A DNA stretch of 64,000 nt from Alphaproteobacteria bacterium (GTDB lineage Bacteria > Pseudomonadota > Alphaproteobacteria > Micavibrionales > Micavibrionaceae). Within the stretch, counting starts at the first letter, position 1; every line of letters begins with the position of its first letter. The DNA lies in assembly GCA_009995045.1 (NCBI GenBank), contig JAACQG010000009.1:1-64000 (forward strand), read 5' to 3'. The notes beneath the pieces were generated by a model. That model had not been told where the DNA came from and made no database searches. It saw nothing but the letters and a program-made list of their open reading frames with translations. The position numbers were made by a program, and so were the translations under genes. This document shows, piece by piece, positions 1 to 64,000 of the stretch.

Positions 1-1
1 A

Positions 2-991
2 GACTGCAAAATCATCGGCGATATCGAAATCCTCGGCATCTGTCTGCGCGATAACCCCCGCGGCTATAAAACTGTGGCGATTACAGGAACCAACGGAAAA
101 TCCACCACAACCGCGCTGCTCACCCATGTCCTCAACGCCTGCGCCATCCCCGCAATGATGGGCGGCAATATCGGCACGCCCGCCCTCGCGCTACAGCCCG
201 CAAAAGACGGCACAATCATCGTCCTCGAAATCTCATCCTACCAAATCGACCTCGCGCCGACCTTCACGCCCGATATCGGCATCTTGCTCAATATCACCAC
301 CGACCATATCGACCGCCACGGCAGTTTCGAAAATTATGCCGCCATCAAACACCGCTTGCTCGATTCCTCCGCACATAAAATCTACGCCGAAAAGCTTGAC
401 CAATCCGTGCTGAACGGGCATGTCTTTCCCATGCTCCCCGGTGCACATAACGCGCAAAACATCATCGCTGTCCTCGCCGCATGTGCCGCACTTAACATCG
501 ACCAAGACGACGCAATAAAAGCCATCAAAACCTTCCCCGGCCTTGCGCATCGTCAATACCTTGCCCGCACCATCCAAAACATACATTTCATCAATGACAG
601 CAAAGGCACAAATGTCGAAGCCGCCGCCAAAGCTTTGGGTTGTCATGAAAACATCTACTGGATCGTCGGCGGCAGAGCAAAAACAGGCGGCCTGAGCGGC
701 CTTGAAAAATACAAAACCCGCATAACCCACGCCTATCTCATCGGCGAATCCTCACCCGATTTCGCCGTGTGGATGCAGGAGCAAAACATCCCCTTCACGC
801 TATGTGACACCCTGCAAAACGCTGTTCCCGCCGCGTATCAAGACGCACAAAACGCCGCAAAAGATAACGATCAAAATAAAGACCAAGACGCCACAATCCT
901 CCTCTCCCCCGCCTGCGCATCATGGGATCAATTCGACTCCTTCGAACATCGCGGCGACACCTTCATCGACATCGTGGAGGCGCTTTCATGA
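2..991 (+). CDS. murD: UDP-N-acetylmuramoylalanine-D-glutamate ligase, 5' truncated
   Basis: MurD adds D-glutamate to UDP-MurNAc-L-Ala in the cytoplasm, using ATP. The frame is open from base 2, so the N-terminus lies outside the window; the GTG at 74 is an internal valine codon and not the start. Visible Mur-ligase signatures in order: the P-loop GTNGKSTT, LEISSYQ, the NITTDHIDRHG segment with the metal/ATP histidine, NDSKGTN, and the MurD C-terminal motif LLSPACASWDQFDSFEHRG. A short hydrophilic Asp/Lys/Asn-rich insertion precedes the last motif. It is followed by ftsW, as in the usual dcw order, but the two are separated by a repeat instead of overlapping. Identification is secure. Confidence 0.96.
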   Translation, partial: DCKIIGDIEILGICLRDNPRGYKTVAITGTNGKSTTTALLTHVLNACAIPAMMGGNIGTPALALQPAKDGTIIVLEISSYQIDLAPTFTPDIGILLNITTDHIDRHGSFENYAAIKHRLLDSSAHKIYAEKLDQSVLNGHVFPMLPGAHNAQNIIAVLAACAALNIDQDDAIKAIKTFPGLAHRQYLARTIQNIHFINDSKGTNVEAAAKALGCHENIYWIVGGRAKTGGLSGLEKYKTRITHAYLIGESSPDFAVWMQEQNIPFTLCDTLQNAVPAAYQDAQNAAKDNDQNKDQDATILLSPACASWDQFDSFEHRGDTFIDIVEALS

Positions 992-1007
992 AAGATATGA
1001 ATAAAAT

Positions 1008-1088
1008 GTCATCCTGCGGCTGGACCGCGGGATCTGTGGCCCATCGTAAAAATCCTGCGATTAAATCGCAGGACGGCAGGGTGAGGTG
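1008..1088. repeat. dispersed GTCATCC-type palindromic repeat, copy 1 (murD-ftsW gap)
   Basis: About 80 bases with two hairpins. The first pairs GTCATCCTGCGG with CCGCGGGATCT (1008-1035). The second is a perfect 9-bp stem, TCCTGCGAT/ATCGCAGGA, around a 3-base loop (1053-1073). The end GGCAGGGTGA roughly mirrors the beginning. The core GTCATCC...GGATCT recurs at 4834 and 49099, so this is a dispersed element. The insertion leaves a small ORF (988-1089, 33 aa) that starts on the murD stop (ATGA) and is written almost wholly in repeat sequence; I do not regard it as a real gene, but its translation could help ribosomes reach ftsW. Confidence 0.75.
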
Positions 1089-1093
1089 ATAAA

Positions 1094-2233
1094 ATGACAC
1101 TGTTTTCTCGCACCGACCGCTCATTCCTCGGACAATGGTGGTGGACGGTTGACCGCCCAATGCTCACCGCTTTTTTGGTGCTCGTCATCCTCGGCATCCT
1201 TATGGTCACAACCGCCAGCCCGCCCGTCGCCGAACATCTCGGCCTCGGTTATTACCATTTCCTAAAGCGCCACATCATCATGCTCGTGCCGTCATTGATT
1301 ATGCTTTTTGGCATATCCTTCCTAAAGCCGCGTGAGATATGGCGCTTAGGCAGCGTTCTTTTCGTCGGCTGTATCTTCGCCCTCATCCTCGTCCTGTTCA
1401 CGGGGATGGAGATCAAGGGCGCGCAGCGTTGGCTCCATATCGGCGGCTTCTCCCTCCAGCCTAGCGAATTTATGAAACCCGCTTTTGCCATTGTCGCCGC
1501 ATGGCTTATGGCCAAACAAAAAGACAACCCGTCCTTCCGCGGTAACGCCGCCGCCGCAGGGTTATATTTTATCACAATCACATTGCTGCTTTTGCAACCT
1601 GACCTCGGTATGACGGTCGTGATCACCTCAATCTTGGCAGCGCAAATCTTCCTCGCTGGCTTCCCGTTCCGCTTTCTCATCCTCTTTGGCTTTGCGGGTG
1701 TCGGCGGCCTGATCAGCGCATATTTCTCCCTTTCTCACGTCAAATCGCGCATCGACCGTTTCCTCGACCCCGAAAGCGGCGACAGCTTCCAAGTCGACAA
1801 ATCCATCGAAGCCTTCCAAAATGGCGGCATCCTCGGGACAGGGCCGGGGCAGGGGACAGTCAAACTCAGCCTCCCCGACGCCCATGCCGATTTCATCTTC
1901 TCCGTCGCGGGTGAGGAACTCGGGCTGTTCTTCATCCTCATCATCATCGCCATATTCGGCTTCATCATGCTGCGCGGCCTGCGCCGCCTCTCCGATGCCA
2001 ACGACATGTTCAGCGTCCTCGCCGCGGGCGGCCTGCTCACCATGTTCGGCCTACAGGCGCTCGTGCATATGGGCAGCTCGATGCATCTATTGCCCGCCAA
2101 AGGAATGACCCTCCCCTTCGTCAGCTATGGCGGCTCCTCGGTTTTATCCATGGGCCTATCCATGGGCGTCGTCCTCGCCCTCACCCGCCGCACCCGAAAA
2201 TCAGGCATATCGCGTGGCGGCCTGTCTTTATAA
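1094..2233 (+). CDS. ftsW: Lipid II-polymerising SEDS glycosyltransferase FtsW
   Basis: FtsW is the division-specific SEDS peptidoglycan polymerase of the inner membrane and works with FtsI at the septum. The 379-aa product has about ten hydrophobic segments and SEDS hallmarks: GAQRWLHIGGFSLQPSEFMK around residues 100-120, LLQPDLGMT, and the C-terminal PFVSYGGSS with a following Gly/Ser-rich helix. It lies between murD and murG, the standard dcw position. The paralogue at 38739 sits with mrdA and is RodA, so this copy is the division enzyme. The start at 1094 is close to a GAGGTGATAA ribosome-binding region contributed by the end of the upstream repeat. Confidence 0.95.
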   Translation: MTLFSRTDRSFLGQWWWTVDRPMLTAFLVLVILGILMVTTASPPVAEHLGLGYYHFLKRHIIMLVPSLIMLFGISFLKPREIWRLGSVLFVGCIFALILVLFTGMEIKGAQRWLHIGGFSLQPSEFMKPAFAIVAAWLMAKQKDNPSFRGNAAAAGLYFITITLLLLQPDLGMTVVITSILAAQIFLAGFPFRFLILFGFAGVGGLISAYFSLSHVKSRIDRFLDPESGDSFQVDKSIEAFQNGGILGTGPGQGTVKLSLPDAHADFIFSVAGEELGLFFILIIIAIFGFIMLRGLRRLSDANDMFSVLAAGGLLTMFGLQALVHMGSSMHLLPAKGMTLPFVSYGGSSVLSMGLSMGVVLALTRRTRKSGISRGGLSL

Positions 2234-2270
2234 ATATTGTTATCGCGTCAACATCTTGGTAAATAGGATC

Positions 2271-3356
2271 ATGAACAACCCAACGCCACCCCTCATCATC
2301 CTCAGCGCCGGCGGAACAGGCGGCCACATCATGCCCGCCCAAGCACTTAGCGCTGACCTCATCGCCCGCGGCTTTCGTGTCGAGGTCATCACTGATTCCC
2401 GCGGCATGAAATTCACCAAAGGCTTCGGCGACCTCACCCTCCACGAAGTCTCCGCCGGAACTTTCGGACGCGGCGCGCCAAAATTGATTCTCGGCATCCT
2501 GCAAAGCCTCGCCATCATCCTAAAAACCCGCCCCGCGGCTGTGATCGGCTTTGGCGGCTACCCCTCATTCCCCGGCATGATCGCAGGGCAAATCCTCCTC
2601 AAACCCACCATCTTGCACGAATCCAACGCCGTCCTCGGCAAAGCCAACAAGGCGCTGTGCATCCTCGCCACAAAAATCGCCCTCTCATGGGAAAACAGCC
2701 GCGGCCTCAGCGATAAAGAACGCGCCAAATCGATCGTCACCGGCAACCCCATCCGCGAAGATATCGCCCGCCTCGCTAGAATCGAATACCCCTCCATCAC
2801 CGATAAACTCAACATCCTCGTCATGGGCGGCTCACAAGGCGCAAGCATCTTCAGCCAAGTCATCCCCGCCGCCCTCGCCAAGCTTTCCCCCGAAAACCGC
2901 GCAAAGCTTAACATCACCCAACAATGCCGCGCCGAAGACATCGCCGATACAACCAAAGCCTACGAAGACGCAGGGATCACCGCCACCCTCATGACCTTCA
3001 TCGATGACGTCGCAACCGAGATTACCAATTGCCACCTCTTTATAGGGCGCAGCGGCGCAAGCACAGTAACCGAAATGACCACCGCCGGACGCCCCGCAAT
3101 TTACGTCCCCCTCGGCGTGCATAAAGACAACCAGCAAAAAGTAAACGCAGACGCAGTCGCCGATCATGGCGGCGCATGGACCGTGATGCAAAATGATTTC
3201 ACCCCCGAAAGCCTCCACGCCCAAATCGAAACCTTCCTCGCAAACCCATCCACCTTAGAATCCGCAGCCCAAAAAGCGAAAGCTTGCGCCAAGCCAGACG
3301 CTGCCGCTAAACTAAGCGCGTTGATTGAAGGAATTATCGAACAACGGGCAAATTAA
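2271..3356 (+). CDS. murG: UDP-GlcNAc:lipid I N-acetylglucosaminyltransferase
   Basis: MurG transfers GlcNAc to lipid I to make lipid II on the cytoplasmic face of the membrane. The 361-aa protein begins with the family's N-terminal glycine loop SAGGTGGHIMPA, followed by GFGGYPSFPG, LHESNAVLGKAN, the second-domain MGGSQGA, and RSGASTVTE near the UDP-GlcNAc site. The open frame extends 48 codons upstream into ftsW, but that part is unlike MurG; ATG 2271 places the glycine loop at the usual distance from the N-terminus. It follows ftsW by 37 bases and precedes murC by 15 bases, in one transcription unit. Confidence 0.95.
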   Translation: MNNPTPPLIILSAGGTGGHIMPAQALSADLIARGFRVEVITDSRGMKFTKGFGDLTLHEVSAGTFGRGAPKLILGILQSLAIILKTRPAAVIGFGGYPSFPGMIAGQILLKPTILHESNAVLGKANKALCILATKIALSWENSRGLSDKERAKSIVTGNPIREDIARLARIEYPSITDKLNILVMGGSQGASIFSQVIPAALAKLSPENRAKLNITQQCRAEDIADTTKAYEDAGITATLMTFIDDVATEITNCHLFIGRSGASTVTEMTTAGRPAIYVPLGVHKDNQQKVNADAVADHGGAWTVMQNDFTPESLHAQIETFLANPSTLESAAQKAKACAKPDAAAKLSALIEGIIEQRAN

Positions 3357-3371
3357 AATAAGGAAGACAAC

Positions 3372-4817
3372 ATGCGCGGAATGCCAAAAGACATCGGATC
3401 ACTTCACTTCATCGGCATCGGTGGCATCGGCATGAGCGGCATCGCCGAAATCCTCATCACTTTAGGCTACAGCGTCCAAGGCTCCGACCAAGCCGATGGC
3501 GCAAATGTCAAACGTCTGCGTGAAAAAGGCGCAAAAACCTTCATCGGTCACGAAGCCGAAAACATCACCCGCGACATCGCCGCCGTGGTGATCTCCTCTG
3601 CGATCAAACAAGACAACAAAGAACTCCAAGCCGCCCGCGACCTCGATATTCCCGTCATCCGCCGCGCCGAAATGCTCGCCGAACTCATGCGCATGAAATG
3701 GGCCGTCGCCATCGGGGGCACTCACGGCAAAACCACAACCACCTCCATGGTCGGTCAAATGCTAGAAGCCGCATCCTTCGACCCCACCGTCATCAATGGC
3801 GGCATCGTGAATGCATACGGCACCAATGTCCGCCTCGGCGAAAGCGATATCATGGTCGTCGAAGCCGATGAAAGCGACGGCACATTCACGCGCCTGCCGG
3901 CATCCGTCGCTGTGGTCACCAATATGGACCCCGAACATATGGAGCATTACGGCTCCTTCGAAAACGTCAAATCCGCCTACCGTCAATTCATCCATAACCT
4001 CCCGTTCTATGGCTACGCGGTGCTCTGCATCGACCACCCCGAAGTCCAAGCGCTCGTCCCAACCGTAAAAGACCGCAAAATCATCACCTATGGCTTCAAC
4101 CCACAAGCCGACGTGAAAGTCGAAAACGTCAACTCAAACGCCGATGGCTCCACCTTCGATGTGACCTTCTCCGCCAAAATTAATGGCGGCGAGGAACTGG
4201 TTCTGCGCGATGTGCATCTGCCCATGCTTGGTCGCCATAATGTACAAAACTGCCTCGTCGCGCTCGCCATCGCGCATGAAATGGGCGCCGCCCCACCCAT
4301 CCTTAAAAAAGGCATCGCCAGCTTCACGGGGGTCAAACGCCGCTTCACCAAAACGGGCGAAACCCACGGCATCACCATCATTGATGATTACGCCCACCAC
4401 CCGATTGAGATCGAAACCATGCTGAAAACCGCACGCACCGCCGTCGCGGAAAAAGGCGCAAAAGTCATCTGCGTGATGCAGCCACACCGTTATTCACGCC
4501 TCAACGACCTGTTCGAAGATTTCTGCAAATGCTTTAACGAAGCCGACACCGTCATTGTTACCGATGTGTACGAGGCAGGCGAAACGCCGATTGAAAACCG
4601 CAATAAACTCTCCCTCGTCGAAGGCATCAAAAACCATGGCCACCGTGATGTTCACGCGTTGCCATCGCGCGATGAACTGGCGCATGTTGTCGCCAAACAT
4701 GCTCAATCGGGCGATTACGTCATATGCATGGGCGCAGGTGACATCACCGCTTGGGCCTACGACCTCCCCGACCTTCTAGAAACCGAACTCGCCAAAGCCA
4801 AGGGACATGTGGCGTAA
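3372..4817 (+). CDS. murC: UDP-N-acetylmuramate-L-alanine ligase
   Basis: MurC adds the first residue, L-Ala, to UDP-MurNAc. The 481-aa product has the N-terminal Rossmann-like IGIGGIGMSGIAEIL, the P-loop GGTHGKTTTTSM, VEADESDGTF, TNMDPEHMEHYGSF, and IDDYAHHPIEI, all typical of MurC and not of MurD/E/F. An AAGGA ribosome-binding site sits 7-8 bases before ATG 3372. Length matches the family. Downstream, a repeat and a new promoter separate it from murB, whereas many alphaproteobacteria keep murC and murB tightly packed. Confidence 0.96.
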   Translation: MRGMPKDIGSLHFIGIGGIGMSGIAEILITLGYSVQGSDQADGANVKRLREKGAKTFIGHEAENITRDIAAVVISSAIKQDNKELQAARDLDIPVIRRAEMLAELMRMKWAVAIGGTHGKTTTTSMVGQMLEAASFDPTVINGGIVNAYGTNVRLGESDIMVVEADESDGTFTRLPASVAVVTNMDPEHMEHYGSFENVKSAYRQFIHNLPFYGYAVLCIDHPEVQALVPTVKDRKIITYGFNPQADVKVENVNSNADGSTFDVTFSAKINGGEELVLRDVHLPMLGRHNVQNCLVALAIAHEMGAAPPILKKGIASFTGVKRRFTKTGETHGITIIDDYAHHPIEIETMLKTARTAVAEKGAKVICVMQPHRYSRLNDLFEDFCKCFNEADTVIVTDVYEAGETPIENRNKLSLVEGIKNHGHRDVHALPSRDELAHVVAKHAQSGDYVICMGAGDITAWAYDLPDLLETELAKAKGHVA

Positions 4818-4833
4818 CCCTGCTATCTCGACC

Positions 4834-4866
4834 GTCATCCCGACAGAGCGCAGCGACGAGGGATCT
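4834..4866. repeat. dispersed GTCATCC-type repeat, copy 2 (murC-murB gap)
   Basis: GTCATCCCGA...GAGGGATCT, the same core as the copies at 1008 and 49099. It lies 17 bases after the murC stop. A perfect 7-bp hairpin GAAACGC-GTAA-GCGTTTC follows at 4924-4941; without a following T-run it is not a convincing terminator. Confidence 0.7.
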
Positions 4867-4957
4867 TTTCATCACATATGATAAAAAGTTTTCCCACATA
4901 TATCCGAAAGGACGTAAAAACTAGAAACGCGTAAGCGTTTCGTAATAAGACAAACCA

Positions 4958-4986
4958 TTGACAAAAAGGGAATTTTTTCCTATTAT
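4958..4986 (+). promoter_or_regulatory. sigma70-type promoter of murB with operator-like palindrome in the spacer
   Basis: TTGACA (4958-4963), exactly 17 bases, then TATTAT (4981-4986). The spacer and -10 contain AAGGGA-N6-TCCTAT (4966-4983), a 10/12 match to the palindrome found perfectly in the capsid promoter at 48042-48059 and in the same place relative to -35 and -10. Predicted transcription start is about 4992-4994, which coincides with an ATG at 4993. Confidence 0.75.
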
Positions 4987-4992
4987 TTGCCT

Positions 4993-5082
4993 ATGATAAC
5001 CGGACAGGAAACAGGCAAAAAAGACACCCACCACCCCACCACCCATAAACGGAAAAACGAAATGAAGAAAACGCAGAAATGA
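4993..5082 (+). CDS. possible leaderless 29-aa upstream ORF coupled to murB
   Basis: ATG 4993 is the seventh base after the -10 hexamer, so the transcript would begin at or next to the start codon (leaderless). The 29-codon frame encodes a basic, Lys/His/Thr-rich peptide beginning MITGQETGKK and ends with TGA at 5080-5082, overlapping the murB ATG at 5079 (ATGA). murB itself lacks a clear Shine-Dalgarno sequence, so translational coupling from this ORF would make sense. The peptide matches no family I know; it may only be a leader. Confidence 0.4.
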   Translation: MITGQETGKKDTHHPTTHKRKNEMKKTQK

Positions 5083-6062
5083 CCATGAAATCAACGTCTT
5101 ACACAGGGCTTCGCGGCGCCATCATCGAAAACGCACCCATCGGCGCGCAAAGCTGGTTTCGCTGCGGCGGCAATGCTGACCTTTTGTTCAAGCCCAACGA
5201 TCCGGCTGACCTCGCGGTTTTCCTGCGCCAACACCCTGCCTCTCAGCCACTCACAATCATCGGCGGCCTCGCCAACACCATCGTGCGCGATGGCGGCATT
5301 CGCGGCGCAACCATTCAACTCGGCAAAGAATTCTCCGATATTGAAATCATCGGACGCGATAAAATCAGGGCGTCATGCGGCGCGCTTAACGGTTCACTCG
5401 CCGCCGCCGCTGTGAAAGCCGAAATCGGCGGGTTTGAATGCCTCTCCGGCATCCCCGGATCATTGGGTGGCGCGCTGCGCATGAATGCGGGCGCATATGG
5501 CGCGGATATTTCCGATATCCTCGTCGCGATCACGGCTGTTGATTATGCGGGCAATGAGTATTGCCTTATCCCGCGCGGTCAGCCCCATGGCGCAGTCGCA
5601 TTATCGCCCGCCGCAGAAACAATGGAGATCAATCTCAGCTACCGCAACAACGACGCCCCACATTACCTGATCTTTACAAGCGCAATCCTAAAAGGCAAAG
5701 CCGAGGATTACGACACCGTCAAGTCGCGCATCACCGACATAAAGGCAAAACGCAACGAAACCCAACCGATTAAAGAACAAACGGGCGGCTCAACCTTCGC
5801 CAATCCGAACCCGTCCTTGCTACAACTTGCTGGTCTGCCCGAAGATACCCGCGCATGGCAAATCGTCGAAAAAGTCGGGGGCAGGGGGCTAATGATCGGC
5901 GGCGCTAAAATGAGCGAAAAGCATTGCAACTTTATGATTAATACGGGGAATGCGACCGCCAATGATCTGGAAATGCTAGGCGAAGAAATCCGCACCCGCG
6001 CTTATAACGACCTTAACATTGACCTCCACTGGGAAATCAAACGCATAGGAGAAAGAATATAA
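5079..6062 (+). CDS. murB: UDP-N-acetylenolpyruvoylglucosamine reductase
   Basis: MurB is the FAD-dependent enzyme that reduces UDP-GlcNAc-enolpyruvate to UDP-MurNAc with NADPH. The 327-aa product shows SWFRCGGNADLLF at the start of the FAD domain, IGGLANTIVRDGGIRG, the SGIPGSLGGALRMNAGAYG flavin loop, LSYRNND, and EQTGGSTFANP with the proton-donor serine. The type and length fit the alphaproteobacterial enzyme. It has its own strong promoter at 4958, carrying a candidate operator, which is unusual for an internal dcw gene. ATG 5085 is an alternative start two codons downstream. Confidence 0.95.
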   Translation: MTMKSTSYTGLRGAIIENAPIGAQSWFRCGGNADLLFKPNDPADLAVFLRQHPASQPLTIIGGLANTIVRDGGIRGATIQLGKEFSDIEIIGRDKIRASCGALNGSLAAAAVKAEIGGFECLSGIPGSLGGALRMNAGAYGADISDILVAITAVDYAGNEYCLIPRGQPHGAVALSPAAETMEINLSYRNNDAPHYLIFTSAILKGKAEDYDTVKSRITDIKAKRNETQPIKEQTGGSTFANPNPSLLQLAGLPEDTRAWQIVEKVGGRGLMIGGAKMSEKHCNFMINTGNATANDLEMLGEEIRTRAYNDLNIDLHWEIKRIGERI

Positions 6063-6172
6063 AGAATTAAATAAATCAAAGAGATTTTTTCTTAAACTAG
6101 ACGCGACTAGCGAAGCCTATTCTGATAGGTGAGCGACGGCGCAACGACGATTAAGGGAAAATATCGCCGATT

Positions 6173-7837
6173 TTACATTTTGGGAATGCGTTCATACATA
6201 TCGGGAAGATCATTCTCAATCAGCAAGATATCACCATCTTGTTTATTCTTGGCATACCAGCTTTGAGCATCTTTAAAGCTGTCAAATTCAAGGAAGGTCT
6301 TACCCGCTCCGGTCGATTTGAACCCCTTCACAAATGTCGGAATACGCGCAGGGCTAACAACAAGGCAGATATCGCAAACCTCGCCCGCCGATTCCCCGAT
6401 CTTTTCATGCGCATCATTATGCGCCACGCCAAGCTCGACCATACCGGGGGTAATCAAAATCTTGCGCCCGCTCTGCGTAATCGTCGCAAGCAAATTAAGC
6501 GCAGATTGAAACCCGATTGGATTGGAATTATATGCATCATCAATAAGCAAAGTACCACCCGGCTGCTTCTTCACCTCAAGGCGATGCTGAATTTGCGGAA
6601 CACTAGAAAGCGCATCTTGAATATCGTCTGCTTCAATCCCAAGCTCAAGCGCGGTCGCAAACGCAAGCGCAACATTATGGCCATGATGAATGCCGAAAAT
6701 CGGAATTTCTGGTGAGTAAATGACATTTTTATATTCAAAGGTAATCGCAATCCCTTTGGTGCGTTGTTCGATCTTTTGAATTTGTAAATCCTTGGGCTGA
6801 ATATAGCTGACTTCTTTTGCACTTTTCTGCGGATTAACGGCGTCGCCTGCAACGATAAAATTCAGCGGATATTCAGCCTTCATTTTGCGTGCATGCGCAA
6901 AGCGCAATGTGCGTTCATGAATAATCACACGGCCTTGATCGGGGTTTTTATTAATCACCGCTTCCGCCAATTCAAATTTCGCCTGCGCAACCGTATCAAG
7001 CGATTTAAACCGCTCATAATGCGCATGACCAATCGAAGCAATGATCCCCAAATCCGGCGGCGTCAAATCGCATAATCGCTTAATCGATCCAGGGCCATAA
7101 GCACCCATTTCCACAACAAGATATTGATGCGTCGGCTCAAGCTCTTCACGAATAACGCGCGTAATTCCCATCGGCGTATTCACACTGCCCGGTGTAATCA
7201 GCGTCGGCGCTTGGGTTTTAAGGATATGCCCTAAAATATGCTTAATCGAGGTTTTACCGTATGATCCGGTAATGCCAATCACTTTGGGCTGATAATCCAA
7301 AACCTTCTCATGCGCCTCTTTCCAATATCCTGCCTGAACAGCGTCTTCAAAGGGTTGAAGACAGAAATTGACCACAATCAACATAAACGGCAAAAGCTGT
7401 ACATTGATGATCCATAAAAGCGGATTTGCGCCCAATACATATGGAATAACGCTGACAACGGCCAGAATAAAAGCAGGAAAGAAAATACGTTTCGCACGGG
7501 TCGTAGAAACCAGTTTCTTCTTCGAGTTTTTGCGTGGATCAATTTCTTTGGATGCGCCAATCACAAACAGGATAAACATCAGGAAATTCACCAAAACCTG
7601 GGGCAAAAATGCGCCATATCCGGCGATGTTAAGGCCGATAACCAAAACACCAACCAATATCAGACCAAACGTAATCCGCTTATCAAATGCGCCATTTGTT
7701 GTGATCCATGACAATAGACGATCATTATAATAATCTTCTTGCTGCAACACATGCATATAGGTCATCAATCGCTTTCCCGCGAATGTAAAAAACGCAATAA
7801 AAACAAGGAAAAAGCTGGCGATATCAAGAATATTCAT
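6173..7837 (-). CDS. membrane-anchored MurF-like Mur ligase
   Basis: A 554-aa protein with about five hydrophobic segments in its first 160 residues (near 5-20, 55-73, 78-95, 118-136, 138-160), then a complete Mur-ligase module: P-loop GSYGKTS at 191-197, VEMGAYGPGSI, the SIGHAHYERF metal region, and IDDAYNSNPIG near the third-domain start, the last being MurF-like. MurF normally joins D-Ala-D-Ala to the UDP-MurNAc-tripeptide and is soluble; the membrane anchor suggests a lipid-linked or membrane-proximal substrate, which is inference. It is antisense to the dcw genes and sits 17 bases downstream of a hydrolase gene, probably in one operon. The regular murF would be expected upstream of murD, outside the window. 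Confidence 0.8.
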   Translation of the reverse strand: MNILDIASFFLVFIAFFTFAGKRLMTYMHVLQQEDYYNDRLLSWITTNGAFDKRITFGLILVGVLVIGLNIAGYGAFLPQVLVNFLMFILFVIGASKEIDPRKNSKKKLVSTTRAKRIFFPAFILAVVSVIPYVLGANPLLWIINVQLLPFMLIVVNFCLQPFEDAVQAGYWKEAHEKVLDYQPKVIGITGSYGKTSIKHILGHILKTQAPTLITPGSVNTPMGITRVIREELEPTHQYLVVEMGAYGPGSIKRLCDLTPPDLGIIASIGHAHYERFKSLDTVAQAKFELAEAVINKNPDQGRVIIHERTLRFAHARKMKAEYPLNFIVAGDAVNPQKSAKEVSYIQPKDLQIQKIEQRTKGIAITFEYKNVIYSPEIPIFGIHHGHNVALAFATALELGIEADDIQDALSSVPQIQHRLEVKKQPGGTLLIDDAYNSNPIGFQSALNLLATITQSGRKILITPGMVELGVAHNDAHEKIGESAGEVCDICLVVSPARIPTFVKGFKSTGAGKTFLEFDSFKDAQSWYAKNKQDGDILLIENDLPDMYERIPKM

Positions 7838-7854
7838 AGTGAAAACCTTTGGCT

Positions 7855-8622
7855 TTATGCCGTTAATGTATCAATAAATGTCTTAAGCAGTGCGGTAACT
7901 TGATGGCGTCCTGTCCCCAAAACGCTGTAATGATCTTGCCCTTTTAGAAGAGACAATTTTGAGGTCGGAATCAACCCCGAAAGCGCCTGTCCGATTTTCG
8001 GCGGTGCTTCGGTATCGTTCTCGCCATACACAAAATGAACAGGGCAAGTGATCAGCGGCGCAATGGTGCGCAAATCTTCATTCACAACCCGCACCAGAAT
8101 TTGACGCAAAATTGGATCGGCATTTTTATAATCCGCGCTGCCAAATTTCGAAATCAGCCATTCTTCGGGCAGGCCAAAGGGAATAAGCTTTTTCAAGGAT
8201 TTATACAGCGCGATACGAAGCTTGAAATACACGCTTTTGTGAAGCGGCAATTGTTTGGGAATGCCTGCGCCTGCAATCAAAAACAACCCCTTAATCAATT
8301 CAGGATAATGCGCCGCCAATTGCAAACCCACACGACAGCCAAAGGAATGCCCAACCCAAATCACGGGCTTATCGCTCTGTGCGCGGATAAATGCCGCCAT
8401 ATGATCCGCATATTCTCGCGTGCCCCAAACCTCTGGCGGCATGGGCGATTGCCCAAAGGCGGGAAAATCAACAATGATATGCTTGGCCGAATTTTCAAGC
8501 GGCGCGCAAAGATCCAAAAACGCGCTATGGCTCTGCCCCCATCCGTGCCCCCACACAACCAACGGCGAATCTTTCGACCCTTTTTCCAAAAATTTTACGC
8601 CATTATGCTCTTGCACGCACAC
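7855..8622 (-). CDS. alpha/beta-hydrolase
   Basis: A 255-aa single-domain alpha/beta hydrolase. Visible catalytic set: nucleophile elbow GHSFG, acid in YGENDTE, base in GQDHYSVL, and an oxyanion-hole HGWGQS near the N-terminus. No signal peptide, so probably cytoplasmic; substrate unknown. It starts with GTG; the AAAGGGG ribosome-binding site lies only 2 bases before GTG 8622 and 8 bases before GTG 8616, so the latter may be the true start. It precedes the membrane-anchored Mur ligase on the minus strand, and co-expression points to a shared cell-envelope role. Confidence 0.8.
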   Translation of the reverse strand: MCVQEHNGVKFLEKGSKDSPLVVWGHGWGQSHSAFLDLCAPLENSAKHIIVDFPAFGQSPMPPEVWGTREYADHMAAFIRAQSDKPVIWVGHSFGCRVGLQLAAHYPELIKGLFLIAGAGIPKQLPLHKSVYFKLRIALYKSLKKLIPFGLPEEWLISKFGSADYKNADPILRQILVRVVNEDLRTIAPLITCPVHFVYGENDTEAPPKIGQALSGLIPTSKLSLLKGQDHYSVLGTGRHQVTALLKTFIDTLTA

Positions 8623-8780
8623 AACCCCTTTGATGCCTGTGTCATTTCATGATTTAATCAATATGTCTTACCAAGGATTCTCATCTGAACCAAGTGACAA
8701 ACGAAGCATCAAGATTTAAATAAACACATCAGGCAAACCTAATATAGGCAACGAATTATAAAACCCCCAAGGCAAACAAC

Positions 8781-10034
8781 GTGACCAATACCTCGACAGA
8801 AATTCCAAAACAAAGCAAAACCGATATGAGAAAACAGGTCGCCGTCTTTTTCGGCGGTCGCTCCCCCGAACATGATGTCAGCGTCGTCAGCGGCCTTCAG
8901 GTTTTATCGGCAATCGACGAATCCAAATATGACGCATTCCCCGTCTATGTTGCACCCGACGGACAATGGTTGGTCGGCGATATCTTGCGCGAGCGCAGCA
9001 GCTATATGCTCGGCGCGGACGCTAAAAAGCAAACCACATCCATGCTGCTCGACCCCATCGCCACACGCGGCGGGCGCTTAATCCCGAAGAAAAGCGGATT
9101 ATTCAGCAAGGCAAAACCCATTGATTTCGATATTGCAATTCCATCTTTCCACGGCCTCTATGGCGAGGATGGCAACATCCAAGGCATGTTCGAGCTTGCC
9201 AATATCCCGTATACAGGCATGCGCACGATGGCATCGGCGGTATTGATGGATAAAGCCGCGACAAAGAAAATGCTGCAATCTGCGGGCATTCCAACCCTTG
9301 ACTACGCTGTCCTCAAACGCCCCAATAAAGGGCTTATGATCCCCACAGAGGAGATCAAAGAACAGACCAAACACCTAAAATTCCCATGCATCATTAAGCC
9401 TGTCCATCTCGGCAGCTCAATCGGCGTGGCAAAGGTCAACACCCCCGAAGACGTCAAGGCAACATTGCCCGCTATCTTCGAATTCGATGACAGCGCAATC
9501 CTTGAGCCATTTGTTGAAAACCTCGTGGAATATAATGTCGCCGTATCAAAAGCCTTTGGCGAGCTTGCGCTCTCGGCGATTGAGCGCCCCAAAGCAACCG
9601 AAGAGCTGCTTGATTTTAAACAGAAATACCTCTCCGGCGATGGCGGAAAAACAGGTGATAAAATGGGCGGCACAAAACAAGTCGGCGCAATTAGCGAGGG
9701 GATGCTCTCTCTCACGCGAGAGCTAAACCCCATGCTTGATGAAAAGCAAACCGCCGCCATCAAAAAGCATGCGGGCGCAATGTTCGAAGCGGTCAATGGC
9801 ACAGGCGCGCCGCGCATCGATTTCATCGGCAACAGCAAAACTGGCGAGCTTTGGCTCAATGAGGTCAACCCCATTCCCGGCTCCTTCGGCTATTTCCTTT
9901 GGGAGGCTGCGGAAAAGCCAAAGCTGTTCACTGAATATCTCACCGCGTTGATTGAGGAAGCCGTGCAGGAAAATTATGGCCGCCTCATCCCCAAAGATCC
10001 CGTCCCCAAAGATGCGAGGTTGTTTAAACGATAA
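8781..10034 (+). CDS. ddl: D-alanine-D-alanine ligase
   Basis: Ddl makes the D-Ala-D-Ala dipeptide used by MurF. The 417-aa protein has the ATP-grasp layout: VFFGGRSPEHDVSVVSG at the N-terminus, FHGLYGEDGNIQG, IKPVHLGSSIGVAKV, and the metal/ATP motif LNEVNPIPGSFGY. It is clearly longer than the roughly 306-aa E. coli DdlB, mainly from insertions around residues 70-110 and 265-320. GTG 8781 has an AAGG motif about 9 bases upstream; ATG 8826 is an alternative. Its stop overlaps the ftsQ start (TAATG). Confidence 0.93.
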   Translation: MTNTSTEIPKQSKTDMRKQVAVFFGGRSPEHDVSVVSGLQVLSAIDESKYDAFPVYVAPDGQWLVGDILRERSSYMLGADAKKQTTSMLLDPIATRGGRLIPKKSGLFSKAKPIDFDIAIPSFHGLYGEDGNIQGMFELANIPYTGMRTMASAVLMDKAATKKMLQSAGIPTLDYAVLKRPNKGLMIPTEEIKEQTKHLKFPCIIKPVHLGSSIGVAKVNTPEDVKATLPAIFEFDDSAILEPFVENLVEYNVAVSKAFGELALSAIERPKATEELLDFKQKYLSGDGGKTGDKMGGTKQVGAISEGMLSLTRELNPMLDEKQTAAIKKHAGAMFEAVNGTGAPRIDFIGNSKTGELWLNEVNPIPGSFGYFLWEAAEKPKLFTEYLTALIEEAVQENYGRLIPKDPVPKDARLFKR

Positions 10035-10933
10035 TGGCCAAACGCAAAGTCATCAAACGCGGCACACGCAAATCAACCTTCGTCAATAAGCGCAGGAAAG
10101 GCCTGCGCGCGCGTCTATTCCCATGGTTTAAACGCTTCGGCATATCTCTGGCTGTGCTGGTCACGGTTTTATGGATCGGCGCGTGGTTCTTCCTCAGCGA
10201 TGCGGACACCGTAACCGCCGATTGGGCCAATAACAAAATCGTCAATGCAACAGCAGGGTTAGGGTTTAAGGTTGATAATATCTTGATCGAAGGGCGCGTC
10301 CACACCGATCCCGAAATCCTCAAGGCCATCATCAATGTTAGACGCGGCGAACCGCTCTTTGCATTTGATCCCAAACAGGCAAAAGAAGGCGTCGAAAAAA
10401 TCGCATGGGTCGAAAGCGCACATGTCGAACGCCGCTTGCCTGATACGCTGTATATAAAATTGAATGAGCGCAAACCCCTCGCGCTCTGGCAACAAGATAA
10501 AAAGCTCAAACTGATCGACACCCATGGCGATGTGATCCCCGTAAGCAACCTTGATCCGTTTTATAATCTTGTGATCGTATTGGGCGATGAAGCGCCAAAA
10601 AACACGGCTGCGCTGTTTAACACATTGATTGGTGAGCCTGAAATTTTTAAGGATGTCGAGAGTGCAGGGCTGATCGCGGATCGCCGTTGGGACATCATCA
10701 TGAAAAATGACATGCGTATAAAATTGCCCGAAAATGACGTGGCGCTTGCTGTATCGCGCCTCGCAAAGGCACAACGCGAAGATGGAATATTAGATAAAGA
10801 CCTATTGGGGATTGATTTGCGCGATCCTGTGCGTATGATCGTGCGCACCAAGCCGGGCGCATCACAAGAATATGGCGCTGGTTATTCCAAGGCCTCAAGT
10901 AACACAACCGCCAAATCTGGCAACAATATCTAA
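10034..10933 (+). CDS. ftsQ: cell division protein FtsQ
   Basis: A 299-aa bitopic division protein that links early and late divisome parts with FtsB/FtsL. Lys/Arg-rich cytoplasmic tail (1-35), one transmembrane helix near 37-55, then the POTRA domain with FKVDNILIEGRVHTDPE and the FtsQ domain containing VESAHVERRLPDTLYIKLNE-type sequence and ERKPLALWQ. The start overlaps the ddl stop and ftsA follows, the standard dcw order. The extracytoplasmic C-terminus ends in a Ser/Thr/Asn-rich tail. Confidence 0.93.
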   Translation: MAKRKVIKRGTRKSTFVNKRRKGLRARLFPWFKRFGISLAVLVTVLWIGAWFFLSDADTVTADWANNKIVNATAGLGFKVDNILIEGRVHTDPEILKAIINVRRGEPLFAFDPKQAKEGVEKIAWVESAHVERRLPDTLYIKLNERKPLALWQQDKKLKLIDTHGDVIPVSNLDPFYNLVIVLGDEAPKNTAALFNTLIGEPEIFKDVESAGLIADRRWDIIMKNDMRIKLPENDVALAVSRLAKAQREDGILDKDLLGIDLRDPVRMIVRTKPGASQEYGAGYSKASSNTTAKSGNNI

Positions 10934-10957
10934 ATTTATGAGTTTATTCACACGCCC

Positions 10958-12235
10958 ATGAAACCCAAGAAATCCAGCACCATCAGCAAGGGATCACTGC
11001 TCGCCGCTCTCGATATCGGCTCATCCAAGATTGCCTGTTTCATCGCACGCATGACCGATGATAACGGCACATTCGAAGTGCTGGGCGTTGGGCATCACGC
11101 CTCTGCGGGCGTAAAGGGCGGTACAATCACTGACCTAGACCGTGCCGAAAGCGCCATTCGCCAAACCGTTCACGCCGCCGAAAACATGGCCGCGGATGTG
11201 ATGAAGGGCTATCCGCTGCGCGAAGTTGTCGTCAACCTCCCCGGTGTCCACGCCACCAGCCATGGCCACACCGCCGATGTCAGTGTTGCTGGGCATGAAA
11301 TCACCGATAACGATATCCGCCGCGCCCTGTCAAAGGCGCAAGACCAAGTCTTAAGCGAAGATTACGAGCTTGTGCACACAATCCCCGTCGGCTTTCGTAT
11401 TGACGGTAATGAAGGGATCGTCGATCCGCGCGGCATGTTCGGGCAAAACATGGCAACCGATATCCACATCGTAACCGGCGATATCGGCGCGCTCAGGAAT
11501 ATCGCAACTTGTATCGAACGCTCCCACCTTGATATCACCGCCTTCACCCACGCCGCATACGCCGCTGGTCTTGCGTCATTGGTTGAAGATGAAATGGATC
11601 TGGGCTGTACTGTCATCGATATGGGCGCAGGCACAACCAGCTTCGCCGTCTTCCAAAGCGGCAATATCCTCTTTAGCGACTCTATCCCCATCGGCGGCGC
11701 GCATATCACCAATGACATCGCCAAGGGCCTAACCACCCCCATCCAAGACGCAGAACGCCTTAAGGCGTTATACGGAAGCGCGATTGCATCCAATAGCGAT
11801 GAGAACGAGTTGATCGACGTGCCGCGCCTGGGCGAGTCCGAAACATCCGAACACAACCACGTCCCGCGCTCCTTGCTCGTCGGTATCATCCAGCCGCGCG
11901 TTGAAGAAATTCTGGAGCTAGTGCGCGCCCGCCTTAACGATAGCGGCCTTGGCCCTGCGCTCGGGCGGCGCGTTGTCCTGACTGGCGGCGCAAGCCAGCT
12001 CAACGGCATCCGCGAACTCGCCGAGCATGTCCTTGATAAACAAGTGCGCCTCGGCAAACCCATCCGCCTCAGCGGTCTGCCCGACGCCGTCAGCGGCCCA
12101 GGTTTTGCAACGGTTGCTGGTCTGCTCACATATATCGCGGAACACAGCCACGAAATGCCCGCGCAAATCATGGCACAAACCGCTCCCGGCTCCTTCATGG
12201 AGCGCGCAAAACTCTGGCTCCGCGAGAATTGGTAG
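10958..12235 (+). CDS. ftsA: cell division protein FtsA
   Basis: FtsA is the actin-like ATPase that tethers FtsZ filaments to the membrane. The 425-aa product has phosphate-1 motif AALDIGSSKIACFIA, the phosphate-2 region VIDMGAGTTSFAVF, the adenosine motif VLTGGASQLNG, and a short amphipathic C-terminal helix (ERAKLWLRENW) that fits the membrane-targeting sequence. It precedes ftsZ with a 278-base gap rich in regulatory motifs. Confidence 0.95.
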   Translation: MKPKKSSTISKGSLLAALDIGSSKIACFIARMTDDNGTFEVLGVGHHASAGVKGGTITDLDRAESAIRQTVHAAENMAADVMKGYPLREVVVNLPGVHATSHGHTADVSVAGHEITDNDIRRALSKAQDQVLSEDYELVHTIPVGFRIDGNEGIVDPRGMFGQNMATDIHIVTGDIGALRNIATCIERSHLDITAFTHAAYAAGLASLVEDEMDLGCTVIDMGAGTTSFAVFQSGNILFSDSIPIGGAHITNDIAKGLTTPIQDAERLKALYGSAIASNSDENELIDVPRLGESETSEHNHVPRSLLVGIIQPRVEEILELVRARLNDSGLGPALGRRVVLTGGASQLNGIRELAEHVLDKQVRLGKPIRLSGLPDAVSGPGFATVAGLLTYIAEHSHEMPAQIMAQTAPGSFMERAKLWLRENW

Positions 12236-12243
12236 CAAATAAC

Positions 12244-12402
12244 TTATCCACAATAATGTGTGCATAGCTTTTGTATAACCACGGGAGTATGTGTGTATGA
12301 CGTAAAATGTAGGCAGAAGAGTCACTTAGCGCTATTTTTTGAATCTGCACATCAGACGTGCTAAGATTTGGATATCGGAAAAGTGGTATAACCCTGTGAA
12401 TC
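12244..12402 (+). promoter_or_regulatory. ftsZ upstream region: DnaA box and three GANTC sites
   Basis: A perfect DnaA-box consensus TTATCCACA is at 12244-12252. GANTC sites, the CcrM methylation target of alphaproteobacteria, are at 12319-12323 (GAGTC), 12341-12345 (GAATC) and 12398-12402 (GAATC): three in 84 bases, where one per about 256 bases is expected by chance. In Caulobacter both DnaA and CcrM/GcrA methylation control ftsZ transcription; the same logic is inferred here. I cannot point to a convincing -35/-10 pair. Confidence 0.6.
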
Positions 12403-12513
12403 CTTCGCATTTTTCACTTTTCTAAGATGTTAAACGCATCTAAGCTTACTCTAACTTTCCACCGACGCTTATCAAAAGCAGACGTAAAACACTTTTCAAA
12501 GGGATCACGCCTC

Positions 12514-14304
12514 ATGATCGACATTAAAATGCAACCTACGCCAGCAACCAAGCTATCACCAAGAATCACCGTTATCGGTGTCGGTGGAGCAGGTGGCAAC
12601 GCCGTCAACAACATGCTCGCCTCCGACCTTGAGGGGTGCGAGTTCTTGGTATGTAATACGGACGCGCAAGCATTAAACGGATCATTAGCGCCGGAAGATC
12701 ACCGTATCCAGCTTGGGCCAAATGTAACAGGCGGGCTTGGGGCAGGCTCAAAACCTGAGATTGGAAAAGTGGCTGCTGAAGAATCAATGGATGAGCTTAT
12801 GAGCTATCTTGAGGGCGCGAACATGGTTTTCGTAACCGCTGGTATGGGCGGCGGAACAGGGACAGGCGCAGCGCCAGTGATTGCAAAAGCATGCCGCGAC
12901 CAAGGCATTTTGACCGTTGGTGTTGTCACAAAGCCATTCCATTTCGAAGGGTCGCACCGCATGAAATCTGCGGAAGCGGGCATCAAGGAAATGCAAGCTT
13001 ATGTTGATACACTCATCGTTATTCCAAACCAAAACCTCTTCCGTGTTGCCAATGAAAACACAACATTCGCGGATGCATTCCAAATGGCAGACAGCGTGCT
13101 TCAAGCCGGTGTGCGCGGCGTGACTGACCTTATGGTTCGTCCTGGCCTTGTGAATCTCGACTTTGCAGATATCCGCACCGCAATGCTTGAAATGGGCAAA
13201 GCGATGATGGGGACTGGCGAAGCTGAAGGCGATAAACGCGCCATCGAAGCCGCCGAAGCCGCCATCAACAACCCGCTTCTTGATGATGTGTCTATGAAAG
13301 GCGCACATGGCGTTATCATTAACGTCACTGGCGGTTATGACATGACGTTATTCGAAGCCGACGAAGCGTGTAACCGCATCCGTGATGAAGTTGATCCTGA
13401 TGCGAATATCATCTTCGGTGCAACATTCGATCAAAGCCTTGAGGGTAAAATGCGCGTGTCTATCGTGGCGACGGGGATCGACAAGGAAGCCGCAAGCAAT
13501 ACACGCGGCACAACTGGCTCCGTTAAGCTTGACGCAAATAGCAGAACCTTGCTTGAGCGCGCAACGCCAAACACCGAAAGCAGCGACACCTCGCCGACTG
13601 TAAGATCACAGCCAATCGCAACAACACCTTCGGCCCCATCATATGTCGCGCCGTCTCAGCCATCTTTGGGCATCACCGCCCCAAGCGCATCCATGCCAAC
13701 TGCTCCTGCCGCGCCAAAGCGTGACACGGAAGTAGACATGTTTGAACAACGTGAATTCGTGCAGGGTGCAACAGAAACCGCAGAAGGTCTTCCTGAAAAT
13801 ACAGCAATGCGCGGTACACGCTATAACGACTCGTTCATTCCACCAAAACCAGTGGAAGCAATGGGCGTGGACGCACCGCATATTAGCAATTTCGGCGCGG
13901 CGCACGTGCCACAAACCCAAACACAAGCGCAGTCAAGCACGCCTGCGGGGATGACAACATCGCCGATGGTAACAGCAAAGCCGTCATCAACTGCGCCTGG
14001 CCTTAAGCTAACGCCACCGTCACAGCCAAATGCGAATAAAAAACGCTCACCCTCATTATTCGAGCGCATCAGTGGCACTGTCCATGACAAGCTTGAGGAA
14101 ATCAGTGGTAAAGGCGACCATGAACAACGCCCGCGCAGAGAGCCTGCACCGCAATTCATGCCAAGCTCGGCTGCGCCATCACCACAAAAAGCACCGCCAG
14201 CATTGTCGCAAGGCAGCCTGAATATCGACTCCCCGTCAAAGCCATCGTCACAAGCTGATGATGAGTTGGACATCCCGGCTTTCCTAAGACGTCAGGCAAA
14301 CTAA
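12514..14304 (+). CDS. ftsZ: cell division GTPase FtsZ
   Basis: FtsZ forms the tubulin-like Z-ring. The tubulin signature [11 protein letters not shown] is present, as are [12 protein letters not shown] at the N-terminus and NTDAQAL. The GTPase core ends around residue 320, followed by a long linker rich in Pro, Ser, Thr and Ala and a C-terminal peptide [14 protein letters not shown] matching the conserved FtsZ tail that binds FtsA. ATG 12514 is preferred over the in-frame ATG 12427 because CAAAGGGA lies about 10 bases upstream and homologues start close to this point; this gives 596 aa, long as usual for alphaproteobacteria. Confidence 0.96.
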
Positions 14305-14319
14305 AACCTGCGTTTACAG

Positions 14320-14952
14320 TTATAATTCCAGACTATGAAGCTCCCTATGGTTGGGGGCTTCTTTTATTGCGCCTCTGTTTTTTACAAATTGAACCGCCAT
14401 ATTCAGATCGCGCCTTAGGGATGATGCTTGTATGTCTGCATGATCAAGCGCAATCAATTTATCAGGTGGTAATGTATTGCGAACGCCGAGCACCGCCGCT
14501 GTGGACAGTAAGCCGGGTCTGACTGAGTGTCTAAACTCATCTTTCGCCTCTGGGTCGCCAGGCGAAACAGGGCGAGGTCCGACGATACTCATTTGGCCAC
14601 GCAAAACATTCCATATCTGTGGCAATTCATCGCATTTATGTGATCTGAGCCAATGTCCCACTGTTCCAATGCGCTCATCATTACTTTGTCCATCATACTC
14701 TGGGTCGCGCATCGTTTTAACTTTAAGTATCTTAAACTCTTCTCCGTGGCGGCCTGTCCGCATTTGATTGAAGAACAGCCCTTTGCCGCGCAGTCTTTCT
14801 AGTAAGCTCAGCTTTGTGCCATGTGTTTTTAAATCATCATGAGCGCGCGCAAAGGCGCAAACCAAGGAGATAGCTGCTGCCGGAGCAATCAAAGCTGCTG
14901 CTGCTGCAATATCAAAGGCACGTTTGCCGCCATAATTGTTGTAAATATCCAT
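14320..14952 (-). CDS. bacterial sugar transferase (undecaprenyl-phosphate sugar phosphotransferase type)
   Basis: A 210-aa member of the WcaJ/PglC-type family that moves a sugar-1-phosphate onto a lipid carrier to start exopolysaccharide or O-antigen synthesis. Visible: KRAFDIAAAAALI with a hydrophobic membrane segment at the N-terminus, FNQMRTGRHGEEF, FKILKVKTMRD, and the family hallmark DELPQIWNVLRGQMSIVGPR. It lacks the extra N-terminal membrane domain of large WcaJ enzymes, so it is the minimal PglC-like form. Convergent with ftsZ and divergent from lpxC; no other polysaccharide genes are nearby, so the pathway is unknown. Confidence 0.88.
   Translation of the reverse strand: MDIYNNYGGKRAFDIAAAAALIAPAAAISLVCAFARAHDDLKTHGTKLSLLERLRGKGLFFNQMRTGRHGEEFKILKVKTMRDPEYDGQSNDERIGTVGHWLRSHKCDELPQIWNVLRGQMSIVGPRPVSPGDPEAKDEFRHSVRPGLLSTAAVLGVRNTLPPDKLIALDHADIQASSLRRDLNMAVQFVKNRGAIKEAPNHRELHSLEL
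14337..14365 (+). terminator. rho-independent terminator of the dcw cluster
   Basis: Stem GAAGCTCCC/GGGGGCTTC (14337-14345 with 14353-14361, one G-U pair) followed by TTTT. It lies 32 bases after the ftsZ stop and inside the last codons of the convergent sugar transferase gene, so the sequence is both coding on the minus strand and terminator on the plus strand. Confidence 0.65.
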
Positions 14953-15044
14953 AGTGGCGGACGATACATAATAAAATTTGATTATGTCAACTAATTTATT
15001 GCGTATGTTATGTATCTAAGCGTCGCCACAATCGTTACATCAAA

Positions 15045-15099
15045 TGTTACAGGGGGTAACAAACTGTTATTTGAGCATATGCAGCAATCACTCTATATT
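15045..15099 (+). promoter_or_regulatory. lpxC promoter with upstream palindrome
   Basis: TTGAGC (15071-15076), 17 bases, TATATT (15094-15099), 30 bases before the lpxC start. Just upstream is an inverted repeat TGTTAC-N5-GTAACA (15045-15061), and a further GTTACA at 15034-15039 gives a direct repeat with 12-base period. Its position near -40 fits a regulator site, but I cannot name the regulator. Confidence 0.55.
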
Positions 15100-15129
15100 T
15101 TACAATGGTAATATAAGGGTAATACATAA

Positions 15130-16038
15130 ATGCAAAAAACAGTTCTATCAGATGTATCAATTACAGGTGTCGGTCTTCACAGCGGGCGCGACATTGATCT
15201 TTGCATTAAACCCGCACCCATCAATGCGGGCATTACATTTATCCGTACCGATATCACAGACAAGAATAACGAAATCCCCGCCCTCTGGAATAACGTGACA
15301 GACACGCAGCTCTGCACCGTGATTGCCAATGATGCGGGCGCAAATGTGGGCACAATCGAACATCTGATGTCCGCGCTACGTGGCCTTGGTGTTGATAACG
15401 CTATCATTGAATTAAACGGCGCGGAAGTGCCGATCATGGACGGCAGCGCAATGCCCTTCATCAACGCGATTGACGCGGTCGGCATTGAAACGCAAAGCGC
15501 ACCACATAAAGTCATCAAAATCCTAAAAGAAGTTAGCGTGATGCATGACGGCAAACGTGTGACTCTTAAGCCTGCAAACGGATATATCTTCGGCGGGGAG
15601 ATTGAATTTGATCACCCGAAAATCGGCAATCAAAAATTTGAAACACAATTGGTCAACGGCAATTTCCGCCATGACATTGCCGAGGCACGCACATTCGGTT
15701 TCTTGCATGAGGTTGAGTGGATGCGCTCACAAGGGCTGGCGCAGGGCGGCTCTCTCGATAATGCGATCGTTCTTGATAAAGATGCAGGCAGCATTATGAA
15801 TCCTGACGGGCTTCGCTTTGATAATGAATTCATTCGCCATAAATTGCTCGACGCGATTGGTGATCTCTATCTGGCGGGTATGCCGATTCTTGGCGCGTAT
15901 GATGGTGTTAAGGCCGGTCATGCGATCAACAACGAAATCTTACATGCTCTCTTTGCTGATGAAGACGCATACGAAATCGTAAGCTTCGGCGCGCCCGCAA
16001 ACGCACAGGCACAACAAGCAGACGCGCTCTACGCATAA
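15130..16038 (+). CDS. lpxC: UDP-3-O-acyl-N-acetylglucosamine deacetylase
   Basis: LpxC is the zinc-dependent deacetylase and committed step of lipid A synthesis. The 302-aa protein starts MQKTVLSDVSITGVGLHSG, has the zinc-histidine segment TIEHLMSALRGLG, ELNGAEVPIMDGSAMPF, the second zinc region HKLLDAIGDLYLAG, and GHAINNEILHAL with the catalytic histidine. Length is normal. Its presence supports an LPS-bearing outer membrane. It has its own promoter and a following terminator, so it is monocistronic. Confidence 0.96.
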   Translation: MQKTVLSDVSITGVGLHSGRDIDLCIKPAPINAGITFIRTDITDKNNEIPALWNNVTDTQLCTVIANDAGANVGTIEHLMSALRGLGVDNAIIELNGAEVPIMDGSAMPFINAIDAVGIETQSAPHKVIKILKEVSVMHDGKRVTLKPANGYIFGGEIEFDHPKIGNQKFETQLVNGNFRHDIAEARTFGFLHEVEWMRSQGLAQGGSLDNAIVLDKDAGSIMNPDGLRFDNEFIRHKLLDAIGDLYLAGMPILGAYDGVKAGHAINNEILHALFADEDAYEIVSFGAPANAQAQQADALYA

Positions 16039-16060
16039 ATTATCCTGTTCTTTAATCATG

Positions 16061-16096
16061 AAAAAACCGCTCTTTTCCTTTGCGAAGGGGCGTTTT
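16061..16096 (+). terminator. rho-independent terminator after lpxC
   Basis: A-run, then a GC-containing stem pairing CGCTCTTT (16068-16075, with G-U wobbles) with AAGGGGCG (16085-16092), then TTTT. It lies 22 bases after the lpxC stop and upstream of the chosen bamD start. Confidence 0.5.
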
Positions 16097-16183
16097 CGCG
16101 CTATGTATAGTGGTATGAAAAAGATTTTGGATATCCCTATGTGCGCAACACACCACACCACAAAAAGCTCCCTAAAAAATAGC

Positions 16184-16996
16184 ATGAAATTCGCTCTCCT
16201 GACGGGCTTGTCGCTTGTGATGATCTCATGTTCATCATCGAAAGACGCGGGCATCAACCCGATGGAAGACGATGTCGACGTGCTTTATAACCGCGCCGCC
16301 GCCGCGCTAGACGCCGAAGATTACGCCGCCGCCACACAATATTTCGAAGAGGTCGAGCGCCAGCATCCCTATTCAAAATGGGCAACACAGGCACAATTAA
16401 TGGCGGCCTACGCTTATTACGAAGGACAACGCTACGATGACGCCCTCATCGCGCTAGAGCGTTTCATCGAACTTCATCCCGGTAACAAAGACATTGATTA
16501 CGCCCATTACCTCAAGGCGCTTTGCTATTATGAGCAAATCTCCGATGTGCGCCGCGACCAATACCTCACCGAAGAAGCGATGAAAGCATTTGACACGCTC
16601 ATCCGTCGCTTCCCCGACAGCCGCTACACGCGCGATGCGAAATTGAAAAAAGACCTCACCATCGACCACCTTGCGGGCAAGGAAATGGAAATCGGGCGTT
16701 ACTATCTCGTGCGTGGCCACACCAATGCGGCGATCAACCGTTTCCAAAAGGTCGTGACAGAATACGAAACCACAACACACACACCCGAGGCGCTGCATCG
16801 CTTGGTTGAGGCAAATTTGACGCTCGGTCTGACCGAGGAGGCGACACGCGTTGCCGCTGTTCTCGGGTATAACTACCCCGGCAGCAAATGGTACGAACAG
16901 AGCTTTAAGCTGTTAGATCCGCAATCGCGCCAACGTATTTTAGACAATCGTGGCTTTGTTGACCGCACGATCGAATCCCTGTTCAAACCCGATTAA
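16184..16996 (+). CDS. bamD: outer membrane assembly lipoprotein BamD
   Basis: BamD is the essential TPR lipoprotein of the BAM complex that inserts beta-barrel proteins. Signal peptide MKFALLTGLSLVMISC with the lipobox cysteine at residue 16, then TPR units beginning DVLYNRAAAALDAEDYAAA and QHPYSKWATQAQLMAAYAYY, and a C-terminal repeat region containing GKEMEIGRYYLVRGHTNAA. The reading frame is open from 16058, but that region overlaps a terminator and would bury the lipoprotein signal; ATG 16184 gives 270 aa, the usual length. It sits directly upstream of recN, a common alphaproteobacterial pair. Confidence 0.92.
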   Translation: MKFALLTGLSLVMISCSSSKDAGINPMEDDVDVLYNRAAAALDAEDYAAATQYFEEVERQHPYSKWATQAQLMAAYAYYEGQRYDDALIALERFIELHPGNKDIDYAHYLKALCYYEQISDVRRDQYLTEEAMKAFDTLIRRFPDSRYTRDAKLKKDLTIDHLAGKEMEIGRYYLVRGHTNAAINRFQKVVTEYETTTHTPEALHRLVEANLTLGLTEEATRVAAVLGYNYPGSKWYEQSFKLLDPQSRQRILDNRGFVDRTIESLFKPD

Positions 16997-17021
16997 CCGA
17001 AAGCCAAAGAGGCGTGCCCAC

Positions 17022-18677
17022 ATGCTCTCAAGCCTGCGTATACAAAATGTCGTATTGATTGAAAAGCTGGATATCGCTTTTCAAGGCGGCTTGTGTACGT
17101 TAACGGGGGAGACAGGCGCAGGAAAATCCATCCTGCTCGACTCCCTCGGCCTCGCCACTGGCGCACGCGCCGATAGCGGTTTGGTACGCAAAGGCGCAGA
17201 CAAAGCCAGCGTCACCGCAACATTCGAGGTTGCCCCCGACCACATCGCCAAAGCCATATTGGAAGATCAGGATTTAGAGTTTGATGAAATCCTCATGCTC
17301 CGCCGCACCCTCAAACCCGATGGCAAAAGCCGCGCCTATATCAATGACCAACCCGTCAGCGCAGGCCTGCTGAAGACCATCGGTCAAACCCTGTTAGAGG
17401 TGCATGGGCAGTTCGACACCCAAGGATTGCTCGATCCCAAAACCCACCGCAAAATCCTCGATGATTATGCGCAGATTGATGGAGGCCTTGGTACGGCTTG
17501 GGATGAATGGCGCGCCGCCGAACGTAAATTAACCGCGTTAAAAGATACCGCCAGCGCGAGCGCGGAACAAGAAGATTACCTCCGCCAATCCCTAGAAGAT
17601 TTGGACGCGTTAGAGCCACAAGCCGGCGAAGAAAAATCCCTCGCCGATCTGCGCGAAAGCTTGATGCACCGTGAACAAGTGATGGAGGCGCTCAACGTCG
17701 CATATCATATCCTAAACGGCGATAGTGATCCCATCCGCGAAGCATGGTCAGCCCTTGATAAGGTTGCCGATAAAATCGGTGAACAAGCAAGCGAGGCCAT
17801 TAATGCCCTTGACCGCGCCAGCGCCGAAACGGGCGAAGCGTTAATCGCCATTCAAACCCTCTCAAGCGATATCGAACATAGCGAGCATAACCTTGAGACG
17901 ATTGATGACCGCCTGTTTGGCCTGCGCGCACAAGCACGTAAGCATCATTGCGCCGTCGATGATCTCGCCGATAAGCGCGAGCAATTGGCGCAGCAGCTTA
18001 ACGCCATTGAGCACGCCGATGATATCCTCGAAGACGCCGCAAAAGCCGCCCAAATCGCCAAAGACGTGTATCATAAAAAGGCATTGGAAATCTCCGGTAA
18101 ACGTAAAAAATCCGCCCAAATGCTCGATGCATTGGTGGCCAAAGAATTAACCCCGCTAAAGCTAGAGCGGGCGCGCTTTGTGACGGACGTAAAAGCATTA
18201 TCAGAAGAGGACTGGACAAAACACGGCATCGACCGCATCCGCTTCCTCGTCGCAACCAACCCCGGCAGTGACCCGGGGCCGCTCAACAAAATTGCATCTG
18301 GCGGTGAAATGTCACGCTTTATGCTCGCCCTGAAAGTGGTCATGGCGGAGGTTGGCGCGGCGGGTGCATTGGTCTTTGATGAGGTTGATGCCGGCATTGG
18401 CGGCTCCACCGCAGATGCCGTTGGCGAACGGTTGGCCGCATTATCACGCAAGAAACAAGTGCTTGTTGTGACCCATTCCCCGCAGGTCGCTGCACGCGGA
18501 AATCACCATTATATCGTGTCAAAACAAGGCGATAAGACGCTCACCACATCCGTCATCGCGCTTGATAACGACCAAGCACGCCGCGAAGAAATTGCCCGCA
18601 TGCTGGCGGGAGCAGAAATCACAATCGAAGCCCGCGCCGCCGCCGATAAACTCCTCGAAACAAGCAGAGCCGCCTAA
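17022..18677 (+). CDS. recN: DNA repair protein RecN
   Basis: RecN is an SMC-like ATPase that helps repair double-strand breaks. The 551-aa product has N-terminal Walker A GETGAGKSILLDS, a long central coiled coil rich in Glu, Ala and Leu, and the C-terminal ABC signature GGEMSRFMLALK with Walker B LVFDEVDAGIGG. ATG 17022 is chosen because MLSSLRIQNVVLIEKL is the family's usual beginning and AAAGAGG lies about 10 bases upstream; the open frame upstream overlaps bamD. The stop abuts the ligA start with no gap. Confidence 0.95.
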   Translation: MLSSLRIQNVVLIEKLDIAFQGGLCTLTGETGAGKSILLDSLGLATGARADSGLVRKGADKASVTATFEVAPDHIAKAILEDQDLEFDEILMLRRTLKPDGKSRAYINDQPVSAGLLKTIGQTLLEVHGQFDTQGLLDPKTHRKILDDYAQIDGGLGTAWDEWRAAERKLTALKDTASASAEQEDYLRQSLEDLDALEPQAGEEKSLADLRESLMHREQVMEALNVAYHILNGDSDPIREAWSALDKVADKIGEQASEAINALDRASAETGEALIAIQTLSSDIEHSEHNLETIDDRLFGLRAQARKHHCAVDDLADKREQLAQQLNAIEHADDILEDAAKAAQIAKDVYHKKALEISGKRKKSAQMLDALVAKELTPLKLERARFVTDVKALSEEDWTKHGIDRIRFLVATNPGSDPGPLNKIASGGEMSRFMLALKVVMAEVGAAGALVFDEVDAGIGGSTADAVGERLAALSRKKQVLVVTHSPQVAARGNHHYIVSKQGDKTLTTSVIALDNDQARREEIARMLAGAEITIEARAAADKLLETSRAA

Positions 18678-20980
<2,303 letters not shown>

Positions 20981-21025
20981 AATGGATATCTCTCCGAAAT
21001 TTGTATTAATCAATGTGCCCGTTTA

Positions 21026-22033
21026 TTAGAACGGTTTCAAGGTTTCTGGTTTATCTATGATTGTTTTTTGAATAAGTTTCTTAAATTCATCAAAAAATTT
21101 GTTACGGATATCATCTTTTTCCATCAATATTTCATGCGCCGCATCCTGAAATTCAAGCATATGCGCGTGCTCAAGGTGGGAGGCGACATGCGCCGCGTCG
21201 AAATTATCAACGATGCTCTCTTTACCTGCGATGGTAATCAGGCATTCAGTTTTGATATGCGATAAAAATTGTTTGCTCTTAATTTTGCGACAGCTTTTCG
21301 CGGCGTGATGAAGCCAGCCATAAGTTGGACTGCCGATGGCGAGGCTTGGATCGGCATCGCACCATGCATCGTGAACATCCGCACGGATAGGATCATGCGA
21401 GAAGATATGCGCATCATTGCTCTTTTCGCGCGTTCTCTTGTGCCAGTTACCGCCGCCATAGATAAAGGCTTTGGGCATTATGATGTTTAAAATCGAGAGC
21501 AATGCCCCCGCAAAGGGAACGCCATTAAGCCGCTTTATGCCAAACATCGGCGCACTGAATGCCGCGCATTCGAATGTGTCTGGATATTTTTCCAAATACC
21601 GTAAGCCGATATTTGCCCCCATCGAATGCCCAAGCATCGCCAGCGGAATGCGCCCGACATCAGGGTGCACGCTTGAATGCTTGATATAGCTTAAGATGAA
21701 ATCATGAAGGCGCTCAACCTCGATATCAAAATTTTGGGAATGGCGCTTTTGCGTGCCCTTAACATAGCGATCTGAGCGTCCTTGTCCCGGCCAATCCAAA
21801 ACCCAAAACGCCAAATTCATGTCCAGGCAGGTGCGCGCAACCTCATAATATTTTTCGGTAAACTCACTTAAACCAGGAAGGCAGACAACAACCGCATCCG
21901 GCACACTGTCTTCTGGGAAGACGGAGCCGAATGTGATGCGCATGCCATGGCTTTCGAAGTGATGCGCCCGCCAGCCTTTAGGCTGCAAAAAGCGCTCTTC
22001 CAGATTGGGGATATGTGTGTCTGATTCTGTCAT
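21026..22033 (-). CDS. alpha/beta-hydrolase, lysophospholipase-like (Hydrolase_4 type)
   Basis: A 335-aa cytoplasmic alpha/beta hydrolase. Oxyanion region VVVCLPGLSEFTEKYYEVA, DWPGQGRSDR, nucleophile elbow LGHSMGANIG, acid in ITIAGKESIVDN, and histidine in FQDAAHEILME. The order and the GQGRS motif are those of lysophospholipase L2/monoacylglycerol-lipase-like enzymes; the substrate is not shown by the sequence. Its gene probably heads a two-gene minus-strand unit with the small gene at 20738. Confidence 0.82.
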   Translation of the reverse strand: MTESDTHIPNLEERFLQPKGWRAHHFESHGMRITFGSVFPEDSVPDAVVVCLPGLSEFTEKYYEVARTCLDMNLAFWVLDWPGQGRSDRYVKGTQKRHSQNFDIEVERLHDFILSYIKHSSVHPDVGRIPLAMLGHSMGANIGLRYLEKYPDTFECAAFSAPMFGIKRLNGVPFAGALLSILNIIMPKAFIYGGGNWHKRTREKSNDAHIFSHDPIRADVHDAWCDADPSLAIGSPTYGWLHHAAKSCRKIKSKQFLSHIKTECLITIAGKESIVDNFDAAHVASHLEHAHMLEFQDAAHEILMEKDDIRNKFFDEFKKLIQKTIIDKPETLKPF

Positions 22034-22080
22034 TCTGACTTGAGTATGCCCCTAAACCTTTAAAGAAAACCTAATATAAG

Positions 22081-22106
22081 AAAAATGGAATGTCTTATTA
22101 TTCCAT
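22081..22106 (-). terminator. terminator of the pnt operon
   Basis: On the minus strand a perfect 7-bp stem, ATGGAAT/ATTCCAT (22106-22100 and 22091-22085), with an 8-base loop is followed by TTTTT (22085-22081 region). The upstream arm overlaps the last codons of pntB. AT-rich, so of moderate strength. Confidence 0.5.
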
Positions 22107-23492
22107 CGCCTTAATGATGTCTTCTGTCATTTTCTTGGCATCATCCAAAAGCATCATAGTGTTATCTTCAAAGAACAGCGGATTATCAATACCAGCATAG
22201 CCAGACCCCATAGAACGCTTAACGAAAAGAACAGTTTTTGCATCACCAGCATCCAAAACAGGCATGCCGTAAATGGGCGACGACGGATCATTCTTCGCCG
22301 CTGGGTTTGTGATGTCATTCGCGCCAATCACGTAAGCCACATCAGCCTGCGCAAATTCGCGGTTAATATCTTCCATCTCGAACACTTCGTCATAAGGAAC
22401 ATTAGCCTCGGCGAGCAAAACATTCATGTGACCCGGCATACGCCCGGCAACAGGGTGAATCGCATATTTCACGTCCACACCCTCTTTCTTAAGAAGGTCA
22501 GCCATCTCACGCAAAGCGTGCTGCGCCTGCGCTACCGCCATACCGTAACCGGGGATGATGATCACTTTAGACGCATTTTTCATGATATAGGCCGCATCTT
22601 CCGCCGCGCCGATCTTTGCCTGACGATCAGGATCATGTTCTGACGCGCCTGCTGCTGCGCCGCCTTCTGCACCAAATCCACCAAGAAGAACGGATATGAA
22701 AGAGCGGTTCATGCCTTTGCACATAATGTAAGACAGGATCGCACCCGACGCCCCAACCAGCGCACCGGTCACGATCAAAAGATTGTTGTGAAGGGTAAAG
22801 CCGATCCCTGCCGCTGCCCATCCAGAATAGGAGTTGAGCATGGACACGATCACGGGCATATCTGCGCCGCCAATCGGAATAATCATCAACACACCAAGCG
22901 CAAGCGCAAGCATCACGATCAGGAAGAACAAAAAGCCGCTTTGTGTGATGCAGAGCAAGATAATCAAGAGCACAAGCAACGCACCAAGCATACCGTTCAG
23001 CGCATGTTGCCCGCCAAAGGTCACGGGCTTGCCCGAAATTGTCCCTTGAAGCTTACCCCAAGCAATAACAGATCCAGTGAACGTAATCGCACCAATAGCA
23101 AGGCCGATCGACATTTCAATCAATGAGGTCAAATGAATGTTGCCATCAGTTGCGATGTTAAAGGCTTCGGGGTCCATGAAAGCGGATGTAGCAACGAAGA
23201 CCGCCGCAAGACCAACGAGAGAGTGAAACGCCGCCATCAATTGTGGCAACGCTGTCATTTCGATTTTCTGTGCAATCACGGTTCCGATCCCGCCGCCAAT
23301 ACCAATGGCGATCAAAACCCAAAACCAGCTACCCACATTGGGCAGCAAGAGCGTTGTAACAATCGCAATCGCCATACCGGCAATCCCGAAATTCAACCCC
23401 TGACGGGCGGTCTCTGGATGAGACAATCCACGCAACGCGAGGATAAAGAGCACAGAGGCAATGAGATATGTGAGAGCTGCTAAAGTTTCCAT
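22098..23492 (-). CDS. pntB: proton-translocating NAD(P) transhydrogenase subunit beta
   Basis: PntB carries most of the proton channel and the NADP(H)-binding domain III. The 464-aa product has about nine membrane segments in its first 280 residues, then the nucleotide domain with VIIIPGYGMAVAQAQHALRE, HPVAGRMPGHMNVLLAEANV, YVIGANDITNPAAK and VKRSMGSGYAGIDNPLF, which are the signature blocks of domain III. Last gene of pntA1-pntA2-pntB, six bases after pntA2. Confidence 0.95.
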   Translation of the reverse strand: METLAALTYLIASVLFILALRGLSHPETARQGLNFGIAGMAIAIVTTLLLPNVGSWFWVLIAIGIGGGIGTVIAQKIEMTALPQLMAAFHSLVGLAAVFVATSAFMDPEAFNIATDGNIHLTSLIEMSIGLAIGAITFTGSVIAWGKLQGTISGKPVTFGGQHALNGMLGALLVLLIILLCITQSGFLFFLIVMLALALGVLMIIPIGGADMPVIVSMLNSYSGWAAAGIGFTLHNNLLIVTGALVGASGAILSYIMCKGMNRSFISVLLGGFGAEGGAAAGASEHDPDRQAKIGAAEDAAYIMKNASKVIIIPGYGMAVAQAQHALREMADLLKKEGVDVKYAIHPVAGRMPGHMNVLLAEANVPYDEVFEMEDINREFAQADVAYVIGANDITNPAAKNDPSSPIYGMPVLDAGDAKTVLFVKRSMGSGYAGIDNPLFFEDNTMMLLDDAKKMTEDIIKAME

Positions 23493-23498
23493 TGTGAT

Positions 23499-23906
23499 CT
23501 ACGCACCCTTCTTTTTAAACATGCTGAGCATACGGCGGGTAATGATGAAGCCGCCAAAAATATTAACTGACGCCAAAATCACGCCGATAAAACCGAATAA
23601 TGAAAAACTGCCATCCGCTGGCCAAACGGCGACAATCGCACCGACAATAATGACCGACGAAATGGCGTTTGTGATACCCATCAATGGGGAGTGAAGGGCA
23701 GGGGTCACACGCCAAACAACGTAATACCCAACGAAACACGCGAGGATAAAAACCGTAAGCCCCGTGATAAGAAAAGGAGCCGCATGACCTGCGCTATCGG
23801 TGATGTGGGAGCTTTCAACGGCAATAGAGGCCGCCTTATCGGATAATTCCTGAAGGCGCGTCGCGAGATCCGCTGCGCTCTCTGTCACTGTCTTTGTTTC
23901 CGCCAT
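23499..23906 (-). CDS. pntA2: NAD(P) transhydrogenase subunit alpha part 2
   Basis: A 135-aa membrane subunit supplying the remaining helices of domain II; the alpha subunit is split in many alphaproteobacteria. Hydrophilic N-terminus of about 40 residues, then three hydrophobic segments including [19 protein letters not shown] and [18 protein letters not shown], the typical PntAB sequence. It lies between pntA1 and pntB with gaps of 5 and 6 bases. Confidence 0.94.
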
Positions 23907-23911
23907 AATGA

Positions 23912-25222
23912 TTAATCCTTCTTCTCAGATGTCTTTGTTTTTGCTGCTGGCTTTTTGGCCGCTGCTTTTTTAGGCGCCGCTTTTTTAGCGGGAGCTTTTT
24001 TCGCAGGTGCTTTTTCGGATGCGTCTTTATCATCCGCCGCTTTATCGTCCGATGGCTTTGCCGCCGAAGCTTTCGCTGGAGGCTTCGCATCCGTAAAGTT
24101 TGGATGCACAATCGCGCCATCTTTGGTCAAAAGCACGCCCTTAATGATGTCATCATCAAGGTTCAGCGCAATTTTCTTGCTCTCTTTGTCGATCAAAAGC
24201 GTTACAAAATTCAGCAAGTTTTTCGCATAAAGCGCAGATGCATTCGCCGCCAAACGTCCAGGAACATTCAAATGTCCAACGATGCTGACGCCATATTTCT
24301 TAACCACTTTACCCGCTTCAGACGCGGCGCAGTTACCGCCGTTTTCTACCGCCAAATCAACAATGACAGAGCCCGGCTTCATGGATTTAACCATAGCATC
24401 CGACACAAGCTTAGGGGCAGGGCGGCCAGGAATAAGCGCGGTAGTGATAACGATGTCTTGTTTTGCAATCGTATCTTCGATCAACGCTTGTTGCTCTTTT
24501 TGATACTCTTTGGACATTTCCTTGGCGTATCCGCCCGCGGTCTCGGCTTCTTTAAATTCTTCATTTTCAACCGCAACAAATGTCGCGCCGAGGGATTCAA
24601 CTTGCTCTTTCGCCGCTGGACGCACATCCGTCGCAGAAACAACGCCGCCCAATCGACGCGCTGTCGCAATCGCTTGCAATCCTGCAACACCCGCGCCCAT
24701 CACGAAGACTTTGGCGGGGGGAACCGTGCCTGCTGCGGTCATCATCATTGGAAATGCGCGGCCGAAATGCTCCGCCGCATCCAAAACAGACTTATATCCA
24801 GCAAGGTTAGATTGCGAGGACAGCACATCCATGCTTTGCGCCCGTGTGATGCGAGGCACCAATTCCATGGAGCACGCATTGATATGAGCCGCAGCTAATT
24901 TTTTAAGCAAATCAGCATTGGCATAAGGGGCAAGCATACCAATCAGCAAGGTCGCTTTTTGAAACTGTTTAATCTCTGCATCGGTCGGGGCGAGCACTTT
25001 CAGCACGATATCCGCGCTCTTGTAGGTTTCTGCTGCCGTTTTGCAAATCGTTGCGCCTGCATCCTTGTAATGATCATCAAGAATGTTGGCACCCTCACCC
25101 GCATTCGTCTCAACGCTTACGCGTGCACCAAGTGCAATCAGTTTCTTTACGGTTTCCGGAGAAGCAGCAACACGCGTTTCATTTGCGGTTGTTTCTTTTG
25201 GGATGGCGATTTTGAGAGCCAC
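23912..25222 (-). CDS. pntA1: NAD(P) transhydrogenase subunit alpha part 1, with Lys/Ala-rich tail
   Basis: The soluble NAD(H)-binding domain I of the proton-pumping transhydrogenase that makes NADPH. Begins [20 protein letters not shown]; shows [20 protein letters not shown], the Rossmann [30 protein letters not shown] and [15 protein letters not shown] 25222 is chosen: AAGGA lies 8-9 bases upstream and the alanine dehydrogenase-like fold starts here; the in-frame ATG at 25318 adds an unrelated stretch. After the domain ends near residue 380, about 55 residues form a repetitive Ala/Lys/Pro tail ([18 protein letters not shown]-type) reminiscent of histone H1 tails, which most PntAA proteins do not have. 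Confidence 0.92.
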
Positions 25223-25345
25223 AGGCCAAATCCTTATCTTTAAGGTTATACAAATTGGTGAAACGCAAAGATGCCCGATTGCGCACGCTTTGTGAAGGGG
25301 GATTTCTGATTTATTCACGAATATAAGTGATAGAAATCTAATCCC

Positions 25346-25373
25346 TTGAATAAAGCGTCGTTTTTGTTAAGAT
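25346..25373 (+). promoter_or_regulatory. candidate promoter of the type I secretion operon
   Basis: TTGAAT (25346-25351), 16 bases, TAAGAT (25368-25373), about 75 bases before the TolC-family gene. It lies in the 226-base divergent region between pntA1 and tolC, which otherwise shows no clear feature. Weak match. Confidence 0.35.
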
Positions 25374-25448
25374 TCTAATGCGCGCTTACATCATGTGCGT
25401 TTTCTTTAGTCCCACTTCCTATGCTTTTAAGCTGATTGTTACTTTGTT

Positions 25449-26837
25449 ATGATGATGACTGTAAAAAAATATTTGCTTTCTAGCGCCCTCATGATCGGCT
25501 CTTGCGCGTTTACATCACATGCAAATGCGCAATCTATTCAAGCCGCGGTTCAGGCCGCCATCGCTAATAACCCGCAGATTGAACAGGCATCAGCCCGTGA
25601 AGGCGCGGCAAAAGAAGAGATATCTGCCGCCCGCTCCGGCTTTTTCCCGACACTGTCTGTCGGTCTGACTGCTGGACGTATGTACGCCGATAACGCAACA
25701 TCGCGCGGTACGTTGACAACACGCGGCGCGGCTTATTCAGGCGTAGGTGAAGCGAACGCCTCTCTGCGCCAACCCATTTTCGATGGTTTTGAAACGCTCA
25801 ACCGCCTCAGATCCTCAAAAGCGGGCGTGCAAGCCGCCAATTTAGAGCTACAAGACACACGCGAGCAAATCGCGTATCAAACTGTGCAGGCCTACTTAAA
25901 TGTTCTTCAAGCAAGATCAATCCTCATTCGCCTGCAAAACCAGGAGACAAAAGTCGATAGCTATCTAGGACGCATTAAAACCAATGTCGATGATGGCGGC
26001 GCAGACGAATCGCAATATCAACAAGCAAGAGATGTGCGCGTCCTCCTCAGCGGCTTTGTCGCCGATTATACGGGGCAGCTCCGCGCCGCAGAATCACAGT
26101 ATATCGCATTGACCGGAACCCCGCCTTTGGCCGATATGAGCGTGCCAAGTCTTGATGTCAGTGGCGTTCCCGTCACGCTGGAAGATGCGCTTGCATCCGC
26201 GCGACTTGACCACCCCGCGATCCGCGCAAGGCAGGCCGATGCGAAAGCTGCTGATTTCGATATCGACGCCGAAAAAGCGCTGCTATACCCCGATGTGATC
26301 GGTGAATTGTCATACCTCAAAAGCGACAAGAAAGAAGAAATTGGCGGAGAATTGGAAGATCGCCGCGCCGTGCTTCGCCTCAATTGGGATATGGAGACCG
26401 GCGGCGGACAATACGCCCGTATCAAACAGCGCAAATATCAACACGCAGAAATGATCGCGCGTGAAAAGGAAATGACCAACCAAATCGAACGCGATATCCG
26501 CATCGCCTATGCGGATCGCCAAGCCGCGCAAAAACGCCTCGCCAATCAGCGCGAGCGTGTTGAGTTAAATCAGAAGCTATTTGATACATATGAAGCGCAA
26601 TTCGAGGGCGGGCGTGTTGATCTGCTTCAATTGATGCAAGCCGATAACCAGCTTTTGAATACACAAATCGAAAACATTATTTATCAATATCGCTTCCTCG
26701 CCGCGCGATATGGCGTGGTCGCAAGCATTGGTAAGCTGCAAGAAGCGCTCTTTCAAACTGCCGCTTTGGAAGCCATGCCAACAAAATCCGCAGTCATAAC
26801 AGATACACATGTGAGCGCGGATGAGCCGCAAGAATAA
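25449..26837 (+). CDS. TolC-family outer membrane channel of a type I secretion system
   Basis: A 462-aa outer-membrane efflux protein. Signal peptide MMMTVKKYLLSSALMIGS...HANAQ (about residues 1-28), then two repeated helical halves of the OEP fold, including AVQAAIANNPQIEQASARE, LRQPIFDGFETLNR, the second-half TLEDALASARLDHPAIRARQ and GGRVDLLQLMQADNQL. It would form the trimeric channel that takes protein from the ABC/HlyD pair encoded next. The 3' end overlaps the ABC transporter start by 17 bases, so the three genes form one operon. No secreted RTX adhesin is visible in the window. Confidence 0.9.
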   Translation: MMMTVKKYLLSSALMIGSCAFTSHANAQSIQAAVQAAIANNPQIEQASAREGAAKEEISAARSGFFPTLSVGLTAGRMYADNATSRGTLTTRGAAYSGVGEANASLRQPIFDGFETLNRLRSSKAGVQAANLELQDTREQIAYQTVQAYLNVLQARSILIRLQNQETKVDSYLGRIKTNVDDGGADESQYQQARDVRVLLSGFVADYTGQLRAAESQYIALTGTPPLADMSVPSLDVSGVPVTLEDALASARLDHPAIRARQADAKAADFDIDAEKALLYPDVIGELSYLKSDKKEEIGGELEDRRAVLRLNWDMETGGGQYARIKQRKYQHAEMIAREKEMTNQIERDIRIAYADRQAAQKRLANQRERVELNQKLFDTYEAQFEGGRVDLLQLMQADNQLLNTQIENIIYQYRFLAARYGVVASIGKLQEALFQTAALEAMPTKSAVITDTHVSADEPQE

Positions 26838-28989
26838 AGATAACCAGCAAGACGCGGTGGATGCGTCAATCACCGCCACGACAAGCGACCCACTCTTGCA
26901 ATCTTTGGTGTTTTTAACCGCATATTTTGGCCGCGCCAAATCCGCACAAGCGCTAACCGCTGGCTTGGCCTATGACGAGAACAGCATGCGTCCCAATTTA
27001 TTCTGCGAAGCGGCAGAACGATTGGGGTTAAAAACGCGCATCGTCAAAAAGGCAAAATTAATCAGCATCCCTCAATCCGTCCTGCCAAGCGTCCTCGTTT
27101 TAAATGATGAACAAGCCTGCGTGCTGTTATCGGTAAAGGGGCAGCAAGCCAAAATCTACCTGCCCGAAACCGACAGCGAGAAATTGGTTGAGCTGAATGC
27201 ATTGCAAAATGATTACAATGGCTTCGCAATCTATATTCACCCGCGATCCGAATTCACCAACCCCGAGAGCGCATCGCTTGAAGATACTGATAATCATTGG
27301 TTTTGGGGCATTGTTAAGCAAAACCGCAAAATTTACGGCCTCGTTCTGCTCGGCGCGATTTTTATCAACTTGTTCGGCCTGACCAGTCCGCTTTTCATCA
27401 TGAATGTCTATGATCGCGTGATCCCCAATAACGCAATCGAAACGGGCTGGGCGCTGGGGCTGGGGGCGTTGGCGATCTTTGTGTTTGATTTTATCATGCG
27501 CACATTACGCGGCTATCTGATTGATTTTTCAGGACGCAAATTGGATGTCATCGCAGCGCGCCGCATCTATGATCAGGTGCTCAATATGCGCCTGTCCGAG
27601 CGTCCGAAGTCAAGTGGCTCATTCGCCAATATGCTACATGATTTCAGTGCGGTACGTGAGTTTTTTACATCCGCAACCATCACAGGTTTGGTGGATTTAC
27701 CGTTCACGATTTTCTTCCTGTTTATTATCTATCAACTCGGCGGGTCTATTGCGTTTATCTTACTCGCGCTGATCGCGATCGTCCTTGTGGCAGGGTTTGT
27801 CTTACAATTTCCGCTCAAATCCTTGGTGCGCAAGGCAACCCAAAGCGCTGAAGCCAAGCATGGCTTGCTCGTTGAAACAATTCATGGCCTTGAGACGGTG
27901 AAAGCCATCGGCGCAGATGGCCGCTTTCGAAGCCGTTACGGCGGCTATGTAGGTGAGAGCGCAGCGTTGGGGCAGGGCTCGCGCTTTGTATCAAGCCTTG
28001 GCGTGAATATCGCAACCTTTATTCAGCAAATCGCATCCATCGTTATTGTTTTGGCGGGCATGTATATGGTGCAGGCGGGCGAGCTTAGTGTGGGTGGATT
28101 GATCGCCTGTGTCATCTTGAGTGGGCGCGCAATCTCGCCGATTGGTCAAATCGCAAGCCTGATGACCAAATACCACCAAGCCGACGGCGCGCTTAAAACC
28201 CTCGATAAGATCATGGCCAAAGACGTGGAGCGCCCGCCCCATCAACAATTCCTCAACCGTCCTACAATCAGCGGCAAAATCGCTTTCGACAAGGTGAGCT
28301 TTTCTTACCCATCGGTGCAGCGCGACGTCATTATCGATATCAATTTCACCATCAATCCGGGCGAGAAAGTCGCCATTATCGGACGCATCGGATCGGGCAA
28401 AAGCACAATCGCCCGCCTGATGCTTGGCCTGTATCAACCACAAGCCGGATCGTTATTGGCCGATGACACCGATTACCGCCAAATCGACCCCGCCGATCTG
28501 CGCCGTAACATTGCTTATATCGCACAGGATGTCGTGTTGTTCACCGGATCTGTGCGAGATAATATCTCCGCAAGCATGCCTCATGCGAGCGAAGACGCCA
28601 TCCTCACCGCCGCAAAAAGCGCAGGTGTGCATGATTTCATCGCCAAGCACCCGATGGGATATGACGCGCCCGTGGGCGAGCATGGATCAAACCTGTCAGG
28701 TGGACAGCGCCAAGCCATCGCATTGGCGCGCGCCATGCTCACACAGCCAAAAGTGTTGGTATGTGATGAGCCGACAAACGCAATGGATATGCAAGCCGAG
28801 GCGGCGTTTAAATCCTATGTGGCAAAAGAAATTAACGACAGAACCTTTATTCTTATCACGCATAAGCACAGCATGCTGGACATGGTTGACCGCCTGATCT
28901 TGATGGATAACGGCAAGCTTATTATGGATGGCGCGCGTGACAAAGTGATCGCCGCGTTGCAGGCGGGTAAGATTGAGGTGCCGCAATGA
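26821..28989 (+). CDS. type I secretion ABC transporter with C39-like domain (HlyB/LapB type)
   Basis: A 722-aa inner-membrane exporter. Residues ~20-135 match a C39-like domain without a catalytic cysteine, as in HlyB/LapB exporters of unprocessed RTX proteins. About six transmembrane helices follow (from GLVLLGAIFINLFGLTSPLF near 180), then the ATPase: Walker A GRIGSGKST, Q-loop IAQDVVLF, signature LSGGQRQAIALARA, Walker B VLVCDEPTNAMD and H-loop THKHSM. The start overlaps tolC and the end overlaps hlyD (ATGA). Expected substrate is a large adhesin or RTX protein with a C-terminal signal, not encoded here. Confidence 0.92.
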   Translation: MSRKNKDNQQDAVDASITATTSDPLLQSLVFLTAYFGRAKSAQALTAGLAYDENSMRPNLFCEAAERLGLKTRIVKKAKLISIPQSVLPSVLVLNDEQACVLLSVKGQQAKIYLPETDSEKLVELNALQNDYNGFAIYIHPRSEFTNPESASLEDTDNHWFWGIVKQNRKIYGLVLLGAIFINLFGLTSPLFIMNVYDRVIPNNAIETGWALGLGALAIFVFDFIMRTLRGYLIDFSGRKLDVIAARRIYDQVLNMRLSERPKSSGSFANMLHDFSAVREFFTSATITGLVDLPFTIFFLFIIYQLGGSIAFILLALIAIVLVAGFVLQFPLKSLVRKATQSAEAKHGLLVETIHGLETVKAIGADGRFRSRYGGYVGESAALGQGSRFVSSLGVNIATFIQQIASIVIVLAGMYMVQAGELSVGGLIACVILSGRAISPIGQIASLMTKYHQADGALKTLDKIMAKDVERPPHQQFLNRPTISGKIAFDKVSFSYPSVQRDVIIDINFTINPGEKVAIIGRIGSGKSTIARLMLGLYQPQAGSLLADDTDYRQIDPADLRRNIAYIAQDVVLFTGSVRDNISASMPHASEDAILTAAKSAGVHDFIAKHPMGYDAPVGEHGSNLSGGQRQAIALARAMLTQPKVLVCDEPTNAMDMQAEAAFKSYVAKEINDRTFILITHKHSMLDMVDRLILMDNGKLIMDGARDKVIAALQAGKIEVPQ

Positions 28990-30314
28990 GTATCTTTAAC
29001 CCCAAAGCCAAAGACACGGATTTCATGAGCGAGCTAGAGGCGGCGCACCATATGCGTCCGAACAAAGCTGCGATTTTGTTGTTTATAAGCATTATCGCGC
29101 TTGTGACCTGTTTGTTCTTCTGGTCGGCGGTGGCAAAGGTCGAAGAGATCACCCGCGCCCAAGGCAGCGTTGTCCCCTCGCAAGACGTCCAAGTCGTGCA
29201 AAGCCTAGAGGGCGGCGTGTTAGAAGCGCTTTTGGTGCGCGAAGGCCAGCAGGTTAAAAAAGGCGATATCTTGATGCGCATCAGCGACGTGCAATTTGCC
29301 TCCCAGGAACGCGGAACAGAGGCAAGGTCACTTAGTCTGCGTGCTAAAAAAGCACGGTTAGAGGCCGAAGCGCGTGGGCTTGATTTTAAACTGCCGCAGG
29401 AGGTTTTGGACAAAACACCGCAAATCGCGGCGAATGAAAAATCGCTCTATGAATCGCGCCAAAATGAATTGAATAATACTTACGCCATTTTAGACGACCG
29501 CATTAGCAAAGCCTCCGCCGAATTGGCAGAAACCAACGCGCAGATTACACGCTTTTCCAATTCCAAATCCTTGCTCGGTAAGGAGCTTGAAATCACAAAA
29601 GAGATGGTCAGAAAACGTGCCGTCCCGAAAATCGAAGAAATTCGTTTAACGCGTGAAATCAGTGATTTAACGGGGCAGATTAACGCAAATGTGCAGCGTC
29701 GCCGTGCCCTCCAGGCGGAAGTGGATGTGACAAAGAAAGAACGCGCATCCCAGCTTGATAAATTCCAATCACAAGCGCTGGGTGAGTTAAACCAGATCGA
29801 AACCGAAATATCCGGATTGAAAGAAAATCTGGCCTCCATCGGTGATCGCGTTGACCGCGCAGAGCTTCGCGCACCCGTTGATGGAACCGTCAACCGCATC
29901 GCGATTAAAACCATTGGCGGTGTTATCGAACCTGCCGCGCGCCTTGTCGAAATTATCCCGCTGGATGATGAGCTTAAAATCATCGCCAAGGTTAAGCCCA
30001 ATGAAATTGCATTTATCCGCCCTGGCCAACCTGCCAAAGTCAAAATCACCGCATATGATCCGCAAAAATACGGCGCGCTGAAAGGCGAGTTGGTGCGCAT
30101 CGGCGCAGGCAGCGTGACCGACAGCCAAGGCACCGCGTTCTTTGAAATCGAAGTGCGCACCGTAAAAAATCATATGGGCGATGCCGATAACCCGCTGCCT
30201 ATTACCGCGGGCATGGTTGCGGATGTTGAAATCATCACCGGCAAACGCACGATTTTAGAATATATGATGAAGCCGATCCTGCGCGGTAAAAACCGTGTCT
30301 TTACAGAGCGATAG
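28986..30314 (+). CDS. HlyD-family membrane fusion protein of type I secretion
   Basis: A 442-aa periplasmic adaptor. One N-terminal transmembrane helix (about residues 32-53, ILLFISIIALVTCLFFW), the split lipoyl domain starting VEEITRAQGSVVPSQDVQVV and ending RAELRAPVDGTVNRI, a long coiled-coil hairpin (roughly 105-275), and the C-terminal beta-barrel with KVKPNEIAFIRPGQPAKVK. It joins the ABC exporter to the TolC-like channel. Its start overlaps the ABC gene stop by 4 bases and the adenylate cyclase gene follows 9 bases later. Confidence 0.92.
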   Translation: MSIFNPKAKDTDFMSELEAAHHMRPNKAAILLFISIIALVTCLFFWSAVAKVEEITRAQGSVVPSQDVQVVQSLEGGVLEALLVREGQQVKKGDILMRISDVQFASQERGTEARSLSLRAKKARLEAEARGLDFKLPQEVLDKTPQIAANEKSLYESRQNELNNTYAILDDRISKASAELAETNAQITRFSNSKSLLGKELEITKEMVRKRAVPKIEEIRLTREISDLTGQINANVQRRRALQAEVDVTKKERASQLDKFQSQALGELNQIETEISGLKENLASIGDRVDRAELRAPVDGTVNRIAIKTIGGVIEPAARLVEIIPLDDELKIIAKVKPNEIAFIRPGQPAKVKITAYDPQKYGALKGELVRIGAGSVTDSQGTAFFEIEVRTVKNHMGDADNPLPITAGMVADVEIITGKRTILEYMMKPILRGKNRVFTER

Positions 30315-30323
30315 GCGGCATAG

Positions 30324-32543
30324 ATGCAGCATTTTTTTATCCATCCTATAACACGTTTTTTCTTCATGCTGATGGTTTTAGGCGCTCTGATCTATACCGC
30401 ATTAGGCTCAACAGGGTTCAAAGAGCGCATCAGCAATGTGGTGTTTGAACAATATATGAAAGCCAAACCACGCGAGGCATCAGGGCAATTGATTTTCGTA
30501 GACATTGACGACGTATCCCTGACTAAAATCGGGCAATGGCCATGGCCGCGAGACAAAATCACGCAGATGATCACCAACATCAACAAAGCGGGCGCCGCCG
30601 TCATTATCTTTGATGGCGTATTGGCCGAACCCGATCGCACCTCACCGGAAAATGTGGCGCGCCTGCTCGATGATAACCATCCAGCGAAACAAGCGCTTAT
30701 GGGGATGCCACAAAACGATAACGCCTTGGCCGAAGCCATTGAAGATACCGGTAAATTTGTCGCAGGGTTTACGCGTGGATCAAACCAGCAGCCACCCATC
30801 CTTAAAAAACGTATCTTGGTCAAAAAAGATGTTCAGCAATTCATCACGGCGAACAAAGATTTTGACGCTGGATATTTCGAAACATCGGCACAATTTCTGC
30901 CCGTTTTGCAAAATGCGTCGGCTGGCAATGGAAGCTTTATGGCATCCGCAGAATCGGATTCTGTTATTCGCAGGACAGGGTTAATCTTTCATAACGGCAA
31001 TCAAATCTTTCCATCTCTCGTCCTTGAAGGATTGCGCCTATATGAGCGTGACGGTAAAGAAGTCATCAAAATCAGCGCCAGCGACAACTATTCCAATATC
31101 AAAATCGCCGAGCCGTTAACTGCACATATCGGGCGTTATGAAATCCCGATGAGCGCGGACGGCAAAATGTGGGTTTATTTCAGACATTTCAGCGACGATG
31201 AAAACCTCCCCGCCCATGCATTCATCGGCAACGAAATCTTGCCTGATCTAAGCGGCAAGATCGTATTCATCGCATCCAGCGCAGAAGGGCTCATGGATTT
31301 GCGGGCAACACCGCTCGGTATGCAGCCAGGTGTTCGTATTCATATGAACGCTCTAGAACAAATCTTACAGCATAAATACTTGATCCGACCATTAACGGCG
31401 AATGACTTGGAGCTTGGCGCGGCAATGGCAATATCCGTGATCATCATTTTGCTGTCATTCTTTTTCAATCCGTTATGGTTATCGGGTATCGTCGTCCTCG
31501 CCTCTGGAGGCGGATTTTGGCTGTCATGGCATTTATTCGTAACACGCGGCGCATTATTTGATCCCGTTACACCGACCATCATTGTCGCATTGGTTTTTAT
31601 CGTCGCTTCAATTCTGAGCTATCTAAAATCAGAATATGAGCGCCGCCAAGTACGTGATGCATTCGGCCTATATATATCACCCGATTTCATGGAGGAGCTT
31701 GCCGCTGACCCTGATAAATTGCGCCTCGGCGGTGAAATTCGTGAACTCAGCGTCCTGTTCAGCGATATCCGCAGCTTCACCTCTATCTCCGAGGGCTTAT
31801 CGCCCGAAGAGCTGATCCAGCTCATGAATGATTTCCTAACCCCCATGTCCGATCTTGTGATGCAAAATCGCGGGACGATTGATAAATATATGGGCGATGC
31901 AATGATGGCCTTTTGGAACGCCCCGCTTGACGATGCACGTCACGCTCGCAATGCCTGTAACGCCGCACTTGGTATGCAGGCCGCGCTTGATCCGATCAAT
32001 GAGACCGTCGCCAAACGCGCGCAAGAAAGAGGCAAAGCCCCCATCCTTCTAAAAGCGGGAATCGGCATTAATACTGGCCCCTGCGCGGTGGGGAATATGG
32101 GGTCAAAGCAACGCTTCGCTTACTCGGCATTGGGGGACGCGGTTAACCTTGCCTCACGCCTAGAGGGGCAGACCAAAAATTATGGCGTGAATATCCTGAT
32201 CGGTGAAAACACATATAATGCAGTGACCGATTTTGCATGTCTTGAAATGGACCTTATTCAGGTGAAGGGCAAACAAGAAGCGGTGCGTATCTTTGCGCTA
32301 ATCGGGGATGAATCGATCAACGCGGATACTGCATTTATGGCGCTTAAATCAGAACATGATGCGATGATCAATGCCTACCAATCTGGTGACTTTAAAGCCG
32401 CAAAGGCGCATGCAAAAACTTGCGCGAAGATACAGTGTTTCGACCTTGATATGGTCTATGATGTGTATACCAAGCGATGCGATGCGATGATCAAAAACCC
32501 ACCCAAAGATTGGGATGGCGTTTATGTGGCGACATCAAAATAA
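30324..32543 (+). CDS. CHASE2-domain adenylate/guanylate cyclase
   Basis: A 739-aa membrane signal protein: N-terminal helix (residues ~8-28), extracytoplasmic CHASE2 domain (~40-345, with FVDIDDVSLTKIGQWPWPRD), three more helices (~350-430), then a class III cyclase domain (~465-640). Catalytic residues are all present: metal aspartates in FSDIRSFTS and DKYMGDAMMAFW, substrate-selecting Lys/Asp in KYMGD and SALGDAVNLASRLEG, and the transition-state arginine of the last motif. The K/D pair favours ATP, so cAMP is the likely product. It is 9 bases after the HlyD gene, suggesting co-expression with the secretion system, and ends 2 bases from a convergent cNMP-binding EAL gene. Confidence 0.9.
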   Translation: MQHFFIHPITRFFFMLMVLGALIYTALGSTGFKERISNVVFEQYMKAKPREASGQLIFVDIDDVSLTKIGQWPWPRDKITQMITNINKAGAAVIIFDGVLAEPDRTSPENVARLLDDNHPAKQALMGMPQNDNALAEAIEDTGKFVAGFTRGSNQQPPILKKRILVKKDVQQFITANKDFDAGYFETSAQFLPVLQNASAGNGSFMASAESDSVIRRTGLIFHNGNQIFPSLVLEGLRLYERDGKEVIKISASDNYSNIKIAEPLTAHIGRYEIPMSADGKMWVYFRHFSDDENLPAHAFIGNEILPDLSGKIVFIASSAEGLMDLRATPLGMQPGVRIHMNALEQILQHKYLIRPLTANDLELGAAMAISVIIILLSFFFNPLWLSGIVVLASGGGFWLSWHLFVTRGALFDPVTPTIIVALVFIVASILSYLKSEYERRQVRDAFGLYISPDFMEELAADPDKLRLGGEIRELSVLFSDIRSFTSISEGLSPEELIQLMNDFLTPMSDLVMQNRGTIDKYMGDAMMAFWNAPLDDARHARNACNAALGMQAALDPINETVAKRAQERGKAPILLKAGIGINTGPCAVGNMGSKQRFAYSALGDAVNLASRLEGQTKNYGVNILIGENTYNAVTDFACLEMDLIQVKGKQEAVRIFALIGDESINADTAFMALKSEHDAMINAYQSGDFKAAKAHAKTCAKIQCFDLDMVYDVYTKRCDAMIKNPPKDWDGVYVATSK

Positions 32544-32544
32544 T

Positions 32545-33759
32545 TTAAATTTCAAATGGTGCTTGCGCGCGTATGAATGTGATGACATCGCCTTCTGGCA
32601 TAGGTCTCGCGAAGTGATAGCCTTGCGCAATTTCACATCCCATATCTTTGAGCTGGTGCGCTTGCTCGGCGGTTTCAACACCTTCTGCAATGGTCTTCAT
32701 GCCCATATTGTGGCTAAGCTGCAGCATTGATTTCACGAGTGCCATCGCACCGTCATCATTCATCATATCATTGATAAAAGACCGATCAATTTTTAAGGTG
32801 TTGATCGGAAAGGATTGTAGATAGCTGAGCGAGGAATACCCAGTACCGAAATCATCAATCGAGATCCCCATGCCCGCCGCGCGGCACATATCAAGGGTCT
32901 CTTTGGCTTGCTCGGGTTGGCCCATCAACAGGCGTTCCGTAATTTCAAGGTGAAGGTTCTGAGGTTTTACGTCAGTAACGCTGAGTGTTTCATACACGCT
33001 TTCAATAAAGCCATCCGCGGCGAAATCATGACTGGTGAAGTTCACGCTCATGAAATAATCATCATGCCCGGTTTGTGCCTCGATATTCTTGAGGGCCATC
33101 AGTGATTTTTTCAAAGCCCATCGTGATGCTTCAACAATAAAGCCGCTATCTTCAATAATCGGGATAAATTGTGATGGCGGGATAAAACCAGCTTTAGGAT
33201 CGTTCCAGCGCATCAAAGCCTCAAACCCAACAATACGTCCGCTCGTAAAGCTAATCAAAGGTTGATAATGAAGCGATACATCGCCATTCATCAGCGCGAG
33301 CTTAAACTCATTTTCAATTTTAATGGACTCAACCACTTCCGAGCTTTGCACATATTCCAGCTCTGCCGCTTCCGCGCGTGAACACGAATTTTCATAGCTC
33401 ATGATGCCCGTGCGCATCAACATGTCGCGATAACGTGTTAAGATCACCTGTGTTGTCATCTTTAAGACAGGGTCAGCCTTTTCAAGGCGCTTTGAAAAAT
33501 CCTCTTTGGAAATCTCAAGCAATTGGCATTCTTCAATCGCACGGATCGTTGCGGTACGCGGCGCATTATCAATCAGAGCCATTTCACCAATCATCGCACC
33601 GCTTCCACGCGTGCCTAGGCTTTGTTCACTGCCATCGCCATTGGTAAGGATGATCTCAACGCGCCCTGATTCAATGATATACGCGTTCATGCCGATATCA
33701 CCCTGTTTCATGATGATGTCGCCTGATTTAAACGCCCGTGCTGCTTGTTTATGATGCAT
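32545..33759 (-). CDS. cNMP-binding EAL-domain c-di-GMP phosphodiesterase
   Basis: A 404-aa cytoplasmic protein joining a cyclic-nucleotide-binding domain (~8-115) to an EAL domain (~150-400). The phosphate-binding cassette is intact: IGEMALIDNAPRTATI, including the Arg and the Ala-Leu pair. The EAL domain has GFEALMRW, VNFTSHDF, HLEITERLLM, IDDFGTGYSSLSYL, KIDRSF and the glutamate loop EGVETAEQA, the full set for an active c-di-GMP hydrolase. The obvious reading is that cAMP from the adjacent cyclase controls c-di-GMP breakdown. There is no GGDEF domain and no membrane segment. Confidence 0.92.
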   Translation of the reverse strand: MHHKQAARAFKSGDIIMKQGDIGMNAYIIESGRVEIILTNGDGSEQSLGTRGSGAMIGEMALIDNAPRTATIRAIEECQLLEISKEDFSKRLEKADPVLKMTTQVILTRYRDMLMRTGIMSYENSCSRAEAAELEYVQSSEVVESIKIENEFKLALMNGDVSLHYQPLISFTSGRIVGFEALMRWNDPKAGFIPPSQFIPIIEDSGFIVEASRWALKKSLMALKNIEAQTGHDDYFMSVNFTSHDFAADGFIESVYETLSVTDVKPQNLHLEITERLLMGQPEQAKETLDMCRAAGMGISIDDFGTGYSSLSYLQSFPINTLKIDRSFINDMMNDDGAMALVKSMLQLSHNMGMKTIAEGVETAEQAHQLKDMGCEIAQGYHFARPMPEGDVITFIRAQAPFEI

Positions 33760-33899
33760 AAAACCTATTTGAAAAAAGAAACTTTGAACACACTATATAT
33801 AAGTCAATTTCGTTAATTTTATCTTATCGAGAATGCGTTTATTTTGCCATGAAAGCAATGTTTGCGTAAAAAACATGCCTGTGCATATCAAATCACTGC

Positions 33900-33929
33900 T
33901 TGACAAGCGCGCGCAATAATAGCTAATGT
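33900..33929 (+). promoter_or_regulatory. promoter of rpmJ
   Basis: TTGACA (33900-33905), 18 bases, TAATGT (33924-33929), 39 bases before the rpmJ start. The 209-base gap between the EAL gene and rpmJ holds no other feature that I can identify. Confidence 0.55.
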
Positions 33930-33968
33930 CCGCTCGCGTTAAAAAATTTACAGATTTGGATTAGACCG

Positions 33969-34094
33969 ATGAAAGTTACAAACTCACTGAAGACTCTTAA
34001 AAACAGAGACCGCAACAATCGTGTGATTCGTCGCAAAGGTCGTGTTTATGTGATTAACAAGAAAAACCCTCGTATGAAGGCACGCCAAGGCTAA
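33969..34094 (+). CDS. rpmJ: 50S ribosomal protein L36
   Basis: A 41-aa ribosomal protein of the large subunit: [17 protein letters not shown]...[14 protein letters not shown]. It has none of the zinc-binding cysteines, so it is the zinc-independent (C-minus) form standard in alphaproteobacteria. Start ATG 33969, stop TAA 34092-34094. Its own promoter and a weak hairpin terminator flank it, separating it from mreB. Confidence 0.95.
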
Positions 34095-34127
34095 GTCTTG
34101 CGCGTTTTACGCTTGTGAATCTTTTTT

Positions 34128-34161
34128 AAGCCGATCCTGTTGAAATCTGGGGTCGGCTTTC
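34128..34161 (+). terminator. hairpin terminator after rpmJ
   Basis: Stem AAGCCGA/TCGGCTT (34128-34134 with 34153-34159), extended by a CC/GG pair after one unpaired base, followed by only three T's. Probably a moderate terminator. Confidence 0.4.
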
Positions 34162-34214
34162 ATAATTGTAATGCATTATTAATTTGGGTCTGCTAACACT
34201 TGTATCTAAATTAA

Positions 34215-35276
<1,062 letters not shown>

Positions 35277-35406
35277 GGTATTCATTTTGCCTATCTTCAT
35301 TGTTTTTCAATAACTTTTCTCGTAAAATTAAAAGATAAAATTGTGTTGCGGCAATGATGTGCTGTAATACTTTATTTTTACAAAACCATAAGCGAATAAA
35401 TTTTTA

Positions 35407-36303
35407 GTGAAACGCCGTTCTTCATTACGATCAGATAAATCTTTTGGCGCACAGGCCATTGCAGGATTCTTGCCTGCAAATGGCGCGTCGAGCTTTTTAT
35501 TGATCGGTATCGGCTTTTTGATATTCCTCTTTTCCATCGTCAGCCCACAAAGCGTAAGCGGCATTCGCATGAGCGTCTCCGATGCGGTCACACCAATCTT
35601 CGCATCACTCACCAAGCCGATCGTCCATGTCTCTGATATCGTAAGAAATGCATCGGGTTTGGGGGATTTGCAATCAGAAAATATCCGCCTTAAACAGGAA
35701 AATATCCGCCTCAAAGAATGGTACCAAACTGCGCTCTTGCTTCAGGCAGAAAACAAATCTCTGCGTGATCTTTTGAATGTGAAAACAGAGCCACATTACA
35801 AAACAATCACCGCGCGCGTCTTTACCGATAATGGCAACACCTTCGCCCGTAGTATGCTTGTCTCCGCTGGTAGCGCGGATGGCGTACAAAAAGGGCAGGC
35901 GGTTATGTCTGGCGATGGTCTGATTGGCCGCGTTATTGAAACCGGGGAGAATTCATCGCGCATTCTTCTGGTGACCGATATCAACTCCCGTGTTCCCGTC
36001 CTTGTCGAGGACACGCGCCAGCATGCAATCCTCGCAGGTGACAACAATCACGAAGCCAGCCTGATTCACATCCCGCCCAACAGCGCGATTAAAAATGGCG
36101 CGCGCATCATTACATCCGGTCATGGCGGCGTATTTCCGCATGGCTTGGCAATTGGCCGTGTGACAAAAACAAAAGATGGGCAATTGCATGTTAAACCATA
36201 TGTTGATTTCAACCGCATCATCCATGTGCGTATCCTCGACAGATCCGCTGACCCGAACCTATTGCCAGCCGGCTCCAATAAATCTCTCAATGTTTTGCAG
36301 TAA
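35407..36303 (+). CDS. mreC: rod shape-determining protein MreC
   Basis: MreC is a bitopic elongasome protein that activates PBP2. The 298-aa product has a basic cytoplasmic tail, a transmembrane helix (~30-48, FLLIGIGFLIFLFSIV), a coiled coil (~88-120) with a notable tandem, SENIRLKQENIRLKE, and two beta-barrel domains (ARVFTDNGNTFARSMLVSAG, VTSGHGGVFPHGLAIGRV-like). GTG 35407 is the start; no strong ribosome-binding site precedes it. A 130-base gap separates it from mreB. Confidence 0.93.
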   Translation: MKRRSSLRSDKSFGAQAIAGFLPANGASSFLLIGIGFLIFLFSIVSPQSVSGIRMSVSDAVTPIFASLTKPIVHVSDIVRNASGLGDLQSENIRLKQENIRLKEWYQTALLLQAENKSLRDLLNVKTEPHYKTITARVFTDNGNTFARSMLVSAGSADGVQKGQAVMSGDGLIGRVIETGENSSRILLVTDINSRVPVLVEDTRQHAILAGDNNHEASLIHIPPNSAIKNGARIITSGHGGVFPHGLAIGRVTKTKDGQLHVKPYVDFNRIIHVRILDRSADPNLLPAGSNKSLNVLQ

Positions 36304-36308
36304 AGACA

Positions 36309-36857
36309 ATGCTGCCGTTTTCTTCCATCAGCGAAAGATTTGAAGATGTCGCCAGATACGCCGCCGTTTACGCGGTAATGCTTGTTTTCTTTATCGCCGA
36401 CGTGATCGCCATTCCAAATCCATTCGATTGGGTCATGTCCATTCCCTTTCTTGTTATCGCAATTTATTACTGGGCGCTATACCGCCCGACCATCATGCCC
36501 GCGATCCTTGTCTTCGCGCTCGGTTTTATGGTCGATATCTTAAGCGGCGCGCCCTTTGCCCTGAACGCCATGATCTTCGTGCTGCTGCAATGGGCAGTAT
36601 CAGATCAGCGCGTGTTCATCGCGGCTCAAGGCTTTGTCATGGTGTGGTTGATTTTTGGAGTCGTGTATAGCGGCCTGATTATCTTGCAATGGTTTGTAAA
36701 CGGATTGATCAATTTAAGCTGGATGTCCGTGACACAAATATTCCCGCAAATCGCAGTGGCGCTCATTATGTTCCCCCTGATTATGATGATTTTGCACTTT
36801 ATCCATAAAATTCTCCCCAATATGAAGATGTCGTTGTCATCTCGCGAATTGCATTGA
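36309..36857 (+). CDS. mreD: rod shape-determining protein MreD
   Basis: A 182-aa inner-membrane elongasome protein with about five helices; the PFAL...FALGFMVDILSGAPFALNA segment is the conserved MreD core. Identification rests on this core and the position between mreC (5-base gap) and mrdA (25-base gap). Confidence 0.88.
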   Translation: MLPFSSISERFEDVARYAAVYAVMLVFFIADVIAIPNPFDWVMSIPFLVIAIYYWALYRPTIMPAILVFALGFMVDILSGAPFALNAMIFVLLQWAVSDQRVFIAAQGFVMVWLIFGVVYSGLIILQWFVNGLINLSWMSVTQIFPQIAVALIMFPLIMMILHFIHKILPNMKMSLSSRELH

Positions 36858-36882
36858 TCCGCCGCCTGACTATAATAGTGAC

Positions 36883-38742
36883 ATGAAACAAAATGCTGAT
36901 ACCGTAAAGGTCTTCTCGCGCCGTGCATTCGTCATCGGCGGATTACAGGCCAGCCTCCTCGCCGTTCTCGGCGGGCGCTTGGCGTATCTGCAGGTATCCC
37001 AAGGGCAGCGCTATAAGATGATGGCGGATAAAAATCGCATCAGCATTAAGATGATCGCCCCCTCACGCGGTGAAATCGTGGATCGTTTCGGTGTACCGCT
37101 TGCGGTGAACAATCAGAACTTTCGCGCGCTCATTGTCACCGAGCAAGCCAAGGATGTTGAAAAATCCCTACGCGAGCTTCAAAAAATCATTGATCTCAGC
37201 GATAAGCAGATTGAAAAAACAATCAAGGAATCCAAGAAACGCCCTAAATTCACCCCGATCGAAGTCAAAGATGACTTAAGCTGGGAAGATGTGGCGCGGA
37301 TTGAAGTCAATCTTCCTGACTTGCCCGGCATATCAACCGATGTCGGTGAGCGCCGTACATACCCATTCGGCGAATCAACGGCGCATATCGTTGGCTATGT
37401 CGGCGCGGTGAACGAAAAGGAAATCGACAAAGATCCCGTTCTTTCGCTTCCTGGATTTAAGATTGGCAAAACAGGGATCGAAAAAAGCTTCGACAAAGAG
37501 CTTCGTGGAACCGCAGGCGCATCGGAGGCCGAAGTCAATGTGATCGGCCGCGAGGTGCGCGAGTTAAACCGCATCGAAAGCGGGCAGGGCAAACGCATCA
37601 CGCTTACCATTGATGGTGAGCTACAACGCTTCGCCCAAGACCGCCTCGCCGAGCAACGCAGCGTATCCGCCGTGGTGATGGATGCACATACAGGCGCAGT
37701 ATATGCCCTAGCGTCCTATCCCGCGTTCAACCCGAATGAGTTTACCAGCGGCCTGTCGGTTGAAACATGGCAGGAGCTTTTGGCCGATGCGGCGCACCCG
37801 CTCACCAATAAAGCCATTTCAGGGCAATACCCACCCGCATCCACATTCAAGATGATCGTATTGATGGCAGGGCTAAAGTCTGGGCACATCAATGCCAATA
37901 CGACCGTCTATTGTCCCGGTCATTACACATTCGGCACAGACAGGTTTCATTGCTGGAAAAAAAGCGGGCATGGATGGGTCAATTATATCACGGCGCTGGC
38001 CTATTCTTGCGATACCTTTTTCTATGAACTCTCCACCGAAATCGGCATTGAAAATATCGCCGCCATGGCACGTGAAATGGGCCTTGGTGAGCGTTTAGGC
38101 TTCGATCTTCCCAATGAAAGCGCGGGGCTGGTTGCTGACCCTGCGTGGAAGTTTGCCAACCGCGGGCAAAAATGGCAACCCGGCGAAACCATCGTCAGCA
38201 GCATCGGCCAAGGTTCAATGCAGGCAACACCGCTGCAGCTAGCGGTGATGACAGCACGCCTTGTTAATGGCGGTTATGCGGTAAAGCCATGGGTGAGCGG
38301 ATATGTGGGGGACGTGCCACATCAAAAAGAAGACTGGCCAAAGCTCGACCTCAATGCCAGCCATTTAGCGATGGTTAAAAAGGGCATGGATACCGTTGTG
38401 AACAGCAATAAGGGCACGGCTTACGGATCAAGAATACAAGAACCCGGCATGGAAATGGGCGGTAAAACGGGAACCGCACAGGTCAAACGCATCACAAAGG
38501 CAGACCGCGTTGCGGGCATTAAAAACGAAGATCTTGTCTGGCAACATCGTCACCACGCATTATTCGTTGGATATGCCCCCGTAGACAATCCACGCTATGT
38601 TGTGTCCGTAGTGGTCGAACATGGAGGCGGGGGATCAGCCGCCGCCGCGCCAATCGCGAGAGACCTTATGCTTGAGGTTCAAAAACGCGATCCCGCCAAT
38701 ACTTCAATTTTCGCCGGTCAAACAAAAGGCAAACCCGCATGA
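36883..38742 (+). CDS. mrdA: penicillin-binding protein 2 (elongation-specific transpeptidase)
   Basis: PBP2 crosslinks lateral-wall peptidoglycan with RodA. The 619-aa protein has an N-terminal helix (~12-30), the dimerisation/pedestal domain with APSRGEIVDRFGVPLA, then the transpeptidase: active-site PPASTFKMI (SxxK), YSCDTFFYE (SxD), and KTGTAQ. All three motifs are intact. Its stop overlaps the rodA start by 4 bases. Confidence 0.96.
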   Translation: MKQNADTVKVFSRRAFVIGGLQASLLAVLGGRLAYLQVSQGQRYKMMADKNRISIKMIAPSRGEIVDRFGVPLAVNNQNFRALIVTEQAKDVEKSLRELQKIIDLSDKQIEKTIKESKKRPKFTPIEVKDDLSWEDVARIEVNLPDLPGISTDVGERRTYPFGESTAHIVGYVGAVNEKEIDKDPVLSLPGFKIGKTGIEKSFDKELRGTAGASEAEVNVIGREVRELNRIESGQGKRITLTIDGELQRFAQDRLAEQRSVSAVVMDAHTGAVYALASYPAFNPNEFTSGLSVETWQELLADAAHPLTNKAISGQYPPASTFKMIVLMAGLKSGHINANTTVYCPGHYTFGTDRFHCWKKSGHGWVNYITALAYSCDTFFYELSTEIGIENIAAMAREMGLGERLGFDLPNESAGLVADPAWKFANRGQKWQPGETIVSSIGQGSMQATPLQLAVMTARLVNGGYAVKPWVSGYVGDVPHQKEDWPKLDLNASHLAMVKKGMDTVVNSNKGTAYGSRIQEPGMEMGGKTGTAQVKRITKADRVAGIKNEDLVWQHRHHALFVGYAPVDNPRYVVSVVVEHGGGGSAAAAPIARDLMLEVQKRDPANTSIFAGQTKGKPA

Positions 38743-39872
38743 TATCCTCCGCCAATTCATTCCATAGCGAGATGACCTTTTTTCAAAAGGTGCAGGGGCT
38801 GAACTGGGGCTTAATGGTGCTGATTATTGCAACGGCATGCGTGGGTTTCGCGTGTCTGTATTCGGCGGCGGGTGGTTCAATGTCGCCTTGGGCGTCGAAA
38901 CAGCTGATGCGCTTTATCGTTGGTTTTGTGGGTATGCTTATCATTGCCCTGATTGATATCCGCTGGTGGTACAAACTGAGCTGGCTGTTCTTTTTCGGTG
39001 GCATGGCGTTGTTGATCATCGTTGAGGTCATGGGGCATGTCGGCATGGGCGCACAGCGCTGGATCAATTTAGGCGTGATCCAGCTACAGCCTTCCGAAAT
39101 CATGAAAATCGCGGTGGTTATGGCGCTGGCGCGGTATTTTCATTCCGCAACCATCGAAGATATGCGCAGGCTTAAATTCCTCATCATTCCTGCAATCGTG
39201 ATTGCTGCTCCTGTATCGTTGGTGTTGCTGCAACCTGATCTGGGGACATCATTGATGATTATTATGGCTGGGACATCCATGTTCTTTATGGCGGGCGCAT
39301 CCATATGGATATTCATCGCAGGTGCGGTGATCGTGTGCGCCTCTGTTCCAATCGCGTGGCAATTCCTGCATGACTATCAAAAGGCGCGGGTGATGACATT
39401 TCTCGACCCCGAAAGCGACCCATTGGGCGCAGGCTATCACATCATGCAATCAAAAATCGCGCTCGGCTCCGGTGGGGTGGAGGGCAAAGGATTCCTTCAA
39501 GGGACGCAAAGCAATCTCAACTTCCTCCCCGAAAAACAAACCGACTTTATCTTCACCCTATGGGCGGAAGAATGGGGGCTGTGGGGTGGTTTAGGGCTAT
39601 TGGTATTGTTCTGGATGATCTTCCTCTACGGCACATGGATAGCGCTACGCGCGCGTCAAAATTACTCTCGTTTCCTTGTGCTGGGTTTGATCGTCAATTT
39701 CTCGCTTTATGTGTTTATCAATATCGCGATGGTGATGGGGCTAATTCCAGTTGTTGGCGCGCCGCTGCCGCTCATCTCATATGGCGGTACATCCATGCTC
39801 GCCGCGCTCGCAAGCTTCGGCCTCATCATGAGCGCAAGCATACATCGCGACAGCAAAGTGACCCGGGTATAA
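38739..39872 (+). CDS. rodA: rod shape-determining SEDS glycosyltransferase RodA
   Basis: RodA polymerises lipid II for wall elongation, paired with PBP2. The 377-aa multi-helix protein has the SEDS blocks GAQRWINLGVIQLQPSEIMK, LLQPDLGTSLM, FLPEKQTDFIFTLWAEEWG and PLISYGGTSML. Its overlap with mrdA separates it from the division paralogue ftsW at 1094. Last gene of the mre operon; convergent with grxD. Confidence 0.96.
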   Translation: MISSANSFHSEMTFFQKVQGLNWGLMVLIIATACVGFACLYSAAGGSMSPWASKQLMRFIVGFVGMLIIALIDIRWWYKLSWLFFFGGMALLIIVEVMGHVGMGAQRWINLGVIQLQPSEIMKIAVVMALARYFHSATIEDMRRLKFLIIPAIVIAAPVSLVLLQPDLGTSLMIIMAGTSMFFMAGASIWIFIAGAVIVCASVPIAWQFLHDYQKARVMTFLDPESDPLGAGYHIMQSKIALGSGGVEGKGFLQGTQSNLNFLPEKQTDFIFTLWAEEWGLWGGLGLLVLFWMIFLYGTWIALRARQNYSRFLVLGLIVNFSLYVFINIAMVMGLIPVVGAPLPLISYGGTSMLAALASFGLIMSASIHRDSKVTRV

Positions 39873-39900
39873 TTTTAAAAGAAGGAGTGGGGGAGGCGGT

Positions 39901-40230
39901 TTAAGCCGCCTTAATGCCCTTATCTTCAAGCAAAGCCTGAAGCTCGCCGCTCTCATACATCTCACGAACGATGTCACATCCACCGACGAACTCACCCTTA
40001 ACGTAAAGTTGTGGGATGGTTGGCCAATCTGAGAAATCCTTAATACCTTGGCGGATTTCATTGTCCTCAAGCACGTTGATGTCTTTAAATGTCACACCAA
40101 GTTGAGAGAGAACCTGTACCACCAATGAAGAAAAACCACATTGTGGGAATGCCGCTTCGCCTTTCATGAAAAGAACCACATCATTGCTATCAATGTCTTT
40201 TTGAATACGCTCATGCATTACGTTTTGCAT
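39901..40230 (-). CDS. grxD: monothiol glutaredoxin (Grx4 type)
   Basis: A 109-aa CGFS glutaredoxin involved in iron-sulfur cluster handling. The active site [12 protein letters not shown], the [20 protein letters not shown] glutathione/trans-Pro region, and the N-terminal [12 protein letters not shown] are all clear. It is next to bolA; the two proteins form a [2Fe-2S]-bridged complex in many organisms. Confidence 0.95.
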
Positions 40231-40266
40231 CTTAAATTTCCTTTGCTTGTTTGATTATGAGATTAT

Positions 40267-40500
40267 TTATTCTGGCGTCGATGTCTGTATCGCTAGCGCG
40301 TGCAGATCGCCGCCCATTTTCCCTTTAAGCGCGGCATACACCATTTGATGCTGTTTCACGCGTGAAACGCCCTCGAATGATGCGGATGTAATATACGCCG
40401 CGTAATGATCACCATCGCCGCGCAAATCTTCAATCCGCACGCTCGCATCGGGAATGCCTTCGCGAATAAGGGCTTCAATCTCTTTTGCATCCATGGCCAT
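40267..40500 (-). CDS. bolA: BolA-family protein
   Basis: A 77-aa BolA protein, partner of the CGFS glutaredoxin encoded 36 bases downstream. Core features: DLRGDGDHYAAYITSASFEG and the helix SRVKQHQMVYAALKGKMGGDLHALAI with the cluster-ligand histidine. ATG 40494 (third codon) is an alternative start. Confidence 0.93.
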   Translation of the reverse strand: MAMDAKEIEALIREGIPDASVRIEDLRGDGDHYAAYITSASFEGVSRVKQHQMVYAALKGKMGGDLHALAIQTSTPE

Positions 40501-40512
40501 AATGGTCGTTCC

Positions 40513-40833
40513 TTAATCCTGCGTAAGTTGTTTGCGTGCCTCGACAAGGCACTCTGCAATCATCACATCCAAAACATGATCCGAGATCACGATGTTTTTT
40601 TGTTCCAAATCTGGCTTCACCTTGCGAAACACATCGTCAAAGCCAGGCTCTTCAAGGTTTGCAGAGACCACGCTCAAGGCATAGGATAGCGCTTCCTCAC
40701 CGTCAAGGCCGATTTTTTCGGCAATTTTCAGCCCGAAAAGCTTGCAACCGCGTGCCTCAACTTTAAAGTCGAGCCCTTCGCCATATGCGTATTTTGACTC
40801 CATCGCATTTTCGCGATCATCCATTCCTGCCAT
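40513..40833 (-). CDS. DUF1476 (ATPase inhibitor zeta-like) protein
   Basis: A 106-aa all-helical protein with the DUF1476 pattern: DDRENAMESKYAYGEGLDFKV-type N-terminus, EARGCKLFGLKIAEKIGL, and VLDVMIAECLVEARKQL. Members in Paracoccus act as the zeta inhibitor of F1-ATPase; family membership is clear, the exact role here is inferred. It heads the minus-strand DUF1476-bolA-grxD unit and is divergent from purC. In many alphaproteobacteria purS, purQ and purL lie in this neighbourhood; they are missing here. Confidence 0.88.
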   Translation of the reverse strand: MAGMDDRENAMESKYAYGEGLDFKVEARGCKLFGLKIAEKIGLDGEEALSYALSVVSANLEEPGFDDVFRKVKPDLEQKNIVISDHVLDVMIAECLVEARKQLTQD

Positions 40834-40973
40834 CTTTATTCCTTATATCTCAAAAAGTTAAGCGTCTACCTCTGGTAACACCTTATGGAATCGCATAAAA
40901 TGCTTTGTATTACCAGCATATTTAAACTAAAACGCATAATACCTGATTTCAAGATAGACAAGGATTTATATTC

Positions 40974-41828
40974 ATGGCTCGGCGCAAAAAACTATACGAA
41001 GGCAAAGCAAAAATTTTATACGAGGGTACAGAACCCGGTACTGTGATCCAGTATTTCAAAGATGATGCCACCGCATTCAACGCGGAAAAGCATGATGTGA
41101 TCGCCGGAAAAGGCGTGCTGAACAACCGTATCTCTGCGCATTTGATGACAAAGCTTGAACAGCTCGGTATTCCAACGCATTTCATTCGCTCAATCAATAT
41201 GCGCGAACAGCTTGTACGCTCGGTCGAGATTATCCCGATCGAATTGGTCGTGCGTAACATCGCGGCGGGAACACTTTGCAAGCGACTCGGCATCAAAGAA
41301 GGCACAGTGATGCAGCGCCCCTTGGTTGAATTCTTTTACAAAAAAGACGAGCTAGGCGACCCATTGATCAGTGAAGAACATATCTTCGCATTTGGCTGGG
41401 CGGATCCGTACGAGCTTGAGGAAATGGTGTCTATGGCGTGGCGCGTCAACGACTTCCTCAGTGGTCTCTTTTCAGGCATCGGTCTTCAACTTGTTGATTT
41501 CAAATTGGAATTTGGCCGTATCTACGGTGAAAATGGTGAGCTTTATATCATTCTCGCCGATGAGCTATCACCCGATAACTGTCGTCTATGGGATTCTAAG
41601 ACAGGCGAGAAAATGGATAAAGACCGTTTCCGCTTCGACCTTGGTGACCTCGTAGAAGGATATCAATTCATCGCGGAACGCTTAGGGTTAATCCCCGAAG
41701 GCGGCATCGTTAAGGGCGGGAACATCAACGAAAAACTCGCTGAAAAGCTTGATCTCATTGAAAATGAGCTGGCGGAAAAGCGTAAGTTGCGTGATTTGAA
41801 CCCCGGCAATAAAAACCGCAAATCCTAA
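40974..41828 (+). CDS. purC: SAICAR synthetase
   Basis: PurC joins aspartate to CAIR in purine synthesis. The 284-aa protein begins [18 protein letters not shown] and shows [10 protein letters not shown], the [18 protein letters not shown] block, and [14 protein letters not shown] with active-site acids. It carries about 30 residues more at the C-terminus than the usual 250-aa enzyme, a charged tail rich in Lys, Glu and Asn. It stands alone, convergent with nadK. Confidence 0.94.
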
Positions 41829-41895
41829 ATATTGATACAGTCATTGCGCGGAGCATAACCTTCGCTGCAATGGCTGCAATATTGTCCTGCCAAAC

Positions 41896-42028
41896 CGCGT
41901 AATCGGCGAACTGTTCCTTAAAGATACGATCCCCGCGAAGCAAACCGTAGGTTTGTTCGTACACAAAAGCTTGGCGGCAGGCGTTAAATCGCGTAATCCG
42001 CAAATTGTTCCTTAAAGATACGATCCCC
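41896..42028. repeat. 39-bp direct repeat: duplicated 3' end of nadK
   Basis: The segment at 41990-42028, which encodes the end of NAD kinase (GDRIFKEQFADYAI), recurs at 41896-41934 with about four mismatches and would encode GDRIFKEQFADYAVW. The copies are 94 bases apart (start to start) and the distal one lies beyond the nadK stop, so it looks like a partial tandem duplication or a remnant of a longer gene end. Confidence 0.75.
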
Positions 42029-42754
42029 TAAAGTGTTCTCATCATCAAAGAGGAGAGCCTTGGTGACATCCGCTGATTCTTGAATATATACCTCGCGCAC
42101 ATCGCGTACTTCTTTGGAATCGGCGGTCACCGAAACGGGGCGTTCGACGGGGTTGATAATCTCAAAGCGTATCTTCTTATCATTGCGCACCAGCGCCCCT
42201 GGCCAATGGCGCGGACGAAAAACAGAGATCGGCGTGATCGGCATGATATTCGCCGTCAGCGGTAAAATCGGCCCACCCGCAGAAGAGTTATAAGCCGTAC
42301 TGCCAACGGGCGTAGAGACCAAAACCCCATCGCACACCAATTCTTTCAGGCGCAATACATCATTAATATAAATCTTAATCTTCGCGGAATTATGTGTCTC
42401 CCGCAAAACGGAAACCTCATTAAACGCAACAAGCTTGTGCGATTCACCGTGTTTATCAATGGCGGTCATCTCAAGCGGGTGAATGGTAAAGCGTTTGGAT
42501 TTTTCAATCCGCTCCAGCAATCCCTCACGCTTATAAGTGTTGAGCAAAAACCCAAGCGTCCCAAGGTTCATCCCGAAAATCGGCGCGGCGAAATCGGCAT
42601 AATCATGCAGCGCATGCAACATCGTACCATCCCCGCCAAGCACGCAAATCAAATCGGCTTTCTCTGGCTCAACATGGCCGTATAAACCCTTAAGCTCTGC
42701 CAAAGCCTGCTGCGCCCTCGGTTTATGTCTGGCGGCGTAAAATGAAATATTCAT
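41984..42754 (-). CDS. nadK: NAD kinase
   Basis: NadK phosphorylates NAD+ to NADP+. The 256-aa protein has the substrate motif LGGDGTMLHALHDY, FGMNLGTLGFLLN, the FNEVSVLRE conserved Asn-Glu, and STPVGSTAYNSSAGGPI. Its C-terminal peptide is duplicated in the downstream intergenic region (see the repeat), suggesting that the gene end was rearranged. It starts 3 bases after the pyrE stop, so the HTH-PyrE protein and NadK are co-expressed. Confidence 0.93.
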   Translation of the reverse strand: MNISFYAARHKPRAQQALAELKGLYGHVEPEKADLICVLGGDGTMLHALHDYADFAAPIFGMNLGTLGFLLNTYKREGLLERIEKSKRFTIHPLEMTAIDKHGESHKLVAFNEVSVLRETHNSAKIKIYINDVLRLKELVCDGVLVSTPVGSTAYNSSAGGPILPLTANIMPITPISVFRPRHWPGALVRNDKKIRFEIINPVERPVSVTADSKEVRDVREVYIQESADVTKALLFDDENTLGDRIFKEQFADYAI

Positions 42755-42757
42755 GAT

Positions 42758-43663
42758 TTACACGCTCCAATTTTCTGGATCATGAAGGAAGCTCTCAACC
42801 GAGGCCAAGGTTTCATCATCAAAATAATCATGCGCGCGCGCGGCTTCCAAAACATCCCACCATGTCGCAATCGCATGTAATTTCACGCCCATTTGCTTCA
42901 CGTTCTTCTCGCTTTGCTTAAAGATACCGTAATGGAAAACAACGAAAGTATGATCCACCTTCGCGCCCGCATCACGCAGCGCATCAATAAAGATCTTCTT
43001 GCTGCCGCCATCGGTTTGCAAATCTTCAACCAAAATCACTTTTGGTTTGCCTTTAGAGGGTAAATGCCCCTCAATCTGCGCCATGCGGCCATATCCCTTT
43101 GGCTCTTTACGCACGTATATCATCGGCTTTTCAAGGCGCTCGGCAATAAACGCGCCATATGGAATACCCGCAGTCTCGCCGCCGGCAACGCTGTCGATAT
43201 TCTCAAAGCCCACCTCATCGCTCAATATCTGCGCGCCATAATCCATCAGGCGTTTACGCTCATCCGCAAATGAAATCAGGCGGCGACAATCAATGTAAAC
43301 CGGGCTTTGGCGGCCAGATTTTAATGTGTACGAGTTTTTCGCATTGAACAAAACAGATTCGGTTTCAATCAAAATCCTCGCCGCATCAAGCGCCATCTCT
43401 TTACGCGACAGCGACGTAAAATTCTGTCGCCCCCCATCATCAATCAACGATATAAAATCGCTCATCGTAGAATCGGTCACGGATAATATCTTGGAGATAC
43501 TCTCCGTCGACGGCCACCGTAGCTTCCCATCAGGGCTGACGCGCTTGCTTTTGTTAAACGATGTCGGATCAAGCCCCGCTTTAATGGCTAGTCCTGACGG
43601 TGAGAAACCTTTACTGGCCGCGAGGCGTTCAATGGCTGTCCAAATATCTGAGTGAGTCAACAT
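42758..43663 (-). CDS. pyrE: HTH-orotate phosphoribosyltransferase fusion
   Basis: A 301-aa protein of two parts in one uninterrupted frame. Residues ~88-301 are PyrE, which converts orotate and PRPP to OMP: MALDAARILIETESVLFNAK is the family's normal beginning, with SGRQSPVYIDCR, catalytic VRKEPKGYGR, and PRPP-binding VILVEDLQTDGGSK. Residues ~1-78 are a helix-turn-helix domain (SPSGLAIKAGLDPTSFNKSKR then RWPSTESISKILSVT) that closely resembles the DNA-binding part of alphaproteobacterial S24-peptidase phage-type repressors; here PyrE replaces the peptidase. An internal PyrE start at residue 88 lacks a properly spaced ribosome-binding site. Two operator-like palindromes lie at and just upstream of the start codon, which suggests autoregulation (inference). 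Confidence 0.85.
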   Translation of the reverse strand: MLTHSDIWTAIERLAASKGFSPSGLAIKAGLDPTSFNKSKRVSPDGKLRWPSTESISKILSVTDSTMSDFISLIDDGGRQNFTSLSRKEMALDAARILIETESVLFNAKNSYTLKSGRQSPVYIDCRRLISFADERKRLMDYGAQILSDEVGFENIDSVAGGETAGIPYGAFIAERLEKPMIYVRKEPKGYGRMAQIEGHLPSKGKPKVILVEDLQTDGGSKKIFIDALRDAGAKVDHTFVVFHYGIFKQSEKNVKQMGVKLHAIATWWDVLEAARAHDYFDDETLASVESFLHDPENWSV

Positions 43664-43715
43664 AGGAGGATAGTCCCATTTTGGCGCGCAAAGGTAAATA
43701 AGAATATTTTCCTAT
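43662..43715 (-). promoter_or_regulatory. two operator-like palindromes at the HTH-pyrE start
   Basis: ATAGGA-N6-TCCCAT (43662-43679) overlaps the pyrE start codon, and ATAAGA-N6-TCCTAT (43698-43715) lies 36 bases upstream (centre to centre). Each matches ATAGGA-N6-TCCTAT in 11 of 12 positions. The perfect version is in the capsid promoter at 48042-48059. I do not see a convincing -35/-10 pair for either divergent gene; a TTGACT at 43723 faces the particle genes without a well-spaced -10. Confidence 0.6.
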
Positions 43716-43812
43716 TTTTATCTTGACTTCGCTCAAATTTTATATCATAAACGAGAACATAAAAGGAACATCTATATTTAAAAACAGAGAAAAAGAAGAA
43801 GGACAAAAGCGC

Positions 43813-44265
43813 ATGAACAGCCAAAACCATTGCTCACAAACAAAAACTGCCGCATCGCCATATGCATTAAACGACACAACGCCATTCGAAAGCGCGCAAG
43901 AGGCTTGGTTCTGGTTCATGGCGGCGCAGGATGCAAAAAATGATGGGGCTAAGTTTGTCGCGGGGGCTGGTTTGTATAAACGCCCGTGTGAACCGATTGA
44001 TATTCTAAAGGTTCTTGATCGCCTCCACCGTAATCGCCGCCTCGATCGCGATCACCTTCTCGTGCTGCGCCATTATGGTCGCCGCCACATGCCGCCCGAT
44101 CAATTCCGCGCCAAAGAAAAACGCAGCTTTCATGTGTGGAGCGAGGCATTGGAGAGGATCGAAAAAGTGCTCATCGCTAAAGGAATCGTGGAGAGAAAAT
44201 CCACATTCGACTTCCCTGCCTATATCCAAAATGAAGCCGCTTTATTCGCAGGAGCCGCGCAATAA
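43813..44265 (+). CDS. unknown protein, first gene of the particle cluster
   Basis: A 150-aa, charged protein with an aromatic stretch FESAQEAWFWFMAAQDAK, a segment LYKRPCEPIDILKVLDRLHRN and LRHYGRRHMPPDQFRAKEKR. No domain that I can name. It has no signal peptide or membrane segment. The frame is open from TTG 43723, but AAGGA lies 10 bases before ATG 43813. It overlaps the next gene by one base (TAATG), so the two are coupled. The type of protein recalls small genes placed upstream of portal genes in alphaproteobacterial phage clusters; a DNA-binding or regulatory role is possible but unproven. Confidence 0.7.
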   Translation: MNSQNHCSQTKTAASPYALNDTTPFESAQEAWFWFMAAQDAKNDGAKFVAGAGLYKRPCEPIDILKVLDRLHRNRRLDRDHLLVLRHYGRRHMPPDQFRAKEKRSFHVWSEALERIEKVLIAKGIVERKSTFDFPAYIQNEAALFAGAAQ

Positions 44266-44699
44266 TGAGCCAAACACCGCACAATAAACCAAAAGCATGG
44301 GTCGTGTTCAGCGGCCAGGCCGACATAGCATGGCTTAAAATCCTCAAATCAGGATACCGCCATTGCTATGTGCTGCTAAGCGACGGCAAGCATTGGATCA
44401 CCATTGATCCGCTGTCGAATTATATGGATATCACGGTGCATGACCTGCCGCTTGATTTTAACCTGCCGCTATGTATGCAAAATCGCGGTCACATGATCAT
44501 GCCCGCCGATATACGCCACATCGATAAACAAGCGCCATGGATGCCCTTTAGCTGCGTTGAGGCGGTCAAGCGCGTTCTCGGCATTCATCGCCGACGCATC
44601 ATTACACCGTGGCAGCTTTATCGGTATTTGTGCAAACAGCAAACCGCCAAAACATGTCAACACGCATCATCACAAGGAGATTTCGCATGGGAAGCCTAA
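44265..44699 (+). CDS. unknown particle-cluster protein, possible permuted papain-like fold
   Basis: A 144-aa protein. It has GYRHCYVLLSDGKHWITIDP around residues 30-49 and PFSCVEAVKRVLGI around 95-107. The order His33, acidic/polar residues (His43, Asp48), then Cys97 at the start of a helix is the order seen in circularly permuted NlpC/P60 and LRAT-like enzymes, which suggests a cysteine hydrolase or acyltransferase; this is inference from spacing only. It is coupled to the genes on both sides (1-base and 13-base overlaps), directly upstream of the portal operon. Confidence 0.65.
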   Translation: MSQTPHNKPKAWVVFSGQADIAWLKILKSGYRHCYVLLSDGKHWITIDPLSNYMDITVHDLPLDFNLPLCMQNRGHMIMPADIRHIDKQAPWMPFSCVEAVKRVLGIHRRRIITPWQLYRYLCKQQTAKTCQHASSQGDFAWEA

Positions 44700-44947
44700 C
44701 ATCAGGGCCAAAAGCGCCCACCCCACAGCCACAAGTGGTCTATCTGCCGCAAACACCAAGCCCGACAACGCCCGTTCAAACACCGACCGCGCCAAGCGCG
44801 CAGGAAACATCGGCGGAAATACGAAAGCAAAACCTACTCGGTCGTGAACGCAGCCGTTTCGGCACAATCCAAACCAGCTTTCGCGGCTTGCTAGGCCTGT
44901 CTGATACAGGCGGCGCGCAATCACGCAAGACATTATTAGGAGAATAA
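44687..44947 (+). CDS. small phage structural-cluster protein
   Basis: An 86-aa protein, Pro/Thr/Gln-rich in its first half (likely disordered) and ending RSRFGTIQTS...RKTLLGE, an ending I associate with small proteins encoded just before podovirus portal genes. An AAGGAGA ribosome-binding site lies 6 bases upstream of ATG 44687. It overlaps the preceding gene by 13 bases and ends 1 base before the portal gene. Confidence 0.65.
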   Translation: MGSLTSGPKAPTPQPQVVYLPQTPSPTTPVQTPTAPSAQETSAEIRKQNLLGRERSRFGTIQTSFRGLLGLSDTGGAQSRKTLLGE

Positions 44948-44948
44948 A

Positions 44949-46574
44949 ATGCCAGCATCCCAAAAACAGCCACATGACAATGACGCGCTCAAAGCGCTTC
45001 AGCTAAAGATGGCATTCATCCTCAAGCGTTTCGACGCCGCCCATAAAAAGCGTAAAAATTGGGAAAGCCTATGGGATGAATGCTACGATTACGCCCTGTC
45101 ACAGCGCGGCGGATTCACATCATCCCCCGTCAGCGGTGGCAAACGCACCCAAGATATATACGACGCAACCGCCATGGACGCCGCCGACCAACTTGCCTCA
45201 AGCATGCTTGGCAATTTAACGCCGACATGGTCGCAATGGTTCGGCCTAAAACCCGGCCCTGATTTAACCGATGCCGAGGCCGAGCGCCTCGCACCGATTT
45301 TGGAAAAAGCCGCCAAAACAATTCAGGATCATTTCGACCGCTCAAATTTCGCCGTGGAAATTCACCAATGTTACCTCGACCTGATTGTCGGCGGCACAGC
45401 GAGTATGAATTTCGAAGAATCACAAATCGGCAGTTTCTCCGCGTTTAAATTCTCCGCCACACCGCTCACGCATATTGTTTTGGAGGAGGGCGATAACGGC
45501 TATCTTGATGGTGCGTTTCGCCAGATGAGATTAACGCTCGACCAAATCACATCGCGCTACCCCAATGCCGCGATCCCTGCGGAGATATTGAAACGCGCCG
45601 CGCAAAACCCGCAAGAGACATTCAAGATTTTGGAATCGGTTCTGCCTGATGCGCTGATTTATGAATATCACGCGTTGTTGATGGAAGATGAGGACAGCCC
45701 CGTCCTCCTTGCGACAGGGAAATTTGCGCAAAGCCCCGTGATCTCATTTCGCTGGCTCAAATCACCGGGTGAAATTTACGGACGCTCGCCCGTGATGAAA
45801 GCATTGCCCGATATCAAAACCGCCAATAAGGTCGTGGAGCTAGTCCTTAAAAACGCCTCTATCGCGGTCACGGGGATCTGGCAAGCCGATGATGATGGCG
45901 TCCTGAACCCCGCCAATATCGAGCTAACCCCTGGCAGCATCATCCCCAAGGCGATCGGCTCAAAAGGCCTGCAGCCGCTGGACATGCCCGGTCGTTTCGA
46001 TATCTCTCAGCTTGTCCTCGAAAGCCTACAATCGCGCATCCGTCACGCATTGCTTGCCGATAAGCTCGCCCCCGTTGCATCACCAAAAATGACCGCGACC
46101 GAGGTGATCGAACGCAGCGCGGAAATGTCGCTTTTGCTTGGTGCAACATATGGTCGCCTGCAATCCGAGCTTTTAACACCGCTCATCAAACGCGCCTTCG
46201 CCATCCTCAAACGCCGCGGTGAAGTGCCCGATATCGATCTTGATGGACGATTGGTCGTGGTCGATTACCGCTCACCGCTGGCGCGCAGCCAAGGGCAAAA
46301 GAACGTGCAAAACACGCTGAGCTGGATTTCGTCCGTCCTCGCCATGGGGCCTGAAGCCTCCGCCGCAGTAAATCTGCCGCAAGCCGCAAGGTTCTTGGGT
46401 GACGCGCTGGGCGTGCCGAGTGATCTGATCCGAAAGGATATCCCGCAATTGAATTTGGGCGATCTGGTCAAAGCCATTGATCCAACTATTGCCGCCGAGA
46501 ATGCGCCAACGCCAACGCCAAAACAAACCGCAACACCCAAACCAGAAAAAGAGAAAATAGGAGAACCAGTATGA
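44949..46574 (+). CDS. podovirus portal (head-tail connector) protein, T7 gp8-like
   Basis: The portal ring is the DNA gate of the capsid. The 541-aa protein fits the bacteriophage head-to-tail connecting family: N-terminal helix RFDAAHKKRKNWESLWDECY, DIYDATAMDAADQLASSMLGNLTP, WFGLKP, FNFE-type core (TASMNFEESQIGSF), RWLKSPGEIYGRSPVMKALPDI, and a C-terminal SAEMSLLLGATYGRLQSELL. Length is near T7 gp8 (536 aa). The last ~30 residues are a Pro/Thr/Lys tail. Its stop overlaps the next gene (ATGA). Confidence 0.9.
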   Translation: MPASQKQPHDNDALKALQLKMAFILKRFDAAHKKRKNWESLWDECYDYALSQRGGFTSSPVSGGKRTQDIYDATAMDAADQLASSMLGNLTPTWSQWFGLKPGPDLTDAEAERLAPILEKAAKTIQDHFDRSNFAVEIHQCYLDLIVGGTASMNFEESQIGSFSAFKFSATPLTHIVLEEGDNGYLDGAFRQMRLTLDQITSRYPNAAIPAEILKRAAQNPQETFKILESVLPDALIYEYHALLMEDEDSPVLLATGKFAQSPVISFRWLKSPGEIYGRSPVMKALPDIKTANKVVELVLKNASIAVTGIWQADDDGVLNPANIELTPGSIIPKAIGSKGLQPLDMPGRFDISQLVLESLQSRIRHALLADKLAPVASPKMTATEVIERSAEMSLLLGATYGRLQSELLTPLIKRAFAILKRRGEVPDIDLDGRLVVVDYRSPLARSQGQKNVQNTLSWISSVLAMGPEASAAVNLPQAARFLGDALGVPSDLIRKDIPQLNLGDLVKAIDPTIAAENAPTPTPKQTATPKPEKEKIGEPV

Positions 46575-46867
46575 TATTCGACCTCATGAAACCACGATAC
46601 GAATTGCCGATCACCCCTGCGGAAAAGGGCTTAACCTACGCTCAGCCGGAACCCGGAAAAATTGAGAGGCGCGACATCGAAAAAACTTTTGCTCGCCTAT
46701 TCTCAACCGATGACGGCCAAAAAGTCCTCGCCCACCTACAGGTCATAACCTTTCAACGGGCAATGGGGCCGGGCGTTGCCGATGAGCATTTACGCTATAT
46801 CGAGGGACAACGCTCCATGGTCGCAACCATCCTGCGCCTCATCGACCGTGGCAGAAAACCGAGATAG
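46571..46867 (+). CDS. Bbp19-like phage protein
   Basis: A 98-aa protein. IEKTFARLFSTDDGQKVLAHLQ followed by EHLRYIEGQRSMVATILRLIDRG matches the pattern of Bordetella phage Bbp19-type proteins, small virion-cluster proteins found beside portal genes in podoviruses. Function unknown. It overlaps the portal gene by 4 bases. Confidence 0.65.
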   Translation: MIFDLMKPRYELPITPAEKGLTYAQPEPGKIERRDIEKTFARLFSTDDGQKVLAHLQVITFQRAMGPGVADEHLRYIEGQRSMVATILRLIDRGRKPR

Positions 46868-46908
46868 TCAAAACCCAAATTTAATACTCAACCAAAGGAG
46901 AAAACCAA

Positions 46909-47520
46909 ATGACAAACTTACTCATCGAAGATGTCGACCCATCCATCGTCCCCGACAAATTCAAAAACCCGGAAACAGGGGCAATCCGCCTCGATGCGCT
47001 TGTGAATTCATACGGGGAATTGGAAAAGAAAATGTCGGAAAAACCAACGCATAACGCCCCCGCATCGCATGAGGATTATTGCGTTAATTGCGACCACGGC
47101 ATGTTCCAACCCGACAATGACATCAACCAACGCCTCCACGCCAAGGGCATGAGCCAAGAACAGGTGCAGGAAGTCTATGATCTTGCGGCTGAAAAAATGG
47201 TGCCAATGGTCAAACAAATCGCGGGCGATTTCAGCGCCGATCAATGGAAAGAAGTCTCCCGCCAGCTATTGGCATTTGGAAACCGCAACCTTCCCGCTGA
47301 TGTGCTTGAAAATCTATCAAGCTCCTATGAGGGTGTGCTTGCGCTGCATAAAATGATGCAATCCGAAGAACCATCAATGAAAAAACAAACCGCCAACCCA
47401 TCGAAAACAGGCAGCGAAGATTTACAATCCATGATGCGTGATCCCAAATATTGGCGTGACAAAGATCCCGCCTTTGTTAAAAAGGTGACCGAGGGATTCC
47501 AAACGATATACGGTGAATAA
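46909..47520 (+). CDS. capsid scaffold-like protein, T7 gp9-like position
   Basis: A 203-aa, acidic, helical protein between portal and capsid, the place of the T7 scaffold. The start PDKFKNPETGAIRLDALVNSYGELE is typical of phage capsid assembly proteins, and the C-terminus MMRDPKYWRDKDPAFVKKVTEGF is a recurring scaffold-like ending. A middle block has three close Cys/His residues (DYCVNCDHGMF). AAAGGAG lies ~8 bases before ATG 46909. A strong terminator follows, so capsid transcription needs its own promoter. Confidence 0.78.
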   Translation: MTNLLIEDVDPSIVPDKFKNPETGAIRLDALVNSYGELEKKMSEKPTHNAPASHEDYCVNCDHGMFQPDNDINQRLHAKGMSQEQVQEVYDLAAEKMVPMVKQIAGDFSADQWKEVSRQLLAFGNRNLPADVLENLSSSYEGVLALHKMMQSEEPSMKKQTANPSKTGSEDLQSMMRDPKYWRDKDPAFVKKVTEGFQTIYGE

Positions 47521-47527
47521 CAAGATA

Positions 47528-47558
47528 AGCCCCGATCACATGATTGGGGCTTTTTTTT
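47528..47558 (+). terminator. terminator after the scaffold gene
   Basis: Stem AGCCCC/GGGGCT (47528-47533 and 47546-47551) with extra pairing inside the loop, followed by eight T's. It closes the first transcription block of the particle cluster (43813-47520). Confidence 0.85.
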
Positions 47559-47559
47559 A

Positions 47560-47949
47560 TTAATGCGCGAGCTGGGATTCTGCGAATTTTGAAGAGACAT
47601 AATCATCAACGACCAATTGCAAACCTTTGCGCATTGTGTCGCTTAAAGGATCAAATTCAAATGCAATGCGATCATTGCTCTTGCGAACAACCCGCGCAGT
47701 ATGCGGCAAATCAATCACATCATTGCTTAGCTTAAATTTCATGGTGACATCAACCGTTGTGTTCACACCAAAGCCCCGCGAATCGCCGTTGACAGCAACA
47801 CCGCCCATTGACCAATTTTCAACAGGATAAATTTGACCATCAATAACAACAGCTGAATTATCACAAGAACGTCGCGAAAACCGCCTGCGCGTGGAATATT
47901 GCTCATTGGTGTTTTCCGCTTTTAAACCTGAAAAGAGTGTTTCAAACAT
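47560..47949 (-). CDS. PilZ-domain c-di-GMP-binding protein
   Basis: A 129-aa protein with a PilZ domain: the RxxxR-type cluster RRRFSRR near residue 22 and the second motif NWSMGGVAV (matching D/NxSxxG), so c-di-GMP binding is expected. The frame is open to 48021, but a GGGGAGC ribosome-binding site lies 5 bases before ATG 47949, giving MFETLFSGLKAENTN as N-terminus. It is antisense inside the virion cluster, between scaffold and capsid genes, and is not part of any known virion plan. The plausible reading is an inserted accessory gene that reads host c-di-GMP. Confidence 0.88.
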   Translation of the reverse strand: MFETLFSGLKAENTNEQYSTRRRFSRRSCDNSAVVIDGQIYPVENWSMGGVAVNGDSRGFGVNTTVDVTMKFKLSNDVIDLPHTARVVRKSNDRIAFEFDPLSDTMRKGLQLVVDDYVSSKFAESQLAH

Positions 47950-48033
47950 ATGTGCTCCCCGTGCATGTCTATTATTGATTAAATGCATTATAAGGATTCG
48001 ATCATAAAAATGCAAGTTCACACAAAATAACCC

Positions 48034-48062
48034 TTGACATTATAGGAATAATATCCTATATT
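48034..48062 (+). promoter_or_regulatory. capsid promoter with perfect palindromic operator
   Basis: TTGACA (48034-48039), exactly 17 bases, TATATT (48057-48062). The spacer and -10 are filled by a perfect palindrome TATAGGA-N6-TCCTATA (48041-48060), an ideal place for a repressor. Related palindromes lie in the HTH-pyrE upstream region and in the murB promoter. Capsid translation starts 183 bases downstream. Confidence 0.85.
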
Positions 48063-48091
48063 TAAATCATCAACACCACCAATGTATCTTA

Positions 48092-48150
48092 AAACATGCG
48101 GTTAACGCGGATTGCACCCCTACGGTGTTTATTCATGCGCCCGCATGTTT
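48092..48150 (+). ncRNA. structured leader RNA of the capsid gene (putative)
   Basis: In the ~180-base untranslated leader, AAACATGCGG (48092-48101) pairs perfectly with CCGCATGTTT (48141-48150); the loop has a nested CACC/GGTG pairing. This is unlike a terminator because no T-run follows and the capsid gene is further downstream. It could be a cis-acting RNA control element or a mRNA stabiliser; no known RNA family is recognised. Confidence 0.4.
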
Positions 48151-48245
48151 CTCGCGTATGGCCGTTCTTAAACGATGAATGAAAACCACAGAGGGCCGAG
48201 CCTCAACCCCCGAACATAACCCATTAAAAACAAAAGGATAAATTT

Positions 48246-49079
48246 ATGTCTACATCAATAGATCAGGCCTTCATCAAGCAATTCGAACGCGAAGTGCATG
48301 AAGCCTATCAGCGTCAGGGATCAAAACTGAGAAACACTGTACGCACCATTTCAAACGTCAATGGCAGCTCGGCAGTCTTCCAAAAAGTCGGCGTGGGAAC
48401 GGCCTCAACAAAATCCACACACGGTCTCGTCCCTGTTATGAACCTCGATCATTCCAATATCGAAGTCACACTTCAAGATTATTACGCGGGCGATTGGATT
48501 GACCGCCTTGACGAGCTAAAAATCAACATCGACGAACGCCAAGTCATCGCCAGCGCAGGTGCAAATGCATTGGGCCGTAAAACCGATGAACTGATCATCG
48601 ACCAACTTGCCAGTGCGTCGGCGACCACAATTGCGGATGGCAATATCGGCCTCACCAAAGATAAAATCCTCAACGCATTCGAAAGCTTTGGCGAAAATGA
48701 TGTGCCTGATGACGGCCAACGTTTTTGTATCGTCGGATGGAAGCAATGGAGCGAGCTACTCTCAATCGATGAATTCGTAAAGGCGGACTACATCGGCAAT
48801 GACGCCCTGTCATTTGCATCCATCACACAAGCCAAAATGTTCCTCGGCACAATATTCATTCCGCATTCCGGCCTTCCGATTGATGGAAATGATATCCGAT
48901 CATGTTTCTGGTATCACAAAACCGCAGTCGGTCACGCAAGCGCATCCGATGTGGAAACAGATGTCAGCTGGCACGGCGACCGCGCCGCACATTTTGTGAA
49001 CAACATGATGAGCCAGGGCGCAGGCCTAATCGACGAAAACGGAATCATCACAATCAATTGTGACGAAACTCCCGATTAA
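48246..49079 (+). CDS. putative major capsid protein
   Basis: A 277-aa protein in the T7 gp10 position. It begins MSTSIDQAFIKQFEREVHEA, has QVIASAGANALGRKTDELII in the middle and HSGLPIDGNDIRSCFWYHKTAVGHA and FVNNMMSQGAGLIDENGII near the end, consistent with HK97-fold podovirus capsid proteins that lack a cleaved delta domain. Identification uses position, length and overall pattern; I see no single decisive motif. AAAGGA lies 8 bases before ATG 48246. It has its own promoter. Confidence 0.75.
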   Translation: MSTSIDQAFIKQFEREVHEAYQRQGSKLRNTVRTISNVNGSSAVFQKVGVGTASTKSTHGLVPVMNLDHSNIEVTLQDYYAGDWIDRLDELKINIDERQVIASAGANALGRKTDELIIDQLASASATTIADGNIGLTKDKILNAFESFGENDVPDDGQRFCIVGWKQWSELLSIDEFVKADYIGNDALSFASITQAKMFLGTIFIPHSGLPIDGNDIRSCFWYHKTAVGHASASDVETDVSWHGDRAAHFVNNMMSQGAGLIDENGIITINCDETPD

Positions 49080-49098
49080 ATCTTAATCCCCTCCCTGT

Positions 49099-49170
49099 GT
49101 CATCCTGAAGGGCTTTAGACCTGAAGGATCTCCTAAATCAATGAGATCCTTCGCTGCCGCTCAGGATGAC
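49099..49170. repeat. dispersed GTCATCC-type palindrome, copy 3 (inside the particle cluster)
   Basis: A long inverted repeat: GTCATCCTGA (49099-49108) pairs with TCAGGATGAC (49161-49170), with an inner AGGATCTC/GAGATCCT pair. Same core as the copies at 1008 and 4834. It sits between the capsid gene and the next head gene, showing that the element has entered host core and phage-like genes alike. Confidence 0.8.
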
Positions 49171-49199
49171 ATTCTTTAAATTTGAAAGGAACACCCATC

Positions 49200-49439
49200 A
49201 TGGCTTTTAACCCATCAGATATAAGCGTACTCGCCTACGCCAATAACTTCACGCTGTGGCACGTCGCCACAACGGATGCCGACGTAACAACCGAAGGCTA
49301 TTTCGATACAGCCGCCGAATTGTTGCGCGTCAATGACCTCGTGATCGCGAATGTCGATACCGATGGAACCCCCGCCACGACGTTCTATGTCGTCACCGGC
49401 AATAGCGGCGGCAATGTGACAATCGCAGCTTACGCATAA
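49200..49439 (+). CDS. small head protein, decoration-like
   Basis: A 79-aa, beta-rich protein right after the capsid gene: MAFNPSDISVLAYANNFTLWH...YFDTAAELLRVNDLVIANVDTDGTPATTFYVVTGNSGG. The pattern resembles small phage structural proteins found beside podovirus capsid genes; a decoration role is inferred. ATG 49200 is chosen over ATG 49182 because GAAAGGA lies ~8 bases upstream. Confidence 0.65.
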   Translation: MAFNPSDISVLAYANNFTLWHVATTDADVTTEGYFDTAAELLRVNDLVIANVDTDGTPATTFYVVTGNSGGNVTIAAYA

Positions 49440-49655
49440 GCGCGATATCCTCCAAAGCATAGCATTGCCATTGGCTGGAGCGCGGATCATCCCTTCGATC
49501 ACCACGCAGCTCGCCAGCCCTATGCCATGGATCCATCGTATACGACCCTTGGCCGCCGCAAGATCTGCGGCCAAATAACGGTGCAGCCCTGACCCTTCCT
49601 GTCCTCTCACAAAAGGGCAGGGCTGCATTTTTTTTAATTCATAAGGAGACCCAAT
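49440..49655 (+). other. non-coding gap with strong terminator (49583-49635)
   Basis: A 216-base gap between head and tail genes with no credible ORF. It ends with a long terminator: GCAGCCCTG pairs with CAGGGCTGC and, after a bulged A, CCCTT pairs with AAGGG (49583-49597 with 49613-49626), followed by eight T's. The stretch before it has several inverted segments (for example TTGGCCGC/GCGGCCAA near 49549-49574) and may be a structured transcript. Confidence 0.6.
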
Positions 49656-50225
49656 ATGGCACTCAACGACGTGGCATTGTGTTCACGCGCGCTCATTCGC
49701 ATTGGCGCCGCACCCATTACATCATTCAACGGCGGCACCGCCGAAAGCGAAATCGCAGGGGCGCTATACGGCTCAACCCGTGACGCGCTGCTCTCTGCCT
49801 ATCGCTGGAGTTTCGCCAGCGCGCAGCTTGCCCTCTCACAACGCGCAGCCGACCCCATCGCCGATTACAGCTTCGCTTACCAACTGCCCAATGACTTCCT
49901 GCGCGCCGTCTCGGCTGGAACAGGTGCGCGGGGGCGTGGCCTCAATTACCGCATCGCCCGAGGCGCGCTTAACACCAACGCAAGCGCAGTTGTGCTGACC
50001 TATATTTTTCGCCCCGATGAGGCAGAATTCCCGCCTTATTTTGACCAAGCGCTCATCGCGCGGCTATCGGCGGAATTCACAATCCCCATCACCGAAAGCA
50101 CAAGCCGCGCCGAAAGCCATTTCCGTATCGCCGAAAACGAATACGAACGCGCCCGCCAAATCGACGCCCAACAAGATACTCCCAATAGAATCGAAAACTT
50201 TTCTCTCATTGATGTGCGTGATTAG
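49656..50225 (+). CDS. tail tubular protein A, T7 gp11-like
   Basis: A 189-aa adaptor that joins portal and nozzle in podoviruses. MALNDVALCSRALIRIGAAPITSF at the N-terminus, DALLSAYRWSFASAQLAL, YQLPNDFLRAV and EAEFPPYFDQALIARLSAEF are the usual blocks of this family. Strong AAGGAG ribosome-binding site. Length is close to T7 gp11 (196 aa). Confidence 0.88.
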   Translation: MALNDVALCSRALIRIGAAPITSFNGGTAESEIAGALYGSTRDALLSAYRWSFASAQLALSQRAADPIADYSFAYQLPNDFLRAVSAGTGARGRGLNYRIARGALNTNASAVVLTYIFRPDEAEFPPYFDQALIARLSAEFTIPITESTSRAESHFRIAENEYERARQIDAQQDTPNRIENFSLIDVRD

Positions 50226-50256
50226 GGATTCAATAATAGCTATATATGCATTTATA

Positions 50257-50285
50257 TTGACTTTTTGATTGTGTGTGTTTACATA
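50257..50285 (+). promoter_or_regulatory. promoter of the inserted gene at 50293
   Basis: TTGACT (50257-50262), 17 bases, TACATA (50280-50285). The predicted transcription start is within a base or two of ATG 50293, so the mRNA would be leaderless; no ribosome-binding site precedes the ATG, which supports this. Confidence 0.5.
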
Positions 50286-50292
50286 TTTTTAA

Positions 50293-50790
50293 ATGAGCGC
50301 AGAACGCAGCAATCCCGAACTTGATTTATCATCTGTATTCCGTCATCCGGAAATGGAAAATCTTGTGTATGCATTGCTGAGTGACCCGAGCCATTTCTTT
50401 GACGTTTTATCAGAAACTGACTTATCTGTATTTGATGATGGAAACCCAGAAATGCAGAACAGAGTTTTATCTGCGGGGTTCAAAAAAGCTGCAAATCCGG
50501 GGGTCGTTGACATTGTAACCTTACTGCGTGCACATCCTAGAGAAACGATAAGTCTTTTCTTATGGGCGAAAGAACTATCCGAAGGTGTGCCTGATTTAGA
50601 AGCCAGCATTAAACCAGATGATCCAATCATGGAGTTTTTCGCCAAAGTTGGTTTCTTGAACGAACGGGCGACTGGCCCTGCTAACTCGGTCTTTGAAATC
50701 TTGGGGCTTGAAATCCCTGAGCGTATGGGACGAATGAGAACACCAAGGCGTCAACAATTGCTTGATATTCAAGGGCCTTCACGCTCATAA
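50293..50790 (+). CDS. unknown protein, moron-like insertion between tail tube genes
   Basis: A 165-aa, acidic, mostly helical protein that I do not recognise (begins MSAERSNPELDLSSVF, ends LLDIQGPSRS). No signal peptide or membrane segment. It interrupts the conserved tail A-tail B pair, has its own promoter and terminator, lacks a Shine-Dalgarno site and is more AT-rich than its neighbours: the usual marks of a moron, a cargo gene expressed independently of the virion genes. Function unknown. Confidence 0.65.
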   Translation: MSAERSNPELDLSSVFRHPEMENLVYALLSDPSHFFDVLSETDLSVFDDGNPEMQNRVLSAGFKKAANPGVVDIVTLLRAHPRETISLFLWAKELSEGVPDLEASIKPDDPIMEFFAKVGFLNERATGPANSVFEILGLEIPERMGRMRTPRRQQLLDIQGPSRS

Positions 50791-50823
50791 AACGCGCTGC
50801 AAAGATAATGTAATCCCCGAAAG

Positions 50824-50847
50824 CCCCGCCATCAAGCGGGGTTTTTT
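50824..50847 (+). terminator. terminator after the inserted gene at 50293
   Basis: Stem CCCCGC/GCGGGG (50824-50829 and 50836-50841) with a 6-base loop and six T's. Confidence 0.85.
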
Positions 50848-50881
50848 CATGCCCACATTTCAGTCTTAAAAAGGAATAACA

Positions 50882-52780
50882 ATGACCCGAATTCGTGAAA
50901 CAAAAACCACATTCACCGCTGGCGAGGTTTCGCGTGAGCTCCTTGGTCGCGGTGATCTTCGTGCCTATGAAAACGGTGCGCTTGCCCTGCGCAATGTGTT
51001 CATCAACCCGACGGGCGGCGTCACCCGTCGTGCCGGTCTTGGCTATATTGACACCGCACCCGGCGACGGCAAGCTAATCGCGTTTGAATTCAATAGCGAG
51101 CAAACATCGCTCCTTGTCATCACTGATGAACAAATTGATATCTATACAGGCGGCGTGAAAGAGGCGAGCATTTCGGCCCCGTGGACAGCGGCGCAAATCG
51201 ACCAGCTCGCATGGACGCAAAGCGCCGATACGCTGTTGCTCACCCACCCCGATGTGTCGCCGAAAAAGCTGGTGCGCAGTGCCAATGCTTCATGGAGCCT
51301 CAACGATTGGGTGTTCTTCATCAAAGATAACATCAAAAGCCAGCCCTATTACAAATTTGCCGCCAGCAATGTCACCCTCACACCCAGCGCAACCAGTGGA
51401 AGCATCACCCTCACCGCGTCTGAGGGTGTTTTTACGCTCGCGCATGAAGGAACACGCTTGCGCGTTGCGGGCAAGGAAGTCGAAGTCACCGATTACGACT
51501 CTCCAACCGTTATAAGGGTAAGTGTGCTGGAAGAATTACCAAACACCGACCCGACAATTGATTGGTTCGAACAAGCCTTTAGCGCCGCCCGCGGATATCC
51601 AGTGACCGTGGCATTCCACCAAGATCGCCTTGTCATCGGTGGCTCGCGTGATTTGCCCAACCGCCTCTGGTTTTCAAAATCTGGAGATTTGTTCAATTTT
51701 GACCTGGGCGAGGGATTGGACGATGAAAGCATCGAGTTTTCAATCCTCTCCGATCAGGTCAATGCAATACGCGGCATATTTTCCGGTCGCCATCTACAGG
51801 TTTTTACATCGGGCGCGGAATGGCAAGTCACGGGAGATCCGCTCACGCCGTCATCGGTGCAAATTCGCCGCCAAACCCGCATCGGATCGCGCATCGACAG
51901 ATACGTGCCGCCAACAAATGTAGACGGCGCAACGTTATTCATCGCGCGCAACAAACAAGAGGTGCAGGAATTCCTTTATACCGATCTGGAGCAAGCCTAT
52001 AAATCTAGCGACCTCGCGCTCTTGTCAAAAAGCGTGATCATCGACCCTATAGATATGGATTACGATTCAAAACGCAGGCTTTTATTCCTCGTGCGCAGCG
52101 ACGGAAAATTTGCCGCCCTGACTGTGTTTCGCGCGGAAAGCGTGGCAGCATGGACACTGCATAATACGCTGGGGCAGGTTAAATCGGTTGCGGTTGTCGG
52201 CGATGATGTCTTCATGCTGGTTGAGCGCGGCGGCGCGTTCCTCGTTGAGCAGCTAGACGACGCCCTCAACCTCGACAGTGCATTAACGGGCGAGATTGCC
52301 TCCCCCGCAACCCAATGGTCAGGATTAGATCATCTGAACGGCGAGAGCGTTTCAATTGTGGCCGATGGTGAGGTTAAGCAAAACCAAATCGTCACCAGCG
52401 GCCAAATCACATTGGACGAGCCCGCCAAGGCAATCCAAATCGGTTTGCCATACACCCATATCATCGAACCCCTCCCGCCAAGCGAGCTGGGCGCGGCAGG
52501 GGGGGGGCGGCGTATTCGTCTGGTCGAGGGGCTGTTTCGCCTGCAAGATACACAAAGCTTGCGGCTGGATGTCGGGCGCGGGCTGCATGATATTGCCCTG
52601 CGTCAGCTTGGCGAAGACCCCATCCTCGACAGCGCCCCACCCAGCGTCAGCGGCGATATCCGTGTGCGCGCATTGGGCTGGCAACCTGACGGTACGCGAG
52701 CCTTGTGGCGCATCGAACAAGACGTACCACTAGCCTTCACCCTGCTATCGGTCACCACCGAGATTAAGGTGAATGATTAA
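50882..52780 (+). CDS. tail tubular protein B (nozzle), T7 gp12-like
   Basis: A 632-aa nozzle protein. The N-terminus TFTAGEVSRELLGRGDLRAYENGALALRNVF-type block and NPTGGVTRRAGLGYI are characteristic of this family, followed by LAWTQSADTLLLTHPDV, PVTVAFHQDRLVIGGSR, RLWFSKSGDLFNF and HLQVFTSGAEWQVTGDPLTP. The length is shorter than T7 gp12 (794 aa) but normal for related prophage proteins. AAGGA precedes ATG 50882. A run of nine G's occurs within the gene (52498-52507 region), a slippage-prone site, but the frame continues open. Confidence 0.88.
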   Translation: MTRIRETKTTFTAGEVSRELLGRGDLRAYENGALALRNVFINPTGGVTRRAGLGYIDTAPGDGKLIAFEFNSEQTSLLVITDEQIDIYTGGVKEASISAPWTAAQIDQLAWTQSADTLLLTHPDVSPKKLVRSANASWSLNDWVFFIKDNIKSQPYYKFAASNVTLTPSATSGSITLTASEGVFTLAHEGTRLRVAGKEVEVTDYDSPTVIRVSVLEELPNTDPTIDWFEQAFSAARGYPVTVAFHQDRLVIGGSRDLPNRLWFSKSGDLFNFDLGEGLDDESIEFSILSDQVNAIRGIFSGRHLQVFTSGAEWQVTGDPLTPSSVQIRRQTRIGSRIDRYVPPTNVDGATLFIARNKQEVQEFLYTDLEQAYKSSDLALLSKSVIIDPIDMDYDSKRRLLFLVRSDGKFAALTVFRAESVAAWTLHNTLGQVKSVAVVGDDVFMLVERGGAFLVEQLDDALNLDSALTGEIASPATQWSGLDHLNGESVSIVADGEVKQNQIVTSGQITLDEPAKAIQIGLPYTHIIEPLPPSELGAAGGGRRIRLVEGLFRLQDTQSLRLDVGRGLHDIALRQLGEDPILDSAPPSVSGDIRVRALGWQPDGTRALWRIEQDVPLAFTLLSVTTEIKVND

Positions 52781-52786
52781 TGATAC

Positions 52787-52816
52787 TTGCTTTATAGTCT
52801 CAATTGTGATTACATT
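52787..52816 (+). promoter_or_regulatory. weak candidate promoter of the gene at 52837
   Basis: TTGCTT (52787-52792), 18 bases, TACATT (52811-52816), 20 bases before the next start codon. Weak match, supported mainly by the autonomous look of the downstream gene. Confidence 0.35.
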
Positions 52817-52836
52817 ATGAAAAATATAGGTGAGAA

Positions 52837-53199
52837 ATGGCTATAAGCATAAAATTTGACGAGCAATCAGTTCTGCCGGAATTGGCGCGACAATTAGTTG
52901 ATACATTGAAGAAAAACCCAGCAGCAGTTGTGTTGGGCATAGAAGATGATGGATCGAGAGCAGATATAGTCTTTGGTTTGGATGGCACTCCTTCAACAGA
53001 AGAGCGATTTATATATACGGACGTAGATGTATTGGTTGGGGCAAAGGCGCATTGTGCAAGTAAAGAGCCCGAGTTTACGCCCCAGTTACAAGGTTACATT
53101 GAGAGAGTATCCGCACTTGTGAATAGTCCTGCGGGGCCGATAAGAAGCCCAGGATCTTTAGCGCGTCAAGCACCAGAGCCATCAACGTCATTAGATTAA
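52837..53199 (+). CDS. unknown protein, second moron-like insertion
   Basis: A 120-aa protein that I do not recognise (begins MAISIKFDEQSVLPELARQL). It has an alpha/beta pattern (AAVVLGIEDDGSRADIVFGL, then RFIYTDVDVLVGAKA) and a Pro/Ser-rich tail. AT-rich compared with its neighbours, with a TAGGTGAG ribosome-binding site and its own terminator. It lies between the tail nozzle and internal protein genes, so it is probably cargo and not part of the virion. Confidence 0.62.
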   Translation: MAISIKFDEQSVLPELARQLVDTLKKNPAAVVLGIEDDGSRADIVFGLDGTPSTEERFIYTDVDVLVGAKAHCASKEPEFTPQLQGYIERVSALVNSPAGPIRSPGSLARQAPEPSTSLD

Positions 53200-53224
53200 A
53201 CAAAATTACTAAGCATTAACCAAA

Positions 53225-53251
53225 AGCAGCCTTTTTAGGCTGCTTTTTTTT
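53225..53251 (+). terminator. terminator after the inserted gene at 52837
   Basis: Stem AGCAGCC/GGCTGCT (53225-53231 and 53238-53244), 6-base loop, then a run of seven more T's; A's before the stem extend the pairing. Confidence 0.88.
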
Positions 53252-53273
53252 ATTCCAAAAAAGGAGAAAACAC

Positions 53274-53774
53274 ATGGGAGCAATCACCCCAATTGCAAGC
53301 GGCCTAACAACGCTTGTCGGTGCGCTTGGCACTGCAAACCAACTCGCGGGGACAATCCAAACTCTGAGCGGTAATAGCCCGCAGCGCCAAGAACAAGATT
53401 TAGCGCTCAAGCAATTGCAGGAGCGTCAAACACTGAGCGCCGCCCAGCTCGCGCAGGACAACGCGCTAGAGCGCGAGCGCATCGCCTTGCAAGGGGCGCA
53501 AGATGAGGACGATCGCCGCGCCGCTCTACGCCGCGCTGTCGCCCGTCAACGCGCCAGCTTCGGCGCGAGCGGTATCAGCCAAGATAGCGGCGGCTCATCA
53601 CAGGCGGTCTTGCTTGGTCTGTTCGATGAAACAGAAACCGACCTCGCACAGCGCGAGCAGCTCGACACACTGCGAAACCGCGCCCTTGATTTAGACAGCG
53701 CCCAAAACAAAAGCCTTAACCTGCTTCAGGCAACCCAGCTCAAACAACGCCAAGACCTCAACCGCTTATTCTAG
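53274..53774 (+). CDS. internal virion protein-like, T7 gp14 position
   Basis: A 166-aa protein: a Gly/Ala-rich hydrophobic N-terminus (ITPIASGLTTLVGALGTANQ), then a long Gln/Ala/Arg-rich helix with coiled-coil character (LKQLQERQTLSAAQLAQ), and a Gly/Ser turn SFGASGISQDSGGSSQAV. Layout and position before the tail spike resemble the short internal/ejection proteins of podoviruses. The large T7-type ejection proteins gp15 and gp16 are missing from this cluster. Confidence 0.65.
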   Translation: MGAITPIASGLTTLVGALGTANQLAGTIQTLSGNSPQRQEQDLALKQLQERQTLSAAQLAQDNALERERIALQGAQDEDDRRAALRRAVARQRASFGASGISQDSGGSSQAVLLGLFDETETDLAQREQLDTLRNRALDLDSAQNKSLNLLQATQLKQRQDLNRLF

Positions 53775-53784
53775 GAAATTCATC

Positions 53785-55806
53785 ATGCCCGAACACGTTA
53801 AAGTGCCGGACATAACGCCAATCACGCGTTATGTCGCTAATGGCACGCAAACTGATTTCTCATACCCATTCCCGATTTTCGCCTCCGAAGACCTCGCTGT
53901 CTATATTGATGGCGCACGCCAGGCAAGCGGCTATACGATCAATGGCGCAGGACAAAGCATGGGCGGAAGCGTTACATTTGATACCGCGCCCGCTATGGAT
54001 TCCGTCCTCACATTTGCCCGTGAGCTAGCCATCGAGCGTATAACCGACTTCCTTGAAGGCGGGGATTTCAGCGCGCAATCCATCAATAACGAACTTGACT
54101 ATATGGTCGCCGCCCTCCAACAGGTCAGCCTTGAAAATACGGCAATGCTCCGCTATAGCGACAATGAAGCCCCCGCGAAAACCGAGCTACCCGCGCGCAA
54201 CCTCCGCGCCAATAAAGGCCTCGGCTTTGACGGCAATGGCAACCCGATCGCGCTAGATTTAAGCGGCGCGGCTGCGTCCCCCGATTTCACCGCAAGCGGG
54301 ACAGGCGCATCAACACGCACCGTCACCGATAAGCTGGGCGACGCGGTATCAGTTAAAGATTTCGGCGCAAAAGGGGACGGCCTGACCAATGACACCATCG
54401 CCATTCAAAATGCCCTGGCCGCAAATGACAGCGTATTCTTGCCCGCGGGTGAGTATCTTATCAGTGGCACAATCACGATCACGGCGCGAAAAGCGTTAAT
54501 CGGCGCAGGGCAGAAATCGGTGCTGAAATGCAATGGTCAAAATTTCAACGCCGTTGAGATCACCGAGGATCATGCCGCCCTCCATAATTTGCGCATCATC
54601 GGCGGTGATATCGGCATTAAGCTGTTTGGCAAAACCCGCCCATGCGTACAAACCGCCATCAGTGATATAACGATTGTCGGCCCCAATATCGGCGTACAAT
54701 TAGATGGCTATAACAACACCAATTTCCCCTGCTATTGGAACACGTTAAGCCGCGTCCTTGTGGAGCAGTTTAAGCTGCACGGTTTCCACCTCACGCGCAG
54801 CGGGGCGGGGGACACGCCAAACGCCAATAAATTCCACGCATGCCGCGCATATTCCCTCGGCGAGCCATCAACGGGGCATGGCTTTTACATCGAAGAAGGG
54901 CGCTTTAACAACTCCCTCATCGACTGCGAAGCCAATGTCAACGGCACCGCACAAGGGTGTTTCACGATTGGCGCGGGCTGCGATAAAACCTTGCTCATTA
55001 ATCCCTATGCGGAGAGTTTTAACAGCGTCCCCAATATCAAGCTTGAGGCAGGATCAATCGAAACCTCGATCTTTAATCTGCTTTCGGTCAGTGACGGCGC
55101 GGCCATTTGGGATTTGTCCGGCGGGGAATATACCGCCTATAACGCGGGCTTTCCTTATAAGAACCGCATGCAGCGCACAACCTGTACGGACATGACCGCC
55201 ACCCTACAAAGATATGACACTGAATTTATAGATACGCAAGGTATCGTATCGCTCGATACATCCCATTCTGTGCATCTTGTGTCCAGCTTCGGCGGGGCGC
55301 TAACCGTTAATCTTCCCAATGCGGCGGATGCGGTTGGGGCAATGATGGTCATCAAGAAAACCGACAGCTCAAGCAACGTCATCACCATCAAAGAAACTGG
55401 GGGCGCTGGCCCCGATGGGCGTGATTATTTCCTCGGCGCGGAAAATGATTTCATGATGGCGCAATCCAATGGCGCGGAGTGGTTTGTCTTATCCTCAAAC
55501 CGTGCGCCCGGCAATACGCGCTTTTTCGACGGCAGCGGAACCTATGACATCGACATGGCGGTCGATAGCTATTTGCTCTCGTCATTCGGCGGCGCAATGA
55601 CCGCCCGCCTGCCGCCCGCGAATTCATCACAGGCAATCGGACGCACCATCACGATCAAGAAAACCGACCCCTCATCCAATACCATCACGGTCACGGAGCA
55701 GGGCGCAACCGGCCCCGATGGATACGCACAGCCATTAAACAGCCAATATAATGCCATCACAGTCGTATCAAATGGCGGCCAATGGTACATCATCAACCGC
55801 TTCTAG
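53785..55806 (+). CDS. tail spike with T7 gp17-like head-binding domain and pectate lyase-like repeat
   Basis: A 673-aa receptor-binding protein. Residues ~1-150 are a gp17-like particle-binding domain (TQTDFSYPFPIFASEDLAVYIDG, ERITDFLEGGDFSAQSINNE). Residues ~183-450 form a right-handed beta-helix beginning VSVKDFGAKGDGLTNDTIAI, the pectate lyase-3-like start of many tail spikes. The C-terminus carries two copies of a ~80-residue unit (VSSFGGALTVNLPNAADA...IKKTDSSSNVITI and LSSFGGAMTARLPPANSS...IKKTDPSSNTITV). It probably binds or cleaves a surface polysaccharide. Confidence 0.85.
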   Translation: MPEHVKVPDITPITRYVANGTQTDFSYPFPIFASEDLAVYIDGARQASGYTINGAGQSMGGSVTFDTAPAMDSVLTFARELAIERITDFLEGGDFSAQSINNELDYMVAALQQVSLENTAMLRYSDNEAPAKTELPARNLRANKGLGFDGNGNPIALDLSGAAASPDFTASGTGASTRTVTDKLGDAVSVKDFGAKGDGLTNDTIAIQNALAANDSVFLPAGEYLISGTITITARKALIGAGQKSVLKCNGQNFNAVEITEDHAALHNLRIIGGDIGIKLFGKTRPCVQTAISDITIVGPNIGVQLDGYNNTNFPCYWNTLSRVLVEQFKLHGFHLTRSGAGDTPNANKFHACRAYSLGEPSTGHGFYIEEGRFNNSLIDCEANVNGTAQGCFTIGAGCDKTLLINPYAESFNSVPNIKLEAGSIETSIFNLLSVSDGAAIWDLSGGEYTAYNAGFPYKNRMQRTTCTDMTATLQRYDTEFIDTQGIVSLDTSHSVHLVSSFGGALTVNLPNAADAVGAMMVIKKTDSSSNVITIKETGGAGPDGRDYFLGAENDFMMAQSNGAEWFVLSSNRAPGNTRFFDGSGTYDIDMAVDSYLLSSFGGAMTARLPPANSSQAIGRTITIKKTDPSSNTITVTEQGATGPDGYAQPLNSQYNAITVVSNGGQWYIINRF

Positions 55807-55817
55807 AAAGGCCACAT

Positions 55818-56120
55818 ATGCTCAAAATTGAACAGGGAATGCGGCGCGATATCGCCGTATTTCTGCCCAATGCCATGAAAACCACAATCCAATCTTATAT
55901 CAGCTTTTCCGAAGAGCAAGCCACAAACCCAGAAGGTGACGTGTCGCCCAAATCATTCAAAGAACATCACGATGCCTGCAAAGTCTGCATCGCCCATATC
56001 GAGCTTCTCATCAAGCTCGCGCAATGGGCGGATATTCCGCCGCCTGAATTTGAGGGCGAGTTGGAAAACGCCATTTTACGATCAGTCATCGAAAACGCAA
56101 ACGCCGAATTAGGACGCTAA
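55818..56120 (+). CDS. small protein before terminase, possible small terminase subunit
   Basis: A 100-aa helical protein (MLKIEQGMRRDIAVFLPNAM...HIELLIKLAQWADIPP). It is 3 bases upstream of the large terminase gene, where T7 encodes its small terminase (gp18), and the size fits. I see no clear DNA-binding helix-turn-helix, so the assignment is positional. AAAGG precedes ATG 55818. Confidence 0.5.
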   Translation: MLKIEQGMRRDIAVFLPNAMKTTIQSYISFSEEQATNPEGDVSPKSFKEHHDACKVCIAHIELLIKLAQWADIPPPEFEGELENAILRSVIENANAELGR

Positions 56121-56123
56121 GCC

Positions 56124-57650
56124 ATGGAAGAAATCGTTGATATGCCAACGTGTTATAATCCACAAAGCACGAAACACGATATAACAGATGCGGATTTAGC
56201 ATTGTTTTTGGTGGCGTGGAATCAGGCAATGAAAATGCGTACGCCGCAAATCCACCTGAAAATAGCAAGGTGGCTGGAATGGAATTGGAGCTGCGGCAAC
56301 ACGCGCTTACTGCTGATGGCGTTTCGAAGTGCGGGTAAAAGCACGATTGTCGGCCTGTTTGCCGCGTGGCTTTTATATCGCCAGCCAAATTTGCGAATCC
56401 TCGTGCTGGCGGCGGATCTGACCTTGGCGAAAAAGATGGTGCAAAATGTCAAACGAATCATCGAACGCCACCCCCATACAAAAAAGCTCAAGCCCAATAA
56501 GGCCGAGCAATGGGCATCTGACCGTTTCACCATCAAGCGTATGTTTGAGGCGCGCGATCCATCTATGCTGGCAAAGGGCATTACCGCCAACATCACCGGA
56601 TCACGCGCCGATATCATTATCTGTGATGATGTTGAGGTTCCCAACACATGCGACAGCGCCGAAAAGCGCCTCGCCCTGCGTGAGCGATTGGCGGAAATGC
56701 AATATGTCCTCGTCCCCGATGGCACGCAGCTTTATGTGGGCACGCCACATCATTACAACACAATCTACGCCGAAGAGCCGCACGAGGAATTGGGCGAGGA
56801 TCACGCGTTTCTAAGCGATTTCAAGCGCCTCTCACTGCCCATAATGGACAAAGATGGCAATAGCATTTGGCCGGAGCGTTACACGAAATACGATATCAAG
56901 CGCATGAAACGCGCCAGCGGCCCGAATAAATTCGCCAGCCAAATGATGCTAGAGCCACGCAACCTCATTGAGGGGCGGCTCAACGCGGCGCGGCTGAAGG
57001 TGTATGATGATGAGCTCGATTATACCAAGGAAATACAGACCCTTTTCCTCGGGCAAACAAAGCTCGCCGCCTCCAGCACATTCTGGGACCCCGCATTCGG
57101 CAGCGAAAAAGGCGATCACAGCGTTGTGGCGGTCATTTTCACCGATGCTGATGGGCATCATTACCTGCATCACATCGCCTATATCAAAATCAATGACGCC
57201 GATAAGCAGGACGAAGCCACACAGCAATGCAAAGCCATCGCCCAAATCGCCAAGACGCATTATCTGCCCTCAATCACGGTGGAGACAAACGGCATCGGGA
57301 AATTCTTACCCAAATTACTGCGCAATGAATTATCCGCCGCTCACGCGCCATGCACGGTGCGCGAGTGCCATCAAAGCCAAAACAAGGATATGCGTATCAT
57401 CGAAGCCTTCGATGCCATCCTCGCTAGCGAGCGCTTATCCGTCCACCGATCTGTATTGAAAACACCGTTTATGGGCGAGATGCAGGAATGGCGACCTGGC
57501 GCGAATAGGGGGCATGATGATGGCTTGGATGCCGTCGCAGGGGCGCTCGCCCAAATCCCTGACCATTTGCCACGCATATACGGCAAAGGCGCACATAGCT
57601 GGATGCGTGGACAAAAACCCCACAAAGCCAGCACCGATTTTAAAATCTAG
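56124..57650 (+). CDS. terminase large subunit
   Basis: The packaging motor and nuclease. The 508-aa protein has Walker A FRSAGKST (about residues 73-80), Walker B ADIIICDDVE, the motif III-like LYVGTPHHYNTIY, and a C-terminal RNase H-like nuclease with acidic motifs FWDPAFGSEKGDHSVV and GHDDGLDAVAGAL. Both catalytic halves are intact, so DNA packaging is possible in principle. Placement at the end of the cluster, after the tail spike, copies T7 (gp19). Confidence 0.9.
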   Translation: MEEIVDMPTCYNPQSTKHDITDADLALFLVAWNQAMKMRTPQIHLKIARWLEWNWSCGNTRLLLMAFRSAGKSTIVGLFAAWLLYRQPNLRILVLAADLTLAKKMVQNVKRIIERHPHTKKLKPNKAEQWASDRFTIKRMFEARDPSMLAKGITANITGSRADIIICDDVEVPNTCDSAEKRLALRERLAEMQYVLVPDGTQLYVGTPHHYNTIYAEEPHEELGEDHAFLSDFKRLSLPIMDKDGNSIWPERYTKYDIKRMKRASGPNKFASQMMLEPRNLIEGRLNAARLKVYDDELDYTKEIQTLFLGQTKLAASSTFWDPAFGSEKGDHSVVAVIFTDADGHHYLHHIAYIKINDADKQDEATQQCKAIAQIAKTHYLPSITVETNGIGKFLPKLLRNELSAAHAPCTVRECHQSQNKDMRIIEAFDAILASERLSVHRSVLKTPFMGEMQEWRPGANRGHDDGLDAVAGALAQIPDHLPRIYGKGAHSWMRGQKPHKASTDFKI

Positions 57651-57660
57651 GAGACAGCCC

Positions 57661-57957
57661 ATGGAATATTACGAAATGCTCGCCGGTATCACCATAAGCC
57701 TGTTCGCTGCAATCTTGGGCGCGATCTGGCGCAAAGCCGACCGCGCAGAAAAAATGGCGGAAAGTAACAAGGTGATCCTCACCTATCTCAGCCGCAATCT
57801 GGATAAAACCAGCAACCTCAATGAACGCCTCAGCTCATTAGAGGCATCATTCGGCGCAGAGATCAAAAACCTCTCAATCTCAATCAAACGCATGGAAAGC
57901 GCCCTCATCAGGATGGATCAAATCGCATCATGCCATCCCGCAAGCCGCCCGTCCTGA
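57661..57957 (+). CDS. small membrane protein, lysis-cassette (holin/spanin-like) candidate
   Basis: A 98-aa protein with one N-terminal membrane helix (MLAGITISLFAAILGAIW) and a helical, coiled-coil-like rest (SNLNERLSSLEASFGAEIK). The shape fits an inner-membrane spanin or a pinholin-like protein. It follows the terminase by 10 bases and precedes the cell-wall hydrolase, a position that supports a lysis role. No family recognised. Confidence 0.6.
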   Translation: MEYYEMLAGITISLFAAILGAIWRKADRAEKMAESNKVILTYLSRNLDKTSNLNERLSSLEASFGAEIKNLSISIKRMESALIRMDQIASCHPASRPS

Positions 57958-58006
57958 GGCCTGTCCCCTTGGGCAATCATGAAATTAAAATAAAAGGAAT
58001 TCACAG

Positions 58007-58498
58007 ATGAAAAAACCAACTTTGACCGCTATCGGCGGATCGGATGTGCCACCGCGCAGCGACGCCGAGGCGTTCTATCGCAACCTTGAAAACGACGTTC
58101 TTGCCCGCACATTATGGGGCGAGGCAAGGGGCGAGGGCACAATCGGCCCTGAGGCGGTTGCAAATGTCATTCAAAATCGCGTGAAAACCGCCCAAGACAA
58201 TGGCGGTAAATATTGGTGGGGTGGCAACATCATTCAGGTCTGCCAAAAACCCTATCAATTTTCTTGCTGGAACCGCTCCGACCCATCATTCAAAAAACTA
58301 CAAGCCGTTGGCGAGGATGACCTCTATTTCGCAACCTGCCTGCGCATTGCCCGCCGCGCGGTGCTGGGGCAGTTAAACGACCACACGGGCGGCGCCACCC
58401 ATTACCACGCCGATTATGTCGCGCCATATTGGGCCAAGGGTGAAACCCCGACCGTCACCATCGGGCGCCACATTTTCTACGATTTGAAAGGGCTATAA
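58007..58498 (+). CDS. SleB-type cell wall hydrolase
   Basis: A 163-aa Hydrolase_2-family enzyme. LARTLWGEARGEG contains the catalytic glutamate, followed by AVANVIQNRV, YQFSCWN and ATHYHADYVAPYWA, the standard blocks of SleB/CwlJ-like muramidase/transglycosylase domains. No signal peptide or anchor, so release would depend on the holin. This is the endolysin candidate of the cluster. Confidence 0.88.
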   Translation: MKKPTLTAIGGSDVPPRSDAEAFYRNLENDVLARTLWGEARGEGTIGPEAVANVIQNRVKTAQDNGGKYWWGGNIIQVCQKPYQFSCWNRSDPSFKKLQAVGEDDLYFATCLRIARRAVLGQLNDHTGGATHYHADYVAPYWAKGETPTVTIGRHIFYDLKGL

Positions 58499-58536
58499 TT
58501 AACCCGGAATTAGGAAAAATCGTTTAAGCTCAACCA

Positions 58537-58977
58537 ATGAACAGCTACGAACAAAACGTGATAAAAAACATTGAGAAATTCGGCTGTAGCGTGACGCACG
58601 TTATGGCCGATGAGGATGGCCCTGGATTCACTTATTCTATCGGTATTCAGCAGCAAACCGCTAAACCCGAAGTCATCGTCGTTGGTCTACCGCCTAAGCT
58701 GATGCATTTTATGGTCAATGAATATAACAAGCGCGTAAAAGCAGGCGAAGAATTTACAGAAAATGAACTTTACGACGGCTTCATAGAAGATTTTCAAGTC
58801 ACGTTCAAAGCAATCGACCCCAAACATTACGACGATTATATGGGATCATGCCAATGGCTCTATAATGGTGATGATTTTCAGGTGTTTCAAATCGTTTGGC
58901 CAAGCACGTCAGGAAAATGGCCGTGGGACAAAGATGCCTCAGAGCAGTATCTCAATAGTATGACAATTTTATATTAA
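58537..58977 (+). CDS. DUF4262 protein
   Basis: A 146-aa protein of the DUF4262 family: the N-terminus FGCSVTHVMADEDGPGFTYSIGI is the family hallmark, followed by PEVIVVGLPPKLMHFMVNEYN. Function of the family is unknown. It lies inside the lysis genes without a clear ribosome-binding site, and is likely a cargo gene. Confidence 0.8.
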   Translation: MNSYEQNVIKNIEKFGCSVTHVMADEDGPGFTYSIGIQQQTAKPEVIVVGLPPKLMHFMVNEYNKRVKAGEEFTENELYDGFIEDFQVTFKAIDPKHYDDYMGSCQWLYNGDDFQVFQIVWPSTSGKWPWDKDASEQYLNSMTILY

Positions 58978-59018
58978 CGATATTCGATATGACGGATATC
59001 AAAAAAAGGATATCCAAA

Positions 59019-59534
59019 ATGATCGAATCAATCCTCGCAAAAATCGGCTTACCGCTTTTAATTACCTTTATTTCAGAATCGCTTAGGGGCATTAATTCAC
59101 CTGTCACCCGCACCGCCGCCGACGCGCTGGAGCGTGTCGATGATGCATTAAAGGCCGGAGCCATCACGCCCGAGCAAATGGCGGAGGCAAACAGGCATTT
59201 GGAGAATTTGGCGCAGCTAAAATCTGAGGAATTCAAGGTAACCCTTTCTGAAATAAACCAAACCATGCGCGCAGAAGTCGCATCACAAGATAAATATGTT
59301 CGCCGTATGCGCCCGACATTCGGGTATCTCATGGCGTTAACATGGGCGGCGCAAATGTTTGGAATTGCTTACGTAATTATTTTTGATACTGATCGTGCCG
59401 GTGCAGTTATGGCGGCCATGGGCTCGCTATCGGCCATTTGGGGCATCGGCTTATCCGTTTTGGGCATCTACGTCTATCGCCGCAGCGATGATAAAAAGCT
59501 CCCCACGCCCGAAGTTATCTTTTGGAATAAATAA
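59019..59534 (+). CDS. GTA-type 3TM holin
   Basis: A 171-aa protein: a hydrophilic helical N-terminal half (ADALERVDDALKAGAITPEQMAEANRHLE), then RPTFGYLMALTWAAQMFGIAYVI and MGSLSAIWGIGLSVLGIYVYRRS, the C-terminal block of the family known as holin of 3TMs for gene-transfer release. ATG 59019 has AAAAGGA 8 bases upstream; the frame is open to 58989 but that start has no ribosome-binding site. It ends the particle cluster. Confidence 0.8.
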   Translation: MIESILAKIGLPLLITFISESLRGINSPVTRTAADALERVDDALKAGAITPEQMAEANRHLENLAQLKSEEFKVTLSEINQTMRAEVASQDKYVRRMRPTFGYLMALTWAAQMFGIAYVIIFDTDRAGAVMAAMGSLSAIWGIGLSVLGIYVYRRSDDKKLPTPEVIFWNK

Positions 59535-59661
59535 AGCCGCAATGATTATAAAAGCGCGCTAAGCCTATGATGATATTTTTGGGATAAATAAATCCGAAAA
59601 GGCTTTCTTCTGTGAGAAAAACCGTTATATTTTACCCTGTTAAAATGAAACGGAACATAAG

Positions 59662-60951
59662 ATGTCAGATGCAGATAACCCATACGCAGCCCCCATCGAA
59701 ACAGGCGCAAAGCGCATTTTCAAAGCAGCGAACGTCTTTTTACGCATGGAAGCTTCAGGCGGTATTTTATTGGGTTTGGCAGCAATACTTGCGCTGGTGA
59801 TCGCAAACAGCCCGCTTTATCATTATTATGATCACATCTTGCATGAAATTTATTTCCGCATCGGCTTTGACGAGATCGGCGGTAGCTTTGATTTCGAAAT
59901 CAAAAAATCACTGCTCCACTGGATCAATGATGGTTTCATGGCGATCTTCTTCTTCCTTGTTGGGCTAGAGCTAAAACGTGAGGTTAAATCCGGTGAGCTT
60001 TCGACACGCTCGCGCGCATTGCTACCTGCGATCGCCGCTTTGGGTGGAATGATCGTACCTGCGTTGATCTATTACTACATCAACTTAGATACACCGGAAA
60101 ACCTTTCTGGTTGGGCGATTCCCGCTGCAACGGATATCGCATTCGCGCTGGGTGTGCTTGGCCTCCTTGGCAGCCGCGCACCTGTGCGTCTCAAAATATT
60201 GCTGACCGCCATCGCGGTGATTGACGATTTGGGCGCAATCTTGATTATCGCTTTCTTCTATACCTCTAATCTACAGCTTGAGCCGCTGGCTTTCGGTGCT
60301 GTCGCTTTGGTGGGGTTGTTGATCCTTAATCTCCGTAATGTTGTTGGCACCGCGCCATATATCATATTGGGCATTATCCTATGGGTTGCTGTTCTTCAAT
60401 CGGGCATTCATGCAACGCTTGCGGGGGTTGTAACGGCGTTGTTTATTCCTGTGGTCTCGAAAAAAGATCCATCCATTACGCCGTGTAAAACGCTTGAGCA
60501 TGCGCTGCATCCATGGGTGTCATTCATCATCCTCCCCATATTCGCCTTCGCCAATGCGGGCATTCCGTTTAAAGGAATGGGCTTCCACTCTATTTTCGAA
60601 CCAACAACGCTCGGTATTATCCTTGGTCTTGTTGTCGGTAAACAGGTGGGTATTTTCTCAATGCTTTGGCTTGCGATCAAAACAGGGCTGTCCCCAATGC
60701 CTGGCGGTGTGAAGTGGACACATCTGTATGCGGTGTCTGCGCTCTGTGGTATCGGCTTTACCATGTCGCTCTTTATCGGCGGGCTAGCCTTTGATGATGT
60801 GCATCATCAGGCATCAATCCGCCTTGGTATACTTGTCGCATCGGTGATATCCGCGGTGATTGGTTACACCATCTTGCGCCTATTGCCATGTCCTGATCAG
60901 GAAAAAGAAAAAAGCAAAAATGCAGGCGTATCAAGCCCAGGCGTATTGTAA
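59662..60951 (+). CDS. nhaA: Na+/H+ antiporter NhaA
   Basis: A 429-aa inner-membrane antiporter that exports sodium for protons. LLHWINDGFMAIFFFLVGLELKRE, PALIYYYINL, IPAATDIAFALGVLGLLGSR with the paired-site region, IAVIDDLGAILIIAFFY (essential DD pair) and ALCGIGFTMSLFIGGLAF are all diagnostic. Core gene marking the right edge of the particle cluster. Confidence 0.95.
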   Translation: MSDADNPYAAPIETGAKRIFKAANVFLRMEASGGILLGLAAILALVIANSPLYHYYDHILHEIYFRIGFDEIGGSFDFEIKKSLLHWINDGFMAIFFFLVGLELKREVKSGELSTRSRALLPAIAALGGMIVPALIYYYINLDTPENLSGWAIPAATDIAFALGVLGLLGSRAPVRLKILLTAIAVIDDLGAILIIAFFYTSNLQLEPLAFGAVALVGLLILNLRNVVGTAPYIILGIILWVAVLQSGIHATLAGVVTALFIPVVSKKDPSITPCKTLEHALHPWVSFIILPIFAFANAGIPFKGMGFHSIFEPTTLGIILGLVVGKQVGIFSMLWLAIKTGLSPMPGGVKWTHLYAVSALCGIGFTMSLFIGGLAFDDVHHQASIRLGILVASVISAVIGYTILRLLPCPDQEKEKSKNAGVSSPGVL

Positions 60952-60994
60952 ACGTGCTGCGCTGTATTTAAGCGCTGGATTTAAATCATGATTC

Positions 60995-61039
60995 TGGTAT
61001 CCTTGACCAACTGTCGTTCGACACTTCAAAAGGATACCA
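60995..61039 (+). promoter_or_regulatory. leader hairpin over the icd ribosome-binding site
   Basis: TGGTATCCTT (60995-61004) pairs perfectly with AAGGATACCA (61030-61039), and the loop holds a second hairpin TGTCG-TT-CGACA. The downstream arm contains the AAAAGGA ribosome-binding site of icd (ATG 61044), so folding would hide it. Confidence 0.6.
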
Positions 61040-61043
61040 ATCA

Positions 61044-62498
61044 ATGACTCAAGGCACTAAAGCGACCCCAATCACAGTTGCAAAAGGCGACGGCATCGGC
61101 CCCGCCATCATGGACTCTACCCTCGAAATTCTTGACGCCGCTGGCGCTGCCCTCGATATCGAGGAAATTGAAATCGGCGAAGCTGTTTACAAATCTGGTA
61201 TCAAAAACGGAATTGCCCCCGAAGCATGGGAAAGCCTTGAACGCACCCGCGTCTTCCTGAAAGCGCCCATCACAACCCCGCAAGGCGGCGGCTTTAAATC
61301 CCTCAACGTAACCGTGCGCAAATCCCTTGGCCTTTTCGCCAATGTTCGCCCATGTGTTGCCTATCACCCATTCGTCAAAACAAACCATCCTGATATGGAT
61401 TTGGTCATCATCCGTGAAAACGAAGAAGACCTATACGGCGGTATCGAATATCGTCAATCCCAAGACGTGATGGCCTCCCTCAAAATCATCTCCCGCCCGG
61501 GTACAGAGCGCATCATGCGCTACGCATTTGAATATGCCCGCGCCAATGGCCGTAAAAAAGTCACATGCATGTCAAAAGACAACATCATGAAAATCTCTGA
61601 TGGTCTCTTCCACCGTGTTTTCGACGAAATCGGCGAGTTTTATCCCGACATTGAAAAAGATCACATGATCATCGATATCGGCACCGCAAAGGTAGCCAAC
61701 CACCCAGAGATGTTCGACGTAATCGTCACAACCAACCTCTACGGTGATATCATCTCCGATGTTGCTGCCGAGGTAACGGGATCGGTCGGTTTAGGCGGAT
61801 CATCCAATATCGGCGAAAATTTCGGCATGTTCGAAGCGATCCACGGCTCTGCCCCTGATATCGCGGGCAAGGGTATCGCAAACCCATCTGGCCTCGTGCT
61901 CGGCTCTGTCATGATGCTCACCCATATCGGACAAGGCGATGTTGCATCAAAAATCCACAACGCGTGGTTAAGAACCCTTGAAGACGGAATCCATACGGGC
62001 GAAATCTTCCGCGAAGGCATCTCCAAGGAAAAAGTCGGCACCGAAGGCATGACAAAAGCCATCATCGAACGCCTCGGTCAGGTTCCTGAAAAATTCCCGG
62101 TAAAGAAATATCCAAACATCGCTGGCGGCTTAACGCTTCCGCCTGTACGCGAATCGAAATGGGAGGCCAAGGTGCGCGTTGGCGTCGATATCGGCATCAA
62201 CTGGGACAAAACCACCGATGACCTTGTGGCGGCGATCTTGCCATGCGTGACCGACAATCTCGGCCTACAGATGATCTCGAACCGCGGAACCAAGGTTTGG
62301 CCAGACGGGAATGCGGCGACATTCTGCTCCGATAACTGGCGCTTGCGTTTCGTGACAAGCAATGATGACCACATCAAAACATCACAAGTGGTCGCGCTCA
62401 TGAACCGTATGAATGAGGCGGGACTTAACTTCACAAAATCCGTGATGCTAAACACATATGATGGCGTTCCCGGTTATACTGTCGCGCAAGGTGAATAA
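61044..62498 (+). CDS. icd: isocitrate dehydrogenase (long form)
   Basis: A 484-aa beta-decarboxylating dehydrogenase of the TCA cycle. Substrate and metal motifs: KGDGIGPAIMDSTLEI, the SLNVTVRKSLGLFANVRPC phosphate-binding region, DLVIIRENEEDLYGGIEYR, and NLYGDIISDVAAEVTGSVGLGGSSNIGENFG-type Mg-Asp block. It carries a C-terminal extension of about 150 residues, as in the ~480-aa enzymes of rickettsia-like alphaproteobacteria; NADP use is likely but not proven from sequence. A possible translational hairpin precedes it and a strong terminator follows. Confidence 0.92.
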   Translation: MTQGTKATPITVAKGDGIGPAIMDSTLEILDAAGAALDIEEIEIGEAVYKSGIKNGIAPEAWESLERTRVFLKAPITTPQGGGFKSLNVTVRKSLGLFANVRPCVAYHPFVKTNHPDMDLVIIRENEEDLYGGIEYRQSQDVMASLKIISRPGTERIMRYAFEYARANGRKKVTCMSKDNIMKISDGLFHRVFDEIGEFYPDIEKDHMIIDIGTAKVANHPEMFDVIVTTNLYGDIISDVAAEVTGSVGLGGSSNIGENFGMFEAIHGSAPDIAGKGIANPSGLVLGSVMMLTHIGQGDVASKIHNAWLRTLEDGIHTGEIFREGISKEKVGTEGMTKAIIERLGQVPEKFPVKKYPNIAGGLTLPPVRESKWEAKVRVGVDIGINWDKTTDDLVAAILPCVTDNLGLQMISNRGTKVWPDGNAATFCSDNWRLRFVTSNDDHIKTSQVVALMNRMNEAGLNFTKSVMLNTYDGVPGYTVAQGE

Positions 62499-62531
62499 GG
62501 CTATAACGTGATAGTGACATTTAAAAACAAC

Positions 62532-62560
62532 AAATGCGGCTCACATAAGCCGCATTTTTT
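62532..62560 (+). terminator. terminator after icd
   Basis: Perfect 10-bp stem AAATGCGGCT/AGCCGCATTT (62532-62541 and 62548-62557) with a 6-base loop and T-run. Confidence 0.9.
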
Positions 62561-62576
62561 ATGCTACGATAAATCT

Positions 62577-63488
62577 ATGACGTTATTTAATAAGCCCCCT
62601 AAAAAGATACGAAAACCTGCAATGTGTAAAACACACAATTGCTTTTTAATGCTTGCAGTGGTCTTGGCGATTAATATTTTGGGTAATATTTCAGGCGCAA
62701 ACGCACAATACGAACAAAGCGATAGCGAGCGTCAAAAGAAAATCATCATTGATCGTATCCATAAATATCATGAAATGCGTGCAACAAGTCCGCAGGGGCG
62801 GGAGCCTCTTGTCTATGTTAATGGTCGTCCATTGGGTAATAACCCACAATTGCGCGCGCAAATTGACATTGAGAGAACATATGGCAAAGAGATATCCAAA
62901 TTAATCGGATATGATATAGATACCGAACCAACAATCCCGCAAATTCAATTCTATAAAGCAGAAGAGGCGCATACCCTTGGGCAGCGTGTAGACAAATTGC
63001 TTCATGGGGTAACGGTGATTTTGCCGCCGCAATACGATATGTATGGCTATGAAATCCGTCGCTATATGTCCTCTATCGCCGGAGAAGAGGTGCTTTCCGA
63101 TCCGCATCGCCTCGCAAAAGAAGTCGCAAATAGCCAGCGCGCTGAAATCATTCTTGAGCATTGGGATAAAATCATCAGGGCGGAGATAAAAGAAATCGAA
63201 ACCATTTTGGAAACAGATGAAACAGTTGACCCAACAATGCGAAACAATTTCAAATTCAAAAGCGGCAAGGCAAAAGCCTTCTTGATAGAGGCTGACAGCT
63301 GGATATCTAACAATAAGAAAATGCTGGAAATGCTTTTTGATGCCAGAAATAAATACGAATACATTGAGCCGCGTATCAATTTCGCGAGCGAAGAAGACGC
63401 TAAGAAGTTCTTAAACCTCTTTCGTGCGCGTCAGAAGTCGCTGGAAATCATGCATGAATATCCGCCATTTCGCGCCATGATCTATTAA
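62577..63488 (+). CDS. exported hypothetical protein
   Basis: A 303-aa protein with a basic N-terminus and signal peptide: MCKTHNCFLMLAVVLAINIL...GANAQ, probable cleavage after ANA. The mature part is charged and helical (SERQKKIIIDRIHKYHEMRA, YGKEISKLIGYD), with a QRVDKLLHGVTVILPPQYDMYG segment. No family recognised; likely periplasmic. The open frame from GTG 62508 runs through the icd terminator, so ATG 62577 or ATG 62622 is the start. Convergent with folD. Confidence 0.7.
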   Translation: MTLFNKPPKKIRKPAMCKTHNCFLMLAVVLAINILGNISGANAQYEQSDSERQKKIIIDRIHKYHEMRATSPQGREPLVYVNGRPLGNNPQLRAQIDIERTYGKEISKLIGYDIDTEPTIPQIQFYKAEEAHTLGQRVDKLLHGVTVILPPQYDMYGYEIRRYMSSIAGEEVLSDPHRLAKEVANSQRAEIILEHWDKIIRAEIKEIETILETDETVDPTMRNNFKFKSGKAKAFLIEADSWISNNKKMLEMLFDARNKYEYIEPRINFASEEDAKKFLNLFRARQKSLEIMHEYPPFRAMIY

Positions 63489-63500
63489 AGGAAATGCGCT

Positions 63501-64000
63501 TTATGATGATGCTTTTGCGGCTTTAATGGTGTTTTGCAAAAGGCACGCAATTGTCATTGGCCCAACGCCGCCAGGCACGGGCGTAATCGCAGACGCCGCA
63601 TTGAGCGCGCCATCATAATCAACATCCCCGCATAATTTACCATCTTCACCGCGATTAATACCGACATCAATCACAACTGCGCCAGGTTTGATCCAGCTTT
63701 CCTTGACCATTTTTGCACGGCCAACCGCCGCCACAATAATATCCGCGTTGCGACAAACGCTCTCTAAATCCTTCGTGCGAGAATGCGCCATCGTCACCGT
63801 GCAATTCGCCGCAAGTAACAATTGCGCCATCGGTTTTCCAAACAACAAGGATCGCCCAATCACAACCGCGTTAAGACCGGATAAATCATCACGCACGCTG
63901 CGAATAAGCATCATTGACCCTTGCGGTGTGCAGGGCACTAGGCCGCTTTTATCGCCCGCAATCAATTTCCCCTGATTGATAAATGATAATCCGTCAACAT
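63501..64000 (-). CDS. folD: methylenetetrahydrofolate dehydrogenase/cyclohydrolase, 5' truncated
   Basis: FolD interconverts one-carbon forms of tetrahydrofolate. The C-terminal two-thirds is visible and the frame remains open to the window end. Motifs: [13 protein letters not shown], the NADP-binding [46 protein letters not shown], and [20 protein letters not shown]. The TTG at 63965 is an internal codon. Identification is secure. Confidence 0.95.

Follow-up and report, generated by a model that had tools for sequence, protein, structure and literature searches.

A repressor-type helix-turn-helix domain fused to PyrE, with predicted operators at its own promoter and at an adjoining phage-like particle cluster in Micavibrionaceae

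The window analysed here, a stretch of 64,000 nucleotides, contains on its minus strand one open frame in which a helix-turn-helix (HTH) domain is joined to orotate phosphoribosyltransferase (OPRT, PyrE). The stop codon of this gene is separated by 3 bases from the start of a NAD kinase gene, and the two are probably co-transcribed. The genes, domains and predicted promoter elements of this part of the locus are as follows:

41984..42754, minus strand: NAD kinase gene directly 3' of the fusion (PF20143 and PF01513)
42758..43663, minus strand: HTH-PyrE fusion gene, one open frame, 301 aa
42764..43405, minus strand: orotate phosphoribosyltransferase domain, residues 87-300
43406..43429, minus strand: variable linker, residues 79-86 (from linker columns and pLDDT)
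43430..43663, minus strand: RogA-type XRE/Cro-CI HTH domain, residues 1-78 (from AlphaFold models, fold matches, HTH_26 in relatives and dN/dS)
43663..43678, minus strand: predicted operator box B, TGGGACTATCCTCCTA, an exact match to TRGGA-N6-TCCTA, which spans the predicted -10 element and extends to the start codon
43670..43698, minus strand: predicted promoter of the fusion, read from the sequence, with -35 TTTACC (43693-43698) and -10 GACTAT (43670-43675)
43699..43714, minus strand: predicted operator box A, with one mismatch to the pattern, adjoining the predicted -35

The fusion scores 315.5 bits against the PyrE equivalog NF001729, above the cut-off of 245, and its PyrE half has the OPRT fold. 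It is the only above-cut-off PyrE match in the genome, which holds one copy of OMP decarboxylase. Because a fold search with the whole protein was filled by phosphoribosyltransferases and was uninformative on the HTH, the HTH was modelled separately; this AlphaFold model and its fold matches revealed a five-helix XRE fold. HTH_26 reached 16.6 bits on the window's protein, under the Pfam cut-off of 22, and was matched in 22 of 24 relatives. In the linker region, AlphaFold gave low pLDDT at residues 77-79. The fusion is a real repressor-type HTH joined to PyrE in one frame, as an earlier note on this DNA had proposed, and open fusions were found 31 times.

Using the fusion as a query, we obtained matches in 98 of the 105 genomes of the family. 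The 31 full-length fusions come from 30 of these 105 genomes, representing ten genera, and (the window's own protein aside) are 58-73% identical to it. A second HTH match is absent from the fused genomes, except for G094, which has two fusions, and G070, where the second place is not listed. Each of the two HTH-PyrE fusions of G094 (L050; contigs C12 and C15) has its own divergent capsid cluster. Recurrence within a clade, which the same note had raised, was found in a PyrE tree of 82 rows, where 28 of the 31 fusions form one clade (100/93). On this tree the fused/split label has to change four times, and starred branches force three of these changes. Since its bootstrap had not settled, we give the origins of the fusion as probably at least two, one in the main clade and one in the G030/G073 lineage, with G096 unplaced. 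The PyrE-like matches of G049 and G090 are broken by stops and fall outside the fused clade. No full-length fusion was present in the 38 genomes of the order outside the family; a class-wide search of 385 genomes used the HTH alone as query. Among named genomes, the best 80 of at least 559 relatives included 14 that were fused, all of them listed as Alphaproteobacteria bacterium or Micavibrio sp.

Both halves show low dN/dS in nine chosen close pairs, with values of 0.009-0.080 for the HTH and 0.020-0.113 for PyrE (one pair undefined), several dS values being near saturation. The HTH value lies below that of PyrE in seven of the eight pairs with both defined. Invariant columns amount to 32 of 78 in the HTH, 0 of 17 in the linker and 58 of 216 in PyrE. 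Six of the 31 fusions have no ATG, GTG or TTG at reference residues 69-104, which argues against a PyrE-only product starting near residue 88 in those six. To judge from this conservation, the fusion is an old, selected architecture. A non-functional leftover HTH, a PyrE translated alone from an internal start, or an assembly error in the frame would agree with the sub-threshold HTH_26 score in the window; such a relic or artefact is nevertheless extremely improbable in view of the 31 open fusions, the purifying selection on the HTH, the six fusions that lack the internal start, and the conserved operators described below.

In most of the other matching genomes of the family, pyrE and the HTH gave two separate matches, the HTH lying in a frame of usually ~205-255 aa. 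Peptidase_S24 was found in all ten split HTH proteins scanned (L031 and L133 being the same gene), and many split relatives carry the HTH-S24 gene directly upstream of pyrE, the ends of the two overlapping in L045 and L046. By eye, the S24 domains of L031, L033, L035, L039 and L041 contain the Ser, the Lys and the Ala-Gly cleavage site, which we take to be LexA/CI features, while the Ser is absent from those of L123 and L129. The proposed link of the HTH to alphaproteobacterial S24 repressors thus holds in the split relatives, which encode the same HTH with S24. None of the 31 fused loci retains any similarity to S24. Because the split relatives carry HTH-S24, often just upstream of pyrE, we infer that the source of the fusion is an HTH-S24 (LexA/CI-like) repressor gene that lost S24 and received PyrE in its place.

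Five split relatives (L048, L049, L104, L105 and L106) have short HTH frames beside pyrE with no S24 match, L110 retains a weak, decayed S24 remnant in a short HTH frame beside pyrE, and in L089 the HTH frame is longer and likewise gave no S24 match. Such S24-less or S24-decayed frames are plausible intermediates. They also indicate that a sensor domain may be dispensable, which counts against the ligand-gated repression that we propose below. A phage origin for the HTH was rejected, as a search of 50,697 phage records gave no match; relatives of the HTH occur in 114 of the 385 class genomes, four of them from the window's family. Three genomes of one genus (G210, G329 and G499, 0.9 Mb) each have three short HTH frames of 87-130 aa, with no room for S24.

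The predicted operator is a 16-bp palindrome, TRGGA-N6-TCCTA, which we counted when at least 9 of 10 positions agreed, with G allowed at position 2. It was found upstream of the HTH gene in 30 of 31 fused and 36 of 40 split cases, where shuffled sequences gave an expectation of 0.2 genes per set. Two boxes are present in 27 fused and 25 split cases, and 26 of the 27 two-box fused genes have them exactly 36 bp apart. In loci that separate HTH-S24 from pyrE, it is the HTH that keeps the boxes (L072, L074, L076, L078, L080, L084 and L086; weakly in L082). The simplest reading of two boxes over the fusion promoter would be autorepression, and the predicted operator pair is older than the fusion and survived the fusion event.

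Direct control of pyrE as such was considered and rejected, since no site of at least 9 of 10 positions was found upstream of any of 16 pyrE genes that stand without a neighbouring HTH; this also makes the protein seem unlike a classical pyrimidine-pathway repressor. These genes comprised nine from the family and seven from families f2 and f6, after L085 (contig end) and L090 and L092 (stops in frame) had been dropped. One pyrE gene of this kind, L098, has an upstream site of 8 positions.

A podovirus-type particle cluster starts immediately beside the fusion and runs divergently from it. The features within it are:

43723..59534, plus strand: podovirus-type particle cluster as a whole
44949-46574: portal (phrog_332)
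48034..48062, plus strand: predicted capsid promoter, TTGACA-17-TATATT, whose spacer contains the operator
48043..48058, no strand assigned: perfect operator palindrome in the predicted capsid promoter, TAGGAATAATATCCTA
48246-49079: capsid (PF19821)
49656-50225: tail protein
53785-55806: spike
56124-57650: terminase, T7-type
58007-58498: cell-wall hydrolase
58989-59534: GTA-type holin (PF11351)

No integrase or replication gene was noticed among the cluster frames read, a part of which was scanned. The capsid gene was found in 104 of 143 genomes of the order, as a single copy in all but seven, and its identity within the family is mostly 70-90%. Its phage relatives, in 115 records, are all under 60% identical; the nearest named one is Pelagibacter phage EXVC031P, at 50.5%. 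The spread, single copy and high family identity of the capsid suggest a tamed, vertically kept element. The cluster is putatively a gene-transfer element. With its podovirus-type genes and GTA-type holin we take it to be unlike the RcGTA type, and it may represent a separate class of tamed particle.

Where the HTH and the capsid gene were both listed on one contig, they point away from each other in all 24 fused cases and in 38 of 39 split ones (a few capsids being partial and G094 counted twice), and 22 of the 24 fused cases lie within 9 kb. In G018 the fusion and the capsid are 78 kb apart, and the capsid promoter has a perfect site. The operator at 48043-48058 lies 187 bp upstream of the capsid gene start at 48246. 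We compared 41 capsid promoters, the window's and 40 fetched out of the 104 capsid-bearing genomes, and found the operator at 9 or more of 10 positions in 37 of them (20 of 21 fused, 17 of 20 split); by eye, TTGAC stands exactly nine bases 5' of it in 31 of these 37. The capsid promoters of G070, G061, G091 and G065 have no operator, and in G053, G056 and G096, all draft genomes, no capsid was found though the fusion is present. We counted both observations, like the distance in G018, against the explanation that we favour.

Predicted operators thus fall inside both stretches that the earlier note had named for DNA binding, 43640-43720 and 48030-48070, which strongly supports a DNA-binding role, and their conservation in the capsid promoters upholds the particle cluster as a putative target. 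Judging by these patterns, the protein most likely serves as PyrE and, at the same time, as a repressor that controls its own gene and the particle cluster. The direction could also be reversed, with operator binding tuning the enzyme or its amount, so that the fusion would serve an autoregulated supply of PyrE and particle control would be inherited and secondary. The boxes kept at the fusion's own promoter in the three genomes where no capsid was found would fit this. We nonetheless consider it very unlikely, as the operator is kept in nearly all capsid promoters of fused genomes, and in split genomes with pyrE elsewhere the boxes and the HTH lie beside the cluster.

Several known proteins resemble the fusion. 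PurR of Bacillus subtilis combines a DNA-binding domain with a phosphoribosyltransferase (PRT) fold and has PRPP as effector; its PRT part is not known to be an active enzyme. In PutA, BirA and NadR, trigger enzymes with a DNA-binding domain of their own, a metabolic enzyme and a transcription regulator are found in one protein. We know of none among these three that represses a phage-like particle or is built on PyrE. GfcR of haloarchaea comprises an HTH and a PRT-like domain. PurR differs from the fusion in both its HTH type and its PRT, while the PyrE of the fusion is the sole above-cut-off copy of its genome; the PurR model TIGR01743 gave 17.7 bits on the fusion against a cut-off of 258.7. 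NF002620 ('OPRT-like') matched it weakly, with 34.1 bits against a cut-off of 115. The earlier statement that such an architecture is without precedent for PyrE was too strong, since GfcR, a PyrE-like transcription regulator, is encoded by pyrE1 (PMC11519228). GfcR is archaeal, activates sugar catabolism and is not known to have a particle link, whereas the fusion is a putative particle repressor. By this comparison, PurR and GfcR are analogues of the fusion. In the open-licence full text of PMC, no title or start of an abstract reported a PyrE-HTH fusion or joined gene transfer agents with pyrE, and no related paper was found for RogA with pyrimidine.

The closest counterpart in control of a particle is RogA (CCNA_00080) of Caulobacter crescentus. 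As described in PMC9632790, it is a protein of 213 aa with an HTH and a LexA/CI-like domain that lacks key cleavage residues, it represses gafYZ and hence GTA production, GGAA-N4-TTCC occurs as an inverted repeat in its target promoters, and homologs are reported from across the alphaproteobacteria. Deletion of rogA raises gafY about 350-fold, according to Tran and Le (PMC11150451). The split relatives resemble RogA in their HTH plus S24-like architecture, size and alphaproteobacterial spread. The RogA repeats have the GGA-N6-TCC geometry of the operators described here, which is found in the putative target promoters of our set as well. RogA controls a prophage-like particle, as the fusion probably does; RogA acts through gafYZ, whereas the fusion's predicted operator lies in the particle promoter itself. 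RogA also keeps its S24-like domain, while the fusion has PyrE at that place. Because it is without S24, we regard the fusion as RogA-like in descent and action rather than as a RogA.

In OPRT, a loop from the adjoining subunit completes the active site (title of PDB 1oro), so a PyrE dimer can hold two HTHs and could in principle report its ligand state. Comparing fused and split PyrE, we found residue 115 to be Lys in 28 of 28 main-clade fusions and Thr in 41 of 43 split rows, and residue 187 to be Glu in 25 of 28 and Lys in 41 of 43, respectively. All 28 main-clade fusions have Tyr or His at residue 191, where the 12 split rows compared have Phe. The criterion for a fused/split difference singled out positions 114, 115, 124 and 187 only. 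Residues 115, 187 and 191 presumably lie in the substrate-binding and catalytic loops of PyrE, and the loop changes in the main fused clade suggest, without proving it, altered ligand handling. The fusions of G096, G073 and G030 lack both Lys115 and Glu187. Those of G073 and G030 (L029 and L030) have the PRPP-loop motifs QNHGSS and QNFGHS instead of QTDGGS, and these two genomes gave no second PyrE-like match with the fusion query.

The explanation that we favour, and consider rather probable as a whole, is that S24 was replaced by PyrE, that the operators at both promoters are bound, and that repression is gated by ligand. A RogA-like repressor would carry the host enzyme PyrE in place of the S24 (LexA/CI-type) domain, and the PyrE dimer would join two subunits whose paired HTHs bind the TRGGA-N6-TCCTA palindromes. 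Binding at the two boxes over its own promoter would repress the fusion gene, and hence PyrE supply, and binding at the main promoter of the adjoining tamed particle cluster would repress the cluster. PRPP, orotate and OMP at the dimer-interface active site would change the spacing or occupancy of the HTHs, and a shift in nucleotide or PRPP supply would relieve repression and lead to particle production and lysis. DNA binding, repression and dimer-based recognition are, taken jointly, highly probable. Gating of DNA binding by PRPP, orotate or OMP is proposed tentatively, the gating and its direction being least certain. That a biosynthetic enzyme sits where a phage-type master repressor had its sensor, with pyrimidine/PRPP status deciding between growth and lytic particle release, is put forward with slightly greater reserve.

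The HTH could instead repress its own gene and the cluster, with a working PyrE providing nothing beyond dimerisation and steady expression; with no ligand gate, release would be set by repressor amount, dilution, proteolysis or other regulators. The operator and linkage evidence fits this equally well, HTH-only frames next to pyrE suggest that the HTH acts without a sensor, and the absence of invariant linker columns gives no hint of tight coupling. The changes at residues 115 and 187 across the main fused clade, and the hint from at least two probable fusion origins of a benefit beyond chance adjacency, speak against such a scaffold without proving the contrary, and we consider it rather unlikely.

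To our knowledge, a repressor of a tamed phage particle that is joined to a housekeeping biosynthetic enzyme would be the first of its kind. Through the fusion, a host would be able to couple a domesticated phage to host metabolism, and particle release may be tied to nucleotide supply; a cell that lost the repressor would lose pyrimidine synthesis with it. In the staphylococcal Stl repressor (SaPIbov1), a phage dUTPase acts as antirepressor and the two are separate proteins, whereas here a biosynthetic enzyme is covalently fused; the fusion would be the covalent counterpart of the Stl-dUTPase link. The Caulobacter authors (PMC9632790) consider it probable that synthesis is triggered by external signals, 'possibly by inhibiting RogA'. 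With an enzyme of known ligands as the C-terminal domain of the repressor, the question of the release trigger becomes a direct biochemical test.

Copies of the operator elsewhere were compared with a reversed control. In the window's own genome, exact TAGGA-N6-TCCTA occurs at 10 sites versus 3 for the control, and with one mismatch at 41 versus 86, being rarer than the control, which counts against the favoured explanation. Exact sites exceed the control in some genomes only, with no excess in most of the 143 genomes of the order. Only the capsid/PilZ site recurs between genomes, apart from two weak matches between small ORFs, G000/G095 with 46% over 46 aa and G093/G095 (one genus) with 67% over 43 aa. 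A genome-wide regulon was rejected, since the exact sites of the own genome precede unrelated genes and sharing between genomes is near nil beyond capsid/PilZ; with so little sharing, we claim no conserved regulon beyond the particle promoter and autoregulation. Outside the order, exact GGA-N6-TCC was found upstream of 4 of 20 more distant HTH genes against 2.0 expected, with no clear enrichment; in eight of the 20, by eye, the best or second-best site lies at -51/-52, the position of box A.

Nine exact copies lie outside the window in its own genome (L051-L059), none of them within a frame and most at one set position in TTGACA-17-TATAAT-like promoters of unrelated genes, named by eye as ribosomal protein L13, pirin-like, prfC, S49 peptidase and others. 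Exact operators with a genome-typical spacer, such as TAGGATATATTTCCTA in G093, were likewise seen in operator-in-spacer promoters of G093 (L208-L220) and G030 (L221-L227). Within the particle cluster, a PilZ-domain gene (47560-48021, minus strand; PF07238, 3.3e-7) lies on the opposite strand, its start 21 bp from the operator at 48043. G030 and G093 likewise have it next to the capsid, with 44-53% identity. Its position adjoining the operator and its retention beside the capsid suggest that c-di-GMP may also touch the element.
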